Assembly: GCA_025963935.1 (NCBI GenBank)
Contig: JAOPZV010000173.1
Location: 1 to 37,814 of the forward strand
Direction of reading: 5' to 3'
Length of the DNA: 37,814 nt
Origin: Solirubrobacterales bacterium
GTDB taxonomy: Bacteria; Actinomycetota; Thermoleophilia; Solirubrobacterales; Solirubrobacteraceae
The position numbers were made by a program, and so were the translations under genes. Under the pieces are notes generated by a model. The model made no database searches and had not been told where the DNA came from. It saw only the letters and a list, made by a program, of their open reading frames with translations. Below are positions 1-37,814 of this stretch, in pieces (within the stretch, counting starts at the first letter, position 1; every line of letters begins with the position of its first letter).

Positions 1-1
1 T

Positions 2-1318
2 GAACCGAATATCGGACCAAAGGAAGCCGTGTACTCCGATGCGACGGGCCGTAAATTCTGCCGGCAGCACGAACCGACAGCGCTGAGCCTGTTCGAGGGT
101 GTATCTGTCGGCTGGCGCGACCTCTACAGCTCCAACCTCGCATTCCAGTGGGTCGATGCATCCAGCGTCCTACCCGGCGAATACTGGCTGCGTGAGGACG
201 TCAACCCAACGGGTGTCATCAAAGAAGTGAGCGAAAACGCTCCCGGCTACGCCAACAATGCGACGATCATCAAAGGTTTCAATGCACGTGCTCAATCGGT
301 CACGACGGCGGCCGGAGAAGCACGCACCGTGACGCTCACCTCCAAATCGTGGAGTGACAGCGCGACCCCCAAGTACAAGATCCTCACGCAGCCCGCACAT
401 GGCACGCTGGGTAGCTTGAGCGGCTCCCACCAGGAAACCGTCACCTACACCCCTGATCAGTATTACTACGGCCCGGACTCGTTCACCTTCTCCGCGTCCG
501 ACCCGAACAGCCCGTTCCCGAGGAGCCCGGCTGCCGCCACGGTATCGGTCGAAGTGGGCGCCGGCCAGAGTCCGAGCGTGGCCGTCGAAGGAGCTCCCGC
601 GACGATGATCGCCGGCACGAGCATCCAGCTCTCGGCGCTCGTGACGAACGACAGGCCTGGCGTGACATGGAGCGCGACTGGCGGCTCCATCTCGCCGACC
701 GGTCAGTTCACCGCGCCTGCGGAACCTCCCGCAGGAGGCACCGTGACGGTGACAGCCCACAGCGCGCGCGGCGCCGAAGGCAACGCGACGATCAACATCC
801 TGCCGGTGCCGGCAGCCGAACCGCTGCCCGTGGCGTCGCTGCCTCCGAGCTCGGGGGCCGGCTCGACAGAACCCGGGAGCGGCTCCTCGACCCCCGCACC
901 GGGCGCCGGCCCCACCGTCTCGACTCTCGGCGCCTCATCCGCGCTTCCCCCGCCCGTCTATCGGCCTGAAGCGATGCTGGTCGGCCGGCGGCTGATCATG
1001 ACAACGAAGGTGAGCCGCGCAGGGCGCATCCGCCTGGCCGCCTACCTCGGCCACCGGCGCCTGGGCACCTGCGCCGTGCAGACCCCCGCCGACCGCAGCT
1101 TCACGTGCCGCCTGACGCTGGAAAAGAGCATTCGCCTGAACGCCAGGATCAGCATCCTCGCGAGTCTCCGGATCGGCAGTACAGTCATCGACGTCGTGCG
1201 CCCGGCCGCTCCGGTGCCGAGGATGAAGATGACCGGGGCGACGCCGCTTCACGCGCGCGCAGCCGGTCTGGCGACGTCGCAGTTCTGGTGCAGCCCCTCG
1301 ATGGTGGAATCGCCCTGA
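2..1318 (+). CDS. Secreted lysyl-oxidase-like protein with Ig-like domains, 3' part only
   Basis: The reading frame is open to the left window edge, so the gene starts upstream; the first GTG at 29 is probably internal. The first ~75 residues (FEGVSVGWRDLYSS, QWVDASSVLPGEYWLRED-NP, EVSENAPGYANN) match the C-terminal end of bacterial lysyl oxidase domains, copper enzymes that oxidise lysine side chains outside the cell. The His-rich copper site would lie outside the window, so activity cannot be judged. A cadherin/VCBS-like beta domain follows (YKILTQPAHGTLGSLSG ... VTYTPDQYYYGPDSFTFSASD), then a second Ig-like domain (ATMIAGTSIQLSALVTN ... VTWSATGGSISPTG). After these come a Ser/Pro/Gly-rich linker of about 45 residues and a short basic beta-rich tail. 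It converges on the acyltransferase gene at 1361. The family call is good; the partner protein is unknown. Confidence 0.62.
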   Translation, partial: EPNIGPKEAVYSDATGRKFCRQHEPTALSLFEGVSVGWRDLYSSNLAFQWVDASSVLPGEYWLREDVNPTGVIKEVSENAPGYANNATIIKGFNARAQSVTTAAGEARTVTLTSKSWSDSATPKYKILTQPAHGTLGSLSGSHQETVTYTPDQYYYGPDSFTFSASDPNSPFPRSPAAATVSVEVGAGQSPSVAVEGAPATMIAGTSIQLSALVTNDRPGVTWSATGGSISPTGQFTAPAEPPAGGTVTVTAHSARGAEGNATINILPVPAAEPLPVASLPPSSGAGSTEPGSGSSTPAPGAGPTVSTLGASSALPPPVYRPEAMLVGRRLIMTTKVSRAGRIRLAAYLGHRRLGTCAVQTPADRSFTCRLTLEKSIRLNARISILASLRIGSTVIDVVRPAAPVPRMKMTGATPLHARAAGLATSQFWCSPSMVESP

Positions 1319-1330
1319 GGGCACCGCACC

Positions 1331-1355
1331 CCGGTCGGGCTTCGTCCGGCACCGG
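1331..1355. terminator. GC-rich hairpin between convergent genes
   Basis: CCGG-T-CGG and CCG-GCA-CCGG arms flank a short loop containing TTCG. It sits in the 42-nt gap between the convergent ends at 1318 and 1361, so it could stop transcription from both sides. No T-tract follows, as is common for GC-rich actinobacterial hairpins. The call rests only on position and pairing. Confidence 0.35.
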
Positions 1356-1360
1356 CCCTG

Positions 1361-2509
1361 TCACTCCCTCCCGCGCCGGCCCTTGACGATCGCTTCCACG
1401 CGACTGATGACGGGCGCCGGCAGGCTCCGGGCAAGCAGCTTCGCGCGGTAGCGGAGCACGCGCGGCGCCATCTCGGCTCTCGTCCGCGGCCAGCGCCGGT
1501 TGCGCACGATCACGCCTCCCCACGTCAGCGTGTCCTCGCTGTTGGCGAAGCGAAGCTTGTAGGCGTGTGTTCCGACGCCGAGGTCGAGCCGCTTCTCGCC
1601 GCGCGAAATAGCCTCTTCGAGAGCCGCGAGGATCGTGAGCATCGACGGCTTGACATCCGCGTGATCCTCGGACCATCCACCGTTCCAGTACTTGACCTCG
1701 GTGCCGGCGGCCAGGAAGAGCTGCACCGAGATCAGCTCCCCGTCGATCTCGGCCGCCCACAGCCGCAGCCTGTCCGGCCCGAGCGCCGTAGCGGCCTCGC
1801 CGAGCAGCTCGGAGACGCCAGGTTTCACAAGCCCCGACTCGGCACGGCCCTCCCAGCGGCTCGCATGAAGGGCCAGCAGGGTGGTGAGGGCGCCGGGCAC
1901 CTCCGAGGCATCACGGATCTGGCGCACCGTCCCGCCCTGCTTCTCGAGTCGCCGGCGCAATCTCCCCATCTGGCCGCGAAAGTTGCTGGAGCGTCCGGCC
2001 AGCCATTCCTCGGGGGTACCCGACGGCAGATCCACCGCAGGCGCCGGGTAGGCAGAGTTTCGATAGCGCGCGAAGCGCAGGCGTCCGCTCACCCCGCCCG
2101 CCAGCCGGCGCGTCCACGCCGAGGAGACGGGGACCGCCTCGAAGGCAACCAGGTCAGGGCGCGGCTCGATCGCGGCGAGCGTCTCGCGCAGGGCCCGTGC
2201 AGCCGCCGGCTCGGATCCGGGCCGGCAGAGGACGTCGACGCGGTCAGACATCTCGGCGCCCAGGAAGCGCATGTCCGTCCGTCCGGATTCGCCCGACTGT
2301 ACGAACCACGGAGCCAGCGCGACCAGTTGCGATCCATCGCGCACGGCGATGATGCGCAGCTGGCCGCCGGACGGCGCCAGGTGCTTCCACCAGGCAAGCA
2401 TCCAGCCCGGTGAGCACAGCGGCAGCGAGCATGCGACGGCCAGCTCGTCCCACGCCGGCGCGAGCGCCTGCGCCGCGCTCACGTCTTCGATGACTTCTAC
2501 GCTGGCCAT
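1361..2509 (-). CDS. GNAT-fold acyltransferase, CelD/BioF2 (FemAB-like) family
   Basis: This 382-residue cytosolic protein has the layout of the Acetyltransf_6 (CelD/BioF2-like) family, whose members transfer acyl or aminoacyl groups and are frequent in exopolysaccharide loci. The N-terminal half includes SPGWMLAWWKHLAPSGGQLRIIAV. The second GNAT-like core, at about residues 170-310, contains SSNFRGQMGRLRRRLEKQGG, a basic helix typical of the family, then LWAAEIDGELISVQLFL and RLDLGVGTHAYKLRFAN. Substrate is unknown; modification of a polysaccharide or its precursor is inferred from the neighbours. The ATG at 2509 is supported by a -10-like TAGATT only 6 nt upstream and by the absence of a Shine-Dalgarno, which suggests a leaderless transcript. 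The gene is divergent from the stress-protein gene. Confidence 0.75.
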   Translation of the reverse strand: MASVEVIEDVSAAQALAPAWDELAVACSLPLCSPGWMLAWWKHLAPSGGQLRIIAVRDGSQLVALAPWFVQSGESGRTDMRFLGAEMSDRVDVLCRPGSEPAAARALRETLAAIEPRPDLVAFEAVPVSSAWTRRLAGGVSGRLRFARYRNSAYPAPAVDLPSGTPEEWLAGRSSNFRGQMGRLRRRLEKQGGTVRQIRDASEVPGALTTLLALHASRWEGRAESGLVKPGVSELLGEAATALGPDRLRLWAAEIDGELISVQLFLAAGTEVKYWNGGWSEDHADVKPSMLTILAALEEAISRGEKRLDLGVGTHAYKLRFANSEDTLTWGGVIVRNRRWPRTRAEMAPRVLRYRAKLLARSLPAPVISRVEAIVKGRRGRE

Positions 2510-2515
2510 CGAGGA

Positions 2516-2521
2516 AATCTA
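2516..2521 (-). promoter_or_regulatory. -10-like hexamer of a probable leaderless promoter
   Basis: TAGATT read on the minus strand lies 6 nt before the ATG at 2509. That spacing would place the transcript start at or next to the start codon. No clear -35 is visible. Confidence 0.4.
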
Positions 2522-2579
2522 CGGACATCCGGCGACGACAACACGTACCGGGCCACTCCCACGGAGTCGCCGCCGCGGT

Positions 2580-2585
2580 TATGAT
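2580..2585 (+). promoter_or_regulatory. -10-like hexamer for the universal stress protein gene
   Basis: TATGAT differs from the consensus TATAAT at one base. It lies about 53 nt before the ATG at 2639, giving an untranslated leader of roughly 45 nt that carries the AAGGAG ribosome site at 2625-2630. No convincing -35 is visible. Confidence 0.35.
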
Positions 2586-2638
2586 CGCGTCGCTGGCCGT
2601 GAAGGCCCAGCCCGGCGACAGCCCAAGGAGAGTCAATC

Positions 2639-3082
2639 ATGTTCAAATCGATCGTCGTGGGGACCGACGGCTCGGACACGGCCAACCAGGCCGTCCGCGA
2701 AGCGGTCGATCTCGCTCGTGCCGTCGGGGCCAAGCTCGAGCTTGTCAGCGCATATGAACCGGTCCCATCACAGCGTCTGGCGGAGGAGCGCAGGCAGGCG
2801 CCCGAGGACCTGCAATGGGCGATCAGCCCGCGGGAGGATGTGGACTCGACGCTCGACGCTGCGGCCGACGTGGCGCGGAAGGCCGGGGTGCCCGTGGACG
2901 TGTACCCGCGCCAGGGGGACCCGGCCGACGCGATCCTCGACGTCGCCGAGGAGCAGGAGGCGGACCTCATCGTCGTCGGCAACAAGGGCATGACCGGAGC
3001 GAAGCGCTTCCTCCTCGGCTCAGTGCCGAACAAGGTCTCCCACCATGCCCCCTGCTCGGTGATGATCATTCGCACCACCTGA
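2639..3082 (+). CDS. Universal stress protein, UspA family
   Basis: A single-domain UspA protein of 147 residues, the usual family length. It starts with the first strand MFKSIVVGTDGSDTA and ends with the ATP-binding signature G-2x-G-9x-G-S (G114, G117, G127, S128 in GNKGMTGAKRFLLGSVP). The ATP-binding type of this fold supports survival under stress or growth arrest; a specific partner cannot be read from the sequence. The start is secure: AAGGAG at 2625-2630 lies 8 nt before the ATG. It is one of few genes here with a textbook Shine-Dalgarno and appears to be a single-gene unit. It is probably not part of the polysaccharide pathway itself. Confidence 0.93.
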   Translation: MFKSIVVGTDGSDTANQAVREAVDLARAVGAKLELVSAYEPVPSQRLAEERRQAPEDLQWAISPREDVDSTLDAAADVARKAGVPVDVYPRQGDPADAILDVAEEQEADLIVVGNKGMTGAKRFLLGSVPNKVSHHAPCSVMIIRTT

Positions 3083-3109
3083 GCGGGCAGGCAGCCGGTG
3101 CGGTGAACG

Positions 3110-4165
3110 TCAACTGCTCACGCCGAGCAGCTGGAGAGCCACGTGCCGGCAACGCTGCCCGGCGATCCAGCCGTCGTCCCGAAGGCGCCGCATCAGGCCC
3201 GTCCCGGCGACGTTGAAGCGCCGGGCCGCTCGCGCCGGGTCAGCCAGGTCGTAACGCAGCGCCTCGGTGTTTCCGCGGCGAATCTGCCTCGCTGCCCGGC
3301 GCAGGCTCAGGCCCTTCTCCGACGGCAGGTGCCACAAGCCGATCGTCAGCGGCTCGTCGACCGTCGCGGCCGCGTTGCGGGCGCCCGTCGGCATGCGGCG
3401 TGCGAGAGCTGAGAGGTCCTTGAAGCGCACGCGGCCCACAGCGCCCGCGAGCGACAGGATCTGCTCCTCGGTGGGAAGCGTCCTGCCGAGCTCGCCCAGC
3501 CGCGCGTCGAGCTCATCACAGGCTGCGACAAGCTTCCTCACCGTGTCCGGCCGGCCGGTGAGCAGCTCTCCGCCGACCCACGGGGGAACCGTCCCGGGCT
3601 CGCCCAGCAGTGCCGCAAGTTCGCCGATCGCACGGCGTGTGCGCCCGTCCTCGCCGAAGCCGACGGTGTCCCAGTCGCGCTCATAGCGTATGTAGATGCA
3701 GCCCATCTCGTCTGCGGCCGGGGCGTTGGCGAAGACCCACTCGGGGTTGGCCCACACGCAGTCCAGGTCGGTGAACCACAGCTGCCGGTCGGCCGGCTGT
3801 CCCTCGCTGGCGGCGAGCATCGCGTCGAGGGCGTAGCGCGAGGACGCGTATGTGTAGGTGCCGGGTTCGGGACGGTGGCGGTACTCCGTCGACACGATCT
3901 CCACGCCCAGCTCTTCGATCAGCCTGAAGAGTTCGCCTCCCTCGCGGCCGAGCACGTTGCCGTCGCTGAGGTTCGTCGCCAGCATCAGTTCGCAGCGCAC
4001 GTCCCTCAACCGCAGGCAGGCAGCCTGCGTCAGCGCGCACTGAAGGTAGCGAACGGCTACTCCCGCTGGTGAGGACCCTGCACGGACCGAGGGGTAATGA
4101 AAGCCCTCCTCGTGCTCGTGCACGTACAGGTACTGCACCACGAGGGGGGGCGGCGACGCCGGCAT
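3110..4165 (-). CDS. Unrecognised protein with a DLD motif, possible GT-A-like glycosyltransferase
   Basis: I do not recognise the family. From the ATG at 4165 the protein has 351 residues and starts MPASPPPLVVQYLYVHEHEEGFHYP; an in-frame GTG at 4216 would add 17 residues. No Shine-Dalgarno is seen for either. The centre reads LWFTDLDCVWANPEWVF, with D133-L-D135 after a hydrophobic strand. This resembles the metal-binding DxD of GT-A glycosyltransferases, and the later PPWVGGELLTGRPDTVRKLV and LPTEEQILSLA also resemble such enzymes. No signal peptide or membrane segment is visible, so it is probably cytosolic. Context (polysaccharide deacetylase, ATP-grasp enzyme, GT4 genes) favours a sugar-transfer or surface-modification role. 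That role is inference; the motif alone does not prove it. Confidence 0.6.
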   Translation of the reverse strand: MPASPPPLVVQYLYVHEHEEGFHYPSVRAGSSPAGVAVRYLQCALTQAACLRLRDVRCELMLATNLSDGNVLGREGGELFRLIEELGVEIVSTEYRHRPEPGTYTYASSRYALDAMLAASEGQPADRQLWFTDLDCVWANPEWVFANAPAADEMGCIYIRYERDWDTVGFGEDGRTRRAIGELAALLGEPGTVPPWVGGELLTGRPDTVRKLVAACDELDARLGELGRTLPTEEQILSLAGAVGRVRFKDLSALARRMPTGARNAAATVDEPLTIGLWHLPSEKGLSLRRAARQIRRGNTEALRYDLADPARAARRFNVAGTGLMRRLRDDGWIAGQRCRHVALQLLGVSS

Positions 4166-4200
4166 CGTCACTAATGCTTCGACCGAATCGGCGGGCCCCT

Positions 4201-4210
4201 TTAGTAGCGT
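4201..4210. promoter_or_regulatory. Possible overlapping divergent -10 elements
   Basis: TAGCGT at 4205-4210 faces right and lies 11 nt before the GTG at 4222. TACTAA on the minus strand (4206-4201) faces left and lies about 35 nt before the ATG at 4165. The two hexamers overlap by two bases. They would help choose the starts of both divergent genes, but the matches are weak. Confidence 0.28.
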
Positions 4211-4221
4211 TGCCACTCCCC

Positions 4222-5241
4222 GTGCCGTCTGACGCCGACCTCTCGCGCAACATCAGCCTGCACCTCGGCGGGGCCGATGCTGGTGCCGGCGATCAGCGCG
4301 TCCAGCGGCTGTTCAGGCCGTCGCGCGTTCCCGCGCGGCCGGTCCGCGCGGCGCAGCGGCTGGCGATGAAGCTGGGGCGACTGGATTGGGAGGGCGGGTG
4401 GCTAACGAAGCTGCTCGACGCAAGAAGGAGCGTGCTCGGCGACGACGCCAAGGGCCCGCCGCGTTTCCTCGTGAGAGTCGACGAGTTCCCCTACTACACC
4501 TCCTTCGACCAGCCGCAGGATCTGGAGATGTCCCGGCGGTTTCACCACGTGATGGCCTCCGCGGGCGTCCCGCATCTGATGTCGGTGGTTCCGCAGCTGA
4601 CACACGCGCCGCTGACCGTGGGTTCCGCGGGCGGGCGAGCCCTGGGCGCTGAGGAGATCGAGCTGCTCGAGCAGATGCGCCGCGACGGCGTCGCGTTCGC
4701 ACAGCACGGGACCAGCCACCGGACGCGGTTCGACAGCCCGCGCCGGCGCTCTGAGCTGTGCGGTCTGACGCCGGCGCAGGCCGACGCGCTCCTGGAGGAA
4801 GGCCGCCGCCGGCTCGCCGACGCCGGCATCGCCGGCCCGCGCGTATTCGTGCCGCCGTTCAACCGCTTCGACGCCGCGCAGTACCCGGTCCTCGCCGAGC
4901 GCTTTGACGTGATCTGCGGCGGTCCCGAGAGCGTCGCCCTGATGGGCTTTCACGGCGGGCCGCTGTGGCGCGACGGCGCCGTCTATCTACCGTGCTACGC
5001 GCCGCTGTATGCCAACGCGCGCACGATCCTGCCGATGGCAGAGCGCCTGATCGACATGGCGCCCGGCACGTGGATCCCGATCGTGCTGCACACCTCCTGG
5101 GAGCAGGAGGACGACTTCCGCTCGCTCAGCCGGCTGGGGGAGCTGATCGGTCCGTTCGCTCTGCACTGGGATGATTTCCTCGCCGATCTGGACCGCAGTC
5201 GAAGCGAGCAGCCGCGGGCCGGCGCGCCACCTCAGCGGTAG
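4222..5241 (+). CDS. Polysaccharide deacetylase-like protein (DUF2334-type)
   Basis: From the GTG at 4222 the protein has 339 residues; an ATG at 4174 and a TTG at 4210 are alternatives, and none has a Shine-Dalgarno. The fold resembles NodB-type deacetylases. FLVRVDEFPYY supplies the first acidic motif (D87, E88), FAQHGTSHR supplies the two metal-binding histidines (H162, H166), and FVPPFNRFD (near 210) corresponds to the substrate-groove motif. Late WIPIVLHTSWEQEDD may supply the last conserved His. Family members remove acetyl groups from sugars, with a bound metal. No signal peptide is evident, so it may act on a cytosolic precursor. It is followed 1 nt later by the convergent ATP-grasp gene. 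The substrate is not known. Confidence 0.72.
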   Translation: MPSDADLSRNISLHLGGADAGAGDQRVQRLFRPSRVPARPVRAAQRLAMKLGRLDWEGGWLTKLLDARRSVLGDDAKGPPRFLVRVDEFPYYTSFDQPQDLEMSRRFHHVMASAGVPHLMSVVPQLTHAPLTVGSAGGRALGAEEIELLEQMRRDGVAFAQHGTSHRTRFDSPRRRSELCGLTPAQADALLEEGRRRLADAGIAGPRVFVPPFNRFDAAQYPVLAERFDVICGGPESVALMGFHGGPLWRDGAVYLPCYAPLYANARTILPMAERLIDMAPGTWIPIVLHTSWEQEDDFRSLSRLGELIGPFALHWDDFLADLDRSRSEQPRAGAPPQR

Positions 5242-5242
5242 T

Positions 5243-6370
5243 TCACTCCGACTCGCCCCTCACGCGCCCGCGCAGGCGGCGAAACGCCTCAGGCAGCAGG
5301 TAGCGAGCCGCGGGCGCCGGGTCGCGCAGGTCCCACATCGAATGTGCGGTGACGGGGATGGCCGCGATTGCGCCGAGCAGCGCGCGCGGGCCGGCGGCAC
5401 GCGACGCGGCGAGGTCGCGGTTGAGCCATTGAAAGCCGGCGCCCTGCCGTGGGACGCCTCGCAGCCGGCCGTCGCGCCCGAGCGCCTGTTCGGCCCACAG
5501 GGCAGGCAGGTTCGCTCCCGCCCCGCTGGCCAGCGCCATCGATCCGTAGAAGCGTCCGTTGAAGTCGGTCACGTGCGCGATGCCCTGGGCGTCGCGCACG
5601 AACTCGATCTGCGCGAGCCCGAACCAGCCGAGATCACTCACCAGCGTCCGCACGCCGCGTGACAGCTCGGGGTCCGAGGCGACGATCCGGCCTCGCACCG
5701 TGTCGCCCGCCCCCGGCGGCCAGGTGTGAACGGCCTCCTGGTGGATCTCGGCGACGACCTCGCCGTCTCGGCCGACCACGACCACCACCGCGCCCATCCG
5801 GCCGGTCATCGGCTCCTGGAGCAGCGGCTCGCCACCGCCCGTGCGGATCGTGTCCACGAGGTCGCGCGCCTGCTCGGCAGACTCGAACAGGCCGGTGTCG
5901 AACCGCTTTGGCACGTGGGCGCGGGCCTTGATCACGAGCGGCCCCTGCCAGGCAGCCAGGGCCTGCGTGCTCGCGGGCTCGGTCGTCGGCGAGCGCAGGC
6001 CGGCGGAGACCACTGCGCGTGACAGCGCGAGCTTGTCGAAGGCTCGCTCGACGACCGCGTGGTCGGCGTACGGCACGACCGCCGGCGCGATCTCCTGGCG
6101 CCGGCGGGAAAGCGTGATCAGCCCTACGTCGTAGCTGCAGAAGACGACGTCGTAGCCGCCGTGCGCGACCGCTGCCGCGATGTCAGCGACGAAGCGGTCC
6201 TCGTCCTCCTCGCACTCATGCACCTCGTGGTGCGCATGCGAGTGACGAGACGTGCCGGCCAGGCTCGGCTTGTAGGCCCCCGTGCCGACCGTGAACCCGG
6301 CAGCCGCGAGATTGCGCGCCGCGACCAGCGTCGCCCGGTCACGGGACTGGTCGACGAGCAGCGCACGCAC
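5243..6370 (-). CDS. ATP-grasp domain ligase, substrate unknown
   Basis: 375 residues with the three-part ATP-grasp layout. An N-terminal Rossmann-like pre-ATP domain (MRALLVDQSRDRATLVAARNLAAAGF) is followed by ATP-binding segments PLVIKAR (K149) and LLQEPMTG (E186). The metal and phosphate-binding end is LAQIEFVRD (E256) and TDFNGRFYGSMALASGAG (269-285). Such enzymes join a carboxylate to an amine or similar group through an acylphosphate. Relatives occur in exopolysaccharide and peptide-modification loci, but no partner carrier or peptide substrate is visible here. The GTG start at 6370 is supported by TAAGCT on the minus strand 6 nt upstream and by the lack of a Shine-Dalgarno. It is divergent from the GT4 gene at 6417. 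Confidence 0.78.
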   Translation of the reverse strand: MRALLVDQSRDRATLVAARNLAAAGFTVGTGAYKPSLAGTSRHSHAHHEVHECEEDEDRFVADIAAAVAHGGYDVVFCSYDVGLITLSRRRQEIAPAVVPYADHAVVERAFDKLALSRAVVSAGLRSPTTEPASTQALAAWQGPLVIKARAHVPKRFDTGLFESAEQARDLVDTIRTGGGEPLLQEPMTGRMGAVVVVVGRDGEVVAEIHQEAVHTWPPGAGDTVRGRIVASDPELSRGVRTLVSDLGWFGLAQIEFVRDAQGIAHVTDFNGRFYGSMALASGAGANLPALWAEQALGRDGRLRGVPRQGAGFQWLNRDLAASRAAGPRALLGAIAAIPVTAHSMWDLRDPAPAARYLLPEAFRRLRGRVRGESE

Positions 6371-6376
6371 CGCGCC

Positions 6377-6382
6377 AGCTTA
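6377..6382 (-). promoter_or_regulatory. -10-like hexamer 6 nt before a GTG start
   Basis: TAAGCT on the minus strand is separated by 6 nt from the GTG at 6370. This supports a leaderless transcript for the ATP-grasp gene and fixes its start. Confidence 0.42.
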
Positions 6383-6403
6383 GCCGCCGTCCTCGGTGGC
6401 GGA

Positions 6404-6409
6404 GATAAT
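6404..6409 (+). promoter_or_regulatory. -10-like hexamer 7 nt before the ATG at 6417
   Basis: GATAAT (five of six bases of TATAAT) is followed by 7 nt and then the ATG at 6417. It argues for the downstream ATG rather than the in-frame GTG at 6396 or ATG at 6408. A GGAG at 6401-6404 would be upstream of such a transcript start and so could not serve as its ribosome site. Confidence 0.42.
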
Positions 6410-6416
6410 GGCCGGC

Positions 6417-7565
6417 ATGAAGATCCTCAGCGTGATGACCACCGACTCCAGCGGGGGCGCCGAGTTCGCTGCCATGGAGATGCTCGAGGCCCTGCGCCAG
6501 CGCGGTCATGAGACCGTGATGCTCACCGACATGCAGTCGCTGGCCCGGGACACGCGGGTGCGGATAGAGCCGATCGCCCTCGGACCGAAGCTATCCACGG
6601 GGAGCTGGATCGCGCTGGCGCTTCGCTGGCCGCTGCTTCTGCGGCGGCTGCGTCGCGCCTTGCAGGAGGAGGCGCCCTACGACGTGCTGCTGGTGCATTA
6701 CAAGAAGGAGCAGTTGCTCGCCCGCACGCTGCCGCGGCCGCTGCGCCGGACGGTCGTGTGGTCGGAGTGGGGGCCTGTCCCGTTCCCCCTGCGCAAGGGC
6801 CTTCCGCGACGCGCCTATCTCAGCGCCGCCGGCCAGGCGGCCCTGGTCATGGCGATCTCCGAGGGCACGCGGCGTTCGGTGGCCGAGGTGGGCGTCGAGG
6901 ACGCGAAGATCGTGGTCGTGCCGAACGTGCTTCGGACGGATGAGATCCGCTTCAGCGAGGAGGGCAGGCAAAGGGTGCGCGAGGAGCTCGGGATACCGCC
7001 CGAGGCGTTCGTCGTGGGTTGCATCTCGCGGTTTCACCCGAAGAAGCGCAACGACGTCGTCGTGAGGGCGGTACGGGCCCTGGAGGACCCACGGGCCCAT
7101 CTCATCCTGGCGGGCGATGGCGAGACCGAGGCCGAACTGCGCGAGCTGGCGGCGCCGCTCGGCGAGCGCGCCCACTTCATTGCGACCCCCGGCCGCGAGG
7201 TGCCGGACGTCCTTTCGGCGTTCGACGTGTCGGTGTTCTGCCCCAGCCCGACCGAGGGCGCGCCGCGCGCGGTGATCCTCGGGATGCTCGCCTCGCGGCC
7301 CTGTCTCTCGACGGGTGCGGAGGGCGTGGCGGACATGATCCGCCCGGAGTTCGGCGGCATCGCCTCCCCGGAGAACGAGCCCGATTCGCTGAGACCGCTG
7401 CTGGCGCGCTACCTGGAGGATCCCGAGAGGATCGGCCGCGAGGGCGCCGCGGCGCGGGCCTATGCCGAGCGCACCTACGCCGCCCCGGTCGTCGCCGAGC
7501 TGATCGAGGGCCTGCTGAACGACGCGCTCGCAGCCGGCGGCTCGGGCACGCGTTCGGCGCGATGA
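6417..7565 (+). CDS. GT4-family glycosyltransferase
   Basis: 382 residues with the GT-B fold of family GT4. The N-terminal domain starts MKILSVMTTDSSGGAEFAAMEML, with the glycine-rich acceptor-side loop. The C-terminal domain has VGCISRFHPKKRNDVVVRA, the usual donor-domain entry, LILAGDGETEAELRELA, and the nucleotide-sugar segment FCPSPTEGAPRAVILGMLASRP. The common E-x7-E donor motif appears as E-x7-L, so the second glutamate is replaced; this is unusual but does not by itself mean loss of activity. The enzyme should act at the cytoplasmic membrane face, adding one sugar to a lipid-linked repeat unit. Its last bases overlap the next GT4 gene in an ATGA, so the two are probably translated together. 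Confidence 0.86.
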   Translation: MKILSVMTTDSSGGAEFAAMEMLEALRQRGHETVMLTDMQSLARDTRVRIEPIALGPKLSTGSWIALALRWPLLLRRLRRALQEEAPYDVLLVHYKKEQLLARTLPRPLRRTVVWSEWGPVPFPLRKGLPRRAYLSAAGQAALVMAISEGTRRSVAEVGVEDAKIVVVPNVLRTDEIRFSEEGRQRVREELGIPPEAFVVGCISRFHPKKRNDVVVRAVRALEDPRAHLILAGDGETEAELRELAAPLGERAHFIATPGREVPDVLSAFDVSVFCPSPTEGAPRAVILGMLASRPCLSTGAEGVADMIRPEFGGIASPENEPDSLRPLLARYLEDPERIGREGAAARAYAERTYAAPVVAELIEGLLNDALAAGGSGTRSAR

Positions 7566-8740
7566 CCTCCACCCGCGGCCGGCGGCTGCTGATGATCGAG
7601 CAGGGCGGACGCGGTGGGGTGACCGACTACACCGGCGAACTGGTTCGCGAGCTGGCGGCTGAGGGTTGGAGCGTGACGCTCGCGACCGCCGCCGACCACA
7701 CCTATCCCGCGATCGACGGAGTGTCCCCGCAGCCGGTCTTCCACTACGTTCGCGGCGAGACACGGGTCGGCCGCGCGCTGCGTGAGCACGGGATAGGGCG
7801 GATGATCAACGGCGTCCGCTTCCTGGCCGCGGTGCCGCGACTGATGCGCCTGGCAAGGCGCGCGGACATCGTGCACACACAGGGCTGGGAGATCCCCCAG
7901 ATCGGGCTGATCGCCGTGCTCGGCCTGCGGCTGACCGGCACCCCCGTGATCCAGACCTCGCATGGCACCTTCGAGCGGGCAAACGCGTTCCTGCGCACGC
8001 GGCTGCTCGTCAGGCGCCTGACCGGCCGGCTGCTCGCGCGGACGATCGTTCACACCCAGGCCGATCTGGAGCGGGTCACCGCATGGGTCGGCGAGCGCGC
8101 CGTCGTGATCCCCCACGGCGAGTACGGCGGCCTGGCGAGCAGAGGGGGGAGCGCGGACCGTGACGGGGCGCGGGCCGCACTCGGCATCACGCCGGAGGCA
8201 CCCGTGACGCTCATGTTCGGGCAGCTGCGCAGCGACAAGGGCCTCGACGACCTCGTGCACGCGGTCCGCAGAGTGCCGTCCCTGCACCTGCTGGTGGGCG
8301 GCCAGGACCTGGGCGCCCTCACCGGCGTGCGGGAGGAGCTCGCGGACCCTGAGCTGAGGGACAGGGTTACGGTCCGTGAGGGGTTCCTCGACATGGCCGA
8401 GACGGCCGAGCTGTTCGCCGCCGCCGACACCGTCGCGCTGCCCTACCGAGCGGCGAGCCAGAGCGGCGTCCTGCTTCTCGCCTATGGCTTCGGGCGACCG
8501 GTCGTCATCTACCCGACCGGTGGGATGGTCGAGTCGGTTCTCGACGGCGAGACGGGCTGGATCTGCTCCGCCGCGGATGTCGAGGCGCTAGCCGAGGCCC
8601 TCGCAGCGAGCGTCCAGGCAGGAGCGGCCGAGTGCCTGCGGCGCGGCGAGCGAGGGCGTGAGCTGGCCCAGGAGCGCTTCTCCTGGCCCGTGATCGCCCG
8701 GCGCACCGGTGAGCTCTACGACGAGGTGCTCGCCGGTTGA
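7562..8740 (+). CDS. GT4-family glycosyltransferase, coupled to the preceding one
   Basis: The ATG at 7562 lies in an ATGA overlap with the previous stop. This gives 392 residues starting MTSTRGRRLLMIEQGGRGGVTDYTGELVREL, a normal GT-B start. Longer in-frame readings run upstream inside the previous gene and are not needed. The donor domain holds TLMFGQLRSDKGLDDLVHAV, LHLLVGGQDL and VALPYRAASQSGVLLLAYGFGRPVV, the SQSGVLLLAY variant found in many GT4 enzymes instead of the classic E-x7-E. YPTGGMVESVLDGETGWIC and the late FSWPVIARRTGELYDEVL complete the fold. Donor and acceptor sugars cannot be read from the sequence. It converges on the nucleotidyltransferase gene with a 16-nt gap. Confidence 0.86.
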   Translation: MTSTRGRRLLMIEQGGRGGVTDYTGELVRELAAEGWSVTLATAADHTYPAIDGVSPQPVFHYVRGETRVGRALREHGIGRMINGVRFLAAVPRLMRLARRADIVHTQGWEIPQIGLIAVLGLRLTGTPVIQTSHGTFERANAFLRTRLLVRRLTGRLLARTIVHTQADLERVTAWVGERAVVIPHGEYGGLASRGGSADRDGARAALGITPEAPVTLMFGQLRSDKGLDDLVHAVRRVPSLHLLVGGQDLGALTGVREELADPELRDRVTVREGFLDMAETAELFAAADTVALPYRAASQSGVLLLAYGFGRPVVIYPTGGMVESVLDGETGWICSAADVEALAEALAASVQAGAAECLRRGERGRELAQERFSWPVIARRTGELYDEVLAG

Positions 8741-8756
8741 GGCGCTGCGAGGGCGG

Positions 8757-9485
8757 CTAGCTCTCAGGCGGGATCAGACGGTGGCGCACGGACTCGAACT
8801 CCTCCTGCGCCTGCTCGTAGTCGTCGTGGCGCCCAATGTCGAGCCAGTAGTCCTCGCTCGGCCAGGCCCGCACCACATCGTTCGCCGCTATCAGGCGGAG
8901 GATGAGGTCGGGGAAGTCCAGCCGCTCGCCGGGCTTGATGTGCTGGAGGGCCCGGGGAGCGAAGCAGTAGACGCCCATGCTGGCCGTGAAGTCGATCGCC
9001 GGCTTCTCGTCATACCCGGTCAGGCGGGTCGGGTCTCCGTCCTCTCCGAAGCGCAGCACTCCGAGGGAGACCTGGATGTGGCGGACCTTCGTCGCGATCG
9101 TCGCCGCGGCGTCCCCGGTGCGGTGACGCTCGAGCAGCGCGCCGTAGTCGATGTCGGTCAGGACGTCGCCGTTCATCACGAGTATGTGGTCCTCGGCGAG
9201 CCCGTCGATCAGCGCCAGTGCGCCGACGGTGCCGAGCGGCTCGTGCTCGCGGTAGTAGTCGATCGGGATCCCGTATGCCTCCCCGTCGCGGAAGAACGCC
9301 TCGATCAGCTCCGCGAGGTAGCCCGTGGCGATGGTGATCCGCTCGAACCCGTGCGCCTTCAGCTGCCGCACGACGATGTCCAGCACCGGGCGGTCGCCAA
9401 TCGGCATGAGCGGCTTCGGCAGAACCGTCGTGTAGGGGCGCAGACGCATGCCCTCCCCGCCCGCGAGGATCACCGCGCGCTTCAT
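8757..9485 (-). CDS. Sugar-1-phosphate nucleotidyltransferase (NTP_transferase family)
   Basis: 242 residues, the length of a minimal nucleotidyltransferase without a C-terminal hexapeptide domain. The signature LAGGEGMRLRPYTTVLPKPLMPIGDRP (near 8-33) carries the G-x-G-x-R loop and the catalytic PKP lysine. ILVMNGDVLTDIDYGAL supplies the metal-binding Asp, and YDEKPAIDFTASMGVYCF and YWLDIGRHDDYEQA are typical later blocks. The reaction is NTP plus sugar-1-phosphate to NDP-sugar plus pyrophosphate; which sugar and nucleotide cannot be told. It is last in a four-gene minus-strand operon and its start overlaps the preceding aminotransferase stop by 4 nt. It would supply activated sugar to the GT4 enzymes around it. 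Confidence 0.88.
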   Translation of the reverse strand: MKRAVILAGGEGMRLRPYTTVLPKPLMPIGDRPVLDIVVRQLKAHGFERITIATGYLAELIEAFFRDGEAYGIPIDYYREHEPLGTVGALALIDGLAEDHILVMNGDVLTDIDYGALLERHRTGDAAATIATKVRHIQVSLGVLRFGEDGDPTRLTGYDEKPAIDFTASMGVYCFAPRALQHIKPGERLDFPDLILRLIAANDVVRAWPSEDYWLDIGRHDDYEQAQEEFESVRHRLIPPES

Positions 9486-10624
9486 GCGCCCACGACCTCA
9501 CGCACGACCTCGACGACGGTGTCGACGGCGGTCTCGTCCATCGTCGAGCTGAGCGGCAGCGCGCAGTGCCGGTCGGCCGTCTCCAACGCGTGCGGCAGCC
9601 CGTCGGCTGGGGCGTAGCCGCGGTAGTCGCTGAACGTGTGCAGCGCCGGATACCAGGTCGTCTGGATCCCTTTGGACTTCAGCTCCTCACGGAACCGGTC
9701 GCGTGTCTGGCGGTCCTCGAGCAGGACCGCGAAGGCGAAGTGGGAAGAGCGCTCGACGGCCTCATCGTCGAACGGCACCTCGACGCCGGGGACGTCATGC
9801 AGACGCTCGCGGTAGGCGCGGACCGTCGCCCGCCGCGCCGCGATGCCGTCCTGCAGCCGCTGCAGCCGGCTCATGCCGAGCGCCGCGCGAGGCTCGTCCA
9901 GGCGGAAGTTGAAGCCGACGTCCACGACGTCGTACGCGGGGTCGTGCCCGCGGTGGCGGTCCCACGTGCTGCTCGTCATCGCGTGGGAGCGCAGTAGCCG
10001 AACACGCCCTGCGAGCGCCTCGTCGGCGGTGGTGACCATGCCGCCCTCACCAACGCACAGCTGCTTCTTGGAGAAGAAGCTGAAGGCGCCGAGCTCGCCC
10101 ACGGTGCCGACGCGGCGCCCAGTGTCGTCGATCCGCGCGCCGATCGCCTGGGCGCAATCCTCGATCAGGACGAGCCCGTGCTCGTCACAGAGCTCGCGCA
10201 GCGCGAGCACGGCGGCCGGATAGCCGCAGAAGTGCACGGCCACGACCGCGCGCGTGCGCCGCGTGATCCGCCGGGCCACGTCATCGGGGTCGATGTTGAA
10301 GTCCAAGGGGCTGCGGACGTCGCACAGCACCGGCTCGGCGCCGACGTAGCGCGCGGCCGAGGCGCTCGCCACGAACGTGAAGGCCGGCACGATCACCTCA
10401 TCGCCAGGTCCCAGCCCGGCGGCGAGGCAGGCGAGGTGCAGCGCGGCGGTTCCGCTCGAGACCGTGACCGCGTGCGGCGAGCCGACGTAGTCGGCCAGCG
10501 CCTGCTCGAAGGCCTGCGTGCGCGGGCCCATCGTGAGCCAGCCCGACTCGAGGCAGTCGAGCACCGCCTGGACGTCCTGCTCGGAGATCTCGATGTCCGT
10601 CAGCGGCACCCGCCAGTCGGTCAT
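9482..10624 (-). CDS. DegT/DnrJ/EryC1/StrS-family aminotransferase, first of a pair
   Basis: 380 residues, a complete PLP-dependent fold-type I enzyme of the sugar aminotransferase family. Visible blocks are SGWLTMGPRTQAFEQALADYVG, AVTVSSGTAALHLACLAAGLGPGDEVIVPAFTF, the cofactor aspartate in LIEDCAQAIGA (D156), and the catalytic lysine segment FSFFSKKQLCVGEGG (K187 by alignment with its neighbour). VDVGFNFRLDEPRAALGMSRLQRL is the family block near the active site. These enzymes convert a keto group on an NDP-sugar to an amine, usually from glutamate. Both ends overlap neighbours by 4 nt, so it is translationally coupled within the operon. Its sequence is clearly similar to the gene at 10621, indicating an old duplication. 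Confidence 0.9.
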   Translation of the reverse strand: MTDWRVPLTDIEISEQDVQAVLDCLESGWLTMGPRTQAFEQALADYVGSPHAVTVSSGTAALHLACLAAGLGPGDEVIVPAFTFVASASAARYVGAEPVLCDVRSPLDFNIDPDDVARRITRRTRAVVAVHFCGYPAAVLALRELCDEHGLVLIEDCAQAIGARIDDTGRRVGTVGELGAFSFFSKKQLCVGEGGMVTTADEALAGRVRLLRSHAMTSSTWDRHRGHDPAYDVVDVGFNFRLDEPRAALGMSRLQRLQDGIAARRATVRAYRERLHDVPGVEVPFDDEAVERSSHFAFAVLLEDRQTRDRFREELKSKGIQTTWYPALHTFSDYRGYAPADGLPHALETADRHCALPLSSTMDETAVDTVVEVVREVVGA

Positions 10625-11775
10625 CGCGCAACCGCCTCGGCGAGCGCGGCGGCGACGCGGTCCTGGTCGTCGTGCGTCATGTGGGGATAGAAGGGGAGCG
10701 TCAGCTCGGTGCGCGATGCCAGCTCGGTGATCGGAAGCGACAGCCCGGGGAAGCGGCTCTGGTAGGCGGTGAAGCGGTGGATCGCGGGATAGAAGATGCT
10801 CGTCTGGATGCCGCGCTCGCGCAGGCGCTCACTGACCTCCGCCTGACGCCCGTCCTCCTCGAGCATGATCGGTATCACGTAGCAGGAGGAGGTCGGCACC
10901 TCATCGTCATCGAACGGGACGATGATTCCCTGGACCTGGGCGAGCAGCTCGCGGTAACGCACCGTCAGCTCGCGCCGTCGCGTGATTTCCGACTCCAGGC
11001 GTTGTAGCCGCGAGAGCAGCAGGGCCGCGCGGGGCTCGTCGAGGCGGTAGTTGAAGCCGAGGCCCGTGACGTCATAGGTGTCCGTTCTGCCGGTGTGCCG
11101 GTCCCACGTCCCGCTCGTCATCGCGTGGGATCGCCGGGATCTCACGAAGGCGGCAACGTCGTCGTCGTCGGTGCACAGCAGGCCGCCCTCGCCGACCGAC
11201 AGGACCTTGTTTGAGAAGAAGCTGAAGGCGCCCGCCAGTCCCCACGTGCCCAGCTTGCGGCCGTCGAGGCTCGCGCTGGGGGCGTGGGCGACGTCCTCGA
11301 TCAGGGCGATGCCGCGGGCGTCGCACAGCTCCTTCAGGCGGTCGGCCGCCGCCGCGTACCCGGCGTAGTGCACGACGCATACCGCCTTCGTGCGCGGGGT
11401 GATCAGCCGCTCGACGTCATCGGGGTCAAGACTGGGCCGCTTGCGTGAGACGATCTCGGCGAACACCGGCGTCGCGCCGCAGTACAGCGCTGCCGCTGCC
11501 GTTGCCGCGAATGTGAACGACGGGACGATCACCTCGTCGCCGGGGCCCGCGCCCGCCGCGAGATATGCGAGGTGGAGCGCTGCCGTGCAGCTCGAGACTG
11601 CGACGGCGTGCCGCGCACCCAGGTGCGCGGCGAAGGCCTCCTCGAACTCGGCCGTGCGCGGTCCGAGCGTCAGCCAGCCCGAGCGCAGCGTCTCGGCCAC
11701 GGCCTGCAGGTCCTGCGGCTGCAGGTGCAGGTCGAACAGCGGCAGCTGCGGAAATGAGTCAGTCGCGGTTGCCAT
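10621..11775 (-). CDS. DegT/DnrJ/EryC1/StrS-family aminotransferase, second of a pair
   Basis: 384 residues with the same architecture as its downstream neighbour: SGWLTLGPRTAEFEEAFAAHLG, AVAVSSCTAALHLAYLAAGAGPGDEVIVPSFTF, ALIEDVAHAPSAS (cofactor D161) and FSFFSNKVLSVGEGG (catalytic K190). The NK form is the canonical one. The serine-glycine before TAALHLA in the first enzyme is serine-cysteine here, so the phosphate-binding pockets differ slightly. The two may act on different keto-sugars or at different positions. The start at 11775 lies 27 nt downstream of the epimerase stop, and the end overlaps the next gene by 4 nt. It is the second gene of the four-gene operon. Confidence 0.9.
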   Translation of the reverse strand: MATATDSFPQLPLFDLHLQPQDLQAVAETLRSGWLTLGPRTAEFEEAFAAHLGARHAVAVSSCTAALHLAYLAAGAGPGDEVIVPSFTFAATAAAALYCGATPVFAEIVSRKRPSLDPDDVERLITPRTKAVCVVHYAGYAAAADRLKELCDARGIALIEDVAHAPSASLDGRKLGTWGLAGAFSFFSNKVLSVGEGGLLCTDDDDVAAFVRSRRSHAMTSGTWDRHTGRTDTYDVTGLGFNYRLDEPRAALLLSRLQRLESEITRRRELTVRYRELLAQVQGIIVPFDDDEVPTSSCYVIPIMLEEDGRQAEVSERLRERGIQTSIFYPAIHRFTAYQSRFPGLSLPITELASRTELTLPFYPHMTHDDQDRVAAALAEAVAR

Positions 11776-11802
11776 GCGGTCTCTACGATCGCGACAGCAG
11801 GC

Positions 11803-12780
11803 TCAGGGAACGTTCCGGTAGCGTCCGTCGAAGGGGTCGCCGAAGCGTTCCTCCTCGAGGGCGGAGATGATCTCGGCGATTCCATCGGGGACCGTCATGA
11901 GCGTCTCGAAGCCGAGCTCCGAGCGAATCCTGTCGAAGCTCACCTTGTAGTCACGCGGGTCCTCATCCCGATGCACGTAGGAGACGTTCCCGCGGTCGGT
12001 CTGCTTGCGGATCTCCTCCACGAGGTCGAGCTTGCGGTAGTTCTCCCCCGAGCGCCCGGCGTTGAAGACCCTGCCGGTCACCTTCTCCGCCGGCGTCTCG
12101 AGCACCGTGCGGACGGCGCGACCGGCGTCGCGGACGTGGATATAGGGACGCCAGAACTGCTCGCCGAACACTTCGAGCTCGCGGTCGGCCCAAAGTTCAC
12201 GGGTGAACTCGTTGACGGTCAGATCGAAGCGCATCCGCCGTCCGACGCCGTAGACGGTGGCGAAGCGAAGGCATGTCGGCTGGACCCCGTTGCCGCCTGC
12301 GCCGAGGATCAGCTTCTCCATCCCGACCTTCTGCTCGGCATACAAGGACACCGGGCTGAGCTCGCCCTCCTCGGTGATCGGCACGGTCGGGTCGGTCATC
12401 CGGCCGTAGTTCGAGCAGGTCGAGGCGAACACCAGGCGCTCCACGCCGGCCTCGCCAGCGTCGGCCACCAGCTCGCGCGTCGCCTGGACGTTGACCTCGT
12501 CGGATGCCTGTGGATCCCGCGCGCATGCCGGATCGCCGACGATTGCTGCCAGGTGTACGACCGCCTCGGCGCCGGCGAGCGCCCGACGGCGCGCCTCGCT
12601 GTCGCGAATGTCGGCACGGATCACCTCGATACCCGCCTGCTCCTGCTCGGCGGCGATGTCCTCCTGGCCATGCAGGAGCGAGTCGAGGACGCGAACGTCC
12701 CGGCCGGCCTCGTTCAACTCCCGGGCAAGTAGCGATCCGATATAGCCGCTGCCGCCCGTGATCAGGGTCGTGTTTGCCAC
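11803..12780 (-). CDS. NAD-dependent sugar epimerase/dehydratase, extended SDR
   Basis: From the GTG at 12780 the protein has 325 residues starting MANTTLITGGSGYIGSLLARELN, so the G-x-x-G-x-x-G NAD loop is at 9-15. The start is supported by GAGG about 10 nt upstream; longer in-frame readings run through non-coding DNA. Catalytic residues are in FASTCSNYG (S120/T121) and the YxxxK of SLYAEQKVGMEK (Y147, K151). FWRPYIHVRDAGRAV and VFNAGRSGENYRKLDLVEEI are typical of NDP-sugar epimerases and dehydratases of the GalE/RmlB superfamily. It heads the operon with the aminotransferases and the nucleotidyltransferase, so it may make the keto-sugar or epimer that they use. The exact reaction is not determinable. 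Confidence 0.86.
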   Translation of the reverse strand: MANTTLITGGSGYIGSLLARELNEAGRDVRVLDSLLHGQEDIAAEQEQAGIEVIRADIRDSEARRRALAGAEAVVHLAAIVGDPACARDPQASDEVNVQATRELVADAGEAGVERLVFASTCSNYGRMTDPTVPITEEGELSPVSLYAEQKVGMEKLILGAGGNGVQPTCLRFATVYGVGRRMRFDLTVNEFTRELWADRELEVFGEQFWRPYIHVRDAGRAVRTVLETPAEKVTGRVFNAGRSGENYRKLDLVEEIRKQTDRGNVSYVHRDEDPRDYKVSFDRIRSELGFETLMTVPDGIAEIISALEEERFGDPFDGRYRNVP

Positions 12781-12883
12781 CTGGTGCTTCCTCTCTGGTC
12801 GTTCGCTGGTCGTGCCTTCTCGTCGTCCCGGCCCGAGAATCCTCCGGCAAGCGCCCGACGACCGTGCGCTTGGAAGGCACGCA

Positions 12884-12889
12884 ATGGTA
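12884..12889 (-). promoter_or_regulatory. Possible -10 of the sugar-nucleotide operon
   Basis: TACCAT on the minus strand lies about 103 nt before the GTG at 12780 and is the best -10-like hexamer found in this divergent 271-nt intergenic region. It would give a leader of about 97 nt. No -35 match is seen. Confidence 0.25.
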
Positions 12890-12963
12890 TAGGCGCTATC
12901 GGCACGGCCCAGCGGCGCCTTGAGGCTGATCGATCCGCTGAGGCGGAGTCTCTCGCGCTCACC

Positions 12964-12979
12964 GCCAGGCACGCCTGGC
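12964..12979. repeat. 7-bp inverted repeat in a divergent intergenic region
   Basis: GCCAGGC-AC-GCCTGGC is a near-continuous palindrome about 70 nt before the flippase start and 184 nt before the epimerase start. It could be an operator half-site pair for both divergent units or a short hairpin; nothing else in the sequence decides between these. Confidence 0.35.
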
Positions 12980-13016
12980 CCTGCGAGCTGCGCCGAGGAC
13001 GCTCCGCCTGCAGGGA

Positions 13017-13022
13017 TACTGT
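13017..13022 (+). promoter_or_regulatory. Possible -10 of the flippase gene
   Basis: TACTGT fits the TANNNT pattern and lies 29 nt before the ATG at 13052, giving a leader of about 23 nt. It lies just beyond the 12964-12979 palindrome, so a protein bound there could affect it. No -35 match is seen. Confidence 0.25.
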
Positions 13023-13051
13023 GGCCTTCTTCCGAACGGGATGTCCGCGCC

Positions 13052-14500
13052 ATGTCGCCTCCAGCTCGCCAAGCCACACGACAACGCGCCGCCAAAGACA
13101 TCGTCATGCAGATCGTCGTTCGCATCGGCAACCTCGCGCTGGGCGTTGTCGTCACCGCGATCGTCGTGCGGACCCTCGGCAGGGCCGGCTACGGCCAATG
13201 GTCGACGCTCTTCATCGTCATCGGGCTGATCGGCTACTTCGCCAACTTCGGCATGGAGGGGGTCGCGCTGCGCGAAGCCGCGCGCTCACCGGAGCTCGAG
13301 CACGAGTGGATCGGCGCTGTGATCATGCTGCGGCTGATCATGCTTGGTCCGGTGATGCTGATCTCGCTGGTCGCCCTGCTGCTTCTCGAGCAGAGCCACC
13401 AGATGCTGATCGCCGGCCTGATCCTGATCGTGGCGATGCCGTTCGGCGGCGTGGGCGCCCTCGGGCTGCTCTTCCAGCTGCGCGTCGACAATCGCGTGCC
13501 GATGATCGTGCTGACGCTTCGCAGCATCCTGTGGGGCCTCGCAGTCGTCCTGATCGCCTGGCTGGGGGGCGGCATGATCGCCCTGGCGGTCGCGATGGCG
13601 GGCACGAACTCCATCGGGTCGATCGTGCAGGCGGTGGCCGCAATCCGCATGGTTCCGCGCTGGCCGCGCCCTTCACGCAAGCACCTGCGCCAGCTCGTCG
13701 GCATCGGGCTGCCGATCGGCTTGGCGGGCGTCCTGGTCATCGCCTACGCGCGCATCGACCAGGTGCTCGTGTACTCGATCGCCGGCAGCAAGCAGGCGGG
13801 CCTCTACGGCGCGGTCTACAACGTGCTCGACCAGTCGCACTTCGTGCCGATCTCGATCATGACCACGCTCGCACCGGTGCTTGCGGCCTCCTGGCCAGGC
13901 GACCGCGAGCGGCTGCTGCGCACCGCACGGCTCACGGCGGAGCTGCTGGCGATCGCGTCGTTCGGAGCCCTCGCGTTCGCGATAGTCGCCGCCGACCCGG
14001 TCGTGCGCCTGATCTTCGGCGCCGAATTCGCGCCGGCCGCATCGATCCTGCCCGTGCTCGGCGGCGCCTTCGTGCTGATCTGCTTCGGCTACCTGAACGG
14101 CAATCTGCTGCTCGTCCTCGGCCTGCAGCGACGGCTGCTGCGCATCAGCCTGATCGCGCTCGTCGTCAACCTGATCGGAAACGTCATCCTCATCCCGCCG
14201 TTCGGCTACAAGGGCGCGGCCTGGATGACGCTCGTGACCGAGGCCGTCGTGTTCGCCGCGGCGTTCAGGATGGTCCTGGGAGCGCTCGAGCTGCGCCGGC
14301 CGCGGCTCGGCCGCATCGGCCGCACAGCGATTGCGGCCGCGCTGCTTGGGCTGGCCCTTGGGGCGCTGCGGATCGCCGATGCCTCACTGGCGGTGTTGGT
14401 CGTCACAGCCTGCCTCTGTTACCCCGCGCTGCTCGTCGCCCTGCGCGCGTTCGGCGCAGACGACGTTCGGCTCCTGCTGCGGCGAGGAGCGCCGGCCTAA
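13052..14500 (+). CDS. Polysaccharide flippase, Wzx/MOP family membrane protein
   Basis: From the ATG at 13052 the protein has 482 residues and about 12-14 hydrophobic segments, the size and topology of Wzx-type flippases of the MATE/MOP superfamily. The start RQRAAKDIVMQIVVRIGNLALGVVVTAIVVRTLGRAGYGQWSTL is the typical first helix pair. The central YARIDQVLVYSIAGSKQAGLYGAVYNVLD is the family's conserved loop, and LRRPRLGRIGRTAIAAALL is one of the last loops. Such proteins carry lipid-linked oligosaccharide units across the cytoplasmic membrane. With the Wzy-like and Wzz-kinase genes nearby this indicates a Wzx/Wzy-type export route. Its TAA overlaps the TAG of the convergent GT4 gene in a shared CTAA. 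Confidence 0.86.
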   Translation: MSPPARQATRQRAAKDIVMQIVVRIGNLALGVVVTAIVVRTLGRAGYGQWSTLFIVIGLIGYFANFGMEGVALREAARSPELEHEWIGAVIMLRLIMLGPVMLISLVALLLLEQSHQMLIAGLILIVAMPFGGVGALGLLFQLRVDNRVPMIVLTLRSILWGLAVVLIAWLGGGMIALAVAMAGTNSIGSIVQAVAAIRMVPRWPRPSRKHLRQLVGIGLPIGLAGVLVIAYARIDQVLVYSIAGSKQAGLYGAVYNVLDQSHFVPISIMTTLAPVLAASWPGDRERLLRTARLTAELLAIASFGALAFAIVAADPVVRLIFGAEFAPAASILPVLGGAFVLICFGYLNGNLLLVLGLQRRLLRISLIALVVNLIGNVILIPPFGYKGAAWMTLVTEAVVFAAAFRMVLGALELRRPRLGRIGRTAIAAALLGLALGALRIADASLAVLVVTACLCYPALLVALRAFGADDVRLLLRRGAPA

Positions 14501-15648
14501 GGGCCAGCGGTCGCATTTTCGTCGGGATCCCGGACCAGAGGCGCGACCTCCTCCAGGTGCCCGATCAGGCGTGCGAACTGCCTGCGCGCGTCGTATCGAT
14601 CCTCGCAATATGCGCGCGCCCGCGCGCCGATCGCCACGCGTCGCTGGCCATCCGCCAGCAGTCCATTCAGGGCCTCGGCCAGCGCTCGCACCTCTCCGTG
14701 CGGGATGAGCACGCCGGCCCGGCCGCCGTCCAGGAGATCGGGGATGCCGCCGATGCGCGTGGCGAGCACGGGCGTGCCGCAGGCCATCGCCTCGAGCACC
14801 GCCCACGGCACCGCGTCGCCGTACGTCGGCAGGCACATGAGGTCCGCCTGCTGCTGGAGGTCGAGGAGGGAGGGGTCGGACGGGCCGAGGCGGTGGACGC
14901 GCACTCCAGGGCGCTCCGGCACGTCCGCCGGTGTGACGAGGTCCATATCGACGTCCCTGCCGAGTCGCTCCCCGAGCGCGGACAGCAGGTCCTCGCCGCC
15001 CTTCTCCACGAAGCGCCCGCCCACGAACAGCACCCGGGGACGCTCGCGCGGTCGATGCGGGGCAGGCTGGTAGCGGGTCAGGTCGAGACCCGGGTGATGC
15101 TCGACGACGCGCGCCCCGGGCGCAGAGCGTTCAACCGAACTGCGCGTCCAGGCCGTCCAGGCGAGCGTGAGTGCCGCCCGGCGGAAGGCGCGGCGCTCGA
15201 GCGCTTCGCTCGGAGCCATGCCGATCGTCTCACGCAGTCCCGTCTCGCGCCACGACGGCATCTGCGACCAGTCGCCGACCGTCGTGTCGACCGACAGGGC
15301 CGTAGGAACGCTGCGCATCGCGGCGGCCATCACGAGCGCGATCGAGTGGCTGTGGACGTGCACCACGTCCGGCGGCCACGCGCGCAGCTCCTGGTGCAGG
15401 GCGCGACGGGCCCGCACTGCCTGTACGAGGTGCCAGCGCAGCGCGCGGAAGTCCAGGTTCACGCCCGCCAGCGGCCGGATCTGACGGCTCGCGGCGGCGC
15501 GCGCCCAGCGCCCCATTGGGTCGAGTCCCGCGAACCGCGCCTCCACCTCCGGCGCAGTGGACAGCCCGACGCGCAGCGCCTGCTCGAGCTGGCCCTGACC
15601 CATCACATGCGTGCCGAGGTTGCCCTCGTTGAAGAACAGGACGCGCAC
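14497..15648 (-). CDS. GT4-family glycosyltransferase
   Basis: 383 residues with both GT-B domains. The start MRVLFFNEGNLGTHVMGQGQLEQALRVGL and the VVHVHSHSIALVMAA strand are typical of the acceptor domain. The donor domain begins PRVLFVGGRFVEKGGEDLLSAL and has LMCLPTYGDAVPWAVLEAMACGTPVLATRIGGIPDLL. This is a D-x7-E version of the usual E-x7-E motif, keeping the second glutamate. The C-terminus has YCEDRYDARRQFARLIGHLEEV. It is the second gene of a minus-strand pair, 9 nt after the acyltransferase stop, so the two are probably cotranscribed and may act on the same unit. The stop overlaps that of the flippase by 4 nt. Confidence 0.86.
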   Translation of the reverse strand: MRVLFFNEGNLGTHVMGQGQLEQALRVGLSTAPEVEARFAGLDPMGRWARAAASRQIRPLAGVNLDFRALRWHLVQAVRARRALHQELRAWPPDVVHVHSHSIALVMAAAMRSVPTALSVDTTVGDWSQMPSWRETGLRETIGMAPSEALERRAFRRAALTLAWTAWTRSSVERSAPGARVVEHHPGLDLTRYQPAPHRPRERPRVLFVGGRFVEKGGEDLLSALGERLGRDVDMDLVTPADVPERPGVRVHRLGPSDPSLLDLQQQADLMCLPTYGDAVPWAVLEAMACGTPVLATRIGGIPDLLDGGRAGVLIPHGEVRALAEALNGLLADGQRRVAIGARARAYCEDRYDARRQFARLIGHLEEVAPLVRDPDENATAGP

Positions 15649-15657
15649 GGCGGGCCG

Positions 15658-16680
15658 CTATACGGGAAGTCCGCCGCTGCGGCCCACGTCAGGCGGAGGC
15701 GACGGCGCCACCTCCGAGTCTGACGGCATCGCGTCGGTGGCGCCCGCGGCGGCTGCCCAAGAGCCGGGCCGAGTGGGGTCCTCGAGTGTCGCGGGCAGCT
15801 CCAGGATCGAGCGTTCGTGGGCGACGGCGAGCGCGTCGTGCAGCTCCTCTGCCGAAGCGAACCTCCGTGGGTCATGTGCCTGCCCGATGTCGGTCCAGGC
15901 GCGCTGCCCGTCGCGCCTCGCACGGATCGGCAGAACCAGGGCGTCGCTGTCCGCGGCCACCCGCGCCGTGCTGCTGGCGAGCATCACCGTCTTGCCGAGA
16001 AAGCGAGTCGGGCGGCTTCCGGGCATGTCGAAGTAGTTCAACACCATCTCCCCCTGCCCGAGGAGCGCCCGCATCACGCGGGACGCGCCGGGCCTGTAGA
16101 TCATCCGCTCGTTGCGCGGCTGCAGCCCTTGCCACCAGCGCGCCAGGCGGCGCCCCCACTCATCGTGGCCCGGCTCCTCCAGGAACCACGGCGCGGACAC
16201 GATGTACACCGGCGTAGGGCCGTAGCTGATCGCTGATATGTACAGGAAGATCGGGCCCATGTGGCAGGCGCTGAGCAGCACGCCCCGCCGCTGCGCCACA
16301 GCCTCCTCGAGGCGCTCTCGCGACCCCACATCCATGCTCGCCCGCTTCCACGGCTGCCAGAAGAGCACCCGGCAGGCCGCGTCCTCGATCAGGTACTGGC
16401 GGGCGAGCTCCTCGAGCTCGGGCTCTCGCGGGGTGCCGGCGACGGCCGCCGCCATCGCTCCCAGCGCGCGCCGGCGCTCGCTCGGGCTGCTCTCCCAGCT
16501 GGCGGCCGCCTGGGTTGTCGCTCGCCACAGCGCAAGCGGTGTGGGAAGCAGACGTCGCAGAGCCGGCGAGGTCTTGATTCGCAGGCGGAGGCCCACGGAG
16601 GGCATGCGGCGATTTCCGAGCGGTTGCCTGGCAGCCGCGAGCGCCGCCTGGAGCTCCGGATCATCGCTGTGCGCGTGCAT
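15658..16680 (-). CDS. LpxL/HtrB-like acyltransferase with an altered catalytic motif
   Basis: From the ATG at 16680 the protein has 340 residues; MPSVGLRLRIK at residue 26 is an alternative start, and the frame stays open far upstream without gene-like sequence. The LPLAT fold of LpxL/HtrB and PatA-type acyltransferases is suggested by EEAVAQRRGVLLSACHMGPIFLYISAI (124-151) and by NYFDMPGSRPTRFLGKTVMLASSTARVAADSDALVLPI (215-251), the strongest match. The family's H-x4-D/E catalytic motif reads H140-MGPI-F145 here, so the acidic partner is missing. Either the protein is inactive, uses another acid, or belongs to a divergent branch. It precedes a GT4 gene by 9 nt. Acylation of a glycolipid or polysaccharide precursor is inferred, not shown. 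Confidence 0.7.
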   Translation of the reverse strand: MHAHSDDPELQAALAAARQPLGNRRMPSVGLRLRIKTSPALRRLLPTPLALWRATTQAAASWESSPSERRRALGAMAAAVAGTPREPELEELARQYLIEDAACRVLFWQPWKRASMDVGSRERLEEAVAQRRGVLLSACHMGPIFLYISAISYGPTPVYIVSAPWFLEEPGHDEWGRRLARWWQGLQPRNERMIYRPGASRVMRALLGQGEMVLNYFDMPGSRPTRFLGKTVMLASSTARVAADSDALVLPIRARRDGQRAWTDIGQAHDPRRFASAEELHDALAVAHERSILELPATLEDPTRPGSWAAAAGATDAMPSDSEVAPSPPPDVGRSGGLPV

Positions 16681-16793
16681 TCTGCTTGTCGATGGCCGCC
16701 ACTTAGCGGTCGCGGACCCGTCTCGCAGGCTACCCGTCGGGCCTTTGTGGCGCCTCGCGCGCTCGCCTGGCTGAGGGCCGTTGCGGGGATGTA

Positions 16794-16799
16794 TACCGT
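16794..16799 (+). promoter_or_regulatory. -10-like hexamer 7 nt before the ATG at 16807
   Basis: TACCGT is followed by 7 nt and the ATG at 16807. It argues for that start over the in-frame ATG at 16789, which would lie upstream of the transcript start. Confidence 0.4.
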
Positions 16800-16806
16800 C
16801 TGTGCG

Positions 16807-18039
16807 ATGCGGATCCTCGTGGTCTCGACGTTTTATCCCCCCGTGGCGCTGGGCGGCTACGAGGTGGAGTGCGCCGGCGTGGTGGAGCGACTGCGCGAGC
16901 GCCACGACGTGCGCGTGCTGACGAGCGCGCATGATCGCGCGAGCGTCTCGCATGCCGAGGAGGGGGTCGCACGTGAGCTCGCCCTCCTCAGCCCGAACCA
17001 CCGCGGGGCGCTGCACGCGCCGCGTGCCTCTGTGCGCGCGGCGGGCGTGGCCCGCCACGCGCTCGAGTGGCGCCCCGACCTCATCTACTCGTGGAACGGG
17101 TCCTCGATCCCGCAGAGTGCACTGCGCGTGCTTGCCGACAGCGGCGTGCCGCTCGCCTTCCGCGTGTGCGAGCACTGGTTCGGCGGGATCTTCAGCACCG
17201 ATCAGTTCCTGCGGGAGCTCCTGCCGGGCGAGCGCGGGCCTGCGAGGGGCGCATGGGCTGCGGGCTGTCGCCTGGTGAACGCTCTGCCCTCGCTGCGGCT
17301 CGACCCGAGGGCACCCTTCCGCGCGGCGATCTCCTGGAACTCCGAGGCCCTCGAGCGCATGGTGGCGGTGCCGGCGTTCATAGATCCGGTGCTCGAGCGC
17401 GTCGGCCACTCCGTCCCCCGTTACGGCGATCTCTACGCCGACGTCGTGAGGGCGCCCGCCGCTGCGCCCGAGATCGTCTTCCTCGGTCGCGTCACCCCCT
17501 ACAAGGGCCTGTCCGTAGCGATCGAGGCGCTCGCGCTGCTGCGCTCTGATCGCGGGATCGACGCGAGCCTCGTGGTGGTCGGTCCCGAGGACGCGCGCCA
17601 TGGCCGGGAGATGCGAGCGCTGGCGGAGCGGCTCGGCGTGGCCGGCGCGATCCGCTGGCTGGGCCAGCAGACACCCGAACAGGCGTCTGGGGCGCTCGCC
17701 CGGGCTCACGCGCTGATCGTCCCCTCCACCTGGGATGAGCCCTTCCCGCTCGTGACGATCGAGGGAGCCCTCGCCCGCGTACCGCTCGTCGCCTCCGATG
17801 TCGGCGGGATCGGCGAGGGCATGCACGACGAGGAGCACGCCTTGCTGTTCCCCCGCGGTGACAGCGCCGCGGCGGCCCTGGCGCTGGCGCGGGTGCTGCT
17901 CGACGGGGAGGAGACGGCCGCACGCGTCGCGCGCGCTCACGAGCGCGCCCAGGCGTTTCGCATCGGCCCCTACCTCGAGGAGCAGGAGCGCTTCGTGGAA
18001 GACGCCCTGTCCGCGTGGCGCCAGATCACGGTCGCCTAG
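16807..18039 (+). CDS. GT4-family glycosyltransferase
   Basis: From the ATG at 16807 the protein has 410 residues: MRILVVSTFYPPVALGGYEVECAGVVERL is a classic GT4 start with the glycine-rich loop. An ATG at 16789 would add six residues, and much longer in-frame readings run antisense to the acyltransferase gene. The donor domain has EIVFLGRVTPYKGLSVAIEAL, LVVVGPEDARHGREM and ALIVPSTWDEPFPLVTIEGALARVPLVASDVGGI, with an intact E-x7-E motif. It should add a sugar from an NDP donor to a membrane-bound acceptor. It stands alone on the plus strand; 66 nt separate its end from the convergent GT4 gene, with a hairpin between. Confidence 0.87.
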   Translation: MRILVVSTFYPPVALGGYEVECAGVVERLRERHDVRVLTSAHDRASVSHAEEGVARELALLSPNHRGALHAPRASVRAAGVARHALEWRPDLIYSWNGSSIPQSALRVLADSGVPLAFRVCEHWFGGIFSTDQFLRELLPGERGPARGAWAAGCRLVNALPSLRLDPRAPFRAAISWNSEALERMVAVPAFIDPVLERVGHSVPRYGDLYADVVRAPAAAPEIVFLGRVTPYKGLSVAIEALALLRSDRGIDASLVVVGPEDARHGREMRALAERLGVAGAIRWLGQQTPEQASGALARAHALIVPSTWDEPFPLVTIEGALARVPLVASDVGGIGEGMHDEEHALLFPRGDSAAAALALARVLLDGEETAARVARAHERAQAFRIGPYLEEQERFVEDALSAWRQITVA

Positions 18040-18074
18040 AGGCGGGCGCACCGCGGGACTCGCGCCCACTCGAC

Positions 18075-18102
18075 GGCGCTCCGGCGCGCCGGCCCGGGCG
18101 CC
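18075..18102. terminator. Bidirectional GC-rich hairpin between convergent genes
   Basis: An inner palindrome CCGG-CGCG-CCGG is enclosed by GGCGC (18075-18079) and GCGCC (18098-18102). It is placed between the convergent GT4 genes ending at 18039 and 18106. There is no T-tract. Bases 18076-18092 are identical to those of a second terminator-like site at 22497-22513. Confidence 0.45.
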
Positions 18103-18105
18103 CGA

Positions 18106-19290
18106 TCAGAGGAACTTGGCCAGCCGACTCGTGTCGACGCCGGGAACGGCGAGCGCTCGCACGAGGCGCTCGGCGACCTTCGGCCAAGTCATCAGCGTCG
18201 AATGCCGGTGGGCGAGGGCACCGAGCCGCTGCGCGGTCTCGGGGTCGGCGAGCGTCTCCATCGCCGTGAGGATCTGCTCGCCGTCCTGCGGGTCGACGAG
18301 GATGCCGCCGGGCCCGATCATCGTCGCCGCGCCGCCGTTCGTCGTGCCGATCGACGCCAGGCCGGCCCCACCGGCCTCGGCGTAGACGATCCCGGCGGGT
18401 TCGTGCAGCGAGGGCATCACGAAGGCCGTCGCCCCGCGGTAGAGCGCCGCCATGCGCTCGCGATCGGCCGTCCGCACGAGCGACAGGCGCCCGTGCGCGT
18501 GAACCCCGGCCTGGTCGATGCGGGGATGGCCTCCGACGAGGTCCAGGCGCGCGGCAGGATGGCGCTCCCTGACGCGCGCGAACGCGCTCAGCACGGCGGG
18601 GCCGTTCTTGCGCTCCCAGTCCACGCCGACGAACAGGTAGCGGGGCGTGCTCCAGTCGCGCGGCGCCGGCTCGGGAGACCCGTGGTTCTGCCCCAGCCCC
18701 ACCGTGAAGACCCGCTCGGCGGGGATCCCGTAGCTGCCGACGATGCTCTCGGCGACCCAGTGGGTTGCGCAGCAGCAGGCCACCGCGGATTCATAGATGC
18801 CGCGCTGGCGATCGGCGTAGCGGCGAAGGTCCTCGGCCGACAGGCCGTGCAGATGCGGCCACGGATAGCCGGCCTGCGCCTGCAGCACGGTGGAGTCCTC
18901 GAGCGTCACGACCCGGTAGCCGCCGGGCAGGCGCATCTCGCTGCCACGCTGGACGACGCCGTCGAGGCTCGCGGGGGGAGGCAGGCGCCGGCCGAGCAGC
19001 CACCGCCGTGCTGCGATCGTCGGGCGCCCGAGCTGTGCCGCGGCGTGGAGGCCGGCCGCGGCACGGCGAGGGTGCGCGATGTCCCGCGGCTTCAGCCGAC
19101 CCGCCACGCTCAACAGATGGGTGGTCCGGGCTACCCTTGGCGGCAGCTCTCCGCTTATCGGGATGGCCTGCGCGAGGAGATCCTCCATCGCGGCGAGCAG
19201 CGATCCGGACGCGCCGGAGCCAGCCCGCATGTCACGGGGATCGAGCGAATCGGCGAGAGCAAGGCGTAGCGAGTCGGGCGACCTTGTCAT
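18106..19290 (-). CDS. GT4-like glycosyltransferase
   Basis: 394 residues. The C-terminal donor domain is clear: RYLFVGVDWERKNGPAVLSAF, RLDLVGGHPRIDQ, and TAFVMPSLHEPAGIVYAEAGGAGLASIGTTNGGA, with an intact E-x7-E motif (EPAGIVYAE). The N-terminal half is less typical: the first ~90 residues are rich in Arg, Ala and Leu, and no initial Rossmann glycine loop is obvious. The N-domain is therefore divergent or has an added segment. YRVVTLEDSTVLQAQAGYPWPHL and TATHWVAES-like AVACCCATHWVAESIVGSYGIP belong to the acceptor half. The ATG at 19290 lies 10 nt after a -10-like TACCCT. It is divergent from the Wzz-kinase gene and may share control with it. Confidence 0.78.
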   Translation of the reverse strand: MTRSPDSLRLALADSLDPRDMRAGSGASGSLLAAMEDLLAQAIPISGELPPRVARTTHLLSVAGRLKPRDIAHPRRAAAGLHAAAQLGRPTIAARRWLLGRRLPPPASLDGVVQRGSEMRLPGGYRVVTLEDSTVLQAQAGYPWPHLHGLSAEDLRRYADRQRGIYESAVACCCATHWVAESIVGSYGIPAERVFTVGLGQNHGSPEPAPRDWSTPRYLFVGVDWERKNGPAVLSAFARVRERHPAARLDLVGGHPRIDQAGVHAHGRLSLVRTADRERMAALYRGATAFVMPSLHEPAGIVYAEAGGAGLASIGTTNGGAATMIGPGGILVDPQDGEQILTAMETLADPETAQRLGALAHRHSTLMTWPKVAERLVRALAVPGVDTSRLAKFL

Positions 19291-19300
19291 GAGCAGGCCC

Positions 19301-19306
19301 AGGGTA
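19301..19306 (-). promoter_or_regulatory. -10-like hexamer before the GT4 gene at 19290
   Basis: TACCCT on the minus strand is 10 nt before the ATG at 19290, which would leave a leader of only about 4 nt. The same hexamer precedes the propeller gene that starts at 33972. Confidence 0.35.
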
Positions 19307-19320
19307 CAGAGCCGGGATAA

Positions 19321-19345
19321 GGGCCCTCCGGTGTACCGGATGCCC
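19321..19345. repeat. Inverted repeat in the divergent Wzz-kinase/GT4 intergenic region
   Basis: A palindrome TCCGGT-GT-ACCGGA (19327-19340) is flanked by GGGC (19321-19324) and GCCC (19342-19345), making a longer imperfect dyad. It lies between the two divergent starts at 19290 and 19442, which fits an operator. It could also form a hairpin. Confidence 0.4.
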
Positions 19346-19382
19346 GGCCTGCGGGTAAAGAACCGCGGTCGTGCTGCCGATA

Positions 19383-19433
19383 GGCCCGTATCATTGCTTC
19401 ATTGACTCGTTGCTGCACGTCAACGTACGGGCC
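19383..19433. promoter_or_regulatory. Nested inverted repeats in front of the Wzz-kinase gene
   Basis: GGCCCGTA (19383-19390) pairs with TACGGGCC (19426-19433). Nested inside, CGTTG (19408-19412) pairs with CAACG (19421-19425), which directly adjoins the right arm. The left arm overlaps a -10-like TATCAT at 19389-19394. The structure ends 8 nt before the GTG at 19442, so it could control transcription (operator) or, if transcribed whole, access to the start codon. Confidence 0.4.
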
Positions 19434-19441
19434 ATACCACT

Positions 19442-20995
19442 GTGCCTGATTTAGAGCCATCGCTGGACACGCCGTCGGCTCCAACGGTCTCCCCGTTCGA
19501 GCTGCTGTCCGTGCTGTGGCGTCGCAGGCTGGTCGTCATCGCGACGATCGTCATCAGCGTTGCGATCGCGCTCGCTCTGTCTCTGCGCTCGCCGAAGCAG
19601 TACAGCGCCTCGGCTCAGCTCCTCTTCCGCGACCCGGGCTTCGCCCAGGCGCTGTTCGGGAACAACCTGTTCTCGACCGGCAACCAGGAACCGCAGCGCA
19701 CGACACAGACGAACATCGACGTGGTCACATCGCTCAACGTGGCGGCGGAAGCGGCCGGCCTGTTGAAGACGAAAGAACCCGTCAGCTCCCTGCGCGGATC
19801 GATCACGGTCAACCCGAACGCCAACGCCGACATCGCGACGATCACGGCGACGCGCTCGAACCCGCGCGAAGCGGCCGCCGTTGCCAACGCGTTCGCCGAC
19901 GGCTACATCATCTATCGCCGTCAGACCGATCGCTCGACGGTCGCGCAGGCCGAAGAACTCGTAGGCCAGTCGCTCAAGACAGCCGCTCCGGCCGAGCAGA
20001 CCAAGCTCGCGGAAAGCCTTCGCCAGCTCGGCGTGCTGCGCTCGCTGCAGACGGGCGACGCCGAGGTCATCGCCCGTGCGCAGCCGAACCCGGCGGCCGT
20101 CTCGCCGAAACCCAAACGCGACGGCATACTCGGCCTGGTCGTCGGGCTGCTGCTCGGCTGCGGGCTGGCCCTGCTCGTGGACTTCCTCGATCGCCGGCTC
20201 AAGACGATGGAGGACTTCGAACGCGTATGCCCCGACTACCCGGTCATAGCCAGCGTCCCGCACACGCCCGACCCGGTCGGAAGCGCGCACCTCGCCGGTC
20301 CCACGGGCGAGTCCTATCGGATGCTGCGCGAGGGGCTGCGCTTCCTGGACCCGACGGGCAGGGCGCGCTGCTTCGTGGTCACGAGTGCCGACGAGAGCGA
20401 GGGCAAGAGCACCGTTGCCGTGAACCTCGCCTCAGCGCTCGCGGCGGTGGGCCGCAGGGTGATCCTCGTCGAGGGTGACATGCGCCGCCCAACGGCCGCC
20501 GCGCTGCTCGGAGTCCCCCGGGACGTGCCCGGGCTCTCGGACATGCTCGTCTCGAGCGCCGATCTCGATGAGTTCCTCGTGCCGATCGACAGCGAGCCGG
20601 GTCTCTCGGTGATACCGGCCGGCACCGTCCCACCGAACTCCGCCGACCTGCTCAGCGCCGGAAGGATGGCTGAGCTCCTCGCGCAGGTACGCGACGCGGC
20701 CGACTTCGTGATCGTCGATTCCCCGCCGCTGCTGCCCGTCGCGGACACGCGCGTGCTGCTGCGGCTACCCGAGGTCGACGGGGTGATCCTGATCGGCCGG
20801 GCCGGTGTGAGCAGACGCGACCGAGTCCGCGCGACGAGCCGGCTGCTCGCGCAGAGCGGGTTGCGAGTGTTCGGCATGGTGATCACCGACGTCAAGCTGA
20901 CTGCCGGCAGCGGCTACTACCACTACGACTACGACGAGCCGGACCGCCGCAACGGGCGCGCCAAGTCGCGGCAGGCGCGCCCCAGCCGCGTCTAG
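19442..20995 (+). CDS. Wzz/CpsD fusion: polysaccharide chain-length regulator with BY-kinase domain
   Basis: 517 residues combining a Wzz-type membrane part with a cytosolic bacterial tyrosine kinase. Transmembrane segments are at about 29-48 and 226-247, with the external Wzz domain between them and the proline-rich entry ARAQPNPAAVSPKPKRDG. The kinase has Walker A SADESEGKST (315-324), Walker A' ILVEGDMRRP (341-350, with E for the usual first D) and Walker B VIVDSPP (423-429). The C-terminus carries the tyrosine cluster GYYHYDYDEP (Y492, 493, 495, 497), the usual autophosphorylation site. Such proteins set polymer length and drive export. The GTG start at 19442 has no good Shine-Dalgarno. 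No matching phosphatase is in the window. Its TAG overlaps the stop of the convergent Wzy-like gene. Confidence 0.9.
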   Translation: MPDLEPSLDTPSAPTVSPFELLSVLWRRRLVVIATIVISVAIALALSLRSPKQYSASAQLLFRDPGFAQALFGNNLFSTGNQEPQRTTQTNIDVVTSLNVAAEAAGLLKTKEPVSSLRGSITVNPNANADIATITATRSNPREAAAVANAFADGYIIYRRQTDRSTVAQAEELVGQSLKTAAPAEQTKLAESLRQLGVLRSLQTGDAEVIARAQPNPAAVSPKPKRDGILGLVVGLLLGCGLALLVDFLDRRLKTMEDFERVCPDYPVIASVPHTPDPVGSAHLAGPTGESYRMLREGLRFLDPTGRARCFVVTSADESEGKSTVAVNLASALAAVGRRVILVEGDMRRPTAAALLGVPRDVPGLSDMLVSSADLDEFLVPIDSEPGLSVIPAGTVPPNSADLLSAGRMAELLAQVRDAADFVIVDSPPLLPVADTRVLLRLPEVDGVILIGRAGVSRRDRVRATSRLLAQSGLRVFGMVITDVKLTAGSGYYHYDYDEPDRRNGRAKSRQARPSRV

Positions 20996-22401
20996 GTCGC
21001 CCACCTGATCGGGGAGCGGCCACGGCCCCTCCGAGCAGGTCTCCGCCTAGAGCTGACGCCCGGCTCGGCGATCCTCGCCAGCCGCACGGACAGGACCCCT
21101 CCCATGGCGCCGAGCAGCAGGTCGATCTGAGCCCAGTAGAAGCTGTCGTAGAAGACCGTCACGACCGCCATGCCGATGATGCCGAGCGCGAGCGCCAGCT
21201 CCTGCCTCGGGGTCACGCCCAGCCGCAGACACCTGCCGAGCACGCGCAGCGCGACGCCGATCGGAATCAGGGCGCCGAAGAGCCCGATGAGGCCCATGTC
21301 CACGGTGATCGAGAGATAGCCGTTGTCGATCGCGCCGATGCTCGTTTTGTTGGCCGCTTCCTGTGAGGAGAAGCCAGGCGCGCCGGCGCCGAAGACCGGC
21401 TGGTGGCCGATCGTTTCAACGGCATAGCCGTAGCTCCACTGGCGGTGGGTCACGGACTGCGTCGCACCGATGTTGGAGCTGAGCTTCTTTTCGACGATCC
21501 GATGCAGCGACCCGGTGCCGACGATCAGCCCCGCCAGGACCACGATTATCGCCGAGACGGCCGCCAGCCCGCGGTAGTTGCCGGCCCGCGCCTGCAGAAT
21601 CACGGCGATGATCAACATCACGGTCGCCGCGACCCACGAGCTGCGCGATTCGCTGAAGATGAGCAGCGCCGCGGAGCCGGTCGCCAGAGCGCCCGCGAGC
21701 AGCCGTGAGCGCTGGTAGGCGAACAGCAGCGCGGCCGGCAGGAGCCCGACGACCAGGGCGCCATAGGTGATGGGGTAGCCGGCGAAGTACCCGACCCGGT
21801 TCGAGGGTGCCTTGAGGTACGCGTACGCGCCCAGCACACCGAGGATGAGGAGGCCTCCGAACGCCGCCGCAAGCCAGCCGCGGCCCTGCCCGAAGCGCCG
21901 TGCACACAGGAACGTCACGCCGATGAAAACGAAGCCCACGATCCCCGAGCTGATCAGCGCAGAGAACTTCCCGAGCGTGTCGTAGATCAGAACGGCAAGC
22001 GCCGCGAACAGGACTCCCATCAACAGGGCGCCGCGACTCGGCCGAGTTCTGCTGCCGCGGGTCGCGAGCGACCACAGCCACGGGGCAAGGGGGGCGGCGG
22101 CGACGGCCGAGCAGAGGACCTTCTGACGCACCACCGGTGCTTCGGCGTTCTGGGCGACGAAGGGGTACCAGGGGATGACCGCCACGATCACGACCGCCCA
22201 GGGAAATGCCCGCTCGCCGAGCATCGCCAGTGCGATGACGCCGCCAAGCACGACGCACAGCAGCACCGCGGTGCTCGGCTTGCGGTCCGCGAGCGCGCCA
22301 CCGATCAGGCCCAGCAGGATCGCTCCCGTCAGGGCCGCCTGCCAGGTCCCGAGAAGATCGGGCACCCGGCCGCGTAGGTCTTGCCAGCCTTCAGAGGACA
22401 T
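20992..22401 (-). CDS. O-antigen polymerase/ligase-type membrane protein (Wzy_C family)
   Basis: 469 residues with about 11-12 hydrophobic helices. The Wzy_C core is visible as ALLIFSESRSSWVAATVMLIIAVIL followed by an external loop with HRIVEKKLSSNIGATQSVTHRQWSYGYAVETIGHQPVFGAGAPGF, containing the conserved Arg and the H-P-x-x-G-x-G stretch. Late DNGYLSITVDMGLIGLFGALI is typical. Such proteins either polymerise lipid-linked repeat units (Wzy) or ligate glycan to an acceptor. With a Wzz-kinase next door, polymerase is the more likely role. The ATG at 22401 lies 15 nt after a -10-like TACTTT (22422-22417 on the minus strand). Its stop shares a palindromic CTAG with the Wzz-kinase gene. Confidence 0.82.
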   Translation of the reverse strand: MSSEGWQDLRGRVPDLLGTWQAALTGAILLGLIGGALADRKPSTAVLLCVVLGGVIALAMLGERAFPWAVVIVAVIPWYPFVAQNAEAPVVRQKVLCSAVAAAPLAPWLWSLATRGSRTRPSRGALLMGVLFAALAVLIYDTLGKFSALISSGIVGFVFIGVTFLCARRFGQGRGWLAAAFGGLLILGVLGAYAYLKAPSNRVGYFAGYPITYGALVVGLLPAALLFAYQRSRLLAGALATGSAALLIFSESRSSWVAATVMLIIAVILQARAGNYRGLAAVSAIIVVLAGLIVGTGSLHRIVEKKLSSNIGATQSVTHRQWSYGYAVETIGHQPVFGAGAPGFSSQEAANKTSIGAIDNGYLSITVDMGLIGLFGALIPIGVALRVLGRCLRLGVTPRQELALALGIIGMAVVTVFYDSFYWAQIDLLLGAMGGVLSVRLARIAEPGVSSRRRPARRGRGRSPIRWAT

Positions 22402-22497
22402 AACCGATCAGCACCCAAAGTACAGGAGCGCTCCGACCGTCACGCCCGTTGACGCAAATCTTCCGGGTCGGGACTCTCCGGCGCCGATGCGGCGTCG

Positions 22498-22546
22498 CGC
22501 TCCGGCGCGCCGGGCGGCTGTGCTGCCACCGCGGCGCGCCGGAGCG
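22498..22546 (-). terminator. Strong 15-bp stem hairpin after the glycosidase gene
   Basis: CGCTCCGGCGCGCCG (22498-22512) and its perfect complement CGGCGCGCCGGAGCG (22532-22546) enclose a 19-nt loop. It begins 12 nt after the glycosidase stop at 22559, the place for a terminator. There is no U-tract. A smaller GC hairpin (22482-22498) directly follows. The rest of the 157-nt gap up to 22401 holds the upstream region of the Wzy-like gene. Confidence 0.65.
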
Positions 22547-22558
22547 GATCGCCTCCTG

Positions 22559-24427
22559 TCAGTTGCCCGCTGCGACCCTCAGCGCTTCGTAGGCGAGCTT
22601 GTGCCCAGATCCATTGCTGTGCACGATCCCGTAGAAGTCGTTGGAGCCGTAGTCGGCGTAGTTGAAGTACACGACCGCGTTCACGTATTTCAGTTCACGC
22701 GCCCACCCCACGAAGCGGGTGACGTTTTCGGCCTGCTGGGCTTCGGTCCACTGCAGCGAGTCGCCCGTGGCGGGCATGCCCACGGCCGTCGGCCAGCCGA
22801 CCTCCGTCGCATACACGGGCAGACCTGTCTGTTCGTGAGCCTGGGTGACGCGTTCGCGTCCTCCGAGCGCACTCAGCGCGGCGTTGTTCTTGCCACCGTA
22901 GGGGTGGACCGTCACGCCGTCCGCGACAGCTCCTGCGGCGAACACTTCGCGGCCGTACTGCGAGCCGTTGAAGCCTCCGTCATAGGAGACGAGCAGCTTG
23001 GGCCGGTTCGCCGCAGGGATCGCTTCGAGCCCGGCGTGAACGGCTTTGGTCATGCTCGCGTACAGCTGGTGGTTGTTGTAGTCCGGGTAGAAGTAGGGGT
23101 TCCCCGGCTCGTTGATCAGCTCGCACGTGGTGGCACCGAGATCCACCGGCTTGCCCTGCCAGAAGGTGCCGCCCTTTCCGTAGCGCTGGAACCACGCGAC
23201 GATTTCGTTGAAGAAACCCTGGTTGTTGTATCCGCCGAGCGTGCCGCCTTCGCCGAACAGCGGCATCAGGTGCACTCCGGCTTTGGCGAGCAGTTCCATC
23301 TGCGAGTCGCTGTTGAAGTGCTTGTAGGAGGAGCGCACGTACTTGACCGCTCCCGACTCGTCGTTGATCGCCGACGCCCACGCCCAGCCGCCGATGTCGA
23401 GGCCGACGATCATGCTCGAGGACCCTCCGGATGAGCCTTCACCCGGGGGCGGCGGGGGCGGCGGGGGCGGCGGAGGCGGCGGCGGCGGAAGCGGTGACCC
23501 GCCGGCGTATGAGATCGCCACCTCGGGCGCCCATGCGCTGCCCTGCACCGCCGTGCGCACGCTGTATTTGACGGTCGCGCCGGGGACGGCCGGAGGCGTC
23601 ACGGACGTACCGCTGACCTCCGAGTACTGGTCCACCGCTCCGGGCACCTTGCGGACGAACACGTAGGTGGTCACGCCCGCTACCTGGTTCCATTTGAGTG
23701 TCCCGCCGGAAGCGGTGATGGCCGGGGCCGCCTGGCTGTCCGGTGGCGGCGGGTGGACCCCGACGGGTGCGTAGGTGATCGACACCTCCGAAGCCCATGC
23801 GGACCACCACGCCGTCGTGCGGACGCTGTAGCGGACCGTCGAGCCCGGAACTGGAGGCGGCGTGATGGACGTGCCGCTGACGACCGAGTACTGGTCGGGT
23901 TGTCCCGGCACCTTGCGCACGAGCACGTACGTGTCGATGCCGGCCACTCGCGTCCACTGCAGCGACTGTCCGGAGACGGTCAGATGCGGGGCGAGCCGTG
24001 GGTTCTCGAAGCTGGCGGCGCTGGTTGCGCCACTGGCGCCACCGGCTTTGCCGACCCTGCCAAACAGCGCAAGGTGCCGCTCCGCGTTCGCGAACCGGCT
24101 GCCCGCGCGCTGGAGTGCGCGGCGCGATGCGTTACAGAGCCCGGGGCGCTTGTGGTGCACGCGCAGGCACCGCTTCAGCTGCTTGGCGTTTGCAACGAGA
24201 ATTCGGTCAGCCCGCCTCGCGCGGCGGGCGGCGTTCATCAGCCGCCGCGGAGGCGTGCGCGAGGTCATCATGGCCCTGGTGTGAGAGTTACGGGCGCCGT
24301 TAGCCGAGGCTGCCTGAGCGGCCGGGGCTGCTCCTGCGGTCGTTGCGAGCGCAAGCGCGCTCGCGCATACCAGCAGAAACACGGCGAGTAGGTCGCGGAA
24401 TGCCCATTGCGGGCGGACGGTGGTCAT
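22559..24427 (-). CDS. Secreted glycoside hydrolase (clan GH-A-like) with two Fn3-like domains
   Basis: 622 residues from the ATG at 24427, which has AAGGAG 5 nt upstream. A signal peptide (1 to about 38, AFRDLLAVFLLVCASALALATTAGAAPA) marks export. A basic, Arg-rich segment follows (50-125). Two tandem fibronectin-III-like domains (about 144-220 and 235-308) are near copies of each other (TYVLVRKVPGQPDQYSVVSG against TYVFVRKVPGAVDQYSEVSG). A proline run (about 314-328) links to the catalytic TIM-barrel-like domain (340-622). There CELINEPGNP supplies the acid/base E440 and YATEVGWPT the nucleophile E542, as in clan A families. It should cut a polysaccharide outside the cell, plausibly the product of this locus. 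Expression appears to be under the upstream c-di-GMP riboswitch. Confidence 0.8.
   Translation of the reverse strand: MTTVRPQWAFRDLLAVFLLVCASALALATTAGAAPAAQAASANGARNSHTRAMMTSRTPPRRLMNAARRARRADRILVANAKQLKRCLRVHHKRPGLCNASRRALQRAGSRFANAERHLALFGRVGKAGGASGATSAASFENPRLAPHLTVSGQSLQWTRVAGIDTYVLVRKVPGQPDQYSVVSGTSITPPPVPGSTVRYSVRTTAWWSAWASEVSITYAPVGVHPPPPDSQAAPAITASGGTLKWNQVAGVTTYVFVRKVPGAVDQYSEVSGTSVTPPAVPGATVKYSVRTAVQGSAWAPEVAISYAGGSPLPPPPPPPPPPPPPPPGEGSSGGSSSMIVGLDIGGWAWASAINDESGAVKYVRSSYKHFNSDSQMELLAKAGVHLMPLFGEGGTLGGYNNQGFFNEIVAWFQRYGKGGTFWQGKPVDLGATTCELINEPGNPYFYPDYNNHQLYASMTKAVHAGLEAIPAANRPKLLVSYDGGFNGSQYGREVFAAGAVADGVTVHPYGGKNNAALSALGGRERVTQAHEQTGLPVYATEVGWPTAVGMPATGDSLQWTEAQQAENVTRFVGWARELKYVNAVVYFNYADYGSNDFYGIVHSNGSGHKLAYEALRVAAGN
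23441..23494. repeat. GGC/GGG-rich repeat encoding a polyproline linker
   Basis: The plus strand reads as repeated gggggcggc units; on the coding strand this is a run of about 15 proline codons in the glycosidase. It is an interdomain spacer and a likely site of length variation by slippage. Confidence 0.7.
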
Positions 24428-24436
24428 GCTTGTCTC

Positions 24437-24512
24437 CTTCGGTAGCCGGGCTGTCTCGGAGAGACCCCTTGCTTTGCGAGCCCGCCTCGCGACGGGTGTG
24501 CCATTTCGGGAA
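24437..24512 (-). promoter_or_regulatory. Cyclic di-GMP-I (GEMM) riboswitch aptamer
   Basis: On the minus strand the 5' leader of the glycosidase gene reads GGCACACC (24502-24495), then a hairpin CCCGTC-GCGA-GGCGGG with a GNRA tetraloop. The near-invariant CGCAAAGC follows (24478-24471). A second stem, GTCTC/GAGAC, comes next, and the 3' closing block GGCTACCGA ends at about 24439. This matches the GEMM-I layout: G-C-A-x-A-C-C, GNRA hairpin, CGCAAAGC, P2 stem, then G-G-x-U-A-C-C-G-A. The 3' end runs straight into the AAGGAG ribosome site (24438-24433), so ligand binding could control translation. Folding and ligand identity (c-di-GMP or cGAMP) were not computed. Confidence 0.75.
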
Positions 24513-24518
24513 CTGGCG

Positions 24519-24524
24519 ACGCTA
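24519..24524 (-). promoter_or_regulatory. -10-like hexamer feeding the riboswitch leader
   Basis: TAGCGT on the minus strand would start transcription at about 24512, exactly at the 5' edge of the aptamer. The same hexamer precedes the propeller gene starting at 31590. No -35 is obvious. Confidence 0.42.
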
Positions 24525-24643
24525 CTTCCGCGCTCGGGAGATGCGGCCGCCGTCTTGAGAGCTGCAAGCGTTCTGTCGGGCATCGCCCAGCGCGCGGTAA
24601 GCGCGGGGCCGCGTCTTGGACGGATGTCCTCGGCGCCCAAACC

Positions 24644-24664
24644 GCCTGCAATGGCAGGCTTTTT
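24644..24664. terminator. Stem-loop after the GT4 operon, with a T-run on the plus strand
   Basis: GCCTGC-AATG-GCAGGC is followed on the plus strand by TTTTT. On the minus strand it lies 36 nt after the stop of the GT4 gene at 24700 and is followed only by GGTTT. It most likely ends the minus-strand GT4 pair. The T-run side would stop any plus-strand readthrough, but no plus-strand gene ends here. The DNA from here to about 24530 shows no gene. Confidence 0.5.
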
Positions 24665-24699
24665 GTGCCCTTTTAGGCGCTACGCGCCGCGCCGGGCGC

Positions 24700-25818
24700 T
24701 CAGGAGGCCAGCAGCTTGCTCAAGGCCTCGATCGAGTAGCGCTCCTCGGCGAGCTCTCGGCCGTGCCTAGCGATGTCCGCTGCGCCGTCGCGCAGCACCC
24801 GTACGAGCGCTGCGGCGAACTCCTGCTCTCCGTCCGCGAGCAGAGCATGCTCGCCGTCACGCACCGCCAGCCCGGCTGCGGCGCGCCCCGTGGCCACGAC
24901 GGGCATCCCGTAGGCGAGCGCCTCGACGAACTTCAGCGGTGTGCCACCTCCCTGAAGCAGCGGTACCACGACGCATGATGCGCTCGCGTAGGCCTGCGCG
25001 AGATCGTCCACGAACCCCAGTGCTTCCACGCGCGGGTCGCCCGAGGGGGGATGCTCGAGGCCGGCGCCGACGAGCGTCAGGATGGCGTCGGGGACCTCGC
25101 GCCACACGCGGGGGAAGACGCGCTCGAGCAGGAAGCGCAGGCCGTTCTGGTTTGGCTCGTAGACGAAGCTGGCGACGAACAGCACTCGTCGCTCGCGCAC
25201 GTTCGGCGTCACAGCGCGGATCGCCGAGACATCTACGACGTTGGGCACGTAGCGCAGGCGGGCGCCCGGGCAGAGCTCCCGGGCGGCGGCGAGGTCTGTC
25301 TCGCTCACCATCCACGACTCCTCAGCGCGGGCAAGAAGGCCACGCTCGAAGCGGCGCAGCCCCTGTAGCGCCCGGGCGCCGCCGTCGAGGTCTCCGCGGA
25401 AGCTCGACTCGACGTTGTGGGCGTTGTAGGTCACGGCGCGCACGCGCGACAGGCGCATCAGGGCGGCCGCCGCGATCGGCCCGTCGGCGATGACCCGTCC
25501 ACGATCCGCGTCGGCGGCGAGACGCTCGGCCGCTCGCGCGAGCTCCGGGGAGACGCCGCGAGCGAAGCCGGCGGGAACGCCCCTCAGACGGGCGCTCCCG
25601 TAGGTCATCAGCCGCCTGGTCCGGCGTGAGGGCACCACCTCGACGAACTCTATGCCTGGGATCGATCGAAACGCCGCGTCCGGCTCCGGCGCGTCGAAGC
25701 GCGCGTACAGCAGTGTCAGCCCGCGATTCGCGGCGAGCGCCCTCGCCACGCCGTACGTGCGTGCCGCCTGTCCGCTTCTCAGCACGGGCGTGTGCGTGGT
25801 GACGAGGAGATCTCTCAC
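24700..25818 (-). CDS. GT4-family glycosyltransferase
   Basis: 372 residues starting MRDLLVTTHTPVLRSGQAARTYGVARALAAN. Mid-protein AVTYNAHNVESSFRGDL and the E-R-G segment LRRFERGLLARAEESWMVSETDL are typical of the GT4 branch that includes PEP-CTERM/EPS transferases. The donor domain has RRVLFVASFVYEPNQNGLRFLLE, ILTLVGAGLEHPPSG and CVVVPLLQGGGTPLKFVEALAYGMPVVATGRAAAGL, where GGGTPLKFVEA replaces the usual E-x7-E. The start overlaps the end of the upstream GT4 gene by 4 nt, so the two are coupled. A hairpin at 24644-24664 ends the unit. Confidence 0.87.
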   Translation of the reverse strand: MRDLLVTTHTPVLRSGQAARTYGVARALAANRGLTLLYARFDAPEPDAAFRSIPGIEFVEVVPSRRTRRLMTYGSARLRGVPAGFARGVSPELARAAERLAADADRGRVIADGPIAAAALMRLSRVRAVTYNAHNVESSFRGDLDGGARALQGLRRFERGLLARAEESWMVSETDLAAARELCPGARLRYVPNVVDVSAIRAVTPNVRERRVLFVASFVYEPNQNGLRFLLERVFPRVWREVPDAILTLVGAGLEHPPSGDPRVEALGFVDDLAQAYASASCVVVPLLQGGGTPLKFVEALAYGMPVVATGRAAAGLAVRDGEHALLADGEQEFAAALVRVLRDGAADIARHGRELAEERYSIEALSKLLAS

Positions 25819-26996
25819 CGCTCGCCGACCGCCGTCGCGATCTCCTCCAGGCGCCGGTCCCAGGAATGTGAGGCCGCTCGGTGCGAGCGCTCGGCGCGCC
25901 GCTCGGGGCTGTCGGCGGCCAGCGCCTCATCGAGCAGCGTCGCGAGTCCGGCGGCGTCGGGGGCGGTGGCCACGTCCGCCACGCCTTCCAGTGCCGGCAG
26001 AGGGGTGGCCACCACGGGGAGTCCGGCGGCAAGGTACTCGTAGACCTTCATGGGGAAGATGCTCGCCGTCAGATCGTTGCGCGCGTAAGGGATGAGCCCA
26101 GCGTCGGCGGACCGCAGCACCTCGGGTAGCTCCCGATAGGAGCGGGGGCCCAACAGGTGCACGTTGGGCTCCGCCGCGAGCTGCGAGACGTCCGTGTGCG
26201 GGTCGCCGGGACCGATCGGTCCGACGAGCGCGAACGACCAAGACGGGCGAAGCCGGGCAAGCTCGGTGATAAGCGGGAAGTCGAGCTTGATCGACACGAT
26301 CGCGCCGGTGAACACGATCCTTGGCGCGGGCAGGGATGCGACGGCCGCATCAGACGTTCCGGCCTGCAGGGCGCGCGAGAACAGCTCCGTGTCGGCGACG
26401 TTCGGCGCCTCCATTACGTTGCTGGAGATGCCCCTGAGGCGCCTCGCCAGTGCCGGCGCGCTGGCGAGCACGAGATCGGCCCGGGCTGCGAAGCGCTCCT
26501 CGGCAGCGCGAAAGCTCGCCGTGTCGATGCGCTCCTGGGCGGCGATGTCATCGACGCAGTGGTAGATCACGAGCGCCGGCTTCAGCGGGGCGATCAACAC
26601 CTCCGCCTGCGGCACGTATGCCCAGAGGATCGGCTTCTGGAGACCCAGCCGCCTGGCCGCACGTCCAACGAGCCAAGGCAGCAGCCGCCGGTTGAGAGCA
26701 CGCACGATCGCGTAGCGGTGAAACGGCAGGACGAGCGGAGAGATGACGTGGAGGCCGTCGGCGGAACGCGGCGGCCCGAGTCCCCGCCGCAGCCGCCGCC
26801 AGACCCGTGCGAGGTCCCGCCCGGCGAGCTGAGGCTGGCGCAGGCCGAGCGACTCGACGAATAGAACGCGGTTCTCGCGGGCAAGGCGAGACATCAAATG
26901 ATGCTGGTTGGTCCACAGGTCGGTGTCCCAGTCGGCGAATCCCACGCACACGATGTCTCGGTCTCGCAGGCGTGCGCGGTCGGGCATCGGCGCCAT
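25815..26996 (-). CDS. GT4-family glycosyltransferase
   Basis: 393 residues. The N-terminal domain reads DIVCVGFADWDTDLWTNQHHLMSRLARENRVLFVESLGLRQPQ, a start seen in GT4 enzymes of EPS loci related to TuaH-like proteins. LVIYHCVDDIAAQERID and ADLVLASAPALARRL follow. The donor domain has PRIVFTGAIVSIKLDFPLITEL, SFALVGPIGPGDPHTD and AGLIPYARNDLTASIFPMKVYEYLAAGLPVVATPLPAL. An ATG nine bases inside the first one (MPDRAR) is an alternative start. It is first in a two-gene minus-strand unit and divergent from the GT4 gene at 27031, with only 34 nt between starts. Confidence 0.86.
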   Translation of the reverse strand: MAPMPDRARLRDRDIVCVGFADWDTDLWTNQHHLMSRLARENRVLFVESLGLRQPQLAGRDLARVWRRLRRGLGPPRSADGLHVISPLVLPFHRYAIVRALNRRLLPWLVGRAARRLGLQKPILWAYVPQAEVLIAPLKPALVIYHCVDDIAAQERIDTASFRAAEERFAARADLVLASAPALARRLRGISSNVMEAPNVADTELFSRALQAGTSDAAVASLPAPRIVFTGAIVSIKLDFPLITELARLRPSWSFALVGPIGPGDPHTDVSQLAAEPNVHLLGPRSYRELPEVLRSADAGLIPYARNDLTASIFPMKVYEYLAAGLPVVATPLPALEGVADVATAPDAAGLATLLDEALAADSPERRAERSHRAASHSWDRRLEEIATAVGER

Positions 26997-27017
26997 GATC
27001 CCAGGCGCCGGGGCGTG

Positions 27018-27023
27018 TAGGCT
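27018..27023 (+). promoter_or_regulatory. -10-like hexamer 7 nt before the GTG at 27031
   Basis: TAGGCT plus 7 nt leads to the GTG at 27031, suggesting a leaderless transcript and a start downstream of the in-frame ATG codons at 26908 and 26995. The same TAGGCT precedes the SDR gene at 28310. Confidence 0.4.
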
Positions 27024-27030
27024 CGCGCCG

Positions 27031-28218
27031 GTGCAGTCAGACGGTCAACCGCCGAGCGCTTCCACGCTCGAGGAGCTGCGCCGGCGCTTTCCGCGGGTCG
27101 CGGTCGTGCACGACTGGCTGACCATCCCGGGCGGATCCGAGCAGGTGGTGCTGCAGCTCCTGGAGATGTTTCCAGCGGCGGAGCTGTTCACGTCGGTGTA
27201 CGACCCGGCGCCGTGGCCGGCGGAGATCAAAGAGCGGCCGGTCCATCCCTCCTACCTGAACCGAATCCCCGGTGCGGCTCGCCACTATCCGAAGCTTCTG
27301 CCGTTGATGAACGGGGCGTTTCGCTCGTTCGATCTCGCGGGCTTCGACCTCGTGCTCTCCAGCAGCCATGCCTGCGCCAAGAACGTCCGCACGCCGCCCG
27401 CTGCGCTGCATGTCTGCTACTGCCACACCCCGATGCGTTATGCGTGGGACGCGGAGTTCCTGCGGGGCGAGGAAGTCGGGCGCATCACGGGCCTGCTCCT
27501 GCCGCCGCTGCTGAGCCGGCTGAGGAGGCAGGACCTGGCCGGGGCGGAGGGGCCAGACGTGTTCGTCGCCAACTCGGCCCACGTGGCGGAGCGCATCGCC
27601 CGCTACTACGGCCGCTCCGCGGAGATCGTCCACCCGCCGATCGACGTCGAGCACTTCCTCGGGCTGGAGCGCTCGCCGCAGGACTACTACCTGACGTTCG
27701 GGCGGATCGTCCCCTACAAGCGCGTCGATCTCGCCGTGGCCGCGTGCGGCCTGCTCGGCAGGAAGCTCAAGGTGGCGGGGGCCGGGAGGGCGCTCGGTGC
27801 GGTGCGTGCGAGCGCTGGGAAGGACACGGAGTTCCTCGGCAAGGTCTCGACCGCCGAGCGCGATCAGCTTCTGAGCGGCGCCCGCGCACTGCTGTTCCCC
27901 GGCGAGGAGGACTTCGGCATCGTGCCGGTCGAGGCGCAGGCGGCGGGCACGCCGGTGATCGCCTATGGCGTCGGCGGCGCGACGGAGTCCGTGCTCGACG
28001 GGCGTACGGGTGTGCTGTTCGACGAGCAGAGCCCCGGCTCGCTTGCCGCGGCGATCGAGCGCTTCGAGCAGCTGCAGCTCGACGGCGAGGAAACCCGCCA
28101 GAGCGCCACGCGGTTCGGTCAGAGCCGCTTTCGCACGGAGCTCGCGTCGGTCATCGAGCGCGCGGCGCAGACACGGGAGGCCGACGCGCGCGAACGGGCG
28201 GGCCCCAGGGCGACCTGA
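27031..28218 (+). CDS. GT4-family glycosyltransferase, WbaZ-like
   Basis: From the GTG at 27031 the protein has 395 residues. The N-terminal half is very close in style to WbaZ-type mannosyl/galactosyltransferases: VAVVHDWLTIPGGSEQVVLQLLEMFPAAELFTSVYDP, then GFDLVLSSSHACAKNVRTPPAALHVCYCHTPMRYAWD. The donor half has YYLTFGRIVPYKRVDLAVAACGLLGRKLKVAG and ALLFPGEEDFGIVPVEAQAAGTPVIAYGVGGATESVLDGRTGVLF, with an intact E-x7-E motif (EDFGIVPVE). It probably adds a hexose to the lipid-linked unit; mannose is suggested by the resemblance but not proven. ATG codons at 26908 and 26995 would extend into the divergent gene and are less likely starts. An SDR gene follows on the same strand after 91 nt. Confidence 0.87.
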   Translation: MQSDGQPPSASTLEELRRRFPRVAVVHDWLTIPGGSEQVVLQLLEMFPAAELFTSVYDPAPWPAEIKERPVHPSYLNRIPGAARHYPKLLPLMNGAFRSFDLAGFDLVLSSSHACAKNVRTPPAALHVCYCHTPMRYAWDAEFLRGEEVGRITGLLLPPLLSRLRRQDLAGAEGPDVFVANSAHVAERIARYYGRSAEIVHPPIDVEHFLGLERSPQDYYLTFGRIVPYKRVDLAVAACGLLGRKLKVAGAGRALGAVRASAGKDTEFLGKVSTAERDQLLSGARALLFPGEEDFGIVPVEAQAAGTPVIAYGVGGATESVLDGRTGVLFDEQSPGSLAAAIERFEQLQLDGEETRQSATRFGQSRFRTELASVIERAAQTREADARERAGPRAT

Positions 28219-28270
28219 GGGGCCCACGACGGCGGCCGCACCATTTGAGATGTAGGAACTGGACGGCCTG

Positions 28271-28299
28271 TTGCGCGCCACCCGCGGCGGGGGTAGGCT
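28271..28299 (+). promoter_or_regulatory. Promoter of the SDR gene
   Basis: TTGCGC (28271-28276) and TAGGCT (28294-28299) are separated by 17 nt, the ideal spacing. The ATG at 28310 is 10 nt downstream, so the leader would be only about 4 nt. This is the only -10 in the window for which I also see a -35-like TTG at the right distance. Confidence 0.45.
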
Positions 28300-28309
28300 C
28301 CGAAGTGGC

Positions 28310-29227
28310 ATGCGCGTACTGGTCACCGGCGCCAGCGGGTTCATCGGCGGTGTGCTCTGCGAAAAGCTCCTGCATCGAGGGCACGAGGTCGACGCGCTCG
28401 TCCGCAGGCCGGGCTCGGGGCCTCCCGGAACCCGCGCGCTGTCGGGGGACCTGGGCGATGGTGAGCGCCTTGCCGAAACGCTCCGGAACGAGCGACCCGA
28501 ATGCGTGATCCATCTCGCCGCCGAGATCGCCTCCCAGCGCAGCGAGCACAAGATCCGCGAGGTCAACGTCGACGGCACGCGGCGGCTACTCGATGCGTGC
28601 CTTGCCGCAGCCGGCGCCGAGGCGGCCGGCTGGCCGCGCTTCGTGTTCTCCTCGACGGTCGTCACGGGCGACGCCGGTGGCGCGCTGTTGAGCGAGGATC
28701 AGCCACTTCCGGTGAGGACGCCGTACGGCCGCTCCAAGCAGGAGGGGGAGCGCATGGTCCTCCAGTCCGGCCTTCCCGCCGTGGTTGTGCGACCGTCGCA
28801 CGTCTACGGCCCCGGCGGCTGGTACGCCAACGAGCTGATCCCCCGCCTGCGCCAGCCGGGCCGCTTCGCCGTGATCGGCCGCGGGGCCAACCTGTGGGAC
28901 GTCGTGCACGTCGATGACGTCGCGGCGGCCCTCATACTGGCTGCGGAGAGCGCACCCGGCGGATCCACCTACCACGTCGTCGACGACGAGCCGCTCACCT
29001 TCTACGGGTTCATGGCGCTGACCGCCGAGGCCCTCGGGGTGGGGCCCCCGCGGCGCATCCCAGCCGCGCTCGCCCGCATCGTGGCGGGCTCGGCCGCGGT
29101 GGATGCGGTGGTCCGCTCGGCCCGGTCCTCGAACGCCAAAATCAAGCGGGAGCTCGGCTGGCAGGCACGATTCCCCACGGCGCGCGAGGGCGTCGCCGAC
29201 TCTGTGGCGCGGTTGCAGAGCGACTAA
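28310..29227 (+). CDS. NAD(P)-dependent epimerase/dehydratase, extended SDR
   Basis: 305 residues starting MRVLVTGASGFIGGVLCEKLLHRGHEV, with the cofactor loop G-A-S-G-F-I-G at 7-13. An acidic residue in the GDLGD segment and VIHLAAEIASQRSEHKIREVNVDGTRRLLDAC are typical of extended SDRs. FVFSSTVVTGD gives the catalytic Ser, and YGRSKQEGERMV gives the YxxxK (Y139, K143). VRPSHVYGPGGWYANELIPRL and LWDVVHVDDVAAALILAAES follow the family pattern. It could epimerise, dehydrate or reduce an NDP-sugar, or act on a hydroxysteroid-like substrate; the locus favours a sugar. Its TAA overlaps the stop of the convergent propeller gene (CTAA at 29224-29227). Confidence 0.82.
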   Translation: MRVLVTGASGFIGGVLCEKLLHRGHEVDALVRRPGSGPPGTRALSGDLGDGERLAETLRNERPECVIHLAAEIASQRSEHKIREVNVDGTRRLLDACLAAAGAEAAGWPRFVFSSTVVTGDAGGALLSEDQPLPVRTPYGRSKQEGERMVLQSGLPAVVVRPSHVYGPGGWYANELIPRLRQPGRFAVIGRGANLWDVVHVDDVAAALILAAESAPGGSTYHVVDDEPLTFYGFMALTAEALGVGPPRRIPAALARIVAGSAAVDAVVRSARSSNAKIKRELGWQARFPTAREGVADSVARLQSD

Positions 29228-31590
29228 TGGGATGTCCTGAAGCGGACATACCGCGCGTAACCGACCGCGCCCGACGGGGCGAGCGGCGTCGCGCCCAGAC
29301 GGTAGTCACCTGACGCGAGCGTGCCGAGGTTGACTGCCAGCCTGTTGCTCCCGGCATGCGCCTGGACTTTCAGCTTGAGCTTCGTCGCCACCCAGCGCAC
29401 GCATGCGCCGGAGCCACTCTTGCAGCCGTGGACGTTGAGGCGGCGATAGATCACGACCTTGACCGTGCCGGCTGTCGAGAGCGTGTAGGTGACCACGAGC
29501 CTGCGCCGGCGCGTGCTGAGCTTGGATGCCGAGGCGTTGAGCTTCAGCTTGGTCAGGCTGATGAGTGGCGAGGCGCCGCTGGACCCGGGCGCCTGAGCCA
29601 CGAGGCTGGAGCTCGTGAGGACCCCGGTGCTCGTCGTCTGGCCGGCAGTTTCCCTGGCTTCGCGTTCGGCCCTTTCCTGAGCTGACTCTTCACCGGCGCC
29701 CGACAGCGCGACTTTGGCTTCGCTCCCCTGGGTGACGATGCCAAATTCCCCGCTGACCGTGCCGCGCGAGGCCGGGGTGAACGTGACCGTCACGGTGATC
29801 GACTGCCCGGGTTTGAGCTTCGTGCCTTTTGCGGGCAGGCCGCTCGCCTGAAAGGGCCCGGTTGGTGGATTTACCGCCCTGACTTCGACTTCCGTGCCCG
29901 TGCTGGTGAGGGTGACTTCGCGCGCGAGGTGTCCACCGAGCGGGGCGGCGAAGTCAAGCGCTCCGCTGGAAGGCGTCAGCATCGGGCTGCTGAAGGCGAT
30001 CAGCCGACCGTCGTGGTTGCCCACGTAGACGTGCCCGGAGCTGGCGTCGGGTCGCGAGAACTTGGTCGCGAGACCCACCTTCCCCGACCAGAACGGTTTC
30101 GGGCTGGAGCTGCCCGGGACGGCCGTGTAGGCGCGCAGTTCGGCTTCTTTTTCAGCGCAGGCCTTGACGGGGCAGAGCGTCGTCCACAGGATTCCGCTGC
30201 CGCTGGCCGTGCCGTTGGATGTCAGGATCGGCGAGCCAGAGCCGAAGGAGAATTCTTCCGGGGTCGTCGCCGCCAGGGAGATGTGCGGGTTGCCGGCTCC
30301 GTCCTGTCCGTATGTGAAGAACCTGAGGCTGTTCTTCGTCTCGTTGGAGCTCGCAGGTTCCGAAACCGACGGGACATAGACGTACCGGCCGTCCCCGGGC
30401 CACAGGGTTGCGGCACCCCACACCCCGCCGAAGGGGCCGAGCTCCTGAAGCACGCCATCGCTGCCGCCTGCACCTTGGCCCATGCCTCCCAGGTCGTCAC
30501 CGTTTAGGACATAGACCGACCCGAACTTCCCCTCTTGGATGAGGGGATGTGGCACCGTTGGCGTGCCGAACTGAGGGGGAAGCGCGACCGGCGCCGAAGA
30601 GCCCAGGTCGATGTCCTTTTCGTCGAGCAGTTTGCTGTTGAACGGCGAGAAGAAGTCAGTCGCCTTGAGGCTGCCATCGGTTTGCGTCTGCAGGCTGACT
30701 ACAGACTCTCCCAGGCGACCTTCCGGCGGAGCGTGGCCGGGGCCTTTCGGAGGATCGCCTGCCCCCGGCGTCGTGTTCCCGTTTCCAGTGCTGAACAGGA
30801 TGCGACCGGGGCCGGCGGAGACGAGTCCGCCACCTGACTGCCACACCGAGCCGCCGTTGGCCGATGCTGCCCACATCGTCGATAAATGGCCAGATGTGGA
30901 GACGCCGATCACCCAACCCTCGTAGGGCGGGTGATCGCAGTGACTTCCGAACCCGGCGTACACGACGCCGTTCATCAGCAGCAGGCCGGGGCGCTGCAGC
31001 TCCTGGGCTGCCTGAAAGTTGACGCCTGAGAGATTCTGCGCATGGCCTTCGATCGTGACCGGAAAGCTGGGTAGCTCTTTTCCGCTACCGAGTTCGACGG
31101 CATGCATCCGCCAGACGATCGCTCCGCCGAGGACTTCGTTGGCGACGAAGTAGGCGACGTTGTGTTCGGTGTCGATCACGGGCGTCCCGGTGATGCCAAC
31201 GCGCGGCTGAAGGTCGGCACAGGCAATCGGCGCTTCGAGCGCGTTGACTGGCGTGCCCGTCTTCCGTTCCCATCGCTTGGCGCCCGTCACGGGATCGATG
31301 CCGTAGACCCAGTTGTCCTCGGTCACCACCAGCAACACTCCGTTGGCTACCAGTGGTTGCGCATACACCTGGCCGGTGAGTTCGTCGCTGAACGCCTTTT
31401 CGAAATGCCCGCCGGCGACGACGGCGGGCGCAAGCGACGGCTCGTCCGGGTACCAGCCGGTGCGGAGATTGTCGGCAGCGCCGGTCACTTCGGCCGCAGG
31501 CGCCGCACCCGTAGAAGCCATCGTCATGACGACAGCGGCTACCACGCCGAGAACCGATCGCACCGTGAGCGTGCTCTTCACCGCCAACAT
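29224..31590 (-). CDS. Secreted PQQ-like beta-propeller protein with Ig-like domain, copy 1
   Basis: 788 residues with a signal peptide (VRSVLGVVAAVVMTMASTGAAPA, about 1-32). Residues ~40-540 form repeated blades such as GQVYAQPLVANGVLLVVTEDNWVYGIDPVTGAKRWERKTG and GHVYVGNHDGRLIAFSS, the PQQ-like/BamB-style propeller. No enzyme active site is evident. An Ig-like (ASH/choice-of-anchor type) domain follows: GALDFAAPLGGHLAREVTLTSTGTEVEV ... PGQSITVTVTFTPASRG. After it come a charged helical linker (ESAQERAEREARETAG) and a basic tail of about 100 residues starting LTKLKLNASASKLSTRRRRLVVTYTLSTAGTVKVVIYRR. It probably binds at the cell surface; ligand unknown. It is a tandem paralogue of the gene at 31657. 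The start follows GATGGGGG. Confidence 0.75.
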   Translation of the reverse strand: MLAVKSTLTVRSVLGVVAAVVMTMASTGAAPAAEVTGAADNLRTGWYPDEPSLAPAVVAGGHFEKAFSDELTGQVYAQPLVANGVLLVVTEDNWVYGIDPVTGAKRWERKTGTPVNALEAPIACADLQPRVGITGTPVIDTEHNVAYFVANEVLGGAIVWRMHAVELGSGKELPSFPVTIEGHAQNLSGVNFQAAQELQRPGLLLMNGVVYAGFGSHCDHPPYEGWVIGVSTSGHLSTMWAASANGGSVWQSGGGLVSAGPGRILFSTGNGNTTPGAGDPPKGPGHAPPEGRLGESVVSLQTQTDGSLKATDFFSPFNSKLLDEKDIDLGSSAPVALPPQFGTPTVPHPLIQEGKFGSVYVLNGDDLGGMGQGAGGSDGVLQELGPFGGVWGAATLWPGDGRYVYVPSVSEPASSNETKNSLRFFTYGQDGAGNPHISLAATTPEEFSFGSGSPILTSNGTASGSGILWTTLCPVKACAEKEAELRAYTAVPGSSSPKPFWSGKVGLATKFSRPDASSGHVYVGNHDGRLIAFSSPMLTPSSGALDFAAPLGGHLAREVTLTSTGTEVEVRAVNPPTGPFQASGLPAKGTKLKPGQSITVTVTFTPASRGTVSGEFGIVTQGSEAKVALSGAGEESAQERAEREARETAGQTTSTGVLTSSSLVAQAPGSSGASPLISLTKLKLNASASKLSTRRRRLVVTYTLSTAGTVKVVIYRRLNVHGCKSGSGACVRWVATKLKLKVQAHAGSNRLAVNLGTLASGDYRLGATPLAPSGAVGYARYVRFRTSH

Positions 31591-31608
31591 CCCCCATCCA
31601 TGAAACGC

Positions 31609-31642
31609 GCTGCTGATCCGTCAGCAGCCGCCTCACACGCTA
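31609..31642 (-). promoter_or_regulatory. Promoter and stem-loop leader of propeller copy 1
   Basis: TAGCGT on the minus strand (31642-31637) is followed 8 nt later by the palindrome GCTGCTGATCCGTCAGCAGC (31609-31628). A transcript from this -10 would begin at the edge of the stem, giving a 5'-terminal hairpin CTGCTGA-CGGA-TCAGCAG. The ribosome site (GATGGGGG) directly abuts the ATG at 31590. Confidence 0.5.
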
Positions 31643-31656
31643 CAGCAGGGACCCCT

Positions 31657-33972
31657 CTAATGGAAGAGCTTGAAGTCCAGGTGCCGGGTGATGCCAGCAA
31701 CGCCGGCGCGATTGACGGGCGTGGCGGTCAGACGGTAATCACCGGCGACGCGCGTGCCTAGTTTGACTGTGAGTAGGTTTTTCCCGCTGTGGCCCGCCAC
31801 CTTGAGCCGGATCCGTGTTGACGCCCAGCGGTAGCAGCGCTTCACATGGCGGCGGCAGTGGTGGCTTCTGACCCGGCGGAAGACGGAGACGACGACCGTC
31901 GCGCGCGCCGACAGCGAATAGCTCACGGCGACCCTCTTGTTTCTGTGCGCCCTCAGGCGTGACGCCGATGCCCGGATCTTCAGTTTGGTCAGCACCGGCA
32001 CCGCTTCGCGGGGGATCACGGGGCGCGTCACGCCGGCGGTGACAGCGGGGGGCGCGATACCGGAGGCAGAAACGCCGACGGAGAATTCACCGAATTGCGT
32101 ATTGATCGCGAGCGAGTCGGTGAAGTGTCCCGGCGCCGACGGCCGGAACGTAACTTCGACAGTGACCACCTGCCCCGGTGTGAGTTTTGTTCCCGGCGCC
32201 GGCAGGCCGGTGACCGTGAATGGAGAGGAGCTGCCTCTCACTCCGAGCACTTCAACCACTTGTTTGCCGGTAACGGTGAACGTGACCACACCGCTGAGCT
32301 GCCCGCCCACGGGAGTGGCTCCAAGGTCGAGCAAGGCGGTAGACGGGGTGAACGGGCCGCTGAAGGCCATCAGCCGGCCTTCGTGGTTGCCCACGTAGAC
32401 ATGGCCGGCGCTGGCCAGGGGGCGTGAGAACTTCGTCGCGAGTCCGACTTTTTCGCTCCAGAACGGTTCCGGCTTCGCGCTGGAGGGAACGCCGCTGTAT
32501 GCGCGCAGCTCGGCTTGTTCTCCGGCGCAGGCCTTGGCCAGGCAGTCGGTGATCCACACGACAGCGCTGCCGCCGGCGATGCCGTTGGAGGTGACGACCG
32601 GGGACCCAGATCCGAACCAGAATTCTTCCGGGGTCGCCGCGGCGGGTGCCAGGCGCGGGTTTCCGGCGGCGTCCTGTTCGTAGCGGAAGAAGCGCAGGCT
32701 GTTCTTTGTCTCGTTCGAGGAAGCAGGTTCGGAGACCGTCGGCACGTACACGTAGCGCCCGTCTCCGGGCCACACGGCCGCCGCGCCCCACACGCCGCCG
32801 TAGGGGCCCAGCTCTTGGACGACGCCGTCGGTGCCGCCTGGACCCTGTGCCATTCCGCCGAGGTTGTCGCGGTTGAGGAGGTACACGGTGCCGTACTTGC
32901 CGTCCTGGATCAGCGCGTTGGCCACGCCGGGCGTGGCGAAGTACTGGGACGGAAGGGCCACCGGGGCAGAGGCGCCCAGGTCGATGTCGCTTTCGTCGAG
33001 CGATTTGTTGTTGAACGGCGAGAAGAAGTCCAGCGCCCGCAGGCCGCCGCCGGGCTGCGCTGCGACCCGAACCACCGACTCGCCGAGCCGCCCTTCAGGC
33101 GGCAGGCTGCCGGGCCCGGGCAGCGGGTCCCCCGATCCCGGTGTGCTGTTGCCATTCCCCGAGGTGAAGAGGATCTGGCCGGGCCGGTCGGAGATCAGCC
33201 CGCCGCCGGATTGCCAGATGGAGGCGCCTTTGGCCGACACGGCCCACATCGTCGTGAGCGCCCCCGCGCTCGACACGCCCGCGATCCAGCCCTCGTAGGG
33301 AAAGTTGTCGCAATGGCTTCCGAAACCCGCGTAGACGACGCCGTTCATCATCAGCAGCGCAGGCCGCTGCAACTCCTGCCCGGCTTCGAAGTTCACGCCG
33401 GCAAGGTTCTGCGCCTGGCCCTGGATCCTGACGGGGAAGTTGGGGGCCTCTTCGCCGTTGTCGAGTTTTATCCCATGCATGTACCAGGCGATTTCGCCCG
33501 AGCCGCCAGACACGTAGCGGTGGGCTACGAAGTACGCGACGTTGCGTTCGGTATCGATCACCGGCGTACCCGTGACCCCGACGCGGGGTTCGAGGTCGGC
33601 GCAGTTGATCGTCTTGCCGAGCCCCGCTTCGACGGCCGTCCCGAGGTGGTCTTCCCATCGCCTCGCGCCGGTTACGGGGTCGATGCCGTAGGCCCAGTTT
33701 TCCTCAGTCACCACGAGCAGCGTTCCGTTCGCCATCAGCGGCTGGGCATAGATCTGGCCCTGGAGGCTGTCTTCGAAGACCTTCCCGAAGCGCGGCTTGG
33801 TCACGAACGAGGGTGTGAGGTAGGGCTCGCCGGAGTACCACGCCGTGCGCAGGTTGTCCGCGGCGCCCGTGACTTCGGCGGGCGCCGAGCCGGCGGTGGT
33901 GCACGAGAAGACCGCGACGGCGATGATGCCGAGCGCCCATCGCACCTTGAGCCTGTTCCGCGTTGTGGACAT
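31657..33972 (-). CDS. Secreted PQQ-like beta-propeller protein with Ig-like domain, copy 2
   Basis: From the ATG at 33972, preceded by GAGGTGGGGG, the protein has 771 residues; a GTG at 33984 would run through the ribosome site. It has a signal peptide (VRWALGIIAVAVFSCTTAGSAPA). The propeller matches copy 1 almost block for block (GQIYAQPLMANGTLLVVTEENWAYGIDPVTGARRWEDHLG; GHVYVGNHEGRLMAFSG). The Ig-like domain (ALLDLGATPVGGQLSGVVTFTVTGKQVVEVLGV) and the basic tail (LTKLKIRASASRLRAHRNKRVAVSYSLSARATVVVSVFRR) are also present, but the charged linker is absent. There is no catalytic motif. The tail is far more diverged than the propeller. Copy 1 follows it by 66 nt on the same strand and has its own promoter. 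Confidence 0.75.
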   Translation of the reverse strand: MSTTRNRLKVRWALGIIAVAVFSCTTAGSAPAEVTGAADNLRTAWYSGEPYLTPSFVTKPRFGKVFEDSLQGQIYAQPLMANGTLLVVTEENWAYGIDPVTGARRWEDHLGTAVEAGLGKTINCADLEPRVGVTGTPVIDTERNVAYFVAHRYVSGGSGEIAWYMHGIKLDNGEEAPNFPVRIQGQAQNLAGVNFEAGQELQRPALLMMNGVVYAGFGSHCDNFPYEGWIAGVSSAGALTTMWAVSAKGASIWQSGGGLISDRPGQILFTSGNGNSTPGSGDPLPGPGSLPPEGRLGESVVRVAAQPGGGLRALDFFSPFNNKSLDESDIDLGASAPVALPSQYFATPGVANALIQDGKYGTVYLLNRDNLGGMAQGPGGTDGVVQELGPYGGVWGAAAVWPGDGRYVYVPTVSEPASSNETKNSLRFFRYEQDAAGNPRLAPAAATPEEFWFGSGSPVVTSNGIAGGSAVVWITDCLAKACAGEQAELRAYSGVPSSAKPEPFWSEKVGLATKFSRPLASAGHVYVGNHEGRLMAFSGPFTPSTALLDLGATPVGGQLSGVVTFTVTGKQVVEVLGVRGSSSPFTVTGLPAPGTKLTPGQVVTVEVTFRPSAPGHFTDSLAINTQFGEFSVGVSASGIAPPAVTAGVTRPVIPREAVPVLTKLKIRASASRLRAHRNKRVAVSYSLSARATVVVSVFRRVRSHHCRRHVKRCYRWASTRIRLKVAGHSGKNLLTVKLGTRVAGDYRLTATPVNRAGVAGITRHLDFKLFH

Positions 33973-33991
33973 CCCCCACCTCACTCGCGTC

Positions 33992-34021
33992 GCTGATCCG
34001 TCAGCAGTGGCGCAAAGGGTA
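33992..34021 (-). promoter_or_regulatory. Promoter and stem-loop leader of propeller copy 2
   Basis: TACCCT on the minus strand (34021-34016) is followed 8 nt later by CTGCTGACGGATCAGC (34007-33992). This is the same loop as in copy 1, with a stem shortened to GCTGA/TCAGC. The spacing and layout match copy 1, including the G-rich ribosome site at the ATG. Confidence 0.5.
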
Positions 34022-34071
34022 GCGAAAGGTGACGCGCCGGCGATGGAGCGCAGTGCGACCGGGCGGGATGC

Positions 34072-35325
34072 TCAGTGCGCTCGCGCCGTCAGACCGAACG
34101 CCCGCTCGGCCTCGTCGGCCACGTGGCGGGCGATCGCCAGCGAGGAGGTGGCGGCCGGTGACGGCGCGTTGCGAACGTGCAGGGCGCGGTCCGTTGCCGA
34201 GAACACGAAGTCGTCAACCAGCCGACCGTCCCGGCCGAGCGCCTGGGCGCGAACACCAGCGAAGGACGGCTGCACGTCGCCCGTGCGCAGCTCGGGAACG
34301 TAGCGGGCGGCGGCACGCACGAACGCCGAGCGCAGGGCCGCGTGGCGCAGCTCGCTCACGCCGGTCGCCCACCAGTGAGCGAGCATCCGCCAGGTCCCTG
34401 GCCAGCCGAGCGTGTCCAGTACGTCGCGCCGGCGCACGGTGCTGAGCCGGTAGGCGTCGCGGGCACCGGCCATCAGAGCGGTGGGTCCGATCAGGACCTC
34501 GCCGCTGATGTGCTTGGTCAGGTGCACGCCGAGGAACGGGAGGGAGGGATCGGGCACCGGGTAGATCAGCGAGCGGACGAGGCTCCGGCGCTCGGGAACG
34601 AGCCGCAGGTAGGCGCCGCGAAAGGGGACGATCCTGGGGTCCCGGTCGGCACCGGCCTCGACCGCCAGGCGATCTGCCCACGCCCCGGCGCAGAACACCG
34701 CGTGCCCAGCTTCCGTGGCGCCGTGCGAGTGGACGAGGCGCAGGGAACGGCTTCCCGCCGTCACACCCGTCACCTCGCAGCCTGTCGCGACGGTCCCGCC
34801 CCCCTCGAGCACGTCCTCGGCGTAGGCGCGCGCGACCGCGGGGAAGTCGACGATCCCGGTGTCGGGCGAGTGCAGGCCGGCGATGCCGCGCGCGTGCGGC
34901 TCGAGCTGCTCGATCCCGGCGGCGTCGATTCGTCGCAGGCCCGGCACCCCGTTGGCGGTGCCCCTGCGCTCGAGCTCGTCCAGGCGGGCGAGCTCGGAGG
35001 CATCGGTAGCGATGATCACCTTGCCGCAACGCTCGTGAGCGACCCCGCGCTGTTCGCAGTACTCGTAGAGGTCGCGCGCGCCATCGACGCACAGCCGCGC
35101 CTTCAGCGACCCGGGCGGGTAGTAGACCCCGGCGTGGACGACGCCGGAGTTGTGGCCGGTCTGGTGCGTGGCGATCTCGCTCTCACGCTCGAGCACGCAC
35201 ACCGACGCCTGCGGGTCACGGCGGATCAGCTCGCGCGCGACCGCCAAGCCGAGGATGCCGCCGCCGACCACCGCGATGTCACAACTCGCAGGGGCCTGAG
35301 GTGACTCTGACGTGGTGCTCGACAT
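34072..35325 (-). CDS. lhgO: L-2-hydroxyglutarate oxidase-like FAD enzyme
   Basis: 417 residues, normal for LhgO, an FAD-dependent DAO-family enzyme that oxidises L-2-hydroxyglutarate to 2-oxoglutarate and passes electrons to oxygen or the membrane quinone pool. The dinucleotide-binding start is DIAVVGGGILGLAVARELIRRDP with the later acidic CVLERE. The family hallmark THQTGHNSGVVHAGVYYPPGSLKARLCVDGA follows, then RCGKVIIATD, HSPDTGIVDFPAVARAYAEDV, and C-terminal PSFAGVRAQALGRDGRLVDDFVF and ALHVRNAPSPAATSSLAIARHV. It lies 9 nt after the protease gene, but a -10-like TAGCCT 6 nt before its ATG suggests its own leaderless transcript. It has no evident link to the polysaccharide locus. Confidence 0.88.
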   Translation of the reverse strand: MSSTTSESPQAPASCDIAVVGGGILGLAVARELIRRDPQASVCVLERESEIATHQTGHNSGVVHAGVYYPPGSLKARLCVDGARDLYEYCEQRGVAHERCGKVIIATDASELARLDELERRGTANGVPGLRRIDAAGIEQLEPHARGIAGLHSPDTGIVDFPAVARAYAEDVLEGGGTVATGCEVTGVTAGSRSLRLVHSHGATEAGHAVFCAGAWADRLAVEAGADRDPRIVPFRGAYLRLVPERRSLVRSLIYPVPDPSLPFLGVHLTKHISGEVLIGPTALMAGARDAYRLSTVRRRDVLDTLGWPGTWRMLAHWWATGVSELRHAALRSAFVRAAARYVPELRTGDVQPSFAGVRAQALGRDGRLVDDFVFSATDRALHVRNAPSPAATSSLAIARHVADEAERAFGLTARAH

Positions 35326-35331
35326 GGACGA

Positions 35332-35337
35332 AGGCTA
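35332..35337 (-). promoter_or_regulatory. -10-like hexamer that contains the stop codon of the upstream gene
   Basis: TAGCCT on the minus strand lies 6 nt before the ATG at 35325. Its first three bases are the TAG stop of the subtilase gene, so the promoter element and stop codon overlap. Confidence 0.38.
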
Positions 35338-36735
35338 CCCGGCGGGTGCGGGGGCGCCGCGCAACGTGGCGGCTGCCGCGTTCACCAGGCCGGCGCCGTA
35401 GAGACGTTCGTCCCCGCCGCCGCCAAGCTTGCGCGCGGTGGCCCGCATCCGCGCGGTCAGCTGTGCGGGGCTTGGATGGCGGCCGAGCACTCCGCTGGCG
35501 ATTATCAGCGCCGCCGTCGCCGAGACGTGCGGCGTGGCCATCGAGGTTCCTTCATAGCCGGACGGCACGCCGAAGAGACGCGGCGAGCTGCCGGAGAACG
35601 TCACCTGGTAGATGTCCCGTCCAGCCGGCTGTTCCGGGTGGCAGTTGGGATCGCCCGGGAGGTCAGCGTCGGGCCCGCCGCCCGGAGCAACGAGCGTGAG
35701 GCCCGTGCCGTCGTTGGAGTATGCCGCCAGGCAACCGTGCTCGGTGGTCGCTCCGACCGATATCACGTACGGCGCACGCGCCGGATAGGCGATCGCTGTG
35801 TGGCCCTCGTTGCCGGCGGCCGCGACCACGAGAACACCGTGGTGGTGGGCGAACCGCAGAGCTTCGATCAGCTCAGGGATGTCCGATGCGGTCACACCCG
35901 GCGAGAACTCGAGGCTCAGGTTGATCACCTGAGCGCCATGCCGGACGGCGAAGAAGACGCCTTCGGCGATCGTCGACGCTTCACCTTCGCCGCCGCTGTC
36001 AAGCACTCGCACAGGCATGATCCGCGCGCCGTAGGCCAGGCCGGTGAGCCCGTAGCGGTTGTTCGTCGCCTCGGCGATCGTCGAAGCGACGAATGTGCCG
36101 TGGCCGTTGCGGTCGTTCGGGAACTGGTTCTTCGAGACGAAGTCATATCCCTTGACGAACTGGAGCGCGCCGAAGTCGGGTGAGCGTCGAAACTTCCCCC
36201 GGTTCGCGTAGGCGACGCCCGTGTCGAGCACCGCCACGGTCACGCCCTTTCCTCCAGGGACGCCGTCCGCGGCGAGGTTGCCCCAGGCTTCAGGCGCACC
36301 CACGCCAAACTGGCCGGCGAGGTTCCACTGCAGCTGCACCCAGCCTTTCGGCACGCCCGCGCTGCCTTCGTCGTTTGGGAAGATCGCACCCGCGGTGTGC
36401 GCGATGTAGTTCGGAACCGCCCACTGGACGCCCTGCCGGGCACGCAGCCGGCGCAGGGCGCCGGACATGCTCTCGCCCCCTCGCAGGCGCACGAGGTGCG
36501 TCTCGGCGGCCAGCGGCCGCGGCGGATGGCCCGCCCGGGCGGCGGCCGCTGCCATGTGCCCCGGCCGAGGCGCGTAGCGGACGACTATTTGGTTCCTCGC
36601 ATAGCCACTCGCCGGCGCGGCACGGGCGGTCGGGGCGAACGTCATCGCGGCCACAGCGGCTGTGAGCACCGCGATGGGAAGCACAGCACGACGGGTGCCG
36701 GGTGCAGAAAGTGGGCGGCCGGTGCGGGAAGACAT
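35335..36735 (-). CDS. Secreted subtilisin-like serine protease (S8)
   Basis: From the ATG at 36735 the protein has 466 residues; longer in-frame starts run through the divergent region. The signal peptide is RRAVLPIAVLTAAVAAMTFAPTARAAPA (about 15-41). A prodomain-like stretch follows (QIVVRYAPRPGH ... VQWAVPNYIAH, about 49-113). The catalytic triad is intact: D171 in VAVLDTGVA, H212 in NGHGTFVAS and S398 in GTSMATPHVSA, with the oxyanion Asn309 in VVAAAGNEG. CLAAYSNDG and the C-terminal YGAGLVNAAAA complete the S8 fold. The prodomain should be removed after export. It may process other exported proteins; a particular substrate cannot be named. No good Shine-Dalgarno is seen. Confidence 0.88.
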   Translation of the reverse strand: MSSRTGRPLSAPGTRRAVLPIAVLTAAVAAMTFAPTARAAPASGYARNQIVVRYAPRPGHMAAAAARAGHPPRPLAAETHLVRLRGGESMSGALRRLRARQGVQWAVPNYIAHTAGAIFPNDEGSAGVPKGWVQLQWNLAGQFGVGAPEAWGNLAADGVPGGKGVTVAVLDTGVAYANRGKFRRSPDFGALQFVKGYDFVSKNQFPNDRNGHGTFVASTIAEATNNRYGLTGLAYGARIMPVRVLDSGGEGEASTIAEGVFFAVRHGAQVINLSLEFSPGVTASDIPELIEALRFAHHHGVLVVAAAGNEGHTAIAYPARAPYVISVGATTEHGCLAAYSNDGTGLTLVAPGGGPDADLPGDPNCHPEQPAGRDIYQVTFSGSSPRLFGVPSGYEGTSMATPHVSATAALIIASGVLGRHPSPAQLTARMRATARKLGGGGDERLYGAGLVNAAAATLRGAPAPAG

Positions 36736-36806
36736 GTGGGGTTTCAGTAATGATGAAGTGCCGAGAGCGGCGAGGAGGCACTGTCGCAGAGACCGCGGCG
36801 AAATCG

Positions 36807-37271
36807 ATGAGCGAACGCTTCTTCCCACGCGACGATTACTTCATGAGCCTCGCCCTGCGCGAGGCCGAGCGAGCATTGGAACACGAGGACGTCCCCATAG
36901 GCGCGGTCGTCGTGCGTGAGGGCGAGGTGGTGGCCGCGGCCCACAATGAGCGCGAGCTACGCCAGGACCCGTCCGCCCACGCCGAGATCATCGCGCTCCG
37001 CGAGGCGGCGCGGGCGGCCGGCACGTGGCGGGTACTCGACGCGGTCCTATACGTCACGCTCGAGCCGTGCGCGATGTGCGCGGGCGCCATCGTGCTCGCG
37101 CGCGTACCGCGCGTGGTCTACGGCGCCGAGGACCCGAAGGCGGGAGCTTGCGGGAGCGTCATGGACGTTCTCGGCGAGCCTCGTCTGAACCATCGCCCGG
37201 AGGTCGCCGGAGGCCTGCTCGCCGAGGAGTGCGGCGCGCTGATCAGTGAGTTCTTCGCCTCGAGGCGCTGA
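36807..37271 (+). CDS. tadA: tRNA-specific adenosine deaminase TadA
   Basis: From the ATG at 36807 the protein has 154 residues, close to E. coli TadA in length and alignable over nearly all of it. TadA converts adenosine 34 to inosine in the anticodon of tRNA-Arg(ACG). The zinc-dependent deaminase motif is HAEIIALREA (H58, catalytic E60) with PCAMCAGAI (C88, C91). VYGAEDPKAGACGSVMDVLGEPRLNHRPEV and ECGALISEFFASRR are characteristic of TadA rather than other deaminases. In-frame ATG codons upstream (from 36702) overlap the divergent protease gene and are unlikely starts. No strong ribosome site is seen. The methyltransferase gene follows with a TGATG overlap. It is an essential gene in most bacteria and marks the end of the accessory locus. 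Confidence 0.92.
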   Translation: MSERFFPRDDYFMSLALREAERALEHEDVPIGAVVVREGEVVAAAHNERELRQDPSAHAEIIALREAARAAGTWRVLDAVLYVTLEPCAMCAGAIVLARVPRVVYGAEDPKAGACGSVMDVLGEPRLNHRPEVAGGLLAEECGALISEFFASRR

Positions 37272-37814
37272 TGGCGATGCGTACCGCCCTGAAGCTCACA
37301 ACCGGTGGTGCAGCCGCCGTGGCGGCCGCGGCGCTGTGGTGGCGCAAGCACCCGTCGGCGTGTCCATACGGTCAGCGCTTCTGGGTCGAGGCGCCCCATC
37401 CCCTCATCACACGCGCTCGCCTGCGGGCCATCCTCGACCCCCAGGCCGGCGAGCGGATGCTCGAGATCGGGCCCGGCACGGGGTATTACAGCCTCCACGT
37501 CGCAGAATGGCTCACGCCAGCCGGACATCTCGAGGTGCTTGATCTTCAGCGGGAGATGCTCGACCACACGATGAGACGTGCCGGTCAGCGGGGTCTCACG
37601 AACATCAGAGCGACCGTCGGCGACGCGCGGGCGCTGCCCTACGCCGACGGTAGCTTCGACGCGGCCTATCTGATCGCCGTTCTTGGCGAGATCCCCGACG
37701 AGCACAGCGCTCTGCGCGAGTTGCGTCGCGTCCTGGGACCCGAGGGCCGGCTCGTCGTCGGCGAGCTGTTCGGGGATCCGCACTGGGTCTCGCCGTCCGC
37801 GCTACGCCGCAGAG
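37271..37814 (+). CDS. Membrane-anchored class I SAM methyltransferase, 5' part
   Basis: The ATG at 37271 shares its A with the TadA stop (TGATG), so translation is coupled. The frame is open to the window end, giving 181 residues so far. An N-terminal hydrophobic segment (ALKLTTGGAAAVAAAALWW, about 6-24) suggests a membrane anchor. The Rossmann methyltransferase core starts with motif I MLEIGPGTGYYSLHVAEW (63-80), then LEVLDLQREMLDHTM with the acidic ribose-binding end, and GDARALPYADGSFDAAYLIAVLGEIPD, as in the Methyltransf_11 family. It transfers a methyl group from SAM to an unknown acceptor. HPSACPYGQRFWVEAPHPLITRARL, linking anchor and core, resembles lipid or quinone-type methyltransferases, but this is weak. 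Confidence 0.75.
   Translation, partial: MAMRTALKLTTGGAAAVAAAALWWRKHPSACPYGQRFWVEAPHPLITRARLRAILDPQAGERMLEIGPGTGYYSLHVAEWLTPAGHLEVLDLQREMLDHTMRRAGQRGLTNIRATVGDARALPYADGSFDAAYLIAVLGEIPDEHSALRELRRVLGPEGRLVVGELFGDPHWVSPSALRRR

What the first reader, a model, noticed from the sequence alone, without database searches (positions are those of the whole stretch)
24437..24524. A c-di-GMP-I (GEMM) riboswitch controls a secreted glycosidase inside the polysaccharide locus
The leader shows the GEMM layout: GGCACACC, a GNRA-capped hairpin, CGCAAAGC, a P2 stem and GGCTACCGA. A -10-like hexamer lies just upstream and the ribosome site directly downstream. c-di-GMP controls biofilm polysaccharides in many bacteria, usually through proteins. 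Here an RNA switch would gate release of an enzyme that may cut the polymer made by the neighbouring genes, linking synthesis and dispersal. P2 is short and the base pairs next to CGCAAAGC differ from the usual GCC/GGC, so it could be a divergent aptamer.
Basis: partly seen in the sequence, partly recalled or inferred. Interest (0 to 1): 0.75.

Follow-up and report, generated by a model that had tools for sequence, protein, structure and literature searches.

The report
c-di-GMP riboswitch gating matrix-cutting glycosidase
A soil bacterium's slime-building gene cluster contains a secreted sugar-cutting enzyme whose messenger RNA carries a genuine sensor for the biofilm signal c-di-GMP, and related species keep the same arrangement, which suggests an RNA switch deciding when the slime is trimmed or dissolved.

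Summary
Rfam RF01051 (c-di-GMP-I) matches 24512-24438 (-) full length at 53.9 bits (gathering 35; E 5.5e-8), the only RNA family in the window. It ends 10 nt before the ATG of a 622-aa, probably secreted protein with a TIM-barrel, clan-A-like glycosidase domain, inside a Wzx/Wzy/Wzz exopolysaccharide locus of a Solirubrobacterales MAG. It is not strongly divergent: the ligand-contact bases are standard, with one A·G mismatch in P3. Ten same-genus genomes (this one included) have such a switch before a glycosidase-like gene, mostly amid parts of the same locus; the N-terminal module is often conserved while catalytic domains differ. Best mechanism (inferred, about 0.6): a translational OFF switch. 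P1's 5' arm (UUCCCG) is complementary to the Shine-Dalgarno that abuts the aptamer, so c-di-GMP would hide the ribosome site and low c-di-GMP would release the enzyme. Across 29 SD-proximal switches this complementarity exceeds all 200 shuffle sets, but in-silico folding showed no switch in SD accessibility, so ON control remains possible. The logic resembles C. difficile PPEP-1. No experiment supports direction, ligand or substrate.

The parts
24438..24512 (-). c-di-GMP-I (GEMM-I) riboswitch aptamer, 75 nt
   Evidence: RF01051, 53.9 bits, E 5.5e-8, full length
24507..24512 (-). P1 5' arm UUCCCG, proposed to pair with C24441-G24440 and, past a 2-nt AA bulge, with the SD GGAG
   Evidence: sequence; complementarity tested on 29 SD-proximal switches
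24481..24496 (-). P2 hairpin with GCGA tetraloop (CCCGUC GCGA GGCGGG)
   Evidence: alignment
24471..24478 (-). CGCAAAGC junction with the base that stacks on the ligand (A47 equivalent = A24475)
   Evidence: alignment; base numbering from own knowledge of Vc2
24444..24473 (-). P3 stem (AGC..GGGGUCUC-UCC-GAGAC-AG-CCC..GCU) with one A.G mismatch
   Evidence: alignment
24434..24437 (-). Shine-Dalgarno GGAG directly 3' of the aptamer
   Evidence: sequence
22559..24427 (-). Controlled gene: 622-aa protein (signal-peptide-like start, conserved N-terminal module about aa 76-308 with two repeated FN3-like units, poly-Pro linker, glycosidase domain)
   Evidence: translation; module boundaries from BLASTP against other switch-linked proteins; signal peptide and FN3-like assignment by eye
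22562..23422 (-). Glycoside-hydrolase domain, TIM barrel, candidate catalytic Glu440 (NEP) and Glu542 (TEVGWP)
   Evidence: AlphaFold2 model pTM 0.75, mean pLDDT 67; Foldseek and VIA matches to clan-A glycosidases; motif alignment; motif positions
20992..22401 (-). Wzy-like polymerase/O-antigen ligase, next gene on the same strand, 157 nt after the glycosidase stop
   Evidence: PF04932 E 4e-16
19442..20995 (+). Wzz/tyrosine autokinase chain-length regulator
   Evidence: PF02706, TIGR01007 above cut-off
24700..26996 (-). Two glycosyltransferase genes immediately upstream
   Evidence: PF13692
12920..14500 (+). Wzx-like flippase
   Evidence: PF01943/PF13440

Best explanation
A genuine c-di-GMP-I riboswitch controls translation of a probably secreted, clan-A-like glycosidase that belongs to the exopolysaccharide locus around it. 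Most likely it is an OFF switch: c-di-GMP binding stabilises P1, whose 5' arm (UUCCCG) pairs with the 3' arm CG and, past an AA bulge, with the GGAG Shine-Dalgarno, so ribosomes are excluded while c-di-GMP is high and matrix is being made. When c-di-GMP falls, P1 opens, the enzyme is made and exported, and trims or dissolves the locus's own polymer. Shown by computation: the aptamer, its position, the glycosidase-like fold, the locus, repetition in relatives, excess complementarity of P1 to the SD. Inferred: ligand binding, direction, substrate, dispersal role.
For: Full-length RF01051 hit; 89 of 146 genomes of the family carry such switches; the own genome has 15 GGDEF and 11 EAL matches. In ten genomes of the genus, this one included, a switch of similar layout precedes a clan-A-like glycosidase, and in most of these, parts of the same polysaccharide locus surround it. 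Switch-linked proteins share the N-terminal module (44-49% identity over about 230-265 aa in G002, G016 and G017) while their catalytic domains are far less alike, as expected if the enzyme is matched to a changing polymer. P1-SD complementarity in 29 SD-proximal switches: mean -7.4 kcal/mol against -5.5 for shuffled 5' arms (0 of 200 sets as strong) and -4.4 with arms from SD-distal switches; own versus swapped partners p 0.005; anti-SD-like 5' arms in 21/29 SD-proximal versus 8/53 without a nearby SD, p 4e-7. Best Foldseek match is 4zn2, a P. aeruginosa glycosyl hydrolase (PslG, from memory), E 3.8e-7. Known precedent for the logic: PPEP-1 in C. difficile (PMC11477304).
Against: Constrained folding shows no consistent loss of SD accessibility in the bound state (46 switches, SD free 0.36 to 0.32, p 0.29; AUG becomes slightly freer, p 4e-4), and for the window itself the SD is mostly paired either way (0.19 vs 0.20). 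The window's own P1-SD helix is weak (-5.5 kcal/mol, one G.U). Relatives are not independent, so shuffle p-values are optimistic; the anti-SD motif list was chosen after seeing the sequences. One switch-linked glycosidase (L130, G017) has no SD at P1. The closest ortholog, in G003, lies at a contig end, so its leader cannot be read. Paralogous glycosidases without a detected switch exist.
Confidence: 0.57

Rival explanations
1. Same riboswitch, opposite sign: an ON switch. Without ligand the P3 5' strand and loop (GGUCUCUCC) pair with the SD and the start region; c-di-GMP binding forms P3 and frees the SD, so the enzyme is made when matrix is made.
For: The free minimum-energy fold of the window pairs the P3 5' arm with GGAGA and the bases after AUG; P3's 3' arm GAGACA repeats in the SD region GGAGACA; many relatives carry CUCC or UCUC in the same place; AUG is on average slightly freer in the bound fold.
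Against: Complementarity is uneven: L116 and L137 keep only CUC:GAG; GGUCU is near the general Rfam consensus, so it need not be selected for this; SD accessibility does not rise in the bound state; it does not explain the class-specific P1 5' arms.
Confidence: 0.25
2. The switch works, but the enzyme is part of synthesis (polymer release, length control or clearing of misplaced polymer, like PslG or AlgL), not dispersal. This rival concerns the role and can be true with either switch direction.
For: Glycosidases are common in exopolysaccharide clusters and PslG supports Psl production (PMC9075953); a Wzy-like gene follows on the same strand.
Against: OFF control by c-di-GMP would oppose a role in synthesis, and the protein has a signal-peptide-like start and a long linker region as exported enzymes do; neither is decisive.
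Confidence: 0.3
3. The aptamer is a decayed, non-functional relic or its position by the gene is incidental.
For: One A.G mismatch in P3 and a weak P1; C. difficile has predicted class I switches that do not regulate (PMC6366702).
Against: 53.9 bits, all contact positions standard, similar layout in many same-genus genomes.
Confidence: 0.07

Closest known systems
c-di-GMP-I (GEMM-I) riboswitch, Rfam RF01051
   Same: Full aptamer, GNRA loop, contact bases, 5' leader position
   Different: The SD abuts the aptamer and appears to be part of an extended P1; the published cases read here are transcriptional OFF switches in C. difficile (PMC11477304) or have no known platform (Vc1, Vc2; PMC4744006)
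C. difficile class I switch upstream of PPEP-1 (Zmp1)
   Same: c-di-GMP-I switch on a secreted enzyme that removes an adhesive surface component when c-di-GMP is low (PMC11477304)
   Different: There a protease acting on protein adhesins under transcriptional control; here a glycosidase embedded in a polysaccharide locus and probable translational control
PslG and other glycosidases of exopolysaccharide loci
   Same: TIM-barrel glycosidase encoded in the biosynthetic locus; 4zn2 is the top Foldseek match
   Different: Only 16% identity, different organism and domain layout; an RNA switch on pslG is not known to me
V. cholerae Vc1 riboswitch upstream of gbpA
   Same: Class I switch on a secreted carbohydrate-directed protein (PMC4744006)
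   Different: Vc1 raises expression with c-di-GMP and has no apparent anti-SD; GbpA is a chitin-binding colonization factor

Membership tests
c-di-GMP-I riboswitch (RF01051) | Covariance-model score above gathering, full length | tested here: met
   53.9 vs 35 bits, model 1-87
c-di-GMP-I riboswitch (RF01051) | G at the Vc2 G20 position (c-di-GMP rather than cGAMP type) | tested here: met
   G24502; the meaning of this position is from own knowledge, no paper found
c-di-GMP-I riboswitch (RF01051) | GNRA loop on P2 and the CGCAAAGC junction | tested here: met
   GCGA loop, CGCAAAGC
c-di-GMP-I riboswitch (RF01051) | P1 helix closing the aptamer | tested here: inconclusive
   P1 arms pair better with their own partners than with swapped ones over the set, but the window's own P1 is weak (-5.5 kcal/mol)
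c-di-GMP-I riboswitch (RF01051) | Binds c-di-GMP and changes expression | not testable with these tools
   needs in-line probing and a reporter
Clan GH-A glycoside hydrolase | TIM barrel with NE(P) and a second conserved Glu | tested here: met
   model pTM 0.75, mean pLDDT 67; clan-A glycosidases lead the VIA list, Z about 17, rmsd 3.1-3.9 over about 255 residues; NEP and TE motifs; catalysis itself untested
GH39 / PslG family | Match to the family profile or clear nearest fold | tested here: inconclusive
   No Pfam hit above cut-off, weak PF11790 only; fold nearest to 4zn2 and GH39 xylosidases, tied with GH1, GH5 and GH53
PPEP-1-like dispersal circuit | OFF control and cleavage of the surface component | not testable with these tools
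   direction inferred from P1-SD pairing only

The most novel reading that the evidence does not exclude
A lineage of Solirubrobacterales uses a c-di-GMP-I riboswitch with the Shine-Dalgarno built into P1 as a fixed cassette (switch plus conserved export module) onto which different polysaccharide-cutting domains are swapped to match each species' own polymer, so that one RNA reverses matrix assembly when c-di-GMP falls.
Probability: 0.33. Interest if true: 0.72.

Novelty: new variant of a known kind. Interest (0 to 1): 0.52.

Why it matters
c-di-GMP usually reaches exopolysaccharides through proteins. A riboswitch on a matrix glycosidase inside the synthesis locus would be a direct RNA link between the biofilm signal and matrix breakdown, in an actinobacterial lineage where I found no published work on such switches. 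It offers a testable translational platform for class I switches, and the switch could be used as a tag to find polymer-specific hydrolases.

Tried and rejected
Constrained folding of 46 SD-proximal switches did not show a consistent change of SD accessibility, so it neither supports nor kills the OFF model. The free fold of the window is no more stable than shuffles (z -0.2). I first took G003:C267 and G003:C192 as two halves of one gene; they overlap in query coordinates (L133 covers P0001 76-289, L063/L166 covers about 105-619), so they are different genes and the closest ortholog's leader is unread. A PDB sequence search found nothing meaningful for the protein. A sigma-70 promoter was not found. 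The GH profile used to label switch-linked proteins was iterated on loci that included them; labels for L151, L078 and L080 rest on that profile and the motif alignment without Pfam support. Start codons and downstream ORFs of the 92 switches were picked by a simple script and some picks are clearly wrong. Literature: no paper linking c-di-GMP riboswitches with Solirubrobacter, and none of the eight papers holding c-di-GMP, riboswitch and glycoside hydrolase appears to be about a switch on such an enzyme, judged from titles and abstracts; only open-licence papers are held and the original GEMM paper was not.

Full report
Observation. The minus strand of 24512-24438 carries a complete c-di-GMP-I aptamer: RF01051, 53.9 bits against a gathering score of 35, E 5.5e-8, model positions 1-87. 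It is the only Rfam family over threshold in the window. The ligand-contact positions known from Vc2 (G20, A47, C92; mapping from own knowledge) are G24502, A24475 and C24442, all standard. The only irregularity is one A.G mismatch in P3. The aptamer ends at 24438, GGAG occupies 24437-24434 and the ATG is at 24427.

The gene. The ORF 24427-22559 encodes 622 aa: a signal-peptide-like start, a basic helical stretch, two similar FN3-like units, a poly-proline linker and a C-terminal domain of about 285 aa (division by eye). Pfam and NCBIfam give nothing above cut-off. AlphaFold2 on a shallow three-sequence alignment gives a TIM barrel of moderate quality (mean pLDDT 67, pTM 0.75). Foldseek's top solved match is 4zn2, a P. 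aeruginosa glycosyl hydrolase (PslG from memory; E 3.8e-7, 16% identity), and VIA ranks GH39 xylosidases first (Z 17.5) with GH1, GH5 and GH53 close behind. The motifs INEPGN and TEVGWP give candidate Glu440 and Glu542. I call it clan-A-like, family unassigned.

The locus. Around it are glycosyltransferases (24700-26996, 18106-19290, 14497-15648, 6396-8740), a Wzy-like polymerase (20992-22401), a Wzz/tyrosine autokinase (19442-20995), a Wzx-like flippase (12920-14500), and sugar aminotransferases and an epimerase (9482-13155). The genome is probably a Solirubrobacterales MAG: the only named relatives found are from Solirubrobacterales bacterium MGR_bin406. It encodes 15 GGDEF and 11 EAL matches, so c-di-GMP signalling is likely present.

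Relatives. RF01051 matches occur in 89 of 146 genomes of the family and in 40 of 61 sampled genomes. I fetched all 92 switches of that sample and read the downstream genes. They fall into two broad layouts. In one, the SD lies away from the aptamer; type IV pilins are frequent there, and P1 is of the type GGUG:CACC, CUG:CAG or GUCG:CGAC. In the other, the SD touches the aptamer (often ACCGAAGGAG), and the genes mostly encode proteins with signal-peptide-like starts, including clan-A-like glycosidases in G000, G001, G002, G005, G007, G010, G013, G016, G017 and G019 of the same genus (G017 lacks the SD itself) and in a few other genera, GHL15-type hydrolases (L091, L103), a polysaccharide lyase (L147) and a beta-helix protein (L065).

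Synteny. tblastn of the window's proteins on 7-20 kb around these switches finds locus genes near most of them. G002 (L175) and G016 (L170) keep GT-GT-switch/glycosidase-Wzy-Wzz-hyp803-GT nearly as in the window, mostly at 63-75% identity. G001, G005, G013, G017 and G019 keep parts; G007 (L168) keeps several genes at 34-47%; G010 (L174) keeps little besides one glycosyltransferase; G033, G035 and G054 do not share the locus convincingly. BLASTP shows that the N-terminal module of the window protein (aa 76-308) is shared at 44-49% identity with the switch-linked proteins of G002, G016 and G017; G001, G003, G005, G010 and G019 align at 35-43% over stretches that begin in that module; the catalytic halves are 29% identical in G017 and not detected by BLASTP in G002 and G016. 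A constant export module with a changing catalytic domain, at a constant place in a polysaccharide locus, is what a polymer-matched enzyme would show, but other causes are possible.

Mechanism. In the window P1 would be U24512-U24511-C24510-C24509 with G24434-A24435-G24436-G24437 (one G.U), then an AA bulge, then C24508-G24440 and G24507-C24441. So the Shine-Dalgarno would be inside P1. I tested this on the 29 SD-proximal switches. Mean duplex energy of the 5' flank with its own 3' flank is -7.4 kcal/mol; shuffled 5' flanks give -5.5 and none of 200 shuffled sets is as low; 5' flanks borrowed from SD-distal switches give -4.4; the fraction of SD bases paired is 0.77, 0.62 and 0.48. Within the class, true partners pair better than swapped ones (p 0.005; SD-distal class 0 of 5000). 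Anti-SD-like 5' flanks occur in 21 of 29 SD-proximal and 8 of 53 others (p 4e-7; the motif list was chosen after looking). These tests ignore shared ancestry, so the p-values are too small by an unknown amount. Because ligand binding is known to stabilise P1 (own knowledge of class I switches), this predicts translational repression by c-di-GMP.

Against this, folding with the aptamer enforced did not lower SD accessibility consistently (0.36 to 0.32 over 46 switches, p 0.29), and the window's SD is mostly paired in both states. The free fold instead pairs the P3 5' arm with the SD, which would suit an ON switch. Energy models lack the ligand and tertiary contacts, so I keep OFF at about 0.6 and ON at about 0.25.

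Comparison. C. difficile PPEP-1 is the closest working analogue: a class I switch shuts off a secreted enzyme that removes adhesins, so that it acts when c-di-GMP is low (PMC11477304). For V. cholerae Vc1 and Vc2 the platform is unknown and Vc1 has no evident anti-SD (PMC4744006). Glycosidases within exopolysaccharide loci are common, and PslG aids synthesis (PMC9075953), so a synthesis role for this enzyme is a serious rival to dispersal.

Verdict. A real member of c-di-GMP-I with a recurrent and, as far as the searched papers show, undescribed target and possibly an SD-in-P1 translational platform. The aptamer call is near certain (about 0.97), control of the glycosidase likely (about 0.9), direction and role open.

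Noticed in passing
L100 / L001 (G000:C163:380-460, -): Second c-di-GMP-I switch of the same genome (57.8 bits) precedes a collagen-like protein with a signal-peptide-like start.
   Followed up: partly
L144 / L003 (G000:C140:1957-2031, +): Third switch (49.6 bits) has no clear long ORF downstream; a similar leader with GCCACGGAGGGC before a GTG or TTG start recurs in G014, G018 and G005.
   Followed up: partly
L111 (G033:C1:88066-88140, +): A switch before a glycosidase has A at the G20-equivalent position, the change associated with cGAMP-type GEMM-I switches (own knowledge).
   Followed up: no
L120 (G018:C2:81710-81786, -): A c-di-GMP-I switch precedes an HD_5 domain protein, possibly an HD-GYP phosphodiesterase, which would be a feedback loop.
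   Followed up: no
L130 (G017:C38:36141-36215, -): Switch-linked glycosidase whose ATG starts 2 nt after the aptamer with no SD; P1 could be GU.GG:CC.AC instead.
   Followed up: partly
pilin-type loci such as L093, L122, L127, L140: Type IV pilin genes with c-di-GMP-I switches use a GGUG:CACC P1 and a distant SD, a different expression platform in the same lineage.
   Followed up: partly
window 24644-24659: Terminator-like hairpin with a T-run for + strand transcripts, lying between two minus-strand genes.
   Followed up: no
window 15658-18069 (-) and 27037-28665 (-): Two long proteins (803 and 542 aa) without Pfam match that are conserved in the same polysaccharide locus of relatives.
   Followed up: no
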